DNA of 50,015 nt from an uncultured Alphaproteobacteria bacterium. Its GTDB lineage: Bacteria; Pseudomonadota; Alphaproteobacteria; Rhodobacterales; Rhodobacteraceae. The notes under the pieces were generated by a model. That model ran no database searches. It was not told where the DNA came from and saw nothing but the letters and a program-made list of their open reading frames with translations. The DNA lies in assembly GCA_902537235.1 (NCBI GenBank), contig CACBAO010000011.1, positions 1-50,015 on the forward strand. The letters run 5' to 3'. The translations under genes and the position numbers were made by a program. Below, in pieces: positions 1-50,015 of this stretch. The stretch's first letter is position 1; each line of letters opens with the position of its first letter.

Positions 1-665
1 TTATGAATTTTTTCAATAACATCCATAGCCAATATATCTCCATCAGGTTTCCTACTGAACTTATATGCGCCATGACTAGTACCGCAGGCAATCGCGAGAG
101 CATCAACGTCAGTCTTTTTAACAAAATCAAGCGCTTGGTCTGGGTCTGTTAAAAGCTGTTTGGCATCAAGTTTTCCTTCTGCTCCTGACCCATCTTCTTT
201 GGCTGCTTCACCGGTCTCTAAACTTCCTAAAACTCCAAGTTCTCCTTCTACGGATGCTCCGACCCAATGCGCAATCTCGGCAACTTTTTTTGTGATTTGA
301 ACATTATAATCATAAGTCGCTGGTGTTTTTTGGTCACTTTCTAAAGAGCCGTCCATCATAACAGATGTAAAACCATGCCCAATAGCTGTCATACACGTGG
401 CCTCATTGTTACCATGATCTTGGTGCATGCAAATTGGAATTGTTGGATACATTTTGGCTAGTGCTGCCACGATATGTGATAACATTATATCACCAGCATA
501 AGCCCTTGCACCCCTACTCGCTTGAAGAATAACTGGGGAGTCGGTCTTATCAGCGGCCTTTAATATCGCCAAGCCTTGTTCCATATTATTTATGTTAAAG
601 GCAGGTACTCCATATTGGTTTTCAGCTGCATGGTCTAGCAGTTGCCTTAAAGTTATCAGTGCCAT
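1..665 (-). CDS. fba: Class II fructose-bisphosphate aldolase, partial (C-terminus beyond left edge)
   Basis: Read on the minus strand from an ATG at 663-665, preceded by a GGGAAGAAA ribosome site. About 221 codons are present before the window edge, so the C-terminal third is missing. The product cleaves or forms fructose-1,6-bisphosphate (and sedoheptulose-1,7-bisphosphate in the Calvin cycle) with a zinc-dependent mechanism. The N-terminus ([16 protein letters not shown]) and the [18 protein letters not shown] and [13 protein letters not shown] segments are typical of the class II enzyme of the CbbA/FbaA long subtype. The His in HQDHG is an expected metal/active-site residue. It lies 34 bases downstream of prk in the same direction, which suggests a cbb-type operon. 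The family call is firm; a Calvin-cycle rather than glycolytic role rests on the neighbours. Confidence 0.9.
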
Positions 666-699
666 TTTTCTTCCCTATTTTTTAATATTTTTTTGCTTA

Positions 700-1575
700 T
701 CATATTGCTCGTTTTGCTTGATTTACCAATCTACCTATTAAGGGTGTTAGTATTAATTGCATTGCTAAATCTAATTTACCTCCTGGTATTACTATTGAAT
801 TAGCTCTACTCATCCAACTATCATGAATCATCGATACAAGATAAGGAAAATCAATTCCATGAGGGTCCTTGAAACGTATAACAACCAAACTTTCGTCAGC
901 AGTTGGTATCCACCTAGCTACTAATGGATTTGATGTATCTACTACCGGTACCCTCTGAAAATTAATATCTGTCTCTGTAAACTGAGGGCAAATGCAATGA
1001 ACATAGGCATGCATTCTTCTCAATATTGTGTCTGTCACAGCTTCGGTACTGTAGCCTCTGGAATCTGTATCTCTATGGATTTTTTGTATCCACTCAAGGT
1101 TAATAACAGGAACAACACCAATTTTTAAATCTGCGTACCTTGCCAAATTGATTTCTTTATTTACCACTGCTCCGTGCAAACCCTCGTAGAACAATAGATC
1201 TGATGGTTCATCAAACTTTTTCCATTTTGTGAAATTCCCTGGTTTAGCTCCATACAAATTTTCTTCACTTGAATTGTGAATATAATGTCGATACCGACAT
1301 GTACCTTGTTCGCTATAATTTCTAAAACAATCCTCTAATTCTGTCAGCAAATTGGCATCGAAGGAGAAATGGGAAAAGGTAGCATCACCTGCCTCATGTC
1401 TTTTCTCTAACTCTTTTTTCATTTCCTTTCTATTATATCTATGAAATGCATCGCCTTCTAATGTTACGGCCTTTACACTTTCTCTTCTGAAAATTTGTTG
1501 AAAAGTATGCTTTACTGTAGACGTACCTGCCCCAGAAGAGCCTGTTACTGATATTATTGGGTGCTTTATACTCAT
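700..1575 (-). CDS. prk: Phosphoribulokinase, class I (bacterial type)
   Basis: A 291-residue protein, the usual length of proteobacterial class I phosphoribulokinase, which makes ribulose-1,5-bisphosphate from ribulose-5-phosphate and ATP. The N-terminal phosphate-binding loop GSSGAGTST (about residues 12-20) has the class I form with Thr in place of the usual Lys. The segments EGDAFHRYNR, SHFSFDAN, FYEGLHGAV and the C-terminal IPGGKLDLAMQLI are also characteristic. The ATG at 1573-1575 gives the full P-loop domain. It starts 5 bases after the fbp stop and is followed by the aldolase, so fbp-prk-fba is one transcript. Prk has no known role outside carbon fixation, so RuBisCO is expected elsewhere, perhaps just past the left edge; it is not in the window. 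Confidence 0.93.
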   Translation of the reverse strand: MSIKHPIISVTGSSGAGTSTVKHTFQQIFRRESVKAVTLEGDAFHRYNRKEMKKELEKRHEAGDATFSHFSFDANLLTELEDCFRNYSEQGTCRYRHYIHNSSEENLYGAKPGNFTKWKKFDEPSDLLFYEGLHGAVVNKEINLARYADLKIGVVPVINLEWIQKIHRDTDSRGYSTEAVTDTILRRMHAYVHCICPQFTETDINFQRVPVVDTSNPLVARWIPTADESLVVIRFKDPHGIDFPYLVSMIHDSWMSRANSIVIPGGKLDLAMQLILTPLIGRLVNQAKRAI

Positions 1576-1580
1576 TATTA

Positions 1581-2582
1581 CTATCTATTAAATAATCCTC
1601 GAGTTCTAAAAAGAGGTGCATGGGCACTTTTAGGATCTTCATAAAACTTTTTTATAGTTTCAACTTCTTCTTTAGATCCAAACACAAAGGGGGTTCTTTG
1701 ATGTAAATTTTCTGCAGTTAAACCAACTATTGGCTCTATTCCATTTGTTGCTAACCCTAGAGCTTGTTCAATCAAATACGCTATGGGGCCACACTCGTAT
1801 ATTTTCCTTAATCGCCCTTCTGAGTAACCTTCCCTATCATCGCCTGGATAGAGGAACACGCCTCCTCTTTCTAATATTCTATGGGTCTCAGCAACTAAAG
1901 AGGCAACCCATCGTGTATTATAATTTTTTTTTCGAGGACCAACAGCACCATCTATTAGCTCTTCTATGTAACTTCTTACGGGTGTGGGCCAATATCTGGA
2001 GTTTGAACTATTGATAGCGTACTCTTGAGTTTTCTCAGGGATTTTGTGGTCTGATTTTACGGAAACAAATTGATTATTTTCTACATTAAGCAAAAACTTA
2101 ACAATACCTTTACCAACCGTAAAAACCAATAATGTCTGGGGCCCATAAATGAAGTACCCACTAGCTAAATAGTTTCCTAACAGAAAGAAATCATCTTGGG
2201 GATAGCTTTTATTCTTCACTTTCTTGATAGAAAAAATTGTTCCAATCGAAACATTACAGTCAATGTTGGAGGATCCGTCTAGTGGGTCGATAGCTACTCC
2301 TAAATCATCGTTATTGTTAAGCATTTCTATGGCTTCGCGTTCTTCGGACACATAAAAGCCCACTCCAGCAGCCTCTAATGAACTGTGAAAAATATCATCA
2401 GCAATTACGTCAAGCTGTTTTTGACTATCTCCATCAGAATTTAAGCCAACTGAAAGTCTATGAGCTCCCCCCGAGTCACTTAAGGAAATTTCTTTATTAA
2501 GACGAATAGCACCGGAGCATAAAGTTGTTAGAATTTTTGCAACCTTCGGATCGCTAACGACATTTTTTAAATCTATAATCAC
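1581..2582 (-). CDS. fbp: Class I fructose-1,6-bisphosphatase
   Basis: A 333-residue protein of the class I FBPase family, which dephosphorylates fructose-1,6-bisphosphate (and often sedoheptulose-1,7-bisphosphate in autotrophs). The signature AIDPLDGSSNID near residues 97-108 supplies the metal-binding Asp residues. YPGDDREGYSEGRLRKIYE and GPIAYLIEQALG match the C-terminal substrate region. The start codon is GTG at 2580-2582, with an AGGGATTAAA ribosome site directly upstream. It is followed 5 bases later by prk. Together with prk and fba this gives three steps of ribulose bisphosphate regeneration. Length and motifs are ordinary, with no sign of decay. Confidence 0.93.
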   Translation of the reverse strand: MIIDLKNVVSDPKVAKILTTLCSGAIRLNKEISLSDSGGAHRLSVGLNSDGDSQKQLDVIADDIFHSSLEAAGVGFYVSEEREAIEMLNNNDDLGVAIDPLDGSSNIDCNVSIGTIFSIKKVKNKSYPQDDFFLLGNYLASGYFIYGPQTLLVFTVGKGIVKFLLNVENNQFVSVKSDHKIPEKTQEYAINSSNSRYWPTPVRSYIEELIDGAVGPRKKNYNTRWVASLVAETHRILERGGVFLYPGDDREGYSEGRLRKIYECGPIAYLIEQALGLATNGIEPIVGLTAENLHQRTPFVFGSKEEVETIKKFYEDPKSAHAPLFRTRGLFNR

Positions 2583-2612
2583 TTTAATCCCTATAAATCT
2601 TTTAGAAAATCC

Positions 2613-2903
2613 TCACGAGTTTTCAGCCTCCTCCATTGCAGCCCTTGCCAGTTCCTCTTCATACCTTTTTTTATTTACATAACTTCTTACCTTTAAGTAG
2701 AAAAGCACAAGCAATATCGCACCGATGGTTATCCCAATATACCTGTGCCAACCCACCGAAAAATTATTAGTTGGAGCAAAAAACATGAGCACTATGTAAA
2801 CCAATCCAAAGGGAGCAAAATAAGCGAATATCGAACGCTCTATATTAAGAAACGGCCTGATAAACAAGGTCACTACCAAGGCAACAAAAGCGTATCCTAG
2901 CAA
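2613..2903 (-). CDS. Small membrane protein of unknown function
   Basis: I do not recognise this protein. The 96 residues contain about three hydrophobic segments (near residues 2-17, 26-43 and 53-68). They are followed by a charged C-terminal tail rich in Lys, Arg and Glu, probably a cytoplasmic helix. The TTG at 2901-2903 is an uncertain start. The frame stays open upstream to a TAA, and a CTG at 2916-2918 lies 6 bases after a perfect GGAGG, which would add five hydrophobic residues. The gene is 30 bases ahead of fbp on the same strand and may be the first gene of the fbp-prk-fba transcript. Any role in carbon fixation is only a guess from position. Confidence 0.6.
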   Translation of the reverse strand: MLGYAFVALVVTLFIRPFLNIERSIFAYFAPFGLVYIVLMFFAPTNNFSVGWHRYIGITIGAILLVLFYLKVRSYVNKKRYEEELARAAMEEAENS

Positions 2904-2940
2904 TGCGTAGAGAGTCAGTAGAGGCCTCCATTGTAATAAA

Positions 2941-2955
2941 ATTGTTTACAACAAT
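2941..2955. promoter_or_regulatory. Inverted repeat ATTGTT-TAC-AACAAT, candidate operator
   Basis: A perfect 6-3-6 inverted repeat in the 161-base gap between the minus-strand membrane protein/fbp unit and the plus-strand cyclase gene. Its placement between divergent genes suits a regulator binding site. It does not match the TGTGA-N6-TCACA form of CRP sites, and I cannot name a regulator. The rest of the gap is AT-rich with no convincing -35/-10 pair. Confidence 0.3.
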
Positions 2956-3064
2956 ATCCCCCTCTACTTGTTTTAGAAAAATACCACAGGTATTTCAACA
3001 AATAATTTAAAAGAAAATCGTTTATGTATATCACTTATCAATGATTTTCTGTATCATTTAGGAT

Positions 3065-4390
3065 ATGGAAGAGGAATACGTGTTAAGATATACTGAGTCC
3101 GGTGGGCTTACTATTGCCTACCAAATTTGGGGCTCATCCGAAGATACACTTGTGTATGTGCCAGGAATGATCTCGCATCTAGAGGCGGGGCTCGAAGATA
3201 GCGAGTACCGTGCGTGGATTAGAGAACTAAGTAAGTCCTTCAGGCTTATTATTTTTGATAAGAGAGGCCAGGGTTTATCAGATAGAGACTCGTCAGCACC
3301 AAACCTAGAGGAAAGAATGGATGATATTTCTGCTATAGTAGAAGCAGAAAATTTGAATCAATTTTTTCTTTTTGGACTATCCGAAGGCGCTGCAATATCT
3401 TTAGTATTCGCAGCTACTCACACCGATAAAGTGAAATCTGTTGCGGTATTTGGAGGTACTGCCAAATTTACTAAAGCAGACGACTATAAATTTGTACCTG
3501 AGTATAAGGTAATGGTAGAGAATATGTTATCAAGCTGGGGGTCTGGCAATTCTGGCTATTATTTTTGTCCACAAAAAATGCCAGAAAAAAAAGGATTTCT
3601 TGCAAAATTAGAAAGAATGGTCTGCAACCCTAAAACACTCCAAAGTATTTTAGAACTTCTTTCTAAGATCGATGTAAGGACCACTTTACCTGATATTAAT
3701 TTGCCAGTTCTTGTGTTGCATTCCAGAGATGATGCTACTATTTCAAAACTGAATGGAAGATATCTAGCAGATAACATTCCTGGCGCAAAGTATATTGAGT
3801 ACCCAGTTGGAGGACACCTACCCTGGTATGAAGAAAGAGAAAATATTGTAAAGGACTTGATTTTATTTTTTTCTGAAACAAGTCGTGATTTAAAATCAGC
3901 TGATAGAAATCTCGCTACCATCCTCTTTACAGATATAGAAGACTCTACAAAAAAGATGGCCGAAATGGGTGATAAAGAATGGTCAGTAAAAATGGACAAA
4001 CATGATCAAATAATGAGAAATACCATTGAAACTTTTAATGGCAAATTAGTAAAAAACACTGGTGATGGCATACTAGCGGTTTTTGATGGACCGGCAAGAT
4101 CTATTGAAAGCGCAATCTCTAGCATTGAAAAATTGAATAAAATTGATTTAAAAATTAGATGTAGCCTACACGTTGGTGAAGTTGTATGGAGAAATGACGA
4201 CATAACAGGAATAGCAGTTAATATCGCGGCAAGAGCGCTAGAAAAGTGCCATAGTAATACAGTTATAATTACAAAAAATTTAAAAGATCTTTTAGGCCGA
4301 ACAAAATTCTCTGTAACATCGATGGGGGGCTTTTCTCTGAAAGGTCTTGAAGGTGATTGGGAATTATTCGAAGTTAAAAACCATCAATAA
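3065..4390 (+). CDS. Alpha/beta-hydrolase fused to class III adenylate/guanylate cyclase
   Basis: A 441-residue, apparently soluble two-domain protein. Residues about 1-272 form an alpha/beta hydrolase with nucleophile motif GLSEG (Ser106), an acid candidate Asp222/Asp223 and His251 in GGHLPW, so the triad looks complete. Residues about 283-438 form a class III nucleotide cyclase. Metal-binding Asp290 lies in FTDIEDST and Asp334 in NTGDG; transition-state residues Asn386 and Arg390 lie in VNIAARAL. The cyclase half should make cAMP or cGMP; the hydrolase half may sense or hydrolyse a small ligand. An AGGAT site precedes the ATG. The next gene, 10 bases on, encodes a cyclic-nucleotide-binding domain, so signal and receptor are paired. 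Such fusions occur in other bacteria, but ligand and nucleotide specificity are not readable here. Confidence 0.88.
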   Translation: MEEEYVLRYTESGGLTIAYQIWGSSEDTLVYVPGMISHLEAGLEDSEYRAWIRELSKSFRLIIFDKRGQGLSDRDSSAPNLEERMDDISAIVEAENLNQFFLFGLSEGAAISLVFAATHTDKVKSVAVFGGTAKFTKADDYKFVPEYKVMVENMLSSWGSGNSGYYFCPQKMPEKKGFLAKLERMVCNPKTLQSILELLSKIDVRTTLPDINLPVLVLHSRDDATISKLNGRYLADNIPGAKYIEYPVGGHLPWYEERENIVKDLILFFSETSRDLKSADRNLATILFTDIEDSTKKMAEMGDKEWSVKMDKHDQIMRNTIETFNGKLVKNTGDGILAVFDGPARSIESAISSIEKLNKIDLKIRCSLHVGEVVWRNDDITGIAVNIAARALEKCHSNTVIITKNLKDLLGRTKFSVTSMGGFSLKGLEGDWELFEVKNHQ

Positions 4391-4400
4391 AGGGATACCC

Positions 4401-4790
4401 GTGCTACCTAAGTTTAAACATAAACAGCTAAAATTTAATGAAGGAGACCTAATTTATTCTATCGGAGATGAGGCAAAAAACGTATATCTAATTCATAGTG
4501 GGCATATTAGTATAAGGTCCAAACATGGGCTCGAGCTAGGAAACCTAGGGCCTGGAGAAATTTTTGGTGAAGTAGGTAGAGTAATAAATTCTCCTCGAAC
4601 AGTAACGGCCAAGGCAAAAACTGACTGCGTTGTATATGAAATTGACTGGGCTAATCTACAAAAAAAGTTAGATGAGGCAGACCCTGTCTTAGTCGCTATT
4701 ACAAGAGGCCTATCATTGAGAATTGGGGATGCAAATGAGCTTGCAGAAAAGTTATGGCTTGAATTAAGTGTGTATAAATCACTCGAATAA
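4401..4790 (+). CDS. Stand-alone cyclic-nucleotide-binding domain protein
   Basis: A 129-residue protein consisting of one CRP/PKA-type cyclic-nucleotide-binding domain. The phosphate-binding cassette FGEVGRVINSPRT holds the expected Glu (about residue 57, ribose contact) and Arg (about residue 66, phosphate contact). No helix-turn-helix or other output domain follows, so it is not a CRP-like transcription factor. It probably acts by protein contact or by buffering the nucleotide. I chose the GTG at 4401 because AAAGGGA lies just before it and the domain begins directly after it; a longer reading from 4347 would overlap the cyclase by 44 bases. Ten bases separate it from the cyclase gene, suggesting co-transcription and a dedicated cyclase-receptor pair. 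It converges on the amidotransferase gene. Confidence 0.82.
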   Translation: MLPKFKHKQLKFNEGDLIYSIGDEAKNVYLIHSGHISIRSKHGLELGNLGPGEIFGEVGRVINSPRTVTAKAKTDCVVYEIDWANLQKKLDEADPVLVAITRGLSLRIGDANELAEKLWLELSVYKSLE

Positions 4791-4798
4791 TAAAAAAA

Positions 4799-5521
4799 TC
4801 AATTTTTTTCAATAAGGTTCAGCCAGTTTTCATAAATAAGCTTTGCTCCATTAAAAAGTGATCGCCTATTTTTTTGTTGATACTTAATTATTTCTTCAAT
4901 ACCGTTTGGACCAAGAGCGTCGTGAAAATCTTGTTTTATTTTTGGAATTGTTATCCAATTTTGGATCGTATCGTCAATAACTTCTGGGTGAAACTGGACA
5001 GAAAATGCGTGATTTAAATACGAAAGTGCTTGAATTGAACAGCTGTCTGAAGAAGCTAGCACTGATACCTTTTTATTTGAAAAATTGGATATTTCAGCTG
5101 AGTGGCCTTGCAAAACACGCATATCTTCAGAAAAGTTCCTAAATAAATTGTTTAAAGGTAATTTCCGGTTCACAGAAATCTCCTTGAACCCGATCTCCGG
5201 AGTTTGTGATTTGACTACTGAAGCACCTAAAGCTTCACCAAGTAATTGATGCCCTAAACAAATCCCGAAAAATGGTTTTTCCAGCTTCAAAACCCAATTC
5301 TTAATAAATAACTTTTCTTGGACTAACCAAGGGTATCTATTTTCTTCCCAAACATTCATGGGACCACCCATAACCCACAAAGCATCATATTTGTCTGCAG
5401 AGGGTGGTTTTTTTAATGAAGAAAAATAAAATCGTTCAAAGTAGTGTCGATCAGAACTTATAAATTCCTCGTAGGATCCTAGATCGACCTCTGGGACATG
5501 GTTTATTACAAGAATCTTAAT
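4799..5521 (-). CDS. Class I glutamine amidotransferase-like protein, probable ATT start
   Basis: The open frame encodes a GuaA/TrpG-type glutamine amidotransferase domain. Nucleophile Cys88 lies in GICLGHQ, and His178/Glu180 in VQFHPEV complete the triad. If started at an ATT (5519-5521) it reads MKILVINHVPE and has 240 residues, matching the usual first beta strand of the family. No ATG, GTG or TTG occurs in frame between the upstream stop and a TTG at 5380. Starting at that TTG would delete about 47 residues of the core fold. A purine-rich AAAGAAAG stretch precedes the ATT. Stand-alone proteins of this kind transfer or hydrolyse the glutamine amide for varied partners, and the substrate is unknown. 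It is divergent from soxB. Confidence 0.78.
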   Translation of the reverse strand: MKILVINHVPEVDLGSYEEFISSDRHYFERFYFSSLKKPPSADKYDALWVMGGPMNVWEENRYPWLVQEKLFIKNWVLKLEKPFFGICLGHQLLGEALGASVVKSQTPEIGFKEISVNRKLPLNNLFRNFSEDMRVLQGHSAEISNFSNKKVSVLASSDSCSIQALSYLNHAFSVQFHPEVIDDTIQNWITIPKIKQDFHDALGPNGIEEIIKYQQKNRRSLFNGAKLIYENWLNLIEKN

Positions 5522-5633
5522 TTTTCTTACTTTCTTTACTTTTCATTCCATTTGATAATAAATATATTTTATAAAAATCAAAAGTTGGAGAAGTTTTATT
5601 TGTCGTGAACAAATGTTTTGAACTTATATCTAA

Positions 5634-5663
5634 TTGACCAAAACTATAACGACATACTATGTA
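5634..5663 (+). promoter_or_regulatory. Candidate promoter of the sox operon
   Basis: TTGACC at 5634-5639 is a good -35 element. A -10 could be TACTAT (5655-5660, 15-base spacing) or TATGTA (5658-5663, 18-base spacing); neither spacing is ideal. It lies about 35 bases upstream of soxB in a 176-base gap shared with the divergent amidotransferase gene. A weaker alternative is TTGTCG at 5600 with TTATAT at 5624. No clear operator is visible. Confidence 0.3.
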
Positions 5664-5697
5664 AAGTTATTTTGAAATTAATAGAAATTGCGAAGCG

Positions 5698-6948
5698 ATG
5701 AAATATTCTGGAATTAAAGTCTTATGGGAAGGATTAAGAGGTAACATGGGTTGGAAACCCTTGTGGAGGAACCCCGATCCGAAAAAGAGTTACGACATAA
5801 TAATAGTTGGTGGAGGTGGGCACGGCTTAGCAACGGCCTATTATCTCGCAGAGGAATTTAAAATTACTAATATCGCAGTTGTTGAAAAAGGCTGGCTTGG
5901 ATCTGGAAACATAGGTAGGAATACAACGATCATACGATCTAACTACCTATTACCCCAAAACCAACCCTTTTATGAGTTCTCTCTAAAACTTTGGGAAAAT
6001 TTGGAGCAAGAATTAAATTATAATTCAATGGTAAGTCAGAGGGGTGTTTTAAATATCTTTCATTCAGATAGTCAAAGAGACGCTTTTGTAAGGCGCGGCA
6101 ATGCGATGCTTATGTCAGGGGCGGATGCCTCACTATTAGGAGTAAACGATCTAAAAAAAATGGTTCCTTTTCTAGATTTTCAGAATTCTAGGTTTCCCAT
6201 TAAGGGTGGTTTATGGCAGCCAAGAGGAGGAACTGTAAGGCATGATGCAGTAGCATGGGGTTATGCTAAAGAAGCGGACTCACGTGGCGTTGATATAATA
6301 GAAAATTGTGAGGCAACTAATTTCTTGGTCAAAAATGGACGCTGCTATGGAGTTGAAACTACAAAGGGAGTAATTAAAAGTAAAAAGGTTGGAGTCTGCG
6401 TTGCTGGATCATCAAGTCAAGTAATGGGCAAGATTGGAATAAACCTACCTATAGAAAGTCATGTTTTGCAAGCTTTTGTATCGGAAGGCTTGAAACCTGT
6501 AATTCCAGGAGTAATTACATTTGGAGCTGGTCATTTTTATGTGAGCCAATCTAATAAGGGTGGATTAGTTTTTGGAGGTGACATTGATGGCTATAACTCC
6601 TACGCACAGAGAGGAAACCTACCGGTAATAGAAGATGTGTGTGAAGGAGGAGTGGCTCTGATGCCAATGATCGGACGCGCTAGGCTGCTTAGGGCTTGGG
6701 GGGGGGTAATGGATATGTCAATGGATGGATCCCCAATAATTGATAAAACAAACATAAAAAACTTATATTTTAACGGTGGCTGGTGCTATGGAGGCTTCAA
6801 AGCAACTCCAGCAAGTGGCTTTTGCTATGCACATCTTTTGGCAACTGGAACATCACATAATGATGCCAAAGATTTTTTGTTCAATAGATTTGAAAAAGGT
6901 AGGTTGATAGACGAAAAAGGCCAAGGCAACCAACCCAACTTGCATTAA
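5698..6948 (+). CDS. soxB: Sarcosine oxidase, beta subunit family
   Basis: A 416-residue flavoprotein of the heterotetrameric sarcosine oxidase beta family. It is the catalytic subunit that oxidises the N-methyl amine, passing the methyl carbon to tetrahydrofolate on the alpha subunit. IIIVGGGGHG (about 34-43) is the FAD-binding Rossmann loop. The WQPRGGTVRHDAV segment carries His182, in the position of the His that holds covalent FMN in characterised enzymes. AWGGVMDMSMDGSPII and NGGWCYGGFKATPASG are typical of the substrate half. It is first in a tight soxBDAG set, so the family is not in doubt. Substrate could be sarcosine, dimethylglycine or a related N-methyl compound; the sequence alone does not decide. 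Confidence 0.93.
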   Translation: MKYSGIKVLWEGLRGNMGWKPLWRNPDPKKSYDIIIVGGGGHGLATAYYLAEEFKITNIAVVEKGWLGSGNIGRNTTIIRSNYLLPQNQPFYEFSLKLWENLEQELNYNSMVSQRGVLNIFHSDSQRDAFVRRGNAMLMSGADASLLGVNDLKKMVPFLDFQNSRFPIKGGLWQPRGGTVRHDAVAWGYAKEADSRGVDIIENCEATNFLVKNGRCYGVETTKGVIKSKKVGVCVAGSSSQVMGKIGINLPIESHVLQAFVSEGLKPVIPGVITFGAGHFYVSQSNKGGLVFGGDIDGYNSYAQRGNLPVIEDVCEGGVALMPMIGRARLLRAWGGVMDMSMDGSPIIDKTNIKNLYFNGGWCYGGFKATPASGFCYAHLLATGTSHNDAKDFLFNRFEKGRLIDEKGQGNQPNLH

Positions 6949-6962
6949 AATGAGGATAAAAA

Positions 6963-7247
6963 ATGCTTATTGACCATCCATTACTAGGCCTTAGGGATTC
7001 ATCCGAATTCATTTATGTGGGTGATGCAAAGTTACTTAATAGACCAAATTGGAACAGTAAAAATTCTAAGACTAAATTTATAGATTATGGCTATTTACGC
7101 AAAAATCCTGCGGGTGTACACAAAGAGCTCTGGTACCATGAGCAAGGTGATAGATCTTGGCTTGTGGTAACAAGAAATACCGTAACCCATGAAATTTTAA
7201 AAGTTGAGCTAGCTCGATATCTTAAAAGAAAAGCAAATGCGAAATAG
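6963..7247 (+). CDS. soxD: Sarcosine oxidase, delta subunit family, zinc ligands lost
   Basis: A 94-residue delta subunit, recognised by LRDSSEFIYVG near the N-terminus, NPAGVHKELWYHEQG and the TRNTVTHEI motif, and by its place between soxB and soxA. In the characterised Corynebacterium enzyme delta binds zinc through two N-terminal Cys, His59 and Cys63. Here the CPxCG-like knuckle reads HPLLG (His5, Leu8); His59 is kept, but position 63 is Asp. At most two possible ligands remain, so the zinc site is probably gone while the fold is kept. An AGGA site precedes the ATG at 6963, and the gene overlaps soxA by 11 bases. This may mark a sub-type of the complex with a different substrate. Confidence 0.88.
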   Translation: MLIDHPLLGLRDSSEFIYVGDAKLLNRPNWNSKNSKTKFIDYGYLRKNPAGVHKELWYHEQGDRSWLVVTRNTVTHEILKVELARYLKRKANAK

Positions 7248-10173
7248 TTCACATCCAATAACAAATAAACAAAAAGTATCTTTTACTTTTAATGGGAAAA
7301 AATATTTCGGCTATAAAGGTGATACGTTAGCTTCTGCACTTATTGCCAACAACGTTAAAATTGTTGGAAGATCTTTCAAATATCATCGTCCAAGAGGCAT
7401 TTTTAGCGCCGGATCTGAAGAACCAAATGCATTGGTAGCGCTTGGAGATGGCCCATATAAAGAACCAAATACCAAAGCTACTAACGTAGAGTTATTTGAT
7501 GGTCTTAAAGGCTCGAGCCAAAATTTTTTAGGGTCAATTGATTTTGACCTCATGGCAATAAACGATTTGCTTAAAAATTTTATAGGTGCAGGTTTCTATT
7601 ACAAGACGTTTATGTGGCCTAGAAGATTTTGGGAAAAATTATATGAACCAATTATTAGAAGAGCCGCAGGTTTAGGGAAATTATCACTAAAGGCGGATCC
7701 GTCACAGTATGACAAGGGATATCTCCATTGTGACTTTCTAATAATTGGATCTGGTATCTCAGGGTTAATGTCTGCCCTTCTCTTGGCAGAAACAGGGAGT
7801 GAAGTTTTAATTGTCGAAGAAGATTTTATTTTTGGTGGAAGACTCAATTCAGAAAGGTTAGGTATTAATGGCAAACAATCTTCAATTTGGATTAGTCGAG
7901 CAGTAAAAAAATTAAAAAGTTTAAAAAATGTTCGAATCTTAAATAGAACCACTGTCTTTGCTGCTTTTGATCATGGTATATTCGCAGCCATCGAGAAAAA
8001 AACTGATCATATATTAGAAAAAAATTCCAAACCAAGACAGATAAATTGGAAGATATATACCAAACACTGCATCTTAGCGTCTGGAGCTATTGAGCGCTCT
8101 ATTGCATTTCCTCAAAACGATAGACCAGGTATAATGCTTGCAGGATCGGTAAGAACTTATGCGAATAGGTTTGGTGCCCACTACGGTCAAAAAATTGCAA
8201 TCTACACAAATAATGATGATGGTTGGAAGACAGCTGATGACCTAAAAAATATGGGGCTTGAAATTAAGGCAGTAATTGACACTCGGAAAGAAATTGAAGC
8301 GCCGTCTTCAAGCATTTCATCTTACCTGGGACAAACAATTACAAAGACATATGGAAGAAAAGGTATTAAAGCAATTAAGTTAAGTTCAGGATTAAAATTA
8401 AATGTTGACTGTCTTGCGGTATCAGGAGGGTGGAGTTCCAACATTCATTTGACATGCCATAAGCGAGGCAAACCCGTTTGGGATAATATTTACAAGAACT
8501 TTCTATCGGGGGATAATGCGCAAAAAGACAACATAATTCCTGTGGGGGCCGCGAGAGGAATATTTGAAATCCAAAATATCATTTCAGATACAAATAGAGT
8601 TATTTTATCTTTGATTAAAACAATTGGTTTGAGCATGCCTGACCGCATTACACTAATTAGCTCAAAAGAGCAGTATAGCTGCTCACTTGATCTTGTTAGT
8701 AGTTCAAATCCCTCTAATTCTTTTATAGATCTGCAAAACGATGTTACCCAAAAAGATATAGAGTTAAGTTTCAAAGAGGGCTTTAAAAGTGTGGAACATT
8801 TAAAGCGATATTCCACGTTGGGTATGGCAACCGATCAGGGGAAAACATCAAATATACTTGGGTTAGCGTCTATGGCTAAATTAAAGGGAATGAATATTTC
8901 TGAAGTCGGCACTACTATTTTTAGACCACCTTATGTACCTGTAGCGATATCGGCTTTTGCTGCACGTTCTCGGGGAAAGGACTTTAGACCAACCAGGTTA
9001 ACTCCATCACATAATGTAGCCTCCAAACGAAATGCAGTTTTTGTAGAGACAGGTAACTGGTTACGAGCTCAATGGTTTCCAGAAAAAGGAGAAACATTTT
9101 GGCGACAGAGTGTTGATAGGGAGGTTATACAGACGAGAAATTCTGTTGGAATTTGTGATGTAACTACACTTGGAAAAATCGATATTCAAGGGAAAGACTG
9201 CTCAGAGTTTTTAAATTTTGTATATACAAATGCCTTTGCTAAGTTACCTATCAATAGAGTACGTTACGGATTAATGTTAAGAGAAGATGGCGTTGCATAT
9301 GATGATGGGACTACTGCAAGGTTAGGTGAAAATCATTTTATAATGACGACTACGACCGCTAATGCCGCCTTAGTTCTTAGGAATTTAGAATTTGTTCGAC
9401 AGTGCCTCCTTCCAAATCTAGATGTTCATTTAATTTCTACTACAGATTCTTGGGCCCAGTATGCGGTCGCTGGACCAAACTCTCGCAGATTATTGCAAAA
9501 GATTGTCGATAAACCAAAAGATATAACTAATCAAAATTTTCCATTCATGGCTTGTTGTGAGCTCACCATCTGTGGCGGTATTATGGCAAGACTTTTTAGA
9601 ATTTCCTTCTCTGGAGAGTTAGCTTATGAAATTGCTGTTCCTACCCAATATGGAAACTCTTTATTTGACGCTCTTCTTTCAGAGGGCGAAGAGTTCAATG
9701 CTGTTCCTTATGGCACTGAAGCATTAGGAGTTATGCGAATAGAAAAAGGTCATGTGGCTGGTAATGAAATAAATGGGCAGACAAGCGCGCAGAACCTTGG
9801 CTTATCAAGGATGATATCAAAAAAAGCAGACAGCATAGGAAATATACTATCAGAGAGAGAAGGCTTCAATGGATCTAATATCGCAACCTTGTCTGGCTTT
9901 AAGCCTGTTCAACATAGCCAAAAGCTTGAAGCTGGATCACACCTGATTTCATTGGGCAAAACTCCCACAATGGAAAATGATGAAGGTTGGTTATCTTCAG
10001 TAGCGTTTTCTCCAACACTTGGTCACTACATAGGGTTAGGGTTTATAGAAAGCGGTCATACTAGGGTTGGTGAAAAGGTCTATGCCGTAAATCTACTTCA
10101 AAACAAAACCACGGAAGTAGAGATTGTTTCGCCCCACTTTGTAGATCCGGAAGGAATTAAACAACGTGGCTAA
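7237..10173 (+). CDS. soxA: Sarcosine oxidase, alpha subunit family
   Basis: A 978-residue alpha subunit, close to the usual 960-1000. Order of parts: an N-terminal ferredoxin-like segment (FTFNGKKYFGYKGDTLASAL; FKYHRPRGIFSAGSEEPN), a pyridine-nucleotide/flavin Rossmann domain with GSGISG at 171-176, and a C-terminal GcvT-like folate-binding domain from about residue 600 (WFPEKGETFWRQSVDREV; RYGLMLREDGVAYDDGT). The folate domain captures the oxidised methyl group as 5,10-methylene-tetrahydrofolate and so protects the cell from formaldehyde. The start overlaps soxD by 11 bases and the end overlaps soxG by 8, implying coupled translation and fixed subunit ratios. No disrupted motif is apparent. 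Confidence 0.94.
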   Translation: MRNSSHPITNKQKVSFTFNGKKYFGYKGDTLASALIANNVKIVGRSFKYHRPRGIFSAGSEEPNALVALGDGPYKEPNTKATNVELFDGLKGSSQNFLGSIDFDLMAINDLLKNFIGAGFYYKTFMWPRRFWEKLYEPIIRRAAGLGKLSLKADPSQYDKGYLHCDFLIIGSGISGLMSALLLAETGSEVLIVEEDFIFGGRLNSERLGINGKQSSIWISRAVKKLKSLKNVRILNRTTVFAAFDHGIFAAIEKKTDHILEKNSKPRQINWKIYTKHCILASGAIERSIAFPQNDRPGIMLAGSVRTYANRFGAHYGQKIAIYTNNDDGWKTADDLKNMGLEIKAVIDTRKEIEAPSSSISSYLGQTITKTYGRKGIKAIKLSSGLKLNVDCLAVSGGWSSNIHLTCHKRGKPVWDNIYKNFLSGDNAQKDNIIPVGAARGIFEIQNIISDTNRVILSLIKTIGLSMPDRITLISSKEQYSCSLDLVSSSNPSNSFIDLQNDVTQKDIELSFKEGFKSVEHLKRYSTLGMATDQGKTSNILGLASMAKLKGMNISEVGTTIFRPPYVPVAISAFAARSRGKDFRPTRLTPSHNVASKRNAVFVETGNWLRAQWFPEKGETFWRQSVDREVIQTRNSVGICDVTTLGKIDIQGKDCSEFLNFVYTNAFAKLPINRVRYGLMLREDGVAYDDGTTARLGENHFIMTTTTANAALVLRNLEFVRQCLLPNLDVHLISTTDSWAQYAVAGPNSRRLLQKIVDKPKDITNQNFPFMACCELTICGGIMARLFRISFSGELAYEIAVPTQYGNSLFDALLSEGEEFNAVPYGTEALGVMRIEKGHVAGNEINGQTSAQNLGLSRMISKKADSIGNILSEREGFNGSNIATLSGFKPVQHSQKLEAGSHLISLGKTPTMENDEGWLSSVAFSPTLGHYIGLGFIESGHTRVGEKVYAVNLLQNKTTEVEIVSPHFVDPEGIKQRG

Positions 10174-10726
10174 ACTAGTGCTTAAAAGAGAAAAGCCCCT
10201 AAATGGCTATTCCAAAGTCATAAATAAAATAAAAATTGCTGAGTATAAATTCGACAGTCTTATATCGCTTGCAATTCCATTAAAAAGAGAAAGAAAATGT
10301 AAAATAAATTTCAAGAATTCCTTGGGAGAACCAATGCCAAATATTGAAAATTCAATCATCAATAAAAGTGGTATTCTAGGTTTTAGAATTGGTCTTGATT
10401 TACTTTTCATTTGTAATCCATCGCATTCGTCATTTGCAAAAAAAACTGTCCCATTGTTAAAACAAGCTTTTTACATAACCGACCAAACCGGAGGGTGGTG
10501 TGGGGTTAAAGTTGATGGGGATAGAGTCATTGAGATGTTAGAGCGAATTTGTCCTCTTAATTTATCTCTTAAAAGTTTTGCGCTTGGAGATGTTAAAAGA
10601 ACTATTATGGATCAGTTAAATATGATTATATTTAGAGAGACAGAAAAAAAATTTATATTGTTCTCGCCAAGCTCTTCTTCTGGTTCATTCCTTAAATCTA
10701 TTGAGACATCTTCGAGAAATATTTAA
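10166..10726 (+). CDS. soxG: Sarcosine oxidase, gamma subunit family
   Basis: A 186-residue protein assigned to the poorly conserved gamma subunit by position directly after soxA and by the motif series ITDQTGGWCGVKVDGDRV, LERICPLNL, LGDVKRTIMDQL and the Ser-rich end SPSSSSGSFLKS. It resembles a GcvT-like half domain and is structural in the known tetramer. The GTG start at 10166 has GAAGGAA 10 bases upstream and overlaps the soxA stop. Its N-terminal half is Lys/Ile-rich and diverged, as expected for this AT-rich genome. Confidence 0.85.
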   Translation: MAKLVLKREKPLNGYSKVINKIKIAEYKFDSLISLAIPLKRERKCKINFKNSLGEPMPNIENSIINKSGILGFRIGLDLLFICNPSHSSFAKKTVPLLKQAFYITDQTGGWCGVKVDGDRVIEMLERICPLNLSLKSFALGDVKRTIMDQLNMIIFRETEKKFILFSPSSSSGSFLKSIETSSRNI

Positions 10727-10742
10727 ATAAAAGGGAGATGAA

Positions 10743-12419
10743 ATGAAAGTCAAGTCTGATATCGAAATCGCAAGAGAGGCAAATAAGCTTCCTATAAAAG
10801 AGGTAGCAAAAAAATTAGGTATAGAAGACGAAGATTTGATACCCTTTGGGCATGATAAAGCAAAAGTATCAGATCAATTTATTAGATCGGTAAAAAATAA
10901 TCAAAATGGTAAGCTAATTTTAGTAACAGCTGTAAATCCGACACCCGCTGGTGAAGGTAAGACTACTACTACCGTAGGACTCGGAGATGGGCTTTGCGCA
11001 TTAGGTAAAAGAGCAGCTATATGCATTCGCGAAGCATCTTTAGGACCTTGCTTTGGTATGAAAGGCGGAGCTGCTGGCGGAGGGTTAGCACAAGTTGTGC
11101 CTATGGAAGAAATGAATTTACACTTTACTGGAGACTTTCACGCAATTACTAGTGCTCATAACCTTTTAGCAGCAATGATAGACAACCATATATATTGGGG
11201 TAACGAGCAAAATATTGACCTCCGAAGAGTTGTTTGGCGACGGGTAATGGATATGAATGATAGAGCGCTTAGAGACGTAGTCACAAGCCTGGGAGGTGTC
11301 GCTAATGGATATCCAAAGCAATCAGGATTTGATATCACGGTAGCTTCTGAAGTAATGGCAATTTTATGTTTAGCTAATGATCTTTCAGATCTCAGAAAAA
11401 GATTAGGTGAAATAATCGTTGCGTATAGAAAAGATCGAACTCCAGTTTTTTGCAAAGATATTAAAGCAGATGGAGCAATGACCGTACTCTTACAACAAGC
11501 TATGCAACCCAATATCGTTCAAACATTAGAAAATAATCCTGCATTTGTTCATGGAGGACCTTTTGCTAATATTGCCCATGGTTGCAATTCTGTTATCGCT
11601 ACAAAAACCGCTTTAAAGATAGCTAACTATGTAGTAACCGAAGCGGGTTTCGGAGCCGACCTTGGCGCAGAAAAATTTGTTAATATAAAGTGTAGGAAAG
11701 CTGGGTTAAAGCCTGATGCTGCAGTAATCGTTGCCACAGTTAGGTCTATGAAAATGAACGGTGGAATAATTTCCAAAAATGATCTGAGCACCGAAAATAT
11801 TCAAGCTGTGCAACAAGGGTGTGCAAACCTTGGAAGACATATTGAAAATGTAAAATCATTTGGGATACCAGTAGTTGTTGCAATAAACCACTTTGTTAGC
11901 GATACAAATGCCGAGATTGAAGCGCTCAGACGGTTTGTAGCTGATAAGGGTACGGAAGCTTTTGTCTGTAAACATTGGGCAGAGGGTTCTACTGGAATCC
12001 TTCCTCTCGCCAATAAGGTTGTTGAGATTGCAGAAAACAAAAGTAAATTTGCTTACACATACAAAGACGATTTGCCTTTAATTGAAAAAATCGAAAGAGT
12101 CGCTAAAAAAATATATAGAGCTGATGAAGTTCTTGCGAATAAGTCAATTAGGGATCAGCTACAGTTATGGGAAAATGATGGTTATAGTAATCTCCCTATT
12201 TGTATGGCGAAAACCCAATATAGCTTTACTACAGATCCTAACAGAAGGGGTGCGCCAAACGGGCACGCAATACCAATAAGAGAGGTTAGACTGTCGGCAG
12301 GGGCTGGTTTCATTGTTGTTATTTGTGGAGAAGTTATGACAATGCCTGGACTCCCCAAAGTTCCAAGCGCGGAGGCCATAATGCTCAATAAAAAAGGCGA
12401 GGTTGAGGGCTTATTTTAA
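10743..12419 (+). CDS. fhs: Formate-tetrahydrofolate ligase
   Basis: A 558-residue enzyme interconverting formate + ATP + THF and 10-formyl-THF. The ATP loop [11 protein letters not shown] is at about 66-76, and [20 protein letters not shown] and [13 protein letters not shown] match the substrate sites. Length is normal. A GGGAG ribosome site precedes the ATG at 10743, 16 bases after soxG. Behind the sox genes and before folD, it most likely runs in the oxidative direction: methylene-THF from demethylation is converted by FolD to 10-formyl-THF and by Fhs to formate with ATP formed. It can also supply formyl groups for purines. Confidence 0.97.
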
Positions 12420-12435
12420 AAAGTCGAGGAAAGTA

Positions 12436-13329
12436 ATGAATGAAATTATTGACGGAAAAAAGTTTTCACAAACTATACGCACCAAAGTAAAAAATTATGT
12501 GGATGTCATAAAGGAAAGACATGGGGTAACTCCAGGTTTAGCAGTAATACTTGTTGGAGAGGACCCCGCAAGCCAAGTATACGTGAGAAATAAAGGAAAG
12601 CAAACCTTAGAAGTTGGCATGAATTCATATGAGCATAAGCTTGAAGCATCGACTTCTTCCGATGTATTACTCAACCTTATAGAAAAATTAAATAAAGATG
12701 TGAATGTACATGGGGTTTTATGTCAACTACCTTTACCCGACCACTTGAATGAAAAAGAAGTGATTAATTCTATCGATCCAAAAAAAGATGTGGATGGATT
12801 TCACATATCAAATGTTGGTCTTCTAAATACGGGTCAAAAGTCAATGATCCCCTGTACGCCCTTAGGGTGTTTATTATTACTTAAAGACAGGCTAGGAGAC
12901 CTTTCTGGTAAAAATGCAGTGATAATAGGAAGATCAAATATAGTTGGTAAGCCGATGGCTAATTTACTTTTACAGGAAAATTGTACTGTAACCATAGCTC
13001 ACTCTCGAACAGAGAATATAGAAACTATATGTGCGCAAGCTGATATTATCGTAGCCGCGGTAGGAAGGCCTGAGATGATTAAAAAAGAATGGGTAAAGCC
13101 TGGAGCTACAGTTATAGATGTTGGAATAAACCGAGTAACAAAAAATATTGATGGAGATGAAAAAACTACTTTGGTGGGCGACGTTTGTTTTACTGATATG
13201 GCTGGTTTAGTAGCCGGCGTTACACCTGTACCTGGTGGAGTAGGGCCAATGACTATAGCTTGTCTTTTAGCAAATACTGTTACTGCATGCTATAGATCAC
13301 AAGACCTATCTGACCCAGAGTTTACATAA
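12436..13329 (+). CDS. folD: Bifunctional methylene-THF dehydrogenase/methenyl-THF cyclohydrolase
   Basis: A 297-residue FolD, the usual length. It oxidises 5,10-methylene-THF to methenyl-THF with NAD(P)+ and hydrolyses that to 10-formyl-THF. Signatures are VYVRNKGKQ (catalytic Tyr and Lys), [25 protein letters not shown] (dinucleotide loop) and the C-terminal [12 protein letters not shown] placed the start at ATG 12436, which has CGAGGAAAG just upstream, instead of an in-frame ATG at 12403 that would overlap fhs. The gap to fhs is 16 bases. It links the methylene-THF made by the sox complex to Fhs. Confidence 0.96.
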
Positions 13330-13350
13330 AAATTATTTTTTGGAGTTTTT

Positions 13351-13392
13351 TTGTTAATAGTTACTTTCGTGATAAAATTTATCGATTAATCG
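13351..13392 (+). promoter_or_regulatory. Candidate sigma-70 promoter with palindrome, ahead of nrtS
   Basis: TTGTTA at 13351-13356 and TAAAAT at 13373-13378 are separated by 16 bases. The perfect palindrome CGATTAATCG (13383-13392) covers the expected transcription start, a typical repressor position. It lies in the gap after folD and suggests that nrtS, and perhaps the operon after it, is expressed separately from the sox genes. Confidence 0.4.
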
Positions 13393-13406
13393 TATGAGCT
13401 CAACTT

Positions 13407-13661
13407 TTGAAAAACATAACAACCCAAGATAGCTTTTTAAAGCTTGCCCTCCGAAAAAGTGTAATAAGAAGAGCTTTAAGGATTGCTCTAATCGTTGGTT
13501 GTATCCTTGCCCTAATAAACCATGGTGACAGAATAGTTTTTCAGGATATGAAATCAGTCGATTGGTTTAAAATTCTTTTAACTTTCTGCGTGCCGTACTG
13601 TGTCTCTACTATTTCATCTGTTTTGGCAATCAAACGAGAAATTGAGATAAATGAGTCCTAA
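13407..13661 (+). CDS. nrtS: NrtS-type nitrate/nitrite transporter
   Basis: An 84-residue membrane protein resembling the NrtS family, small nitrate/nitrite transporters first described in cyanobacteria. The first hydrophobic helix contains GCILALINHGDRIVF and the second LLTFCVPYCVSTISSVLAI; the NxGD and PYCVST motifs are the reason for the call. It is thought to work as an oligomer in the inner membrane. No ATG is in frame before the first helix. The most upstream usual start is TTG at 13407, just after an in-frame stop at 13395-13397, so the exact start is uncertain. Along with the urea genes in this window it suggests attention to nitrogen scavenging. No nitrate or nitrite reductase is nearby. 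Confidence 0.72.
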   Translation: MKNITTQDSFLKLALRKSVIRRALRIALIVGCILALINHGDRIVFQDMKSVDWFKILLTFCVPYCVSTISSVLAIKREIEINES

Positions 13662-13703
13662 AAAAAAAAGTTTTCTTTATAATTATCTCTTACAGAGGTT
13701 TTG

Positions 13704-14558
13704 ATGAAAAAAATGATATTGCTTACAGGTGCAGGAGGTAGATTGGGTTCTTATCTTAGAGAGCCACTTTCGAACATCTGCAGTACACTTATTTCGACTG
13801 ACATAAAAGAAGATATTGGAAAACTGAATGAAAATGAAAAGTATTTTTCAGCAGATTTATCTAATTTTGATCAAATATGTGCCCTGACAAAAGGCGTTTC
13901 GCTTATCTGCCATTTTGGCGCTTTAGTAGACGAAGTGCCATTTAACGATATGTTAGGTGCTAATTTCATTGGCTCTTATAATATTTGGGAAGCAGCTCGC
14001 CTAAATAACTGCAAGAGGGTAGTTTACGCAAGTTCTATACATGCAGTCGGCATGTATAAAAGGATAAAAACATTAAGGCCGAAAACTGCACACCGGGCAG
14101 ATGGTTTTTATGGGCTATCAAAGTGTTTTACTGAAAATTTGGCTCGTATGTATTACGATAAATGTGGTATTGAAGCAGTGTGCTTACGAATTGCTACATG
14201 TTCACCGGTAACAACACAGAGAAGTTTAACAAGTTGGCTCTCATATGATGACTTAGTTCAATTGGTTATGAGAGCAATTGATACTGCGCACACCGGTTAT
14301 TCAGTTATTTATGGAGTATCAGATAATGATCGTTCTAATTTGAGCAACATAGACTCTGGGCATATTGGTTTCAAACCCAAAGATAATGCTGAGATTTACG
14401 CGAATAAAATTTTTGCGGGTGACTTATCAGAAGAATTAGAAGACGAAGGCAATAAATTACATGGGGGTGCATTTGCATCAACTGATTTAGGAGTGAGCGC
14501 GATGGATAAAATGAAAATAGTTTATTCGCATAAGGGGGATGTACCAGATGAAAGATAA
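13704..14558 (+). CDS. Uronate-dehydrogenase-like NAD-dependent SDR
   Basis: A 284-residue extended short-chain dehydrogenase. The NAD loop GAGGRLG is at 9-15, the catalytic Ser111 in YASSIHAVG, and Tyr136/Lys140 in YGLSK. Spacing and flanks resemble uronate dehydrogenase (Udh), which oxidises hexuronates to aldarolactones, but substrate-pocket residues cannot be judged by eye. The ATG at 13704, with CAGAGG upstream, is preferred over the TTG at 13701. Its end overlaps the start of the ThDP-enzyme gene by 11 bases, so it is the first gene of a six-gene operon ending in carnitine-type enzymes. In that setting the substrate may be an alcohol or hemiacetal intermediate and not a sugar acid. Confidence 0.75.
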   Translation: MKKMILLTGAGGRLGSYLREPLSNICSTLISTDIKEDIGKLNENEKYFSADLSNFDQICALTKGVSLICHFGALVDEVPFNDMLGANFIGSYNIWEAARLNNCKRVVYASSIHAVGMYKRIKTLRPKTAHRADGFYGLSKCFTENLARMYYDKCGIEAVCLRIATCSPVTTQRSLTSWLSYDDLVQLVMRAIDTAHTGYSVIYGVSDNDRSNLSNIDSGHIGFKPKDNAEIYANKIFAGDLSEELEDEGNKLHGGAFASTDLGVSAMDKMKIVYSHKGDVPDER

Positions 14559-16293
14559 TAATATGGTTAGAGGAGGACAGCTTTTAGCTAAATCTTTCAA
14601 AGAGAAAGGAATAACCCATGTATTTACACTTGCAGGTGGGTTTTGTAACCCTGCACTTGAGGGTTTCATGAATCATCAAATACCTGTGATAAATTGCCCA
14701 CATGAACAAATTGCAGGTCATTTGGCAGACGGCCATACGAGACTTTCGAGAAGACCATCTGTTTGTTTGGTTGGTCCAGAGGGATTTGCGAATGCTATAC
14801 CTGCCATGATGGAGGCGTGGGGGGAACGATCTCCTGTAATTTTTGTTACAGGCTCATCCACTCTTAAAAAGCAAGGTGCTGGAGGATTTAAGGAAATAGA
14901 TGACGTTTCTATCGCAAGACCGCTTACAAAATACAGTGCATCAATAACAGATGGAAATAGAATTCCTGAGTTCGTGGATAGAGCTTGGAGAATAGCGACA
15001 AGTGGTTATCCAGGCCCGGTCCATCTAAGTATGCCTGTAGACATAATGTTTTCTTCCTTTGATGAATGCGCGTCAGATATAGAGCGTCCATTTACTAGAA
15101 AAGTACCAAAAACTCATAAAGCATGGCCTGAGCCCTCAGCACTAAATGAGATAATAGGTATTATAAAGTCCTCAAAAAAACCCATAATTATCGGTGGACA
15201 CGGGATATGGTGGTCAAAAAATGAAGATCTGTTAAAGCAAGTGGGTGATGAAATCAAAATACCAATTTTTAATGTGCCATATCACCAAAAATTATTAAAT
15301 GAAAATTGCAAGGCCTTTCTAGGGCTTGCCGATGTGCATCAGTACCATCCTTCAAAGTTTGCGTTTAATGAGTCTGACTGCATTATAATGGTTGGAGGTC
15401 GCTTGGATAATCAAATGAATTTCGGCAATCCACCATTATTTCCAGCGACTTCGAGGTTAATATGTGTCAACGGATCGCATGAAGAAATAGAATTTAATAG
15501 AGCGGCTGACCACTTGCTTTTGAGTGATCCTGGAGCTTTTTTTGAATGTCTACTAAAGTCATACAACGGAGATAAATTCTCTTTAGAAAAAGATTGGCTA
15601 GCTAAAAATATTGAGGAAAGAAAAAAATGGGTGACTGCGTCGCTAAACAATCTTGTTGAAACAACAAATTCTCCAGCATGGAGTGGTGGAAAAATTCACC
15701 CTTTAGAGCTTTCTCTTTCGGTACAAAAGTGTATGACAGACGAAGATATCTTGGTTTTTGATGGAGGTAATACACACTTTTGGTCGGAAATTGCTGTTAA
15801 TATAATGGCCTCCAATGGGTTAGCTCTTTCTCAAATAATGCACCCTGGTTCCTATTCAATGCTAGGTGTTGGAGTATCATTTGCACTGTCGGCAAAGCGG
15901 CTCAATAAAGAAAAGACGATTGTATTAATTTCTGGAGATGGTGCTTTCCTTAGTGGGGGTTTATCCATTGAGACAGCCTTTCAAGAAAACCTGCCGATTG
16001 TTATAATTATCGATAACAATGGTGGTTTAGATTGTATATCGCAACAGCAGGAAAGATTGTTCAAGGATGGTTCTCATTTTGCAACAGATTTCAGAGATAT
16101 ACCATTTCATGGAATGTTTGAGGGAATGGGGGGTTATGGAGAGCTGGTAACTCACAAAGATGAGATTCAAGGAGCTGTAAGGCGGGCAATAGACAGCGGG
16201 AAACCTGCTTGTGTTAACGTAAAAACAAGAGGCGTTATCAGCCCAATTGTTGCGGCTACAAGCGATAAAAGAGATAAGGCTTCTATAGAATAA
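14548..16293 (+). CDS. ThDP-dependent enzyme, acetolactate-synthase-like family
   Basis: A 581-residue enzyme of the pyruvate oxidase/acetolactate synthase fold. The N-terminal pyrimidine-binding domain keeps the activating Glu53 in PHEQIAGHLADGHTR. A central domain is at about 190-350. The C-terminal pyrophosphate domain has GDGAFLSGG (463-471) through Asn490-Asn491, the ThDP/Mg motif. Retained Glu53 argues against glyoxylate carboligase, where it is Val. The specific reaction (2-keto acid decarboxylation, carboligation, 2-hydroxyacyl-CoA cleavage or hydrolysis) is not recognisable. ATG at 14548 is chosen because AAGGGGG lies about 9 bases upstream; the ATG at 14539 is too close to it. It overlaps the SDR and is 2 bases from the next gene. 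Confidence 0.82.
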   Translation: MKDNNMVRGGQLLAKSFKEKGITHVFTLAGGFCNPALEGFMNHQIPVINCPHEQIAGHLADGHTRLSRRPSVCLVGPEGFANAIPAMMEAWGERSPVIFVTGSSTLKKQGAGGFKEIDDVSIARPLTKYSASITDGNRIPEFVDRAWRIATSGYPGPVHLSMPVDIMFSSFDECASDIERPFTRKVPKTHKAWPEPSALNEIIGIIKSSKKPIIIGGHGIWWSKNEDLLKQVGDEIKIPIFNVPYHQKLLNENCKAFLGLADVHQYHPSKFAFNESDCIIMVGGRLDNQMNFGNPPLFPATSRLICVNGSHEEIEFNRAADHLLLSDPGAFFECLLKSYNGDKFSLEKDWLAKNIEERKKWVTASLNNLVETTNSPAWSGGKIHPLELSLSVQKCMTDEDILVFDGGNTHFWSEIAVNIMASNGLALSQIMHPGSYSMLGVGVSFALSAKRLNKEKTIVLISGDGAFLSGGLSIETAFQENLPIVIIIDNNGGLDCISQQQERLFKDGSHFATDFRDIPFHGMFEGMGGYGELVTHKDEIQGAVRRAIDSGKPACVNVKTRGVISPIVAATSDKRDKASIE

Positions 16294-16295
16294 TA

Positions 16296-16637
16296 ATGCC
16301 CTCAATAAGTACACATGTATTAAATTCCGAAAACGGTACTCATGTCGCTGGTCTAACAGTTACCCTTACACATATTGAGCCTGATGGAGCAAAAAAGAAT
16401 ATATTTTCTAATAAAACTGATGCGGGGGGACGCATTTTAGAGAGCTTTGACTTTCTCCTAAAAAGCAATGAAATTTTTGAGATTGAATTTAAACTATCAG
16501 ATATTCATATGAAGAAAAAAGGTATATACTGTAGAGATATAATTTTCAGGGTATCTTTCAGTTCAGAAAATGAAAAATTCCATATTCCTATCATCGTATC
16601 TCAAAACGGCGCCTCTACTTGGTGGTCGGGAGAGTAA
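16296..16637 (+). CDS. Transthyretin/HIUase-like protein lacking the YRGS end
   Basis: A 113-residue protein of the transthyretin-related (5-hydroxyisourate hydrolase) family. It opens with STHVLNSENG and has TDAGGR and FHIPIIVS in the expected places. The family's catalytic trio is present as His7, Arg46 and His96. However, the C-terminal tetrapeptide that defines HIUase (YRGS after the final Ser-Thr) is replaced by WWSGE. No uricase, OHCU decarboxylase or allantoinase gene is in the window. It is 2 bases from the ThDP gene and 3 from the dmdA-like gene, so it belongs to this operon. A hydrolase acting on a different cyclic or lactone-like substrate is plausible, but this is inference. Confidence 0.78.
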   Translation: MPSISTHVLNSENGTHVAGLTVTLTHIEPDGAKKNIFSNKTDAGGRILESFDFLLKSNEIFEIEFKLSDIHMKKKGIYCRDIIFRVSFSSENEKFHIPIIVSQNGASTWWSGE

Positions 16638-16640
16638 AAA

Positions 16641-17768
16641 ATGAACATTCAAAATAAACTGAATTTCTCTAGAAGGATCAGAAGAACGCCTTTTACTACC
16701 TCTGTTGAAAAGCATGGAGTAACAGGATTTTCCGTTGTGAACCATACACTACTTCCTAAGTCATTTCAAAACTCAATTGAAGATGATTATTTGCACCTAC
16801 AAAAACATGCTCAAATTTGGGACGTTGGCTGTCAGAGACAAGTTGAAATTAAAGGTAAAGACTCGCTCAAACTTATTGAGTTAATGACGCCAAGATCAAT
16901 CTCAAAACTTCAACCAGGAAAATGTCTTTACATTCCCTTGACCGATGAAAATGGTGGCATAATCAATGATCCTATTCTTATCAAAATAAGTGCTGATCAT
17001 TATTATCTATCCGTTGCAGACTCAGATGTGTTATTGTGGGCTAGAGGATTAGCTATTGGTTTTGGCTTAAACGTAAGAATAAGAGAACCTGACGTGTGGC
17101 CTTTGGCAGTACAAGGACCAAAAGCTGCTGATGTTTTGGCCAAAGTTTTTGGTGAGCGCATATATTCAATTAAAAAATTCAATTTTGACTATTTTTCACT
17201 TGATGGCTCTTCTCAACTAATAGCCAAAACCGGTTACTCTAGAATTGGTGGTTTTGAAATCTATCTGTCTCGACCAGAACTCGGTTCATATCTATGGGAA
17301 ACAATTTTAGGAGCTGGTAGATCAGAAAATATAAGGCCAGGTTCTCCAAACATAATAGATCGAGTTGAAGCAGGATTATTATCCTATGGTAATGAAATGA
17401 CCGTTGAGAACACACCACTGGAATGTAATATGGATAAGTTCTTGGATATATATAAAGAGGCAGATTATATCGGGAAAAAAGTTCTCCAGCGGCAGATCAG
17501 ATATGGCATTAAAAGACGTATAAAAGGTGTTATTTATAAAGGGCCTAAACTTCCAACAATATCAAGACCACTACAAGTTTTTGATATAGATAAAAGAACT
17601 ATAGTCGGAAGCTTAACTTCAGGAGCATTCTCACCTCATTTTGAGAGTAATATTGGGGTTGGCATGGTCAAATATGGATACTGGGATAATAACAAAAAAA
17701 TATTAGTTAATATCGCTGACCAGGAGTTTAGAGAAGGATTAATCAAAGACCTTCCTTTAATTCAATGA
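16641..17768 (+). CDS. dmdA: DmdA/GcvT-family THF-dependent demethylase
   Basis: A 375-residue protein of the GcvT fold, close to DMSP demethylase DmdA in length (about 370) and along the whole sequence. Matches include RRIRRTPFTTSVEKHGVT, VNHTLLPKSF, IWDVGCQRQVEIKG, LADSDVLLW-like SVADSDVLLWARG, PLAVQGPKAADVLAKVFG, TGYSRIGGFEIY and IDRVEAGLLSYGNEMT. DmdA moves one methyl of dimethylsulfoniopropionate to THF, giving methylmercaptopropionate and 5-methyl-THF. The pocket cannot be read without a structure, so a glycine-betaine or related onium demethylase is possible. No dmdB, dmdC or dmdD is near. It lies between the TTR-like gene (3 bases) and the keto-acid cleavage enzyme (7 bases), whose predicted product is an onium acid. 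That context fits a demethylation step. Confidence 0.75.
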   Translation: MNIQNKLNFSRRIRRTPFTTSVEKHGVTGFSVVNHTLLPKSFQNSIEDDYLHLQKHAQIWDVGCQRQVEIKGKDSLKLIELMTPRSISKLQPGKCLYIPLTDENGGIINDPILIKISADHYYLSVADSDVLLWARGLAIGFGLNVRIREPDVWPLAVQGPKAADVLAKVFGERIYSIKKFNFDYFSLDGSSQLIAKTGYSRIGGFEIYLSRPELGSYLWETILGAGRSENIRPGSPNIIDRVEAGLLSYGNEMTVENTPLECNMDKFLDIYKEADYIGKKVLQRQIRYGIKRRIKGVIYKGPKLPTISRPLQVFDIDKRTIVGSLTSGAFSPHFESNIGVGMVKYGYWDNNKKILVNIADQEFREGLIKDLPLIQ

Positions 17769-17775
17769 GGTAAGA

Positions 17776-18681
17776 ATGGCTCTGGCTATTAATAAAAATG
17801 TATTTATTACCTGTGCTGTGACTGGTTCGGGAAGTTCACAAGATAAAAGTCGAGAAGTGCCGAGGTCGCCAAAAGAAATTGCAGATAGTGCGATTGACGC
17901 AGCTAAAGCTGGAGCGGCTATTGTACATTGTCATGTAAGAGATCCCGAAACCGGTATACCAAGCCGTCGCATTGATCTCTATGAAGAAGTAACAAAAAGA
18001 ATCAGAGACTCCGAAACCGACGTCGTTTTGAACTTAACTACCGGAATGGGAGGCGATATTTATCTTGGTCTCGACGCTGAAAACCCACTGCCACTTAAAG
18101 AACCAGAAACAGATATGATAGGGGCATCGGAGAGAATAATGCATCTTGTTACATGTAAGCCAGAAATCTGCACTTTAGATTGTGGCACAATGAATTTTGC
18201 TGAGGATAACTATGTAATGACCAACACGCCGGGAATGCTAATGGCGATGGCTTCAAAGATCACCAATTTAGGTATTCTTCCTGAGATTGAAGTTTTTGAT
18301 ACAGGACATCTGTGGCTGGCAAAAAAACTTGTTAACGAAGGTCTGATAAGAGATCCCGTTCTTTTACAGCTTTGTATGGGTATACCGTGGGGCGCACCAA
18401 ATGATATAAATACGTTTCTGTCTCTAGTGAATAATATTCCAAAAGACTGGACTTGGTCTGCATTTTCTATAGGGCAATTTCAGATCCCTTATGTTGCAAT
18501 GGCTACTCTGGCAGGAGGAAATGTCAGAGTGGGGTTGGAAGATAATATTTGGCTGGAAAAAGGAAGGTTAGCAAAGAATTACCAGTTGGTTGAAAAAGCT
18601 GTAAATGTCATCGAAAACTTCGGCAGTAAGGTCATGTCACCGAAAGAAGTTCGTGACAAGCTTCGTTTGAAAAAACAATAA
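17776..18681 (+). CDS. cdhC: Beta-keto acid cleavage enzyme (BKACE), 3-dehydrocarnitine-type
   Basis: A 301-residue zinc-dependent BKACE protein (DUF849). The His51-x-His53 pair in IVHCHVRDPETG and the Glu in VRVGLEDNIW are family metal ligands; NLTTGMGG and PEICTLDCGTMNF are also typical. The family condenses a 3-keto acid with acetyl-CoA and splits it into acetoacetate and a new acyl-CoA. Adjacent to a carnitine-dehydrogenase/thioesterase fusion (2-base gap), it is best read as CdhC, which turns 3-dehydrocarnitine into betainyl-CoA. BKACE members differ widely in substrate, so a sulfonium or other 3-keto acid is possible. An ATGAGGTAAGA stretch before the ATG at 17776 provides the ribosome site. 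Confidence 0.83.
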   Translation: MALAINKNVFITCAVTGSGSSQDKSREVPRSPKEIADSAIDAAKAGAAIVHCHVRDPETGIPSRRIDLYEEVTKRIRDSETDVVLNLTTGMGGDIYLGLDAENPLPLKEPETDMIGASERIMHLVTCKPEICTLDCGTMNFAEDNYVMTNTPGMLMAMASKITNLGILPEIEVFDTGHLWLAKKLVNEGLIRDPVLLQLCMGIPWGAPNDINTFLSLVNNIPKDWTWSAFSIGQFQIPYVAMATLAGGNVRVGLEDNIWLEKGRLAKNYQLVEKAVNVIENFGSKVMSPKEVRDKLRLKKQ

Positions 18682-18683
18682 TT

Positions 18684-20150
18684 ATGGAAAATTTAAGTGT
18701 GACATGTATAGGAGCTGGCGTAATAGGGTCTGGTTGGGCTGCCCGCTTATTGGTTAATGGAATAAATGTAAACGTTTTTGATAAAAGCCCAGAAAGCTAC
18801 AATAGAACACGATTATCCGTTGAAAGAGCTAAAAAATATTTCTCTCAATTGACTAAGGCCCCTTTAAGAGAAATGGGCAGTCTTACTTTTGACAAGTCTT
18901 TGGAAGATGCTCTAAAAAGGTCCACTTATATAATTGAAAGTCTTCCGGAAAATTTACAATTGAAGCATAAACTTTATAAAGAAATTGAGCACATTTCAAA
19001 TAATTCAATTATTTTGTCGTCTACTTCAGGTTTCAAGCCCACTGACCTTCAAAAGCATATGAAAAATCCTCAAAGTTTGCTCGTTACACACCCTTTCAAC
19101 CCAGTGTATCTGATGCCTTTGGTTGAGCTAGTTCCAGGCCAAGAAAGAGATCAGAAAATTATTGATGATGTGCACCATTTATTGGAATACATAGGCATGG
19201 AACCTATAATAATCAAAAAAGAAATAGATGCTTTTGTCGCTGACAGGATGCTAGAGGCGATGTGGCGCGAAGCATTGTGGCTTATAAAAGATGATATTTG
19301 CACTACTAAGGAGCTAGACGATATTATCACGTCTAGCTTTGGAATACGATTTGCTCAAATGGGAATGTTTGAAAGCTACCGTATTGCTGGAGGAGATAAA
19401 GGCATGCGTCATTTCCTTGATCAATTTGGTCCTGCACTAAAATGGCCTTGGTCCAGATTGACAGATGTACCAGAGTTTAATTCTGATTTAATAGATAAAA
19501 TTTGTTCTCAATCAGATGCTCAATCAGATATGTATAGCATCTCCGAGTTAGAAGATATTAGGGACAAAAACTTGGTTGAATTACAGAAAGCTCTTCGCAA
19601 CAACCGTTGGGGATCTGGACGAATACTAGCGAGCTATGAGAAAGATCTTTTCGATGAACAATCAAAAGAGGCAGAAAAAGCTAGTGGAAAAATAAGTAGT
19701 GACCTGCTTATTACCTACACAAAAACGATACCTCCTGAATGGGCAGATTATAATGGCCATATGACAGAATATCGTTATCTCAACTGTTTTGGCGATGCCT
19801 CAGATGCTGTAATGCTCCATATAGGCTGTGATAGAGCCTATATCGAAGCTGGTAATTCCTATTTCACCGTTGAGACAAATATTAGGCACCTAAACGAGCT
19901 TAAGGTAGGGCAAGAAGTATATATAGAAACTAAAGTTTTAAAGGGAACTGAGAAAAAATTGCACGTTTTTCATATGTTGAAAAATACAGAAGGAGAACTT
20001 TTTGCTACCGGTGAACATCTTCTTCTACACGTTTCTTTAAAAACTAGAAAAACTTGTCCAGCAAGTAAACCTCTTATCAACAAATTGATAGAACTTCAAA
20101 AGCAGCATCAAGAAATAAGTGTTCCATTAGAGCCGAAAATAATTGTTTAG
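18684..20150 (+). CDS. cdhAB: L-carnitine dehydrogenase fused to thioesterase
   Basis: A 488-residue two-domain enzyme. Residues 1 to about 320 form a 3-hydroxyacyl-CoA-dehydrogenase-type NAD domain with GAGVIGSGWA (10-19), SSTSG and HPFNPVYLMPLVELV (His136 region). These are the form seen in L-carnitine dehydrogenase, which acts on free 3-hydroxy acids. Residues about 342-488 form a hotdog thioesterase with WADYNGHMTEYRY (Asp355). Rhizobial carnitine dehydrogenases of about 490 residues share this layout. Predicted chemistry: oxidation of L-carnitine to 3-dehydrocarnitine, then, after the BKACE step, hydrolysis of betainyl-CoA to glycine betaine. It is last in the operon and runs convergently into the AhpD-like gene, 28 bases away, without an obvious terminator. 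Confidence 0.86.
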   Translation: MENLSVTCIGAGVIGSGWAARLLVNGINVNVFDKSPESYNRTRLSVERAKKYFSQLTKAPLREMGSLTFDKSLEDALKRSTYIIESLPENLQLKHKLYKEIEHISNNSIILSSTSGFKPTDLQKHMKNPQSLLVTHPFNPVYLMPLVELVPGQERDQKIIDDVHHLLEYIGMEPIIIKKEIDAFVADRMLEAMWREALWLIKDDICTTKELDDIITSSFGIRFAQMGMFESYRIAGGDKGMRHFLDQFGPALKWPWSRLTDVPEFNSDLIDKICSQSDAQSDMYSISELEDIRDKNLVELQKALRNNRWGSGRILASYEKDLFDEQSKEAEKASGKISSDLLITYTKTIPPEWADYNGHMTEYRYLNCFGDASDAVMLHIGCDRAYIEAGNSYFTVETNIRHLNELKVGQEVYIETKVLKGTEKKLHVFHMLKNTEGELFATGEHLLLHVSLKTRKTCPASKPLINKLIELQKQHQEISVPLEPKIIV

Positions 20151-20178
20151 TACTTTTATAGAATAGTTACTAAAATTT

Positions 20179-20748
20179 TTATCGGCCCATGGTATAAAAT
20201 TCCTCATTAGGTAACATTGAAAATGTGTTTGCTAGTCGATTACTCATAGCAAAGAAAGACGCAACTGAGGCTATTCTCCACGCGTCTTCAAGATCAAAAC
20301 CAAAACTTTCTAAAATTTTAAAATCAGAGTCATTTATGCTCTGCGACTCCTTTGCTACTTTCACGGCAAAATCTAGCATAGCCCGTTGTCTCTCAGTTAT
20401 TTTACTCTTTTTATAGTTTATAGCTATTTGGTCTGAAATATTTTTATCTTTGGATCTTATTCTCAAAACCGCTCCATGAGAAACGACACAATAAAGACAA
20501 TCATTTTGTGCGGAGGTAGCCACAACGATCATCTCCAATTCGGCTTTCGTTAAATTACATTCTGTCTCCATAATAGCATCATAGTAGGTACAAAAACCTC
20601 TGAACTCATCAGGTTTTCTTGCCATTATCATAAAGACATTTGGTACAAACCCTGTCTTTTCTTGCACTGACTGAATCTTCGTTTTCACGTCCTCTGGTAA
20701 GTCCTCCAAATTTGGTATCGCCGATCTGCTAATAGGTCTATTGTCCAT
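20179..20748 (-). CDS. Peroxidase-related AhpD/CMD-family protein
   Basis: A 189-residue all-helical protein of the carboxymuconolactone decarboxylase/AhpD superfamily, close to the uncharacterised peroxidase-related group. Cys84 and Cys87 in DCLYCVVSHG with His91 form the CxxC-x3-H motif used for peroxide or disulfide chemistry. MLDFAVKVAKES and SNRLANTF fit the family. The ATG at 20746-20748 overlaps the end of the enoyl-CoA hydratase gene by 11 bases, so it is the last gene of the long minus-strand transcript. A role in removing peroxide made by flavoenzymes or in thiol redox is possible; nothing closer can be said. Confidence 0.78.
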   Translation of the reverse strand: MDNRPISRSAIPNLEDLPEDVKTKIQSVQEKTGFVPNVFMIMARKPDEFRGFCTYYDAIMETECNLTKAELEMIVVATSAQNDCLYCVVSHGAVLRIRSKDKNISDQIAINYKKSKITERQRAMLDFAVKVAKESQSINDSDFKILESFGFDLEDAWRIASVASFFAMSNRLANTFSMLPNEEFYTMGR

Positions 20749-21553
20749 TGCTCTCTCCTTTTTTTAACCAAGGCGCAGGTTTCTTTTCAAAAAAGGCCTT
20801 AATACCCTGTTTACCCTCCTCTGACTCCCAGCTGCTAGCAAGAATATTTGTTGTTATCTCGAAAAAATTTTCTGCTTGTTCCCCTGTAAGGCTCTTCAAT
20901 AGCTCTTTTGATTTTTTAATTGCGTCTGGTGAACATTTTAATATGTTATCGATTTCCTGCAATTTTAATGACCGAATTTCCTTATTATCCTTACAAACAT
21001 AATGAATAAGACCCATCTTGTAGGCCAATTCAGCATCAAAAATCTTACCACTGAAAAATACGTTACGACCGTAACTTTCTCCTAATTTCTTAATTACGAA
21101 TGGTCCAATTGTCGCGGGAATCAAACCTAGCCTTGTTTCTGTAAGGCCAAACTTTGAAGCTTGAGAAACAATTACCGTGTCAGATACGGAGATTAGGCCT
21201 AGGCCTCCACCAAATGCACTTCCAGAGACTATAGAAATCAATGGCATCGGTAGACTATTCATTGTTGCCAACATTTTTGCCAGCGCTCTAGCCTCAACCA
21301 ATTTTTCCTCTTTAGATTTTTTTTCTTGCTCTTTCATCCAATTTAAATCCCCTCCAGCGCAAAATGTTTTCCCATTTGCTTGAAGAAAAACTAGTCGAAT
21401 ACTGTCTTGCGTTTTTACATACTGGCCAGCTTCTTCTAACTCATCAATCATTTTTCTACTCATAGCGTTATGCTTATCGGGCCTATTCAAAGTAATTTCA
21501 CACACGCCTTGAGGATTGATATTTACTTCAATCTCTTTAAATTTATTTTTCAC
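20738..21553 (-). CDS. liuC: Enoyl-CoA hydratase family, probable methylglutaconyl-CoA hydratase
   Basis: A 271-residue crotonase. [11 protein letters not shown] and [10 protein letters not shown] form the oxyanion hole, and Glu in [17 protein letters not shown] is a catalytic candidate. The DLNWMK form is typical of 3-methylglutaconyl-CoA hydratase, the leucine step between methylcrotonyl-CoA carboxylase and HMG-CoA lyase. No other hydratase is in the liu cluster at 32638-38213, so this gene probably fills the gap although the urea block separates them. The start is GTG at 21551-21553, sharing a GTGA overlap with the ureG stop, so it is translated from the urease message. Other short-chain enoyl-CoA substrates are possible. 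Confidence 0.82.
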
Positions 21554-22158
21554 GCTTTAAGATTTCCCATTTTCATAATCTCACCTTTTACAGCATCCAC
21601 ACCTTTTTCTTCCTTCAAACTTGTAAGTAAGACAGGTTTACCATTTCTTTTAGAAATAGCATCTTGAAGCATTTGGTCTACAGAAACATCCACATATTCC
21701 GCTAAATCAATTTTATTAATAATTAAAAGGTCAGATCTCATTATTGCAGGCCCCCCTTTTCTTGGTATTTCTTCTCCCATACAGACATCAATCATAAAGA
21801 TCGTATAATCTACAAGTTCTGGACTGAAAGTTGCAGAGAGATTATCTCCTCCACTTTCCAATAAGATAAGATCGAGATCAGGAAATTTAGCGGATAGCTT
21901 ATCTACGGCTTGTAAGTTAATAGACGCGTCCTCTCTGATTGCTGTATGAGGACATCCACCCGTTTCTACCGCTAATATCCTTTCCGAGTTGATCACCTGT
22001 TTTTTCATTAATATTTCCGCATCCTCTTTAGTGTATATGTCATTTGTAATTACAGCCATTGATAGGGATTCTGAAAAGACCTTACATAAGCTAGCTGTAA
22101 GGCTAGTTTTACCAGCTCCAACTGGTCCACCGAGACCAACTCTAAAGGCATCTCCCAT
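21550..22158 (-). CDS. ureG: Urease accessory GTPase UreG
   Basis: A 202-residue SIMIBI-class GTPase needed to deliver nickel to urease. The P-loop [11 protein letters not shown] is near the N-terminus; [17 protein letters not shown] holds the Cys-Pro-His nickel/zinc motif; [10 protein letters not shown] provides the guanine-binding NKxD. Length is typical, and the ATG is at 22156-22158, 12 bases after ureF. Its TGA overlaps the start of liuC. It acts in the cytoplasm with UreD, UreF and UreE. Confidence 0.97.
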
Positions 22159-22170
22159 CTCAAAACTCCC

Positions 22171-22797
22171 CTAAGACTTAAATACTTTTCCTTGAAATTC
22201 CTCATGCAATAGTGTGCACGTATCGGTCAAATAACAAGAGGAAAATAAATCCTTGTCCCCAGATAATAGCACTTTGTGTGATATCTCATTTATTTTTTCG
22301 AAAAGATTTTTCAAAATATTTGTTGATCTTTTATGGCCTAAAGGTAATAGGCGCTGAGCAGCGGCTATCAAATTACTTATATTCGATTGCAAGAATAAAG
22401 GCACTAATTCCTCTATTTTTAATTTATGTTTTTTCGCTGCGGTGCCAAGAGCAATAGGATAGGGAAGACCCAATTGGGTATCGCTAGCTTTGGCAAAATT
22501 ATCTCCGGTCATAACTTGCTCATTAAGTTTTAAGGCAGAACAAGAAAAAGCCAAACATAACTCTGTTAAATCATCTAAATCTTTATCTGTCGAGATTTGA
22601 TAAGCCAGCTTTAAGAATATTGCGTCATTCCTTAAAAAACCATGTTCTAGATTATTTTCAATCCACACAACTAAATCAGCTTCATTTTTAACCATCGATT
22701 GACTAACAGCATACTCAAGCCCCTGTGAAAAATTAAAGCTCCCTGTAGGAAAGCTCGGTGAAAGCCATTGAAACATTAATTGGTTTTTTCTATACAT
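22171..22797 (-). CDS. ureF: Urease accessory protein UreF
   Basis: A 208-residue helical protein. The N-terminal LMFQWLSPSFPTGSFNFSQGLE and the later GLPYPIALGTAA are UreF hallmarks, and the Ser-Asn-Leu-Ile-Ala-Ala-Ala-Gln-Arg segment matches its C-terminal half. UreF bridges UreD and UreG in the nickel-insertion complex and influences GTP hydrolysis by UreG. It lies between ureE (15-base gap) and ureG. No irregularity is seen. Confidence 0.94.
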   Translation of the reverse strand: MYRKNQLMFQWLSPSFPTGSFNFSQGLEYAVSQSMVKNEADLVVWIENNLEHGFLRNDAIFLKLAYQISTDKDLDDLTELCLAFSCSALKLNEQVMTGDNFAKASDTQLGLPYPIALGTAAKKHKLKIEELVPLFLQSNISNLIAAAQRLLPLGHKRSTNILKNLFEKINEISHKVLLSGDKDLFSSCYLTDTCTLLHEEFQGKVFKS

Positions 22798-22811
22798 GAT
22801 AGTTCAGATAA

Positions 22812-23258
22812 CTAGTGGGTATGGGTAAAGGTTCGACCTACCCCATACGCGCCTGAGAGAGGTGTGAAGCAATCTTGGAAATATGAAACTTTACAGTTTA
22901 GTTTTTTAAGCATATCTGCAATTACCTTATCTTCTCTTAATATAATAGCGTCGTTACTGATAGCACAATTTAAATGCCGATTGCCAATATGCCATATAGC
23001 TTTCATTAGATCGATCGTATTTTTCGTTTCTACACGCATAAGTGCTTCTTTAGCGGCTAATACTTTTATCTTTTTTTTACTTTTTAAAATTAATGTACCA
23101 TTAACCGGTAATTCAGTTGCTTTATCCAATGATAAAAAAAACTCATAACCACTATCCGAAACAAGTTTTATTTTTCGTTTAAATCGTGCATCAAAATCTA
23201 GAGAAATAGTATCATTAAACTCCAAACTTTTCTCTGTGATTTCTTCTACTGTATCCAT
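22812..23258 (-). CDS. ureE: Urease nickel metallochaperone UreE
   Basis: A 148-residue UreE: an N-terminal peptide-binding domain, then a metal-binding domain with WHIGNRHLNCAI containing the central His pair. AYGVGRTFTHTH closes the protein; the long His-rich tail of some UreE is reduced to two His. The start is the ATG at 23256-23258, one base after the ureC stop; a longer in-frame reading to 23309 would overlap ureC by 50 bases and adds residues not seen in the family. It brings nickel to the UreG-UreF-UreD complex. Confidence 0.92.
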   Translation of the reverse strand: MDTVEEITEKSLEFNDTISLDFDARFKRKIKLVSDSGYEFFLSLDKATELPVNGTLILKSKKKIKVLAAKEALMRVETKNTIDLMKAIWHIGNRHLNCAISNDAIILREDKVIADMLKKLNCKVSYFQDCFTPLSGAYGVGRTFTHTH

Positions 23259-23259
23259 A

Positions 23260-24969
23260 TCAATATAAAAAATATCGCTGTGCCATAGGTAATTCTTTAG
23301 CGGGCTCACAAGTTATTAATTCTCCATCTAGCCGTACTTCATAAGTTTCAGGATCCACCTCAATCTCTGGACATCGATCGTTCAGCTTCATACTTTTTTT
23401 GGATATATTTCTTGTATTCTCTATGGGAACAATTTTTTTCCTTAAAGCAAGCTCATCTAGGCCTTTATTTTCACTTGCCGATTGAGAAACAAATATGATT
23501 GAGTTTGTCTCCATTGACCTTCCATACGCACCGAACATCGGTCTGCTATATACCGGTTGAGGAGTTGGGATAGACGCGTTGGGATCTCCCATTTGAGCAC
23601 AGGTAATAACACCACCTAACAGTACCATTTCAGGCTTTACACCAAAAAAAGCTGTATTCCATAAAACGAAGTCAGCTCTTTTTCCAATTTCTATACTGCC
23701 TATATGATTTGACATACCATGTGCTATCGCTGGATTAATGGTATATTTCGCTATATATCTTTTTATGCGTAGATTGTCATTCTCACCCTTTTCCTCGGAC
23801 AACCTTCCTCGCTGCTTTTTCATTTTGTCGGCTGTTTGCCATGTTCGGATAATAACTTCTCCAACGCGGCCCATTGCTTGGCTATCGGAAGCAATAATGG
23901 ACATAGCACCAACATCATGAAGTATATCCTCTGCTGCAATTGTTTCTTTTCTAATCCTGCTTTCTGCAAAAGCGACATCCTCAGGTATAGATTTGTCAAG
24001 GTGATGACATACCATTAACATATCCAGATGCTCTTCAATAGTATTGACGGTATATGGTCTGGTTGGGTTGGTCGAGGAGGGAATAACATTTTCTTCTCCA
24101 GCGAGCTTAATAATATCCGGCGCGTGTCCACCCCCAGCTCCCTCAGTATGGAAAGCATGTATTGTTCGTCCCCCAATCGCCTTAATAGTATTTTCTACAA
24201 ATCCACTCTCATTGAGAGTATCGGTATGAATCATTACTTGCACATCTAATTCGTTAGCTACCTTTAAACAGCAATCAATAGCTCCTGGCGTAGTGCCCCA
24301 GTCCTCATGAAGCTTAAGAGAAGAAGCGCCTGCCCTGACTTGTTCCCTTAGAGCCTCGGGTAGACTTGCATTCCCTTTCCCAGCGAAAGATAAATTCATA
24401 GGAAAGGCATCGGCTGATTGCAGCATTTTCCCAATGTTCCAAGGACCTGGGGTGCATGTGGTTGCAAGTGTTCCATGCGCAGGACCAGTTCCGCCCCCTA
24501 ACATGGTAGTGAGTCCCGAATGAAGTGCATCTTCAATTTGTTGGGGACAAATAAAATGAATATGAGCATCCATTCCACCAGCTGTCAGAATTTTTCCTTC
24601 CCCAGCGATGACCTCTGTTGCTGGACCAACTATTATATTTACTCCACTTTGAATGTCTGGGTTTCCCGCTTTTCCTATAGAGTGGATCCTTCCATCTTTT
24701 ACACCGATATCTGCTTTGTATATTCCTAAGTAATCGATTACTAATGCATTAGTTACGACTAAATCAACTGCTCCATCTGCTCTCGTAACTTGGCTCTGTC
24801 CCATTCCATCTCTTATGACTTTACCACCACCGAACTTTACTTCCTCTCCATATACAGTGTAGTCGTGTTCAACCTCTGCAAATAGTTCAGTATCAGCCAA
24901 TCTCACTCTGTCTCCAGTTGTTGGCCCAAAAATGCTTGCATACTTTTCTCTAGAAACTTTCTGTGCCAT
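23260..24969 (-). CDS. ureC: Urease alpha (catalytic) subunit
   Basis: A 569-residue catalytic subunit hydrolysing urea to ammonia and carbamate. All active-site residues are in place: His136 and His138 ([10 protein letters not shown]), carbamylated Lys219 (LKLHEDWG), His248 and His274 as nickel ligands, catalytic His322 in CHHLD and Asp362 in SDSQAMG. The length is standard. The ATG at 24967-24969 shares a TAATG overlap with the ureB stop. It forms the trimer-based urease with UreA and UreB in the cytoplasm, fed by the Urt transporter encoded upstream on the same strand. Confidence 0.98.
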
Positions 24970-25274
24970 TATAAATCACCCATTATTTTTTTATTAAACC
25001 CATATACTTTTCTGTCCCCATGAAAAGAAATCAAATTTATAGTTTTCGTTTGGCCTGGTTCAAACCGTATCGCCGTTCCGGAGATAATATCAAGTCTCAT
25101 ACCTCTTGATTTCTCTCTTGAAAATTTTAATGCTTCATTGGTCTCAAAAAAATGATAGTGACTTCCTACTTGAATAGGGCGGTCTCCAGTATTGGACACC
25201 TCAACTTCTATAGCTTCTGAGCCTGAATTAATCTCTAACTCTCTTTCTGATATAATAATCTCTCCTGGTATCAT
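24969..25274 (-). CDS. ureB: Urease beta subunit
   Basis: A 101-residue structural subunit. It begins [12 protein letters not shown] and contains [17 protein letters not shown] and [18 protein letters not shown], all standard for UreB. It stabilises the UreC active-site cap. It sits 8 bases after ureA and overlaps ureC by one base (TAATG), which suggests coupled synthesis of subunits. The ATG at 25272-25274 is preceded by GAGGAAAAA. Confidence 0.97.
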
Positions 25275-25282
25275 TTTTTCCT

Positions 25283-25585
25283 CTATCTGATTGGGTGATG
25301 CACTGTCACTAATTTAGTGCCATCTGGAAAAGTTGCTTCAACTTGAACTTCATGTATCATTTCAGGTACCCCCTCCATACAATCCTCTTTGGAAATTATG
25401 GTTCCCCCAGCTGACATAAGATCCGCTACGGACCGACCGTCTCTGGCCCCCTCCATTACAAAGTTTGTAATAAGAGCTATCGCTTCCGGATGGTTTAGTT
25501 TTACTCCTCTATTTTTGCGGTCAGTCGCTACCATTGCTGCCACTGCTATCATTAATTTGTCTTTTTCACGAGGCGACAGATTCAT
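25283..25585 (-). CDS. ureA: Urease gamma subunit
   Basis: A 100-residue structural subunit. It starts [20 protein letters not shown] and has [21 protein letters not shown] and [24 protein letters not shown], matching UreA from end to end. A GGGAGATATAA ribosome site precedes the ATG. The order ureD-ureA-ureB-ureC-ureE-ureF-ureG is the common proteobacterial one. Confidence 0.97.
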
Positions 25586-25600
25586 TTATATCTCCCTTAT

Positions 25601-26398
25601 TTATACTTTCCACACATTAGGCGTATCCACTTGCCAAATCTCCAATAGTAAATGTATAGCTCTATCTTTAATTGCTTTTGCATCTGACCCAAACATTCGT
25701 ACTAGCAAGCAATCATTTCTTAGACTGCTTCCAAAATACACATTTTTATTATCTTTTTTCAGATTTTTTAATTTTTGTTCGTAAACCACTGATTTGGCCC
25801 CTACATAGTAAAATGACGCGTAAGACTTTATACCCTTTAAACCTGCACAGTGTAATGGGACACTTTCTCTCCACCCTGACTGGTCAAAATATATCAATTT
25901 ATCTCCCTTATATATTTTCCACCTATCATTAAAATTCGATTTTTGAATATTTTCTCCCATTGCGGATCGGCCAAGAACTATCTGATCAAAGGCTAGAAAT
26001 TCTGAGTTATCTTCAATAAATATCGTAATCTTTCTTGAGAGATCACTCTTTGAAAAAAGTATGGTGTCTTGCGGCAGCCAAAGTAATTTACTGTTTCTAC
26101 GTACGAAAAAAGTTACTTCGACCTCTGCTGATCCATTGCTCGCTTTATAAATTTTTTCTGACGCCTGTGTTGTTACGACAATCGAACTTTCTTCAGCCGC
26201 TTCTATCGAACATTCAAATTTGTCACCTCCTGTAATACCACCAGCTGTATTAATAACAACACACTCTTTAATTTTGGAAAAGTTTTTAGGAAAAAAGATC
26301 CTTGACGAGCCTTCCTGATAAAGTTCGCCAATTTTATTCTGACTACCTATGATTGTAGCCTTTAGTGTTCCTGTAGCTCTTTCAAGTGGCTGATACAT
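25601..26398 (-). CDS. ureD: Urease accessory protein UreD
   Basis: A protein of about 265 residues of the UreD family, the platform that binds apo-urease and recruits UreF and UreG. Typical parts are NTAGGITGGDKFECSIEA, TTQASEKIYKA and the LPQDTILF segment. The ATG at 26396-26398 has AAGAG a few bases upstream and is preferred; a TTG at 26410 would add four residues. It is 33 bases after urtE, which links the transporter and the enzyme in one transcript. Confidence 0.93.
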   Translation of the reverse strand: MYQPLERATGTLKATIIGSQNKIGELYQEGSSRIFFPKNFSKIKECVVINTAGGITGGDKFECSIEAAEESSIVVTTQASEKIYKASNGSAEVEVTFFVRRNSKLLWLPQDTILFSKSDLSRKITIFIEDNSEFLAFDQIVLGRSAMGENIQKSNFNDRWKIYKGDKLIYFDQSGWRESVPLHCAGLKGIKSYASFYYVGAKSVVYEQKLKNLKKDNKNVYFGSSLRNDCLLVRMFGSDAKAIKDRAIHLLLEIWQVDTPNVWKV

Positions 26399-26431
26399 AT
26401 AGCTCTTCAAAAAAATATCTATAGTAGAATA

Positions 26432-27139
26432 CTATAAACTAACAGCTTCCAATAGTTGTTTTTTTTCTAATTTATTTGTTTTTCCCTCAAGAACAAATCT
26501 TCCTCGCTTCATCACATAAGTATAATCAGACAATTCATAAGCAAAATCAAAATACTGCTCTACCAGAACAATAGCTATAGAACCTTCCTCTCTTAGAGAA
26601 CCGATAACTTTTCCAATCTGCATGATAATATTTGGCTGAATACCCTCTGTTGGTTCATCAAGTAGTAGTAGTCTTGGTCTAGTAACTAAAGCTCTTGCAA
26701 TTGCCAATTGCTGTTGCTGACCACCAGATAAATCCCCCCCTCTTCTATTCAGCATATTGGAAAGGACTGGGAACATTTCAAATATCTGTCTTGGTATAAA
26801 TCTTTTTTCTTTTTCAAGGCAAGAATAACCTATCTCTAAATTTTCTTTAACGGATAATAAAGGAAAAATTTCTCTTCCCTGAGGAACATAAGCAATGCCA
26901 TTTCTTGCCAAATCATACTGATTTGAGTTGTTAACATTACTATCTAATGCGTAGTAAGTTCCCTTTGAAATTGGATGCGACCCTGACATTACTTTGAGTA
27001 GCGCCGTTTTCCCAACTCCGTTTGGTCCAATCACACTTGTTATCTTTCCAATTTCGGCTTTAAAATTAATATCAAATAAAATCTGTGAACCAGAATAGTG
27101 CATATCAATATTCTCCAGAATAAAATGCTTAGCGTCCAA
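26432..27139 (-). CDS. urtE: Urea ABC transporter, ATP-binding protein UrtE
   Basis: A 235-residue LivF-type ATPase. Walker A is GPNGVGKTALLK, the signature LSGGQQQQLAIARAL and Walker B LLLLDEPTEGIQP; EGIQPNI is characteristic of UrtE. Starting at a TTG (27137-27139) with GAGG six bases upstream and overlapping urtD by 11 bases, it pairs with UrtD to power urea import. Direct continuation into ureD shows that uptake and hydrolysis are expressed together. Confidence 0.94.
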   Translation of the reverse strand: MDAKHFILENIDMHYSGSQILFDINFKAEIGKITSVIGPNGVGKTALLKVMSGSHPISKGTYYALDSNVNNSNQYDLARNGIAYVPQGREIFPLLSVKENLEIGYSCLEKEKRFIPRQIFEMFPVLSNMLNRRGGDLSGGQQQQLAIARALVTRPRLLLLDEPTEGIQPNIIMQIGKVIGSLREEGSIAIVLVEQYFDFAYELSDYTYVMKRGRFVLEGKTNKLEKKQLLEAVSL

Positions 27140-27869
27140 GATAAACCTCTACAACTTCTTTATTTTTTGAGACATGGTCAATGCTACCTTCTGCTAGAAC
27201 AGAGCCCTCATGCAGTACTGTAACTCTACAACCCAAATTTCTTATGAAGTCCATATCATGTTCGACGACAATTATTGACTTCGTTTTTGATAATTCACGT
27301 AGCAATTGAACGGTCATATTCCGCTCCTCTGTAGTCATTCCTGCCGCTGGCTCATCAATAAGCAATAATTTTGGGTCTTGAGATAGTAACATCCCTATTT
27401 CAAGCCATTGTTTCTGTCCATGACTAAGTTCACCTGCTTTTTTTGAAAGCAGACTTGTTAATTTTATTGTGCTTGCAATTTCGCCAACTCTTAATTTTTC
27501 TTGATCAGTATACTTATAAGTTAGGGCGGCAAAGAAGCCCCTGTTGTTTTTTAGTGAAACAACTATATTTTCTTCCACAGATTGCTCTTCGAATATAGTA
27601 GGGCGCTGAAATTTTCTTCCTATCCCCAGTTTAGCAATCTGGTATTCACTCTTCTGGGTGAGTGGTATTGCCACCTCATCCCAGAGAACCTTACCGCTAT
27701 CAGCCTTTGTTTTTCCAGATATTATATCCATAAGTGTTGTTTTTCCAGCACCATTAGGGCCAATAATTGCTCTTAGCTCAGGGTATCCTATCGACCAGCT
27801 TAAACTGTTAATTGCTTTGAACCCGTCAAAAGAAACAGATATGTTCCGAACCTCTAGCAAATCGTTCAT
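27129..27869 (-). CDS. urtD: Urea ABC transporter, ATP-binding protein UrtD
   Basis: A 246-residue LivG-type ATPase with Walker A GPNGAGKTTLMD, signature LSHGQKQWLEIGMLL (the HGQKQWLEIGM form is typical of UrtD), Walker B LLLIDEPAAGMT and the switch His in VVEHDMDF. The ATG at 27867-27869 forms an ATGA overlap with the urtC stop. It works with UrtE on the cytoplasmic face of the UrtB-UrtC channel. Confidence 0.95.
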   Translation of the reverse strand: MNDLLEVRNISVSFDGFKAINSLSWSIGYPELRAIIGPNGAGKTTLMDIISGKTKADSGKVLWDEVAIPLTQKSEYQIAKLGIGRKFQRPTIFEEQSVEENIVVSLKNNRGFFAALTYKYTDQEKLRVGEIASTIKLTSLLSKKAGELSHGQKQWLEIGMLLSQDPKLLLIDEPAAGMTTEERNMTVQLLRELSKTKSIIVVEHDMDFIRNLGCRVTVLHEGSVLAEGSIDHVSKNKEVVEVYLGR

Positions 27870-29026
27870 TTGTTTATCACTCTTTCTTTTACTTTTTCTA
27901 TCAAACCAAACAATCCATTTTGAGTAGCTAGGGTGATACTTACAAAACTAAGACCAAGTATAATAAGCCACCAGTCGACCCAGTTGATATTAATAATCCA
28001 AAAATCAATATTAGGTATTTGACCACTTGTAAAAAAGCTAGATATTAAAGATACAAACGCAGCCCCCAAAACGGCTCCAATTAACTTTCCTCTCCCTCCA
28101 ATTGAGACCCAAACAGCTAGATATATTGACGCTATTGGTGCCAGTTCAGTTGGATTAACTATTCCTGCTTGAGGATAGTAAAGGCTTCCAGCAATTGCTG
28201 CCATTATTGCCGTAACAACAAATATAAGTAATTTATAAAGCTCGACATTATATCCTAGAAAACGAACTCTAGCTTCATCATCTCGAATACCCACTAGCAA
28301 GTTACCAAGCTTTGATTTGGTAATGATAGACGCTATGTAAAAGCCGCAACAGAGAGCAAATGTCGATAGCCAAAGAAATATGACTGAAATTACGTCTTGT
28401 GTAAGGTTTCCATATCCAGGAATATTTTGTAATCCGGAAAGCCCATTATTGCCTCTCAATCCGCTATCATTTTGGAATAAGTAGAGCGATAATGCTAAAG
28501 TCATGGCTTGAGTTAGAATTGACAAATATACGCCTGTGACTCTTGAGCGAAAGGCTAGCCAACCAAAAACCAATGCCAGTAGGCCAGGTATAATTACAAT
28601 TAGTAGAAGATGAATTATTAAAGAGTCCGCAAAAATCCAAATGATTGGAATATCAGACCCACCTACCACTCCAAATATCTGATTTCCAATAGCTTCTTTA
28701 GTCTCTTCTGGAGTTAAAGGGATTAGCTGCTCACTTGCAGCACTTATAACTATTTCTTTTGTCCTTTCATACATTAGCCACATGCCAATTAAATAACCGC
28801 CCAATGCAAAAAACGCCATATGGCCTAGTGAAAGTATCCCACAGTATCCCCAGACTAAATCTAGGGCAATCGCAGCCAGACACAGCATCAAGGTTTTTCC
28901 TAACACTTTAACAAAACTAGTAGACAATAAGCCCATTGCAAGTTCACTCGCTATCGTTACAAAAAGAGAAAATAGAAAAAAAAATATCACAAAATTTAAA
29001 CTTTGATTTCTTTTTATAAAATTCAT
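27866..29026 (-). CDS. urtC: Urea ABC transporter, permease UrtC
   Basis: A 386-residue LivM-type permease with about ten hydrophobic segments, an N-terminal membrane entry, and the LCLAAIALDLVWGYCGILSLGHMAFFALGG-type segment near residues 50-80. A polar loop with SAASEQLIPLTPEETKEAIG (about 95-115) is usual for UrtC. SGLRGNNGLSGLQN and VGIRDDEARVRFLGYNVE follow. It overlaps urtD by four bases and lies 2 bases after urtB. It forms the urea channel with UrtB. Confidence 0.94.
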   Translation of the reverse strand: MNFIKRNQSLNFVIFFFLFSLFVTIASELAMGLLSTSFVKVLGKTLMLCLAAIALDLVWGYCGILSLGHMAFFALGGYLIGMWLMYERTKEIVISAASEQLIPLTPEETKEAIGNQIFGVVGGSDIPIIWIFADSLIIHLLLIVIIPGLLALVFGWLAFRSRVTGVYLSILTQAMTLALSLYLFQNDSGLRGNNGLSGLQNIPGYGNLTQDVISVIFLWLSTFALCCGFYIASIITKSKLGNLLVGIRDDEARVRFLGYNVELYKLLIFVVTAIMAAIAGSLYYPQAGIVNPTELAPIASIYLAVWVSIGGRGKLIGAVLGAAFVSLISSFFTSGQIPNIDFWIININWVDWWLIILGLSFVSITLATQNGLFGLIEKVKERVINK

Positions 29027-29028
29027 AC

Positions 29029-31032
29029 TTAGTCTCCTGCGGCTCTTCCTCGTAGAGCTACGATCCCTCGAGGTCTAAACTGTATAAAAATAATTATGAA
29101 AATAATCATATATGTCTGGGCAGCCAACGTGTTTGACGGATTAAACCACTCAATTACTTTTTGTAAAAGGCCAATTAAAGTAGCTCCAGCCAATGTTCCC
29201 CATATACTACCCACACCTCCAACCACTACTGTCATGAAGCTTTGTACAATATAATCATTGCCAAGCTCAGAAGTAACTTTAGCATATAAACCAATGCCAA
29301 CACCCGCGATGCCTGCTATCCCAGAACCTAAGCCAAAAGTAAACATGTTTATCTGATCAGGATTAACTCCCATACTAGCAGCCATGGAAGGATTTTGGGT
29401 AACGGCTCGCGTCTCCAGTCCAAAGCGAGTTCTGTTTAGAACGTAAATTAAAATAATTGTAAAGGCGATGCTCAAAACAAAAATAGCTACCCTAATCCAA
29501 CTTATTGAAATAATCTCATTGAATATCAACGCTCCGTCTAGCCATTCAGGTGATGTCAAAGGTCTAGCCTGGGTTCCAAATATAATTTTTGCTAGTTGTT
29601 GAAGTGCGATGCTTATTCCGAACGTAGCCAGTAAAGTTTCTAATGGTCTTTTATACAATTTTTTAATTACCAATCTTTCCATTACAATTCCGGCGAAAAA
29701 GGTAACGAGAAAAGCAACAGGAATAGCAATAAGTATAGATAAAGTATAATTTGTAACGAAAAGTTGGACTACATATCCTGAATAAGCACCCATCATGATA
29801 AATTCACCATGTGCCATATTAATTACTCGCATGACACCAAATGTTATTGCTAAGCCGATTGCAGCTAAAAAATAAATTGACGCAAGACTTAGACCCTCTA
29901 AGATTAAATCTACGAAGCTAAAGACTGATACCCGACCATTAATTTCATTGAGTGTCTCTGTTGCAGCATTTGTTACCTCCCTCGAACTTTCCGCGTATTC
30001 TTCATAAAACACATATTGCGAGACAATATTCTTCATATCTTCTCTTGAAACCACAGGCTCTACTTTCCCATTTTTTATCAGCCGGTTAAGCACCCTATTT
30101 CTTTTTTGATAACTATCAAGTGAATGCGCCTCCTCTCTCTGGATATTTCCAATCTCGGCCTGTTGAGTGAGAATATCTTTAAGTTTTTTTTGTGTTAAAA
30201 TTTCAGGCGCTTTTTCTTCTTTAACTAGCATTAAGTAGGCATCAAGGTCAGTAAATGAACCGTCAATCGTGCTAGAATGATTTGTCTCCAAAAAGTCGTA
30301 TTGGTCAATCGCTCCTGTCTCGGGCTCCAATATCTGAGAAATATTAATATTGTCTGGGATTACCTTCTCAGCTTTTAATGCAGTCCTTATTATTTGGTTT
30401 AAAACTCCTCTTACATCTATGCCTAGATCATTTTTTAAAGATCGAATTACTTCAACTCTCTGTGAAATATTCTTCTCGAACCTTACTGTTAATAACTTTT
30501 CCAATCTGATCATTCTATTTTTTATTTTCAGATTTTTTTCTATTTCAATAGCCTTTCTCAATGGCAACCTAAATCTTTCTTCTGGTTTTCTTGCAATTGA
30601 GTCTAAGGTCTTTGATCGTATAGAGGGATCTGCATTCAAAAGTTGGAATTGTACTAGGGCCGAAGAAATAATTGCCCTTACACCACTGTTTGGCTTAATT
30701 TGCTTTATCTTTTTTTTGTCAACAACGTCAATCAGTTGTTCATCAATTACATCAAATATCTTATAAGATTTCTTCTCTAGCTTCTTTGCTGTTACGACTA
30801 ATCCATCAGATTTCCTAAACCAAAGTTCTTTAGAGAGCCACCTTAATAAGAACTTCTCTGTACCGCCAGAATTTAGTTCCAAAAGGCTGTCAATTACAGG
30901 ACTTATCGTCTTTGAAGAACTCTTATGGAAACTAGCTTTATTCGTCCAAATAAACTCTCTTAGATCTTTGTCAGATGCAACTGACGCAGAGGCAAACAAC
31001 ATTACTCCAACAAAAATAAAAAACCTTTTCAC
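29029..31032 (-). CDS. urtB: Urea ABC transporter, permease UrtB with long N-terminal domain
   Basis: A 667-residue permease. Residues 1 to about 20 look like a signal peptide (FFIFVGVMLFASASVAS). Residues about 20-366 form a largely helical, Lys/Glu-rich region expected in the periplasm. Residues 367-667 form the LivH-type permease, with INMAHGEFIMMGAYSGY, ATFGISIALQQ, FGLETRAVTQN and VVVGGVGSIWGTLAG. Many UrtB proteins have an N-terminal extension, commonly near 200-250 residues, and this one is at the long end. The start is GTG at 31030-31032; GGA lies 9-12 bases upstream. A hairpin terminator separates it from urtA, which would lower its synthesis relative to the binding protein. Confidence 0.92.
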   Translation of the reverse strand: MKRFFIFVGVMLFASASVASDKDLREFIWTNKASFHKSSSKTISPVIDSLLELNSGGTEKFLLRWLSKELWFRKSDGLVVTAKKLEKKSYKIFDVIDEQLIDVVDKKKIKQIKPNSGVRAIISSALVQFQLLNADPSIRSKTLDSIARKPEERFRLPLRKAIEIEKNLKIKNRMIRLEKLLTVRFEKNISQRVEVIRSLKNDLGIDVRGVLNQIIRTALKAEKVIPDNINISQILEPETGAIDQYDFLETNHSSTIDGSFTDLDAYLMLVKEEKAPEILTQKKLKDILTQQAEIGNIQREEAHSLDSYQKRNRVLNRLIKNGKVEPVVSREDMKNIVSQYVFYEEYAESSREVTNAATETLNEINGRVSVFSFVDLILEGLSLASIYFLAAIGLAITFGVMRVINMAHGEFIMMGAYSGYVVQLFVTNYTLSILIAIPVAFLVTFFAGIVMERLVIKKLYKRPLETLLATFGISIALQQLAKIIFGTQARPLTSPEWLDGALIFNEIISISWIRVAIFVLSIAFTIILIYVLNRTRFGLETRAVTQNPSMAASMGVNPDQINMFTFGLGSGIAGIAGVGIGLYAKVTSELGNDYIVQSFMTVVVGGVGSIWGTLAGATLIGLLQKVIEWFNPSNTLAAQTYMIIFIIIFIQFRPRGIVALRGRAAGD

Positions 31033-31044
31033 TTAACTAGTTCC

Positions 31045-31076
31045 AAAAAAGTTGTGGGGATAAAATATCCCCACAA
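31045..31076 (-). terminator. Hairpin with T-run between urtA and urtB (attenuator)
   Basis: A perfect 11-base-pair stem (31052-31062 with 31066-31076) and a three-base loop. On the minus strand it is followed by C and then TTTTTT (31050-31045). This is a good intrinsic terminator 17 bases after the urtA stop. Because urtB follows at once without a visible promoter, it probably acts as partial termination, giving more binding protein than permease, and protects the urtA message end. Confidence 0.75.
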
Positions 31077-31092
31077 TAATCCAAGATCATGG

Positions 31093-32367
31093 TCAATAAT
31101 TGGACTTCATCTGCACACACGTCTTAGTTTCAGTATTATACATGCCACAACCCATATCTTTCCAATCTGACATCAAAGGCTTGGACTCTGCCAGGTAATC
31201 TGTCCAAGCATCTCCAGGTACCTCAGAGGTCTGACTGATAATATCGAACTGCCCGTCAGCTTGTATTTCGCCAATTAATACAGGCTTCGCAAGATGGTGA
31301 TTTGGAAGCATTTCAGCCATTCCACCCGTCAAATTTGGCACCTTTAAACCGTACATTGCTTTTCGAACTGCATCTACATCAGTCGTTCCAGCTTTTTCGA
31401 CAGCCTTAACGTACATCTCAAACCCGATTACATGTGCCTCCATTGGATCATTGGTAACGCGATTATCGCCCATGGTCGCTTTCCAATCTTTAATAAAGGC
31501 ATCATTCAAATCAGACTCTGCACTTTGAAAATAATTCCATGCTGCTAAGTGCCCCACTAAATTTGCTGTATCAAGCCCAGACAGCTCTTCTTCACCCACA
31601 GAAAACGCTACCACTGGAATATCATCTGCTGAAATACCTGCAGCAGCCAACTCCTTATAAAATCCAATATTAGCATCACCATTAATTGTTGAAATTACAC
31701 CAACCTTTTTTCCATCTGCTCCCAAAGCGACTACGTCAGCAACAATTTTAGACCAGTCGGAGTGACCAAATGGAGTATAGTTAACAAAAATATCTGATGC
31801 CGGTATTCCTTTATCAATAAGGTACTGATTGAGAATTTTATTGGTAGTTCTAGGATAAACATAGTCCGTACCCAACAATGCAAATTTCTCTACACCGAGT
31901 TCTTCCAAATAGTAATCTGTTGCCGGGATGGCCTGCTGGTTTGGTGCTGCTCCGGTGTAGAAGACATTTTTGGAACTTTCTTCCCCCTCGTACTGTACAG
32001 GATAAAAAAGTAACCCATTAAGTTCTTCTATGACAGGTAATACGGACTTTCGGGAAACAGAGGTCCAGCATCCAAACATAACGTCCACTTCTTGAACGGT
32101 TAATAACTCTCTAGCTTTTTCAGCAAAAAGTGGCCAGTCAGAAGCTGGATCAACAACTACTGGAACTAGTTTCTCTCCATTTATACCACCTTTTGCATTC
32201 TGCTTTTCTATAAGCATCAGCATTGTATCTTTTAGAGTTGTTTCGGATATAGCCATCGTACCAGATAATGAATGTAATATCCCTATTTTAATATCTGAAA
32301 ACGAAGGTACGGTTGATGTTAAAAGAACTATACTCGTTACTAAGCCATATAAATTTTTTCTTATCAT
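31093..32367 (-). CDS. urtA: Urea ABC transporter, substrate-binding protein UrtA
   Basis: A 424-residue periplasmic binding protein of the LivK/AmiC type. A signal peptide covers about residues 1-24, with cleavage likely before DIKIGILHSLSGTMAISE. LMLIEKQNAKGGING, VMFGCWTSVSRKSVLPV, LLFYPVQYEGEESS and FYTGAAPNQQAIPA are diagnostic of urea or short-amide binding proteins, and the family-specific urea contacts are expected there. It is the first gene of the urt-ure transcript, with a 270-base gap upstream. Confidence 0.95.
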   Translation of the reverse strand: MIRKNLYGLVTSIVLLTSTVPSFSDIKIGILHSLSGTMAISETTLKDTMLMLIEKQNAKGGINGEKLVPVVVDPASDWPLFAEKARELLTVQEVDVMFGCWTSVSRKSVLPVIEELNGLLFYPVQYEGEESSKNVFYTGAAPNQQAIPATDYYLEELGVEKFALLGTDYVYPRTTNKILNQYLIDKGIPASDIFVNYTPFGHSDWSKIVADVVALGADGKKVGVISTINGDANIGFYKELAAAGISADDIPVVAFSVGEEELSGLDTANLVGHLAAWNYFQSAESDLNDAFIKDWKATMGDNRVTNDPMEAHVIGFEMYVKAVEKAGTTDVDAVRKAMYGLKVPNLTGGMAEMLPNHHLAKPVLIGEIQADGQFDIISQTSEVPGDAWTDYLAESKPLMSDWKDMGCGMYNTETKTCVQMKSNY

Positions 32368-32463
32368 AATATTTTAACTCCAATAAGCGCGCCATCACGA
32401 AGTAAATAAAAAGCTTGTTTATTTTTGCTTATCTATTAGCTTAGACCGGCACTATGTTGCATT

Positions 32464-32503
32464 TGCGTGCGGTCTTCCTAGCAGTCGGCTGCACGCATTT
32501 TTT
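32464..32503 (+). terminator. Hairpin plus T6 on the plus strand in the urtA-mvaB gap
   Basis: An 11-pair stem with two G-T wobbles (32464-32474 with 32487-32497) and a 12-base loop, followed by TTTTTT at 32498-32503. Read on the plus strand this has the form of an intrinsic terminator, yet no plus-strand gene lies upstream. On the minus strand the same stem lacks a T-run but could fold downstream of mvaB or in the urtA leader. It may end an antisense or small RNA, or be a processing/protection structure. The rest of the 32368-32637 gap is AT-rich and shows no certain promoter. Confidence 0.45.
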
Positions 32504-32579
32504 GCACATGCACCCCCCGATCCTTATGTACATTTTTAATTTATTACTTGAACATTAAAAGTGAAGCGACAAGACTTTA

Positions 32580-32592
32580 TTACGTGACGTAA
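32580..32592. promoter_or_regulatory. Palindrome TTACGT-G-ACGTAA upstream of urtA
   Basis: A perfect 6-1-6 inverted repeat 213 bases before the urtA start and 46 bases after the mvaB stop. Odd-centred palindromes of this size are typical dimer-binding operators. It could control the urt-ure operon, for which nitrogen regulation is expected, but it does not resemble a sigma-54 promoter or an NtrC site that I can recognise. Confidence 0.35.
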
Positions 32593-32637
32593 GATGCGAT
32601 TATTATGCACATTTTTTAATCAAAATTCATAAATTGA

Positions 32638-33492
32638 TCAGTTTTTAAGCAAATTAAACAAATATTTTTCAGCACATAACAGCATTTCTAAGTCTGGAAT
32701 ACCCAAAAAATTCTCGATTCCAATAGCGTTTATCAGCTGTACCGTGCTTAAGTTCCCCTTTGCACCAGGGGCATAAGGGCAACCTCCAAGTCCACCTATC
32801 GCGGTGTCATATGTTGTTATTCCATATTTGAGACCGACTTCAACATTTTTAATTGCATTATCTGATGTATCGTGAAAATGACCAGCAAGTTGCTCTGGAT
32901 TTAAACTTTCACATATAACATTAAGTAGTTCATCAGTTTTTTTTGGAGTTCCCTTGCCAATTGTGTCTCCCAAAGAAACTTCATAGCATCCCATGTCAAG
33001 AAGCTTTGAGGTGACCTCCAAAACACGTTTTGGAGCAACATAACCTTCATAAGGACACTCTACTACACATGACACATACCCTCTCACGGGTATCTTTTTT
33101 TGCCTAGCCTTTTCGAAAATATCCCGGAATCTTGCTAGACTTTCATCTATTGAGCAATTGACATTTTTTTGAGAAAAAGTCTCTGACGCAGCAGCAAAGA
33201 CTGCGACCTCATCTACCTTAGCTTGCAATGCATTTTCAAAACCCTTTAGGTTTGGTGTCAAAGCCGTGTATTTAACACCGTCTCCTCTTATTATTTTCTC
33301 AAAAATTTCATTGGTGCCCCTCATCTGAGGAACCCACTTTGCACTCACAAAACTACCACATTCGATTTTTTCTATTCCAGTAGTACTCAGAATATTAATT
33401 AGTTCAATTTTCTTGTTTATTGGGATTTCATTTTTAATGTTTTGCAGACCATCTCTAGGCCCTACCTCAAAAATATTTATTGTCTCAACCAT
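32638..33492 (-). CDS. mvaB: Hydroxymethylglutaryl-CoA lyase
   Basis: A 284-residue DRE-TIM metallolyase, the usual length. It splits HMG-CoA into acetyl-CoA and acetoacetate, the last leucine step. EVGPRDGLQN carries catalytic Arg13 and metal ligand Asp14; LAGHFHDT supplies the metal-binding His pair; Cys238 in GGLGGCPYAPGAKGN is the catalytic Cys. The gene begins one base after the carboxylase alpha gene. It is the last gene of the liu set before the urea block. Confidence 0.95.
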   Translation of the reverse strand: MVETINIFEVGPRDGLQNIKNEIPINKKIELINILSTTGIEKIECGSFVSAKWVPQMRGTNEIFEKIIRGDGVKYTALTPNLKGFENALQAKVDEVAVFAAASETFSQKNVNCSIDESLARFRDIFEKARQKKIPVRGYVSCVVECPYEGYVAPKRVLEVTSKLLDMGCYEVSLGDTIGKGTPKKTDELLNVICESLNPEQLAGHFHDTSDNAIKNVEVGLKYGITTYDTAIGGLGGCPYAPGAKGNLSTVQLINAIGIENFLGIPDLEMLLCAEKYLFNLLKN

Positions 33493-33493
33493 C

Positions 33494-35443
33494 TCATTCT
33501 ATTTCTAAAAGTGTCTCACCTTTTTCAATCAAGTCACCTTTTTTATTTTTTAATCCTAAAACTTTCCCACTTTTAAGCGCAACTAACTTGTACTCCATTT
33601 TCATTGCTTCTATGAATACCACTGCTTCATCTTTGGATACCATCTGCCCATTTTTTACCAAAATTTTTGCAATACTTCCGGTTATAGGTGCAATAATTTT
33701 TCTCTCTTGCACATCAACTTCATTGCTCTGATATATGTTAGTGATATTTTCAAAAACAAATTTTATTCCCCCTCTGTATAAATTTAGTATTTTGTCTTTT
33801 GCTTTAAAATCAGAGCTAACCAATCTTTGGTTCACATCAAATGAAATGCTTTTTTTACTTAAAAACACGTTTTCTACCACGAATATTTCATCTCCAAAAT
33901 TTAATTGGAATTTTCTTCCATCGTTTGAATTAACCCTTATCGCATAGCTTTGTTCTTGCTGTCTTAATAAAATATTTGCAGAGCCAGTCCCCCATAGCCT
34001 CCACATTCTATTCTTAATTTGTGCTTCTGAGTTTAAAATAATTAGGGTAGCTGCTACTATATCAGTTGGGTTTGGTAAAAGTTTTTTAAATTTTAAAGCC
34101 AGATCATCAAGGTCTGCAATTTGGATTATATCCTTTCTAAATATTTCGCTATCCAAAATGTAGCTTAGAAAATCTATATTTGTTTCAATTCCCTGAACCT
34201 TTAATTCTTCTAAACAACCAATAAGCTTGGTCCTAGCTTCTTCTCTATCATGAGCATGCACTATAACTTTTCCTAACATTGGATCGTAAAATGTACTTAC
34301 GTAATCACCAGATCTGACACCAAAATCAAATCTCCCTTCATTTGGAAGATTCAAAGCTTTAATGGACCCAGGGCTGGGTAAAAAGTCATTTCTAGGATCT
34401 TCAGCATATATTCTGGCTTCTATTGCATGACCCTGGGGTATCACCTTGCGATTATCGATATCTAGTTTTTTTCCTGCTGCAATGTTTATCTGTAACTCAA
34501 CAAGATCCATACCTAAAATTTCCTCTGTAACAGGATGCTCTACCTGCAGCCTTGTATTCATTTCAAGAAAGAAAAAAGGTAACTGGTCTTTATGAGATTG
34601 AACATCGACTATGAATTCTATAGTCCCCAAGCCTCTATAATCTATTTTGTTAGCAATATCTATTGCAGCCTTATACATTCTTCGTTTTGTTGGTTCGGGA
34701 ATTGATAAGGATGGCGCCTCCTCTAAAACTTTCTGGTATCTCCTTTGTGATGAACAATCACGGTCGAATAGATGTATGCAATTTCCATGATTATCTCTTG
34801 CAATTTGAATTTCAATATGTTTGCCGCCTTTGATATATTTTTCAATTATCACCTCATCGTCTTTAAAGCTACTTTGAGCTTCTCTTGTAACTGCTTCAAT
34901 GGAGTCTTGTAGGTCACTTTCGTTATACACAACTCTCATTCCTTTACCTCCACCACCAGCCGCTGCTTTGGCAATAACTGGAAAGCCTATTTCTTTCGCC
35001 TTCTTTTTGTTATCAACTGGTTTTTCCTTATCAACTAAAAAACCACTAAGCAACGGAATACTAGCCGACGATATAATTTCTTTTGCATTATTCTTATTAC
35101 CCATTGCTTTTATCGACTTCCAACTGGGGCCAATAAATGTAATTCCACTTGCCTCAACCTTTTTTGCAAAAAGGTAGTTCTCTGAAAGGAAGCCATAGCC
35201 GGGGTGTATTGCTTCGATCTTATTTTCCTCAGCGACCTCAATAACCTTTTTTATATTTAAATAACTTTTTTTAGATTCTGCGGGGCCGATGCAAACTGCA
35301 ACGTCCGCCTCTTTTGTATGCATAGAATTTTTATCCACTTCTGAATAGACTGCATATGTTTTTATTCCAAGGCGCCTAGCTGACTTAATTAAACGGCGCG
35401 CAATTTCTCCTCGATTAGCAATTAAGATACTTTTGAACATCAT
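33494..35443 (-). CDS. liuD: Methylcrotonyl-CoA carboxylase, biotin-containing alpha subunit
   Basis: A 649-residue biotin-carboxylase/biotin-carrier subunit. It begins FKSILIANRGEIARRLI; the ATP-grasp core includes KAAAGGGGKGMRVV, ENYLFAKK and FFLEMNTRLQVEHPVTE; the C-terminal carrier domain has EAMKME with biotinyl Lys615. With the beta subunit encoded next to it and HMG-CoA lyase and isovaleryl-CoA dehydrogenase beside it, it is best assigned to 3-methylcrotonyl-CoA and not propionyl- or geranyl-CoA. Its ATG shares a TAATG overlap with the beta gene. Confidence 0.93.
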   Translation of the reverse strand: MMFKSILIANRGEIARRLIKSARRLGIKTYAVYSEVDKNSMHTKEADVAVCIGPAESKKSYLNIKKVIEVAEENKIEAIHPGYGFLSENYLFAKKVEASGITFIGPSWKSIKAMGNKNNAKEIISSASIPLLSGFLVDKEKPVDNKKKAKEIGFPVIAKAAAGGGGKGMRVVYNESDLQDSIEAVTREAQSSFKDDEVIIEKYIKGGKHIEIQIARDNHGNCIHLFDRDCSSQRRYQKVLEEAPSLSIPEPTKRRMYKAAIDIANKIDYRGLGTIEFIVDVQSHKDQLPFFFLEMNTRLQVEHPVTEEILGMDLVELQINIAAGKKLDIDNRKVIPQGHAIEARIYAEDPRNDFLPSPGSIKALNLPNEGRFDFGVRSGDYVSTFYDPMLGKVIVHAHDREEARTKLIGCLEELKVQGIETNIDFLSYILDSEIFRKDIIQIADLDDLALKFKKLLPNPTDIVAATLIILNSEAQIKNRMWRLWGTGSANILLRQQEQSYAIRVNSNDGRKFQLNFGDEIFVVENVFLSKKSISFDVNQRLVSSDFKAKDKILNLYRGGIKFVFENITNIYQSNEVDVQERKIIAPITGSIAKILVKNGQMVSKDEAVVFIEAMKMEYKLVALKSGKVLGLKNKKGDLIEKGETLLEIE

Positions 35444-37044
35444 TACATCCTAAAGACACCGAACTTTGTCTCTTGAACAGGTGCATTCATTGCAATTTCA
35501 AGAGATAAAGCAACGACTTCTCTAGTTTTTCTTGGGTCGATAATTCCATCGTCCCATAAATGTGCTGACGCGAACGTAGCTTCAGACTTATGCGCAAACA
35601 TGTCCAAAATTGGTTTTTTAATGTTATTTATTTCTTTCTCTGAAAGTTTCTTACCCTTTGATTTCGCTGCAGTAATATTTACTTCTGCCATTACCCCAGC
35701 AGCCTGCTCGCCTCCCATAACGGCGACCTTTGCATTAGGCCATGTCCACACAAATCGAGGTCCAAAAGCGCGACCACACATACCGTAGTTACCAGCGCCA
35801 TATGAGCCTCCCACTATAACGGTTATTTTAGGAACATTGGCACAAGATACGGCATGAACAAGTTTGGCACCATCGCTCGCAATACCAGTTTGCTCATATT
35901 TTTTCCCAACCATAAATCCCGTTATATTTTGTAGAAAAAGTAAGGGTATTTTTCTTTGACAACAAAGTTCTATAAAGTGAGCCCCTTTTTTTGAACTCTC
36001 AGAAAACAAAACTCCATTATTTCCTATAATACCAACCTCAACTCCACAAACCTTAGCAAAACCACATACAAGTGTTTCTCCATAAGTCGCTTTAAATTCT
36101 GAAAATTTGGATCCGTCAACAATGCGCCCAATCAAATTGAATATATCGAAGCCTTTCTTTGGATCAGAATTCACAAACCCAAGTAGGTCATTCGGATCAA
36201 GCACTGGTGGATTATAATTTAAGCGTTTGTATTCCGAGACTGACGATAGATCACTTATAATCATTCTGGTTAAAGATATCGCATGCTCATCATTATCTGC
36301 CAAATAATCAGCAACACCTGATAATCTGGCATGAGTGTCTCCACCACCTAGCGTTTCTGCATCGACAATTTCACCGGTAGCTTGTTTTAAAAGAGGTGGG
36401 CCAGCTAAAAATATTGTGCCCTGGTTCTTCACAATTATTGTTTGATCTGACATAGCAGGCAGATATGCCCCACCAGCAGTACACGACCCCATAACAACCG
36501 CAATTTGTGGTATACCTCTCGCGCTCATTTGTGCCTGATTGAAAAATATTCGTCCAAAATGATTTTTGTCAGGAAACACGTCATCCCAAGACGGTAGATT
36601 TGCACCACCACTATCTACAAGATAGATACATGGGAGATTATTTTCAGCTGCAATTTCCTGTGCTCTGAGGTGTTTTTTTACAGTCAGAGGATAGTAACTT
36701 CCACCCTTCACTGTTGCATCATTACAAATAATCATACAAAGTCGCTTGGAAACAAGCCCAACGCCTGCTATCGCACCAGCGGAAGGTACTTCATCTTTAT
36801 ACTCACCGTTGGCAGCAAAGAGCCCTACTTCCAAAAAAAATGATCCAGTGTCAAGTAGATTTGCTACTCTGTCTCTTGGCAGCATTTTACCTCTTTTTAC
36901 ATGGCGTGCTTTTGAACTTTCTGAGCCACCTGCTATCAGCCTTTTTGCCAAGCTATCCACTTTTTCAATGGCTTTCTCCATTGCAGAATAATTTTCTGTG
37001 AATTCCTTAGAATTAGATGGTCTTTCAGACCCGACGTTTTTCAT
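35443..37044 (-). CDS. liuB: Methylcrotonyl-CoA carboxylase, beta (carboxyltransferase) subunit
   Basis: A 533-residue crotonase-fold carboxyltransferase, close to the usual 535. [22 protein letters not shown] opens the CoA half; [12 protein letters not shown] and [17 protein letters not shown] form the first oxyanion hole; [16 protein letters not shown] and [20 protein letters not shown] are standard for methylcrotonyl-CoA carboxylase, the last forming the second hole. It overlaps the dehydrogenase gene by one base at its start and the alpha gene by one base at its end. It transfers the carboxyl group from carboxybiotin to methylcrotonyl-CoA. Confidence 0.95.
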
Positions 37045-38213
37045 TAGCTTAGCTTTGTTTCTTCAAATAACTCTCTTCCAATAAGCATGCGTCTAATTTC
37101 TGAAGTACCTGCACCGATCTCATAGAGTTTTGCATCGCGTAGAAGTCTGCCTGTGGGATAATCATTAATATACCCGTTGCCACCAAGACATTGGATTGCA
37201 TCTAGTGCTATTTGGGTTGCTTTCTCAGCTGCATAAAGTATGCACCCAGCTGAGTCTTTTCTCGTCGTTTGTCCTTCATCGCATGCTCTTGCTACAGAAT
37301 AGACATATGATCTGCATGCATTCATGGTAGTGTACATATCAGCGATCTTTCCCTGCATTAATTGGAAAGTACCGATAGGTTTACCAAATTGTTCTCTTTC
37401 GTGGATATAGGGTACTACCACATCCATCGCACCAGCCATTATGCCAACCGGACCCGCTGCTAAAACTACTCTTTCGTAGTCAAGTCCAGACATAAGAACA
37501 TTTACACCCTTCCCTTCTTCCCCAAGAACATTTTCATAGGGCACTTCGCAATTTTCAAAAATCAACTCTGACGTATTCGATCCACGCATTCCAAGTTTAT
37601 CAAGTTTCTTTCCCGTAGAAAAACCTTCCATACCTTTTTCTATAAGAAAAGCAGTTATTCCCTTGGGGCCTGCCGATACATCAGTTTTCGCATACACAAC
37701 AAGGGTATCAGCATCAGGCCCATTGGTAATCCACATTTTTGATCCATTTAGTAAATAATAATCATTTCGTTTTTCTGCCTTTAGCTTCATTGAAACAACA
37801 TCAGAGCCAGCACTTGGCTCCGACATCGCGAGCGATCCTATATGTTCACCAGTTATTAATTTTGGTAAATATTTATTTTTTTGTTGCTTGTTTCCCCATC
37901 TATAAATTTGGTTTATGCACAAATTCGAGTGCGCTCCATATGACATTCCTATTGCCGCATTGGCTCTACTGATTTCCTCAACCGCTACACAATGGGCAAG
38001 ATACCCCATATCGACACCGCCAAACTCTTCAGAGATCGTTATTCCATGCAAGCCCAAATTCCCCATCATCTCCCAAAGCTCCATGGGAAAGTCGTTGGAC
38101 CTATCTACCTCTGCCGACTTTGGAGCAATTTCTTCTAGCGCAAATTTCCTAACGGTCTCTCTGAGCGCATCTATATCTTCCCCCAAGCCAAAATCCATTG
38201 TTGCATTAAACAT
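37044..38213 (-). CDS. liuA: Isovaleryl-CoA dehydrogenase
   Basis: A 389-residue acyl-CoA dehydrogenase. [14 protein letters not shown] and WITNG bind FAD and substrate. Glu247 in [16 protein letters not shown] is at the position that serves as catalytic base in isovaleryl-CoA dehydrogenase; in most other family members the base lies near the C-terminus, in the region here reading [18 protein letters not shown]. This argues for isovaleryl-CoA, oxidised to methylcrotonyl-CoA with electron-transfer flavoprotein. A start at the second Met (38198) would also be possible. Its stop shares a TAATG overlap with liuB. Confidence 0.94.
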
Positions 38214-38227
38214 CTTTACACGAGCCT

Positions 38228-38998
38228 CTATTTTGGTGCCATACGGATCGCACCATCCAACCGAATTGTCTCTCCGTTGAGCATACTATTTTCTATAATC
38301 TGGACACTTAAATCAGCGAATTCTGAGGGTGACCCCAGTCTCGGAGGAAAGGGTACCGATTTGCCCAGGGCATCCTGAACATCCTCCGGTAAGCTTCGTA
38401 ACATAGGCGTACTAAAGAGACCTGGCGCAATTGTAACTACCCTAATTCCATCTTGAGCTAAATCGCGCGCCATTGGTAATGTCATTCCAACCACACCACC
38501 CTTAGAAGCTGAGTAAGCGATCTGTCCGATTTGACCATCGAAAGCAGCAACTGATGCAGTATTAATTATAACACCTTTTTCTTGATCATCGCTTAAAACG
38601 GCGTTCTGCTCTGACATACCCAGAGCACTTTGAGACGCCACGTTAAAAGTACCAATTAGGTTTATACGAATTGTTTTATCAAATAACTCAAATTGATGGT
38701 TTCGACCCTTAGAAACCGTTTTTTGAGAAAACCCAATACCTGCACAATTCACGCAAACGCTTTCCTGCCCAATTCTCTCTCTTATTGAACTAAGGCCATC
38801 CGCCACTGATTGAGGGTCAGATACATCCACTATCTCAAAGGTAACTCCATGTTGACTGGCGACTTTTGAGCCTTCCTCTTCATTCATATCGAATACGGCA
38901 ACTTTTGCTCCTAAAGAAACAAATTTTTCGACTACCGCTAAGCCTAGTCCAGATGCTCCTCCGGTAACTAGTGCCGAAGTATTCTCTGAAATCTTCAT
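38228..38998 (-). CDS. SDR, type II 3-hydroxyacyl-CoA dehydrogenase-like
   Basis: A 256-residue classical short-chain dehydrogenase: TGGASGLG near the start, VNCAG, a Ser in [12 protein letters not shown] and the YSASKGG catalytic Tyr-Lys pair. The overall sequence, including the [12 protein letters not shown] and [11 protein letters not shown] ends, follows the HSD17B10/HADH2 group, which oxidises 2-methyl-3-hydroxybutyryl-CoA in isoleucine breakdown and other 3-hydroxyacyl-CoAs. It has an ATGA overlap with the thiolase gene, whose enzyme would take the next step. Confidence 0.88.
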
Positions 38999-40173
38999 GG
39001 TCTTTCTATAGCCATTGCTAGACCCTCACCACCGCCTAAACAAATAGCCGCAATACCTTTTTTCAAATTTCTTTTTTCTAGTGCATTAAGTAGCGTCACA
39101 AGAATTCTAGCTCCCGACGCTCCAATTGGATGTCCTAGGGCACAGGCACCACCATTAACATTTATCTTTTCTCTAGGAATGTTTAGCTCCTTCATGAAAC
39201 CCATAGGGACAACCGCGAAAGCTTCATTTACTTCCCACAAATCAACTTCGTCTGTTGACCATCCTACTCTTTCTAGCAACTTCTTAGCCGCTGGAATAGG
39301 TGCTGTAGTAAACATTCCTGGCTTATGAGCATGGACAGTATGCCCCAAAATTGTTGCTCGTACAGGAAGTGAAAGCTCGTTAGCTCTTTCTTCGGAGCTA
39401 ACTAATAGTACTGCTGCACCATCAGAAATTGAAGACGAGTTAGCTGCAGTAACTGTTCCATCTTTTTTGAATGCAGGCTTTAAATTTGGAATTTTTTTTG
39501 GTTGTGCATTTTTAGGTTGCTCGTCCTCTTTAATGGTTACGTCACCCTTCCTTGTTTTAATGGTAACTGGTGAAATTTCTTTATCAAAGGCGTTCTCTTT
39601 TTGAGCACTTAGAGCATTATTTAACGAACCTATAGCATATTCATCTTGCTGTTCTCTGGTGAATTGAAATAACTCAGCCGTATCTTCTGCATATGTGCCC
39701 ATCAATCTTCCTGGCTCATAAGCGTCTTCCAACCCGTCTAGGAACATATGGTCATACATTTGTTGATGACCAACACGTGCGCCAGCTCTCATTTTTGGAG
39801 AAAGGTAAGGAGCGTTAGTCATACTCTCCATGCCACCCGCTGCCACCAACTCACTGGTTCCAGCTTTTATCTGATCGTGTGCGTATATAACAGACTTTAG
39901 ACCTGATCCACACATCTTATTCAACGTAACAGCAGGAACGTTTTCGGAGAGGCCCGCTTTAAACGATGCCTGTCTGGCTGGAGCTTGCCCTTGACCAGCA
40001 GACAAAACATTGCCCATGATGACTTCATCTATACTTTCATTTTTAACACCAGCATTTTCTATTGCGCCTTTTATCGCAGCGCCACCTAACTCGGGTGCTG
40101 TTGCTTGGCTCATTTCTCCATGAAAGCCTCCCATTGGCGTTCTTGAAGCCCCAACAATAACTACTTTTTTCAT
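38995..40173 (-). CDS. Acetyl-CoA acyltransferase (thiolase)
   Basis: A 392-residue degradative-type thiolase with nucleophile Cys88 in NKMCGSGLKS, NEAFAVVPMG, His348 in GHPIGASGAR and Cys378 in CLGGGEG; all three catalytic residues are present. It can cleave acetoacetyl-CoA or 2-methylacetoacetyl-CoA. Next to the SDR and the leucine genes, it may serve isoleucine breakdown or dispose of acetoacetate made by HMG-CoA lyase and, elsewhere in the window, by the BKACE. The start lies 13 bases after the ligase gene. Confidence 0.94.
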   Translation of the reverse strand: MKKVVIVGASRTPMGGFHGEMSQATAPELGGAAIKGAIENAGVKNESIDEVIMGNVLSAGQGQAPARQASFKAGLSENVPAVTLNKMCGSGLKSVIYAHDQIKAGTSELVAAGGMESMTNAPYLSPKMRAGARVGHQQMYDHMFLDGLEDAYEPGRLMGTYAEDTAELFQFTREQQDEYAIGSLNNALSAQKENAFDKEISPVTIKTRKGDVTIKEDEQPKNAQPKKIPNLKPAFKKDGTVTAANSSSISDGAAVLLVSSEERANELSLPVRATILGHTVHAHKPGMFTTAPIPAAKKLLERVGWSTDEVDLWEVNEAFAVVPMGFMKELNIPREKINVNGGACALGHPIGASGARILVTLLNALEKRNLKKGIAAICLGGGEGLAMAIERP

Positions 40174-40186
40174 ATAATCCCCCTAT

Positions 40187-41413
40187 CTAATCAAATGTTC
40201 TTTGGTCGTCTATTACCTTTCCATCATTGGGAAGAGTGCCTGGCGACACAACTTGCACTTCACCTTTGAGTTTAAGTATCTCTTTTATCATAGGATCATA
40301 GTCCTTATTTGTTTCTCCTTCAATCTCTAAAAGAACTGACATAACGTCATTATTATCACTCCGGTTTACATTGACCCTAGCCTTTTTTATTTCTGGAGAT
40401 CTTGCCACTAAATCAGCTACTTGTTCAGGCCTCACAAACATTCCTTTAATTTTTGTTGTTTGATCTGCTCTTCCGCGCCAACCCACGATTCGCACATTTG
40501 TACGGCCACACTCACTTTTTCCAGGAGCGACAGCTGACAAGTCGCCTGTTGCGAACCTTATCAATGGATAATCCGGGTTCAATGATGTAACTAGTACCTC
40601 ACCAATTTCACCGTCTGCAACAGGATTACCTGAACCTGGTGTAACTACTTCAACAATTACACCTTCATCAACAACCATTGGGGCGTCTGGTAACGTCTCA
40701 TATGCAACATTACCTAAATCTGCTGTCCCATAGTTTTGCAAGCACATTATGCCTCTATCCTTATAATTTTGCCTTGTTTTTGGGAAAAGAGGTCCACCCC
40801 CTACCAAAGCTTTTTTTACTTTGGAAAGGTCTAATCCCAGCTCATCTCCCTTATCTAAAATTATTTGCAAAAAATCTGGTACGCCAATATACGCCGTGAC
40901 ACCAATCTCACTAGCAGCTCGGGCTTGTAATTCCGTTTGTCCAGTCCCTGCTGGAAATACTGTTGCACCTACGGCCAAAATACCTTGTTCACTTAACATG
41001 CCAGCAGGCGTGAAATGATAAGAAAAACAGTTCTGCACAATGTCACCTTTTCCTATTCCTGCAGCATTCAATGCTCTAGCGGATCGCCACCAATCTTTTT
41101 TTACCATACCAGGCTCGTAAATTGGTCCTGGAGACTGAAAAATTTGGTTCAAGTCTTGAACGGAACCTGATATCAAACCACCAAGAGGTGGATCTTGGGC
41201 TTGTAGCCTAACAAGTTCGCTTTTCCGTAAAACCGGGAGTTTGGTTAAATCTTCTACTGAATTTATTTCACTTGGGTCAACATCGGCCAGTATTTTACTA
41301 AACGCTTTAGAATTCTCTTTAGCATTCTTTATCTGCAGCGGAATTACTTTAGAAAGATCACTAGATCTTTCATCGTCAGACCTCGTCTCAAGTTTATCAA
41401 AGAACTCTCCCAT
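40187..41413 (-). CDS. PaaK-like AMP-forming ligase family protein with altered P-loop
   Basis: A 408-residue protein of the phenylacetate-CoA ligase family. The C-terminal half has IRFATGDLSAV, GWRGRADQTTKIKGMFVRPEQV and an ACT-like end (KARVNVNRSDNND), as in PaaK. The usual SSGTTG phosphate loop is replaced by FQSPGPIYEPG at about residues 91-101, and the catalytic Lys expected near the C-terminus is not obvious. The altered loop seems conserved in a sub-family found beside Liv-type transporters, so it is probably functional; the true reaction is unknown. It lies 7 bases after livF. Confidence 0.78.
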   Translation of the reverse strand: MGEFFDKLETRSDDERSSDLSKVIPLQIKNAKENSKAFSKILADVDPSEINSVEDLTKLPVLRKSELVRLQAQDPPLGGLISGSVQDLNQIFQSPGPIYEPGMVKKDWWRSARALNAAGIGKGDIVQNCFSYHFTPAGMLSEQGILAVGATVFPAGTGQTELQARAASEIGVTAYIGVPDFLQIILDKGDELGLDLSKVKKALVGGGPLFPKTRQNYKDRGIMCLQNYGTADLGNVAYETLPDAPMVVDEGVIVEVVTPGSGNPVADGEIGEVLVTSLNPDYPLIRFATGDLSAVAPGKSECGRTNVRIVGWRGRADQTTKIKGMFVRPEQVADLVARSPEIKKARVNVNRSDNNDVMSVLLEIEGETNKDYDPMIKEILKLKGEVQVVSPGTLPNDGKVIDDQRTFD

Positions 41414-41420
41414 AAACTTT

Positions 41421-42239
41421 TTACAGCCACCTTTTACGTCTGCGATACGACTTAGTATTTTTAAATGAGCTTCTTCCTTCCTCGGACATGCCTAAATAAA
41501 ATTCCTTAACATCTGGATTTTCTCTAAGTTCTTTTGCAGGGCCATCCATAACTACCCGACCACTCTCCAATATATAACCTTTATGGGCATATTTTAATGC
41601 AACATTTGTATTTTGTTCAGCCAATAAAAAAGCCACGCTCTCTTTTTCATTTAACTGCTTAACTATTTCGAAAATTTCTTCAACAAGCTGGGGAGCAAGA
41701 CCCATGCTTGGCTCGTCAAGAAGTATTGTTTCCGGTTGAGACATCAATGCTCTGCCAATTGCAACCATCTGTTGTTCTCCACCGGACGTATAGCCTGCGA
41801 GTGATTTTCTTCTCTCTTTTAGTCTAGGGAAGTAATTATATACAAGATCTAGGCTTTCTTGTATTTCGCTTCCACTGACTTTACGCGTATATGCTCCAGT
41901 CAACAAATTCTCTTCTACAGTAAGATGCTCAAAACAGTGTCTGCCTTCCATAACTTGTATAACTCCGCTCCTCACCATATCTGCAGGGTCCAAATCTTTA
42001 ATTGACTCACCATTATAAGATATCGTGCCCTTAGTTACTTCTCCTCGTTCGGACCGAAGCAAATTTGATACCGACTTTAATGTAGTGCTTTTTCCTGCGC
42101 CGTTACCTCCAAGTAACGCTGTTATTCCGCCTTTCTCCACCGTAAGACTTACCCCGCGCAAAACAAGGATGATATTGTTATAAACAACCTCTATGTTGCT
42201 AACATCTAGAAGAATTTCCTGATTTTTGTCATCAAACAT
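41421..42239 (-). CDS. livF: Branched-chain/HAAT-type ABC transporter ATPase, LivF
   Basis: A 272-residue ATPase with Walker A GGNGAGKSTTLK, signature TSGGEQQMVAIGRAL and Walker B ILLDEPSMGLAP, followed by a basic tail (SYRRRKRWL). In contrast to E. coli LivF (about 237 residues) it has an N-terminal extension of about 8 residues and a longer C-terminus, as seen in transporters of carboxylic acids. It follows the binding-protein gene after a strong hairpin and precedes the PaaK-like gene. Confidence 0.88.
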   Translation of the reverse strand: MFDDKNQEILLDVSNIEVVYNNIILVLRGVSLTVEKGGITALLGGNGAGKSTTLKSVSNLLRSERGEVTKGTISYNGESIKDLDPADMVRSGVIQVMEGRHCFEHLTVEENLLTGAYTRKVSGSEIQESLDLVYNYFPRLKERRKSLAGYTSGGEQQMVAIGRALMSQPETILLDEPSMGLAPQLVEEIFEIVKQLNEKESVAFLLAEQNTNVALKYAHKGYILESGRVVMDGPAKELRENPDVKEFYLGMSEEGRSSFKNTKSYRRRKRWL

Positions 42240-42257
42240 TTCTTTACCTTAATTAGA

Positions 42258-42289
42258 TTTGGCCCACACCCCTAAGGCTGTGGGCCAAA
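42258..42289 (-). terminator. Strong hairpin between binding-protein gene and livF
   Basis: A perfect 11-base-pair stem (TTTGGCCCACA, 42258-42268, with 42279-42289) and a 10-base loop, directly after the binding-protein stop. On the minus strand no T-run follows, so it may act as a message-stabilising or weak attenuating structure and not a full terminator. On the plus strand it is followed by TTTTTT. Confidence 0.6.
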
Positions 42290-42299
42290 ATTTTTTAAT

Positions 42300-43592
42300 T
42301 TAGTTACACTTCTGAGTTGTCCATCCAGACTTATCAGAGACGTACTTTTCAGCAGCAGCTGTAAGTAGCGGTTGAACAACATCTGTCATCGGTGGTATTA
42401 GATCAGTCTGTCTAATCCAATCTGATCCATCCCACTGTTGCACAAATATAGAGCCTCCATTTTCATGGTCTGCACAACCACCCATAACAGGCGCAGTAAA
42501 GCCCTCGAGGCCAAGTTCCTTAAGCCGAGCTTCGTCTAGTTTTACATTTTCTAAACCAAGACGAACGTCAGCTCCAGTTACCATTTTTTTACCAGTCATT
42601 TTTTGAGCTTCCATGATAGCTTCAGCTATGAGCACTGCATTAAACATGGCTCTATTGTACAAAACCTTTCCTGGCATATCCATTTTAGTCTTGCTCTTTC
42701 CTGGCTCCACAACATACTTTATCATATCTTGTATCGCTGGGAAGCTTGTTCCAGTTGTTGTATAACTAGACGCGAGGTAACCCTTGGCCTTAGCTCCTAG
42801 AGACTGTGTATCAACGTGTGCTCCAGACCACCAATTACCGATAAACCTGTCTAGCGGAAATCTGGTTTTGGCTGCTTCTTTGATCGCTGTTGGGTTCATT
42901 GCACCCCAGCCCCACATAATTACCCAATCAGGCTTTTCTTTTCTGATTGTTAACCAATGTGACGATTGATTTTGCATCTCTTTACCCGCAACAGGTACTA
43001 AGAGTGTTTCAAAACCCATCTTAGGACCTAACTCTTCAAGGACTGGAATAGGCTCACGCCCATACCCAACATCAAGATATAGAAATCCAATCTTTTTACC
43101 TTTCAAACCTGTCTGGCTATCGATGTATGACAAGATTGATGTCATTTGTGACCAATAAGATGCAGGATAGTTAAATGCCCAAGGAAAGGTTTCTCCTTTT
43201 GCCGCAGCTGAAAGACCATATCCCATGGTCAAAATAGGTACTTCGTCTTCCGGAGCTTTTTGAAGAATTTGTAAGGTTATACCAGTTGAGTTTGGAGTAT
43301 GCACCAGAGCATTCTTTCCTCTGTATGATTCATAACATTCAACACCAACTTGTGCCTTGTAGCCAGTTTCACATTCTTCCGGGTTAACCTTAATACCCCC
43401 GATACCACCATCTCTTTCATTTAACATCAAAAAGTAGTCCGTAAAACCATTCGCAATCATAGTACCGTTAGCCGCAAAAGGTCCAACGCGATAAGTCATA
43501 TGCGGTACTAGTAGCTCGTCCGCGAAACTTAAGCTAATTGTTGAAATAAAGGTGCCAATCGCCATTACAGCACCAATAAATAGTTTTTTCAT
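42300..43592 (-). CDS. HAAT-family periplasmic substrate-binding protein
   Basis: A 430-residue binding protein of the hydrophobic amino acid transporter family. A signal peptide (MKKLFIGAVMAIGTFISTISLSFA) ends near residue 24. NEECETGYKAQVGVECYES-like Cys pairs, NYPASYWSQM and VIMWGWGAMNPTAIKEA belong to a LivK-like group usually linked to acyl-CoA ligases and not to amino acids. I take the ATG at 43590-43592 with GGGGAG upstream; a TTG at 43619 would add nine non-signal residues. The substrate is unknown; a hydrophobic or branched carboxylic acid fits the neighbours. Confidence 0.87.
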   Translation of the reverse strand: MKKLFIGAVMAIGTFISTISLSFADELLVPHMTYRVGPFAANGTMIANGFTDYFLMLNERDGGIGGIKVNPEECETGYKAQVGVECYESYRGKNALVHTPNSTGITLQILQKAPEDEVPILTMGYGLSAAAKGETFPWAFNYPASYWSQMTSILSYIDSQTGLKGKKIGFLYLDVGYGREPIPVLEELGPKMGFETLLVPVAGKEMQNQSSHWLTIRKEKPDWVIMWGWGAMNPTAIKEAAKTRFPLDRFIGNWWSGAHVDTQSLGAKAKGYLASSYTTTGTSFPAIQDMIKYVVEPGKSKTKMDMPGKVLYNRAMFNAVLIAEAIMEAQKMTGKKMVTGADVRLGLENVKLDEARLKELGLEGFTAPVMGGCADHENGGSIFVQQWDGSDWIRQTDLIPPMTDVVQPLLTAAAEKYVSDKSGWTTQKCN

Positions 43593-43692
43593 TTTAATCT
43601 CCCCATTTGGATGCAGCAAAGTGCTGCGTTATTAAGAGCCAATTACTTTTAGCGAAAGAGGTGGCTCAAAACCTCAAACGTTCTTCTTAGAG

Positions 43693-44781
43693 TTAATATG
43701 GAAATGGCCATAGCCTCAACTTCTGTTTCGTTATTTGCCATAGTCTAGCTAATCCATGTGGCTCCACAATAAGGATTACCACAATAGCTACTCCCAAGAA
43801 TATTATAGAAAAGTTTTCCATTATAAATGCATCAAAGCCAAAAACTGTTTTTCCAATCTCTTTAATTAAAACTGGTATTACCCAAACTAGTGCTGCACCC
43901 ATGTAGCTCCCCGTTATTGACCCAAGTCCGCCAATTATGACCATAAATAAGTAGGTAAAACTATGACTTACATCAAAGCTCTCCACTTCAGCCGCACCCA
44001 GCCAGAAAAAAACCATCAAAGCACCAGATATTCCAATATAAAATGAAGAAAAAGCAAACGCGGACAACTTAGCTGTCAAGGGCCGTACTCCTATTAGCTC
44101 AGCAGCAATGTCCATATCTCTAATCATCATCCAAGAACGACCAATCCTTCCTCTTATAACATTTGAAGCGAGCCAAGTTAACAACACTAGCAACGTTAAG
44201 ACTATAAAATATCTCGTCAACGCATCTGATTGAGGACCACTCACGATGAGGCCAAACATCTCCTTATTTGTGCCTTCTATTCCCCCACTATCATTATAAT
44301 TATAGAGCCAAGCAACGCGTATAAAAGCCCACTCAAGAAAGAACTGAGCGGCTAACGTTGCCACGATTAAATAAAAGCCCTTGATCTTCAGAGATGGCAA
44401 GCCAAAAATCATTCCCACAACAGCTGTCACTAAGCCTGAAAGAATTACACATATTATAATGTTTAAATCTGGAAAGATTGTCATTATTTTATAACAACTG
44501 TAGGCTCCAACACCCATAAACGCGCCCGTACCCAACGAAATTTGTCCGGCAAACCCAAGCAAAATATTCAAGCCGAGTGTGGTAATAGTAAAAATGAAAA
44601 CCGGGATCATTATAGCACCCATAGTAAATTCGAATGGTAGTCCTGGGATACCAAATATGGGTATGAAGACATAAGCAATCACTAACAGTATAATTATCCC
44701 TACTTTGTCTTCTGCGAGAGGAAATGCTGCCAGCTCCTCTTTATATTTTGACTTAAATTGCCCTGTTTCTCTATAAAACAT
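43693..44781 (-). CDS. livM: HAAT-type ABC transporter permease, LivM
   Basis: A 362-residue permease with about ten membrane segments. TLGLNILLGFAGQISLGTGAFMGVGAY and the ATLAAQFFLEW segment are standard for LivM, as is RDMDIAAELIGVRPL in a cytoplasmic loop. The start lies 2 bases after the livH stop. It forms the translocation path with LivH. It is separated from the binding-protein gene by 100 bases that contain a weak GAGCCA/TGGCTC inverted repeat (43636-43667). Confidence 0.92.
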   Translation of the reverse strand: MFYRETGQFKSKYKEELAAFPLAEDKVGIIILLVIAYVFIPIFGIPGLPFEFTMGAIMIPVFIFTITTLGLNILLGFAGQISLGTGAFMGVGAYSCYKIMTIFPDLNIIICVILSGLVTAVVGMIFGLPSLKIKGFYLIVATLAAQFFLEWAFIRVAWLYNYNDSGGIEGTNKEMFGLIVSGPQSDALTRYFIVLTLLVLLTWLASNVIRGRIGRSWMMIRDMDIAAELIGVRPLTAKLSAFAFSSFYIGISGALMVFFWLGAAEVESFDVSHSFTYLFMVIIGGLGSITGSYMGAALVWVIPVLIKEIGKTVFGFDAFIMENFSIIFLGVAIVVILIVEPHGLARLWQITKQKLRLWPFPY

Positions 44782-44782
44782 T

Positions 44783-45739
44783 CTATACCCTCTCTATAAG
44801 CTTATCACCAAACAGCCCTTGGGGCCTGTAAAGAAGAAATACAAGAGCGATAACATATGCAAACCACCCTTCAACCCCACTTCCCAGAAGAGGTCCCCAG
44901 TATATCTCAAATATTTTTTCTCCCAAACCGATGATAAGGCCACCTATAATAGCCCCTTGAATAGACGTGAACCCGCCTATAATTAAAACAGGCAGAGCTT
45001 TGAAGCCAATTATTTGCAATGCAAAGGACACGTCAGACCTTGCACCCCAAAAAATTCCTGTGACCAATGCCACTATGCCGGCCACAAACCACACGATTAC
45101 CCATATTTGATTAAGGGAAATTCCGACAGATAACGCCGCTTGGTGATCATCAGCGACCGCTCGTAGCCCTCTCCCAATTTTTGTTTTGCTAAAAAACACC
45201 GCCAAAATCACGATCATTATCACGGCAATTACCGCAGCTGAGACGTCAATCATTTCAAAATACACCCCACCACCAAAGATAGGCCACTCTAATGAACCAG
45301 AAGGAAACCCTAACTCATTAACAATCATGGCATTAGGCACTCCACCAAAGATCCATTGTGCTGCTCCAATTATGATAAAAGTTAAGCCTATTGTGGACAT
45401 GAAAAGAATGTTACCATCCTGATTAACAAGTTGCCTCAAAATAAGTCGCTCAACTAGCCAAGCTAAAACATAAAACATTATCAAAACTAGAATCACACTT
45501 ATCCAAGCGGGAATGCCCATTTTATAAAAACTTACTAGGGACAGCGCTGCCAAAACGACGAGGATGGGTTGCGAAAAGTTAAAAACTCCAGAGGCTTTGA
45601 AAATAAGCACGAAACCAAGCGCTATAAGTCCATAAAGAGTTCCAGCCACAAAACCGTCCCAAAGTGCCTGAATAAATAAGTCTGGGTAGGACCCCATTTC
45701 GACGAAAGGCGCGATAAATATTGCGTATAAAATTTCCAT
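44783..45739 (-). CDS. livH: HAAT-type ABC transporter permease, LivH
   Basis: A 318-residue permease with about eight membrane segments. DGFVAGTLYGLIALGFVLIFKASGVFNFSQ, GLRAVADDHQAALSVGI and IIGGFTSIQGAIIGGLIIG are standard for LivH. Its ATG shares a TGATG overlap with the livG stop. The sequence is typical of transporters in which acyl-CoA synthetase genes are linked to livGHM. Confidence 0.93.
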   Translation of the reverse strand: MEILYAIFIAPFVEMGSYPDLFIQALWDGFVAGTLYGLIALGFVLIFKASGVFNFSQPILVVLAALSLVSFYKMGIPAWISVILVLIMFYVLAWLVERLILRQLVNQDGNILFMSTIGLTFIIIGAAQWIFGGVPNAMIVNELGFPSGSLEWPIFGGGVYFEMIDVSAAVIAVIMIVILAVFFSKTKIGRGLRAVADDHQAALSVGISLNQIWVIVWFVAGIVALVTGIFWGARSDVSFALQIIGFKALPVLIIGGFTSIQGAIIGGLIIGLGEKIFEIYWGPLLGSGVEGWFAYVIALVFLLYRPQGLFGDKLIERV

Positions 45740-46518
45740 CAGTGCGGTACTCCTAAATATGCATCTATGACCGCTTGGTTAGATTGAACCTCCGCTGGGG
45801 TCCCATCCGCTAAAAGCTTGCCGTAATCTAAAACGACAACCCTATCAGCCAAATCCATAACAACCGCCATATCATGCTCGATTAACGCTATAGTCGTTCC
45901 AAACTCTTCATTTACGTCGATAATAAATCTCGACATGTCCTGTTTTTCTTCGACATTCATACCAGCCATCGGTTCATCAAGCAGCAAGATCTTTGGATCC
46001 ATAGCAAGGGCCCGCGCCAATTCTACTCTTTTCTGCAATCCATACGGTAAGGAACCAACTGGGGTCTTCCGGATGTGGTTAATTTCCAAGAAATCAATTA
46101 TTTCCTCGCACCGCCTTCTATGCTGAACCTCCTCATCGATTGCCGGGCCATAACGCAGCATTTGCCAAAAAAAGTTCTTATTCATCTTTAGCTGCCGCCC
46201 TGTCATTACGTTTTCAATCGTTGTCATCCCTTTAAACAACGCGATATTCTGAAATGTTCTCGCGATACCAGTCTTTGCAATTTGGTATGGTTCCATGGAA
46301 GGCCTTTTTTCTCCATTAAACCAAACCTCACCCTCCTGTGGATGGTAGAAGCCGTTTATTACGTTGAGCATAGAAGATTTGCCCGCTCCATTAGGCCCTA
46401 TTATTGCTCGTATCTCTCCCTCAAAAATGTTAAAGGATACGTCTTGGATAGCAATAACGCCCCCAAACCGGAGATTGATATTTTTAACTTCCATTATTAC
46501 TGAATTCTTTTCACTCAT
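45739..46518 (-). CDS. livG: HAAT-type ABC transporter ATPase, LivG
   Basis: A 259-residue ATPase with Walker A GPNGAGKSSMLN, signature LPYGLQKRVELARAL, Walker B ILLLDEPMAGMN and switch His in LIEHDMAVVMDLADRV. LPYGLQKRVE instead of LSGGQ is common in this sub-group. It is 27 bases after the acyl-CoA synthetase gene, which supports a shared pathway of uptake and CoA activation. Confidence 0.93.
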   Translation of the reverse strand: MSEKNSVIMEVKNINLRFGGVIAIQDVSFNIFEGEIRAIIGPNGAGKSSMLNVINGFYHPQEGEVWFNGEKRPSMEPYQIAKTGIARTFQNIALFKGMTTIENVMTGRQLKMNKNFFWQMLRYGPAIDEEVQHRRRCEEIIDFLEINHIRKTPVGSLPYGLQKRVELARALAMDPKILLLDEPMAGMNVEEKQDMSRFIIDVNEEFGTTIALIEHDMAVVMDLADRVVVLDYGKLLADGTPAEVQSNQAVIDAYLGVPH

Positions 46519-46545
46519 AAGTTCACACCTTCATGTTTCACACAG

Positions 46546-48507
46546 TTAAGCAGCATCACTTTTTTCTTTAAGCATATATGTCTGCGCATCAACTAACGCA
46601 AGGGTAGCTTCAAGATAACCCTTCTTTCCATCCTCATACGTTACTTCAGTTTTCGTGGACACCTCATTATCTCCTTTGTAAAGCGCAGTTACTAATTCAT
46701 CATACTTCTCAGCGACAAAACTCCGCCTCACTTTTCTTGTTCTAGTGATTTCACCATCATCGGGATCTAACTCTTTATGCAGAATTAAAAATCGGTGAAT
46801 TTGGCACCCTGACATTGTTGTGTCCGCAGCAAGATCTTGGTTTACCTCTTCAACATGCTGTTTCATCATTTCGATGACTTTTTCATTCGAAGCAAGCTCC
46901 TGATATGACGCATAATTAATATTATGTCTCTCGGCCCAGTTGCCAACGGCGGACAGATCAATGTTTAGAAACGCGACACATTTATCTTTCCCTGAACCAA
47001 ATAACACTGCTTCTAATATGTTAGGGAAAAATTTCAATTTATTTTCCACATATTTTGGAGCAAACATAGATCCACTCTTCATTTTGCCTACATCTTTGGC
47101 TCTGTCGATAATCCTTAACTGACCACTAGATTCTTCGATGTACCCCGCATCTCCCGTTGCCACCCAACCATCTTTATCCTTAGTTTCTTGTGTAGCCTTT
47201 GGGTTTTTGTAGTACTCTTTGAATGCTCCCACAGAGCGGTACAATACTTCACCCGATTCAGCTATTTTCAGTTCAACGCCCCTAATTGGTTTGCCAACAG
47301 TATCTGATCGAACGTCATTATCGTCCTGCATGGTCAAGAATACAGATGCTTCTGTTTGTCCATACAGCTGCTTAAGATTTATGCCAAGCGCCCTGTAAAA
47401 ATCGAAAAGTTCTGCACTTATTGCTTCTCCCGCAGTGTATGCAATTCTCACCTTTGTCAAGCCCAACATATTTTTCAGTGGACCGTATATAATAAATTCC
47501 CCAAGTGAGTATATTAGCCTATCTAAAAATCCAACGCTTGCTTTCTCTAATATCTTCTTCCCGACCTTTTCCGCATGGTTCATGAAATAATGGAATGCTC
47601 CTTTTTTGAAAGAACTCGCATCTTCTATTCTGATGTTCACCTCAGTCTTTAATCTTTCCCACAGCGGGGGTGGCCCAAAAAATACTGTGGGCCCCATTTC
47701 TTTAACATCCATCTGCACAGTATCTGCACCTTCTGGACAGTTGAGACATGCTCCAGCAACCATTACTTGGCCCACGGAAATCATAAAATCACCAACCCAT
47801 GCCATCGGCAGATAACACACTATATGATCATTTGGAGACCAACGATCAAACTCATTAGCGCCAGATGATGCCCCAATAATTGCCTTATGGGTTTGAACAA
47901 CACCCTTTGATCGTCCCGTCGTTCCCGACGTATATAAAAGAACGGATGTTGTCTCACCCGTAATTTTTGCCATTCTTTTACTTAATTCAGCTTGCAGATC
48001 TCCATTATCGTCTTTCCCAAAATTAGTTACATCATTGAAGAAATGGAGATTAGATTTTTCATATCCTCTAAGCCCCTTCGGATCCACATAAACAATATCT
48101 TTGAGCCCTTTTATCTTATCTTGAATTTCATGGATTTTATCGACCTGCTCTTGATCCCCAACGATAGCAAATGTCGCCGAACAGTGCGTTAGAATATATT
48201 CCATCTCGTCGGCAACTGCATCTTGGTATAGAGGTACCGGCACCGCACCAATATGCTGGGCTGCTACCAAAGACCAATAAAGATATGGCCTATTTCTCCC
48301 AATTACCGCAACGTGATCGCCTTCTTTCACACCGATTTTAATCAAGCCTTTGGCAAGATTCATTATTTCTAGATTTGCTTCCGACCAACTCCAGGTCTGC
48401 CAAATACCATATTCTTTTTCTCTATATGCTGGCGAGTTACCGAATTTACTGACATTCCTTGCCAATACTTTTGGAAAAGTATCTAAACTACTATCATTCT
48501 CCGCCAT
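46546..48507 (-). CDS. AMP-dependent acyl-CoA synthetase, long-chain (FadD-like) type
   Basis: A 653-residue adenylate-forming acyl-CoA ligase. YTSGTTGRSKGVVQTH is the ATP loop, LKQLYGQTEASVF the A5 motif and GWVATGDAGYIEE the hinge region. GEITRTRKVRR near residue 605 is the C-terminal motif with the Lys-Arg region. Length and insertions match a FadD15-like group often paired with livGHMKF transporters. The substrate is unknown. It leads a long co-directional run into the transporter and the leucine genes. GGGAGGGA precedes the ATG, and an 8-pair inverted repeat (48525-48548) lies in its leader. Confidence 0.9.
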   Translation of the reverse strand: MAENDSSLDTFPKVLARNVSKFGNSPAYREKEYGIWQTWSWSEANLEIMNLAKGLIKIGVKEGDHVAVIGRNRPYLYWSLVAAQHIGAVPVPLYQDAVADEMEYILTHCSATFAIVGDQEQVDKIHEIQDKIKGLKDIVYVDPKGLRGYEKSNLHFFNDVTNFGKDDNGDLQAELSKRMAKITGETTSVLLYTSGTTGRSKGVVQTHKAIIGASSGANEFDRWSPNDHIVCYLPMAWVGDFMISVGQVMVAGACLNCPEGADTVQMDVKEMGPTVFFGPPPLWERLKTEVNIRIEDASSFKKGAFHYFMNHAEKVGKKILEKASVGFLDRLIYSLGEFIIYGPLKNMLGLTKVRIAYTAGEAISAELFDFYRALGINLKQLYGQTEASVFLTMQDDNDVRSDTVGKPIRGVELKIAESGEVLYRSVGAFKEYYKNPKATQETKDKDGWVATGDAGYIEESSGQLRIIDRAKDVGKMKSGSMFAPKYVENKLKFFPNILEAVLFGSGKDKCVAFLNIDLSAVGNWAERHNINYASYQELASNEKVIEMMKQHVEEVNQDLAADTTMSGCQIHRFLILHKELDPDDGEITRTRKVRRSFVAEKYDELVTALYKGDNEVSTKTEVTYEDGKKGYLEATLALVDAQTYMLKEKSDAA

Positions 48508-48552
48508 TATCCCTCCCAGAATTTTTTGAAGAAAAAAGAATCTTCAAATTTT

Positions 48553-48615
48553 AAAAAAAAAAAAGCGATAAAACAACAGCCTTTTTGGTCTTGTGACAAA
48601 AAGTATTAAAATCGC
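48553..48615 (-). terminator. Intrinsic terminator after glycerate kinase gene
   Basis: On the minus strand an outer GCGAT/ATCGC stem (48611-48615 with 48565-48569) encloses an inner CTTTTTG-type stem (48595-48603 with 48581-48590). It is followed by twelve T residues (48564-48553). It lies 20 bases after the glycerate kinase stop. It separates that gene from the acyl-CoA synthetase operon, which therefore needs its own promoter in the remaining 45 bases or inside the hairpin region; none is clear. Confidence 0.6.
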
Positions 48616-48635
48616 GAGTAAATCCTAATTTTTAT

Positions 48636-49892
48636 TTATCGAACAATAGCAATTCTAATATCATTTAAATTTATTCCTGTAGCGCCTGAATAAAATAAGC
48701 TTGATGCTATTTTGTGAGCTGAAAAGGAGTCAAAGTCCTCTAAAAAATCTTTCTCTGGGACTCTCTTTTTCAATACCTTGAAAGTGTCTCCCGAGATAAT
48801 AGCTCCCGCATTTTTTTCAAAACCATCAATCCCATCAGTATCAGCCGCCAGAGCCGTGATCCCAGTAATTCCCTCAATTTCTTTTGCCAACGCTAACGCA
48901 AAATGTGAATTTCTACCTCCCCTGCCATGAGTTTTCGGTAACTTTACGTGGGCTTCACCACTTGAGATAATAATTGCTGGCTTTTTAATTGGTCGATCAA
49001 ATCGTTTTATCTCTTTGAGTATTGATGCGTGAAACTTAGCCAAAGACGACGCATCGCCCTCAAACTCTGAGGATAATAACAAGAGGTTAAATTCATATTT
49101 TTTCTCAATATAATCTCGCACACTATCCAATAATATAGCACTAGACCCAATACATACTGACTTTAGCACGATTGCATCTTGGTCTCTGAGACGACTTATT
49201 CTTTTTTTATTTTCTGAAAAAAACTTATTAATGTTAGAACCAAAATCCAAATTACTGGTAATTATTCTTTTCATATCCGGAACAAAGGTTGGACCACTTC
49301 CAACTAAAGACAAATCTCCACCTGGAATGTCAGATACTACGAGATTGATTATCGGACAGGGATAGGCAGCTAAGGCTAATTTACCTCCCTTTATTTGAGA
49401 AAACATGCCTCGGTAGAGATTCATTTCTTTAATTGACAACCCAGAGCCTAGTAAAATCTTATTTAATTGAATTTCATCTTCAAGAGCGAACCCTTCTGGG
49501 GGTAAAGGCAATAAAGCAGAAGCTCCCCCAGAAATACAAAAAACTAGCAGATCATCTTTCCCAAGCTTTGAAATTGCTTTTAGGATCTTGAGGGATGCAT
49601 CTAAACCTCTCTGTGAAGGAATAGGGTGCGTAGCCTTGATTACTTCAAACCCTATTTCATCACAACTCTCATTCTCGGGAATTACGACAACTCCATCTGC
49701 TTGCCCCGGGTAATTTTTTCTAAATGCTTTAGAAAGTCTTCCTGCGCCTTTTCCTACACCTACAAAAAATAGTTGTCCTAAAGGATGATCAAACTTTATT
49801 TTTTCGATTTTTTTAGCTGGATCAGCTAACTCTAAAGACTTTGAAAAAATGTCCTTAAGAATTTTCTTATCATCGAACTTTTCTTTTACCAT
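48636..49892 (-). CDS. gckA: Glycerate 2-kinase (MOFRL family)
   Basis: A 418-residue protein of the MOFRL-type glycerate kinase family, which phosphorylates D-glycerate to 2-phosphoglycerate. FVGVGKGAGRLSKAF, ATHPIPSQRGLDAS, FCISGGASALLPLP, VVSDIPGGDLSLVGSGPT and the C-terminal GGRNSHFALALA and AADTDGIDG are characteristic. Annotators sometimes name such genes hydroxypyruvate reductase (ttuD). It would return glycerate from glyoxylate, serine or photorespiratory carbon to central metabolism, consistent with Prk at the other end of the window. The ATG is at 49890-49892. Confidence 0.9.
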   Translation of the reverse strand: MVKEKFDDKKILKDIFSKSLELADPAKKIEKIKFDHPLGQLFFVGVGKGAGRLSKAFRKNYPGQADGVVVIPENESCDEIGFEVIKATHPIPSQRGLDASLKILKAISKLGKDDLLVFCISGGASALLPLPPEGFALEDEIQLNKILLGSGLSIKEMNLYRGMFSQIKGGKLALAAYPCPIINLVVSDIPGGDLSLVGSGPTFVPDMKRIITSNLDFGSNINKFFSENKKRISRLRDQDAIVLKSVCIGSSAILLDSVRDYIEKKYEFNLLLLSSEFEGDASSLAKFHASILKEIKRFDRPIKKPAIIISSGEAHVKLPKTHGRGGRNSHFALALAKEIEGITGITALAADTDGIDGFEKNAGAIISGDTFKVLKKRVPEKDFLEDFDSFSAHKIASSLFYSGATGINLNDIRIAIVR

Positions 49893-49947
49893 GGAGACGT
49901 TTCGGATATCTGTTTCAACCTTTAGAAACCTTTAAATTACTATCAAT

Positions 49948-50015
49948 CTAAACATGCTGGCCTCCATTAATCTCTATTTCTGCTCCTGAGACATAGCTTG
50001 CTTCTTTGGAACATA
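49948..50015 (-). CDS. Short-chain dehydrogenase, C-terminal fragment (cut by right edge)
   Basis: Only the last 22 codons are visible. The minus-strand frame reads CSKEASYVSGAEIEINGGQH and ends Val-stop (TAG at 49950-49948). The ASYVSGAEIEINGG form is the conserved C-terminus of classical SDR oxidoreductases. The gene continues beyond the window and is co-directional with glycerate kinase, 55 bases upstream of it; a tartronate semialdehyde reductase is not indicated by this fold. Substrate cannot be inferred. Confidence 0.75.
   Translation of the reverse strand, partial: CSKEASYVSGAEIEINGGQHV

Follow-up and report, generated by a model that had tools for sequence, protein, structure and literature searches.

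DmdA-type genes serve to estimate the demethylation of DMSP by ocean bacteria, among which SAR11 are the most abundant, and 4-dimethylsulfonio-2-hydroxybutyrate (DMSHB) is an intermediate of DMSP synthesis. The mandelate pathway combines an FMN 2-hydroxyacid dehydrogenase with a ThDP decarboxylase. 5-Hydroxyisourate hydrolase (HIUase) ends in the C-terminal motif YRGS, and we take His9, Arg47, and His98 to be its catalytic residues. Excerpts of PMC3338564 report an adjacency of dmdA and acuI, and PMC12478193 describes a cobalamin-dependent glycine betaine route in marine bacteria. The parts covered of the open-licence PMC literature contained no report of a ThDP-TTR-DmdA-like module in SAR11 or SAR116 or of an operon with a DmdA-like paralog; likewise, the open-licence titles and abstract openings on gonyol, homarine, carnitine, the DmdA structure, betaine lipids, and DMSHB held nothing on such an operon.

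The window, i.e., the whole stretch of 50,015 nucleotides analyzed here, belongs to a pelagic rhodobacteral genus. Its list of open reading frames (ORFs) confirmed a real block of six tightly packed plus-strand ORFs at positions 13704 to 20150, which are given below along with a small ORF just upstream.

13407-13661, ORF of 84 aa just upstream of the block, found again in loci of the genus
13704-14558, plus strand, SDR, uronate-dehydrogenase-like by its match to 3rft; ATG at 13704, TTG at 13701
14539-16293, plus strand, ThDP enzyme (module A), by family models and kinship to solved lyases
16296-16637, plus strand, transthyretin (TTR)/HIUase-family protein (module A), with His-Arg-His residues and a different C-terminal end
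16641-17768, plus strand, DmdA-like THF methyltransferase (module A), by GCV_T, the NCBIfam DmdA model, and phylogeny
17776-18681, plus strand, beta-keto acid cleavage enzyme (BKACE; module B), PF05853, presumed to cleave 3-dehydrocarnitine
18684-20150, plus strand, carnitine 3-dehydrogenase fused to a 4HBT-type thioesterase (CDH-TE; module B), by a curated carnitine model

Family models and kinship to entries of the structure database bore out the identities that the first-pass annotation had assigned to all six genes. Its view of the block as a tight operon also held, with the SDR and ThDP ORFs overlapping by 20 bases (fewer if the ThDP enzyme starts at a later ATG) and the subsequent ORFs separated by gaps of 2, 3, 7, and 2 bases. 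Sites resembling promoters or terminators did not exceed the frequency seen in shuffled sequences. The 84-aa ORF, which the first-pass gene list had lacked, gave no Pfam match at 0.001. The best explanation, which we put just short of an even chance, is that two catabolic modules have been fused into a single presumed transcription unit, in which module A would break down a methylated 2-hydroxy acid by an undescribed THF-dependent pathway and module B corresponds to carnitine-to-glycine-betaine genes. The comparisons below draw on directly observed gene linkage, gene families, phylogeny, and conserved residues.

The closest described relative of the window methyltransferase is DmdA of P. ubique (3tfh), with which it has the fold (TM 0.92) and about 41% identity in common; the operon proteins as a whole are 40 to 55% identical to this SAR11 enzyme. 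The window protein passes the NCBIfam DmdA model PRK12486 (467 bits versus a cut-off of 410 bits). Since members of its clade exceed the cut-off of this DMSP-demethylase model, they may be counted as dmdA. For phylogenetic analysis, proteins of <300 or >469 aa were excluded, rows that were at least 85% identical were thinned (from 139 to 64, plus 3tfh), and two long-branch rows (L005 and L109_3301) were removed before the final tree. The operon DmdA-like clade (34 rows; support, 97/93) was sister to canonical DmdA (19 rows; 99/95), which holds 3tfh and the roseobacter DmdA, and in the tree before this removal, the window protein grouped with the L069 and L125 lineages (support, 91). Thus, the proposed kinship to DmdA stood, as reflected in model score and sister-clade position, whereas membership did not, because this position places the protein just outside DmdA by the phylogenetic test that the first-pass annotation itself had put forward. 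In the operon clade, Tyr32 of 3tfh is replaced by Val (34 of 34 rows, versus Tyr in 19 of 19 canonical rows), and the exchange of Glu63 for Gln is also fixed. The neighborhoods differ as well: the window-type gene is linked to the ThDP and TTR genes, whereas the canonical roseobacter gene (L080/L028) is followed by a gene that we take, from its translation, to be AcuI-like. The position of Trp197 of 3tfh, to which W171 of the published numbering presumably corresponds by our own mapping, is Tyr in the window protein and in most canonical-clade rows; it is not diagnostic because the AcuI-linked canonical DmdA shares this Tyr, and it was therefore dropped as a DMSP marker. Excerpts of PMC7487153 give W171 as the DMSP-specific Trp.

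That the DmdA-like protein is simply a second DMSP demethylase appears improbable. Its fold, sister-clade position, degree of identity, and model score would suit such a role, and no canonical-clade DmdA was seen in the module A genomes G755 and G756, where the DmdA-like protein could therefore be the DMSP enzyme. However, a canonical-clade DmdA is also encoded elsewhere in the window's genome and in 5 of 8 examined genomes with module A (G753, G754, G757, G759, and G760, with G758 ambiguous). Furthermore, the exchanges at Tyr32 and Glu63 are fixed, and no role in DMSP demethylation is known for the ThDP, TTR, and FMN genes.

The solved structures nearest to the ThDP enzyme are those of 2-hydroxyacyl-CoA lyase, oxalyl-CoA decarboxylase, and benzaldehyde lyase. 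Because these relatives comprise CoA-ester lyases, carboligases, and decarboxylases, several reactions are possible for this enzyme. It did not pass the 2-hydroxyacyl-CoA lyase model NF058623 (232 versus 600) and remained below the cut-off in all 25 ThDP models listed, of 51. Its structure model was mediocre (pLDDT of 77.9, Foldseek TM of about 0.5, and rmsd of about 16), and a plasmid search with this enzyme returned no match at 1e-60. The TTR-like protein shares with HIUase the fold family and the residues His9, Arg47, and His98, which are all present in the window protein and conserved in 72, 73, and 73 of the 73 TTR-like sequences, respectively. In contrast to HIUase, it scored under both equivalog cut-offs (52.0 versus 87.45 bits and 36.1 versus 217 bits), Tyr111 is replaced by Trp in 73 of 73 sequences, and the C terminus is WWSGE in the window protein instead of YRGS. 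The SDR is probably best termed uronate-dehydrogenase-like, after its nearest solved relatives (3rft, 3.3e-52; 6mfh, 7.4e-50). It was present in all 15 loci of the genus set (L086 to L100), and its cluster had no member among the 65 loci outside the genus.

An FMN 2-hydroxyacid dehydrogenase, closest to lactate oxidase and (S)-mandelate dehydrogenase, accompanies module A in other bacteria. In the window's genus, its gene sits elsewhere, unlinked to the block, and groups with the operon FMN enzymes of L069 and L125 (SH-aLRT, 96), with 43 to 48% identity to its best operon relatives. The FMN and ThDP genes were each found in 18 of the 22 genus genomes, which are incomplete, and both together in only 15. 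The idea that the SDR stands in for the FMN enzyme was weakened by the discovery of this unlinked operon-type gene.

Module A, comprising the ThDP, TTR-like, and DmdA-like genes, was found again in SAR11, SAR116, rhodobacteral, hyphomicrobial, and comamonad records. From 535 ThDP relatives retrieved at a loose cut-off, the best 80 were examined, namely, 15 loci of the genus and 65 others. Outside the genus, all 64 testable loci carried a TTR-like gene after the ThDP gene, 57 of these genes being detected by ORF calling and 7 by profile search, the longest-ORF rule (at least 80 aa) having missed the latter; in L105 and L134, the TTR profile match was split across two frames. A DmdA-like gene came after the ThDP gene in 61 of 62 testable loci, and the FMN gene preceded it in 54 of 61, an adjacency that matches mandelate-type pairs. 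The window differs from such pairs in that its FMN and ThDP genes are not adjacent, in the additional TTR and DmdA-like partners, and in that its ThDP enzyme is nearer to 2-hydroxyacyl-CoA lyase and benzaldehyde lyase than to the mandelate-type benzoylformate decarboxylase. These counts are not independent, since 11 loci are from SAR11 and 21 from a single alphaproteobacterial (L128-type) group. In the 33 loci that remain without both groups of near copies, the values were 33 of 33 for TTR, 31 of 32 for DmdA-like, and 22 of 29 for FMN, the FMN gene thus being missing beside ThDP in 7 of 29.

The accessory genes vary by lineage, so the substrate may vary too. A dipeptide-type ABC transporter was frequent beside module A outside the genus (binding protein in 36 of 49 loci and in 10 of 23 within the 33-locus remainder), and an S51 peptidase occurred in 17 of the 65 loci. 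The Roseobacter family locus L168 contains, consecutively, genes for an S51 peptidase, four ABC proteins, the FMN, ThDP, TTR, and DmdA-like proteins, and a LysR protein. The peptidase and this transporter type are not general among module A loci; they may indicate a substrate of amide or peptide-like nature, which speaks against a 2-hydroxy-acid chain and is left unexplained by it. A homocysteine S-methyltransferase-family gene adjoins module A in 20 loci of the L128-type group. Further neighbors were of the choline/betaine type, all below equivalog cut-offs, and included BetA-like and BADH-like proteins in the L128-type group, a GbcA-like Rieske protein in SAR116, and MttB-like proteins in several lineages.

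From these data we infer a pathway, with all of its reactions, their sequence, and the type of compound on which it acts. Module A together with the FMN enzyme, encoded elsewhere in the genus, would form one set. After import, in many other loci by the dipeptide-type ABC transporter, the DmdA-like enzyme would transfer the methyl group of the substrate to THF. The FMN enzyme would oxidize the 2-hydroxy acid to the 2-oxo acid, which the ThDP enzyme would then decarboxylate or cleave at a C-C bond, as in the mandelate pathway, and the TTR-like protein may hydrolyze a cyclic or acyl intermediate. Module B would convert carnitine via 3-dehydrocarnitine and betainyl-CoA to glycine betaine. The methyl groups from both modules could enter the neighboring sarcosine oxidase/Fhs/FolD C1 route, which lies upstream and outside the six-gene block.

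5698-6948, plus strand, SoxB, assigned by model
7237-10173, plus strand, SoxA, by our reading of the translation
10166-10726, plus strand, SoxG, by our reading of the translation
10743-12419, plus strand, formate-THF ligase Fhs, by our reading of the translation
12403-13329, plus strand, FolD, by our reading of the translation

SoxB alone was named by a model, and the other four are presumed from their translations. These neighbors, which point to sarcosine and C1-THF oxidation, were found again in 11 to 14 of the 80 loci.

Two other substrate classes were considered for module A, and each has a small chance of being correct. DMSHB, or a similar sulfonium hydroxy acid, would be demethylated to 4-methylthio-2-hydroxybutyrate, oxidized by the FMN enzyme to 4-methylthio-2-oxobutyrate, and converted by the ThDP enzyme to methional. 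This chain accommodates the kinship to DmdA, the FMN enzyme, and the ThDP enzyme, and the homocysteine S-methyltransferase-family gene of the L128-type group would fit it, but the TTR-like protein, the S51 peptidase, and the dipeptide-type transporter are unaccounted for. A quaternary-ammonium hydroxy acid, such as an oxidized betaine-lipid head group or another trimethylammonio hydroxy acid, would agree with the sub-cut-off betaine-type neighbors and with the carnitine module in the window. However, these genomes are rich in such families in any case, with four MttB-family genes in G000, and we know of no DmdA-fold protein that passes a methyl group from ammonium to THF. Mycosporine-like amino acids, methylated ureides, homarine, arsenosugars, and methyl-histidine peptides were also weighed, on chemistry alone, and nothing specific was found.

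The carnitine chemistry proposed in the first-pass annotation for the last two genes was supported at the level of annotation. The fused CDH-TE exceeded the curated carnitine model PRK07531 (649 versus 592) and adjoins the BKACE gene, as expected for carnitine-to-glycine-betaine genes; the window copy differs in its location downstream of module A and in having no AraC/DJ-1 regulator inside the block. This regulator adjoins the BKACE/CDH genes in L101 and in G022, where they form a separate unit on a different contig. The six-gene order was kept within the genus: BKACE and CDH-TE were present in 13 of the 15 loci, and the remaining loci, L090 and L100, lie on contigs that stop before that point. 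Of the 65 top-ranking loci from outside the genus, BKACE was near the ThDP gene in only 2 and the fused CDH-TE in only 1, and a full-length match to the latter was not found in 6 of the 14 module A genomes searched. This rare co-occurrence does not bear out the earlier proposal of a single carnitine or gonyol route for all six genes, whereas the accompanying hunch that the SDR, ThDP, and TTR-like genes imply a further reaction appears to have been right.

A single carnitine pathway would have module B produce glycine betaine, the DmdA-like enzyme demethylate it with THF to dimethylglycine, and the SDR, ThDP, and TTR-like proteins serve a side step. The tight linkage in the genus, a second adjacency of modules A and B in L101, and the sarcosine oxidase genes beside the block argue for it, and a biochemical link between the modules may exist. 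Nevertheless, in almost every other locus examined, module A has no module B beside it, and the ThDP and TTR proteins are left without a role. Moreover, MttB-family genes (22 of 22 genus genomes) and homocysteine S-methyltransferase-family genes (21 of 22) would make a DmdA-like glycine-betaine demethylase superfluous if they act on this compound; a cobalamin-dependent route for glycine betaine in marine bacteria is described in PMC12478193. We consider this pathway quite unlikely. Least probable of all is conversion of gonyol to DMSP by module B followed by DmdA-like demethylation: the dehydrogenase-BKACE-thioesterase logic suits a 3-hydroxy onium acid, the DmdA-like protein is close kin of DmdA, and excerpts of PMC7221440 report that bacteria use both gonyol and dimethylsulfonioacetate, through routes that the paper does not identify, with gonyol metabolized by four tested bacteria, but the window's genome has a canonical-clade DmdA (C5) elsewhere, CDH-TE clears the carnitine cut-off, and most module A loci are without a neighboring module B.

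Returning to the favored reading of module A as a pathway of its own, there is a chance, somewhat below even, that SAR11, SAR116, and pelagic rhodobacteral bacteria possess an undescribed route by which an abundant methylated metabolite of plankton other than DMSP is demethylated with THF and cleaved at a C-C bond, and that databases and gene surveys have been recording the demethylase of this route as dmdA. With a sister clade that clears the standard model but lies in a different operon, dmdA-based estimates for DMSP could come out too high. The near-invariant ThDP-TTR-DmdA-like linkage defines a small set of proteins, a joint assay of which could name the compound. The DmdA-like clade points to a second methyl-bearing compound that may be eaten by SAR11 relatives and their neighbors.

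The window corresponds to contig C11 of a 1.92-Mb genome (81% complete) and contains six tightly packed genes, of which the SDR and ThDP genes overlap and the later ones are separated by gaps of 2, 3, 7, and 2 bases. The identities and close packing given for these genes in the first-pass annotation were borne out. The block and its surroundings are as follows.

13704-20150, plus strand: SDR, ThDP enzyme, TTR-like protein, DmdA-like methyltransferase, BKACE, and fused carnitine dehydrogenase/thioesterase (CDH-TE), in this order
Upstream of the block, plus strand: SoxB (by model), SoxA, SoxG, Fhs, and FolD (these four by inspection of translations)
Downstream of the block, minus strand: AhpD-like gene (profile search)
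Downstream of the block, minus strand: enoyl-CoA-hydratase-like gene and urease cluster (by inspection of translations)

An 84-aa ORF between FolD and the SDR (13407-13661, plus strand), which recurs in the loci of the genus and gave no match in a Pfam search at 0.001, may be the first gene of the operon. In 11 loci, an ORF of ~94 aa belonging to one sequence cluster separates SoxB from SoxA (6949-7236, plus strand, in the window); it is probably SoxD, judging from position and size. An Rfam match to 5'_ureB_sRNA (24528-24817, plus strand; 90.4 bits) is antisense to the gene read as the urease alpha subunit and may merely mirror conserved coding sequence. At 3065-4390 (plus strand), an alpha/beta hydrolase is fused with an adenylate/guanylate cyclase domain (LipJ-like, below cut-off), and a gene for a cNMP-binding protein overlaps its 3' end.

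The SDR resembled uronate dehydrogenase (3rft, 3.3e-52). The ThDP enzyme scored below the cut-off of every NCBIfam model among the 25 listed of 51; its nearest solved proteins were 2-hydroxyacyl-CoA lyase, oxalyl-CoA decarboxylase, and benzaldehyde lyase, and a Foldseek search with its AlphaFold model (pLDDT 77.9) returned the same three enzyme types at a TM of about 0.5. The DmdA-like protein exceeded the cut-off of the DMSP demethylase model, and its structural model (pLDDT 88.4) matched 3tfh with a TM of 0.92. BKACE is a PF05853 member, and CDH-TE reached 649 bits against a cut-off of 592 for the carnitine 3-dehydrogenase model. The TTR-like protein missed both HIUase equivalog cut-offs. 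In HIUase, His9, Arg47, and His98 (2g2n numbering) have catalytic roles, and YRGS is a signature. Among 73 TTR-like sequences, His9 was kept in 72 and Arg47 and His98 in all, and Tyr111 was replaced by Trp in 73/73, the most frequent C-terminal ends being WWSK and WWSGE. At the sequence level, this pattern fits an active hydrolase with a substrate other than that of HIUase.

Of the best 80 of 535 ThDP relatives, 65 loci lay outside the genus set. There, the TTR-like gene directly followed the ThDP gene in 64/64 loci (57 from ORF calls, 7 from profile matches), and the DmdA-like gene came next in 61/62; we refer to these three genes as module A and to BKACE and CDH-TE as module B. An FMN 2-hydroxyacid dehydrogenase gene directly preceded the ThDP gene in 54/61 loci, a dipeptide-type binding protein was encoded anywhere in 36 of the 49 loci having at least 7.5 kb upstream, and an S51 peptidase was found in 17/65, as were BKACE in 2/65 and CDH-TE in 1/65. 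These loci are not independent, since 11 are from SAR11 and 21 from one alphaproteobacterial group (L128 type). In the 33 that remain, TTR followed ThDP in 33/33 (27 by ORF call, 6 by profile), and the DmdA-like gene was present in 31/32, FMN in 22/29, the binding protein in 10/23, and S51 in 7/33. A homocysteine S-methyltransferase-family gene occurred upstream in 20 loci, all of the L128 type. In another genome of the window's family, locus L168 brings together the S51 peptidase, four ABC genes, FMN, ThDP, TTR, DmdA-like, and LysR genes. All 15 genus loci contained the SDR, none had the FMN gene directly before ThDP, and 13 contained BKACE and CDH-TE, the contigs of the other two (L090 and L100) stopping short of that point.

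Of the 22 genus genomes (own counted), 18 had the ThDP gene, with identities of at least 81%. It was also present at 66-71% in 3 of 39 genomes of other genera of the family (G054, G022, and G045), and the top identity among the matches listed for 40 genomes of other families was 30%. In a wider draw (E <= 1e-150; own counted), it was present in 2/398 phylum and 4/292 order genomes. The best 80 loci of the genome_contigs collection, each with at least 66% identity, included, by their labels, 11 from SAR11 (Pelagibacterales) and others from SAR116, Rhodobacterales, Hyphomicrobiales, Rhodospirillales, and Comamonadaceae, 44 being labeled only to class or phylum. The ThDP gene was thus found seldom in the genomes drawn from the family, order, and phylum but often in marine assemblies from single cells and metagenomes; this contrast is only a rough one.

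An unlinked FMN homologue (the 45-50% group) was present in 18/22 genus genomes, including that of the window (C1:150590-151693). It nested among the operon FMN enzymes with loci L069 and L125 (SH-aLRT 96), and the DmdA-like protein of the window grouped with the same lineages (support 91). Because both trees join the genus to L069/L125, the phylogenies suggest that a core module A gene was relocated and not replaced by the SDR. This is a reading and not proof, since identity to the best operon relatives is only 43-48%, and the unlinked gene and the ThDP gene, each present in 18 genomes, occur together in 15.

In a tree of 63 proteins, a branch with support 97/93 set the 34 operon DmdA-like proteins apart, and another (99/95) did so for the 19 canonical ones. 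The canonical group contained 3tfh, genes from the module A genomes G753 (SAR11) and G754, the second DmdA of the window's genome (C5), and a roseobacter-family gene (L028/L080) that is followed by an AcuI-like gene (AcuI by inspection). Such dmdA-acuI adjacency is reported in PMC3338564. Tyr32 of 3tfh was Val in 34/34 operon proteins and Tyr in 19/19 canonical ones; Glu63 was Gln in 34/34 and Glu in 18/19, respectively. W197 of 3tfh, which we take to be the Trp associated with DMSP, was dropped as a marker: it is Tyr in the window protein, yet also Tyr in most canonical proteins. The link of this Trp to DMSP is made in PMC7487153. A canonical-clade gene occurred in the window's genome and in five of eight module A genomes (G753, G754, G757, G759, and G760), whereas G756 showed the operon gene only and, of the matches in G755, the second was not a member of the canonical clade; G758 was counted neither way, one of its matches having been left out. 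A second, divergent DmdA-like gene lay upstream in 10/11 SAR11 and 20/21 L128-type loci; examples (L127:6892-8115 and L128:7543-8772) are located upstream of the FMN gene, have GFT in place of GYS, and score under the DmdA cut-off. At L184:3518-5578 in G758, from SAR116, another DmdA-like protein is directly followed by a BKACE.

The first-pass annotation had proposed that all six genes serve one pathway, for carnitine or alternatively gonyol; the block and its identities stood and this interpretation held in part, but a single carnitine route was not supported, because module A persists without adjacent module B, in some genomes without any found, and because glycine betaine has other candidate demethylases. 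Genome G022 carries an AraC/DJ-1 regulator, BKACE (67% identical to that of the window), SDR, and CDH-TE as a unit on contig C8 and module A on C2. Among 14 module A genomes, 8 had full-length CDH-TE matches, 5 (including G753 and G754) matched the dehydrogenase part only, and 1 had no match. Candidates for other glycine betaine demethylases in the genus are MttB (22/22 genomes) and S-methyl_trans (21/22) family proteins, in line with the cobalamin-dependent route described in PMC12478193. In locus L101, an AraC/DJ-1-type regulator separates module A from BKACE/CDH-TE. Next come genes for an acyl-CoA dehydrogenase, an ADP-forming CoA ligase, and an enoyl-CoA-hydratase-like protein, which we read as a gamma-butyrobetaine extension. 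In the genus contig L097, two genes clustering with the first two of these and one with the third occupy the place of the sox genes of other members. The proximity of both modules suggests joint use, as both would handle methyl groups able to reach THF.

Module A would combine uptake of its substrate, THF-dependent demethylation, cleavage by the ThDP enzyme, and hydrolysis by the TTR-like protein with an FMN enzyme that oxidizes a 2-hydroxy acid before the cleavage, in an order that is a guess; its substrate may be a sulfonium or a quaternary-ammonium compound, neither being favored. According to PMC7221440, citing earlier work, DmdA does not recognize dimethylsulfonioacetate, and an unrecognized demethylation route was inferred there; such routes are therefore to be expected, which does not tie module A to this compound. 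The main interest of the block lies in module A, of which no description was found in the literature searched (open-license PMC papers) and which is apparently undescribed there. The operon proteins of L069, L070, and L127 also exceeded the DMSP demethylase cut-off (505-551 bits), and PMC12262181 reports dmdA across most of SAR116, which may belong to either clade, operon or canonical. Judging from the model scores, surveys with such a DMSP demethylase model would score operon-clade genes as dmdA.
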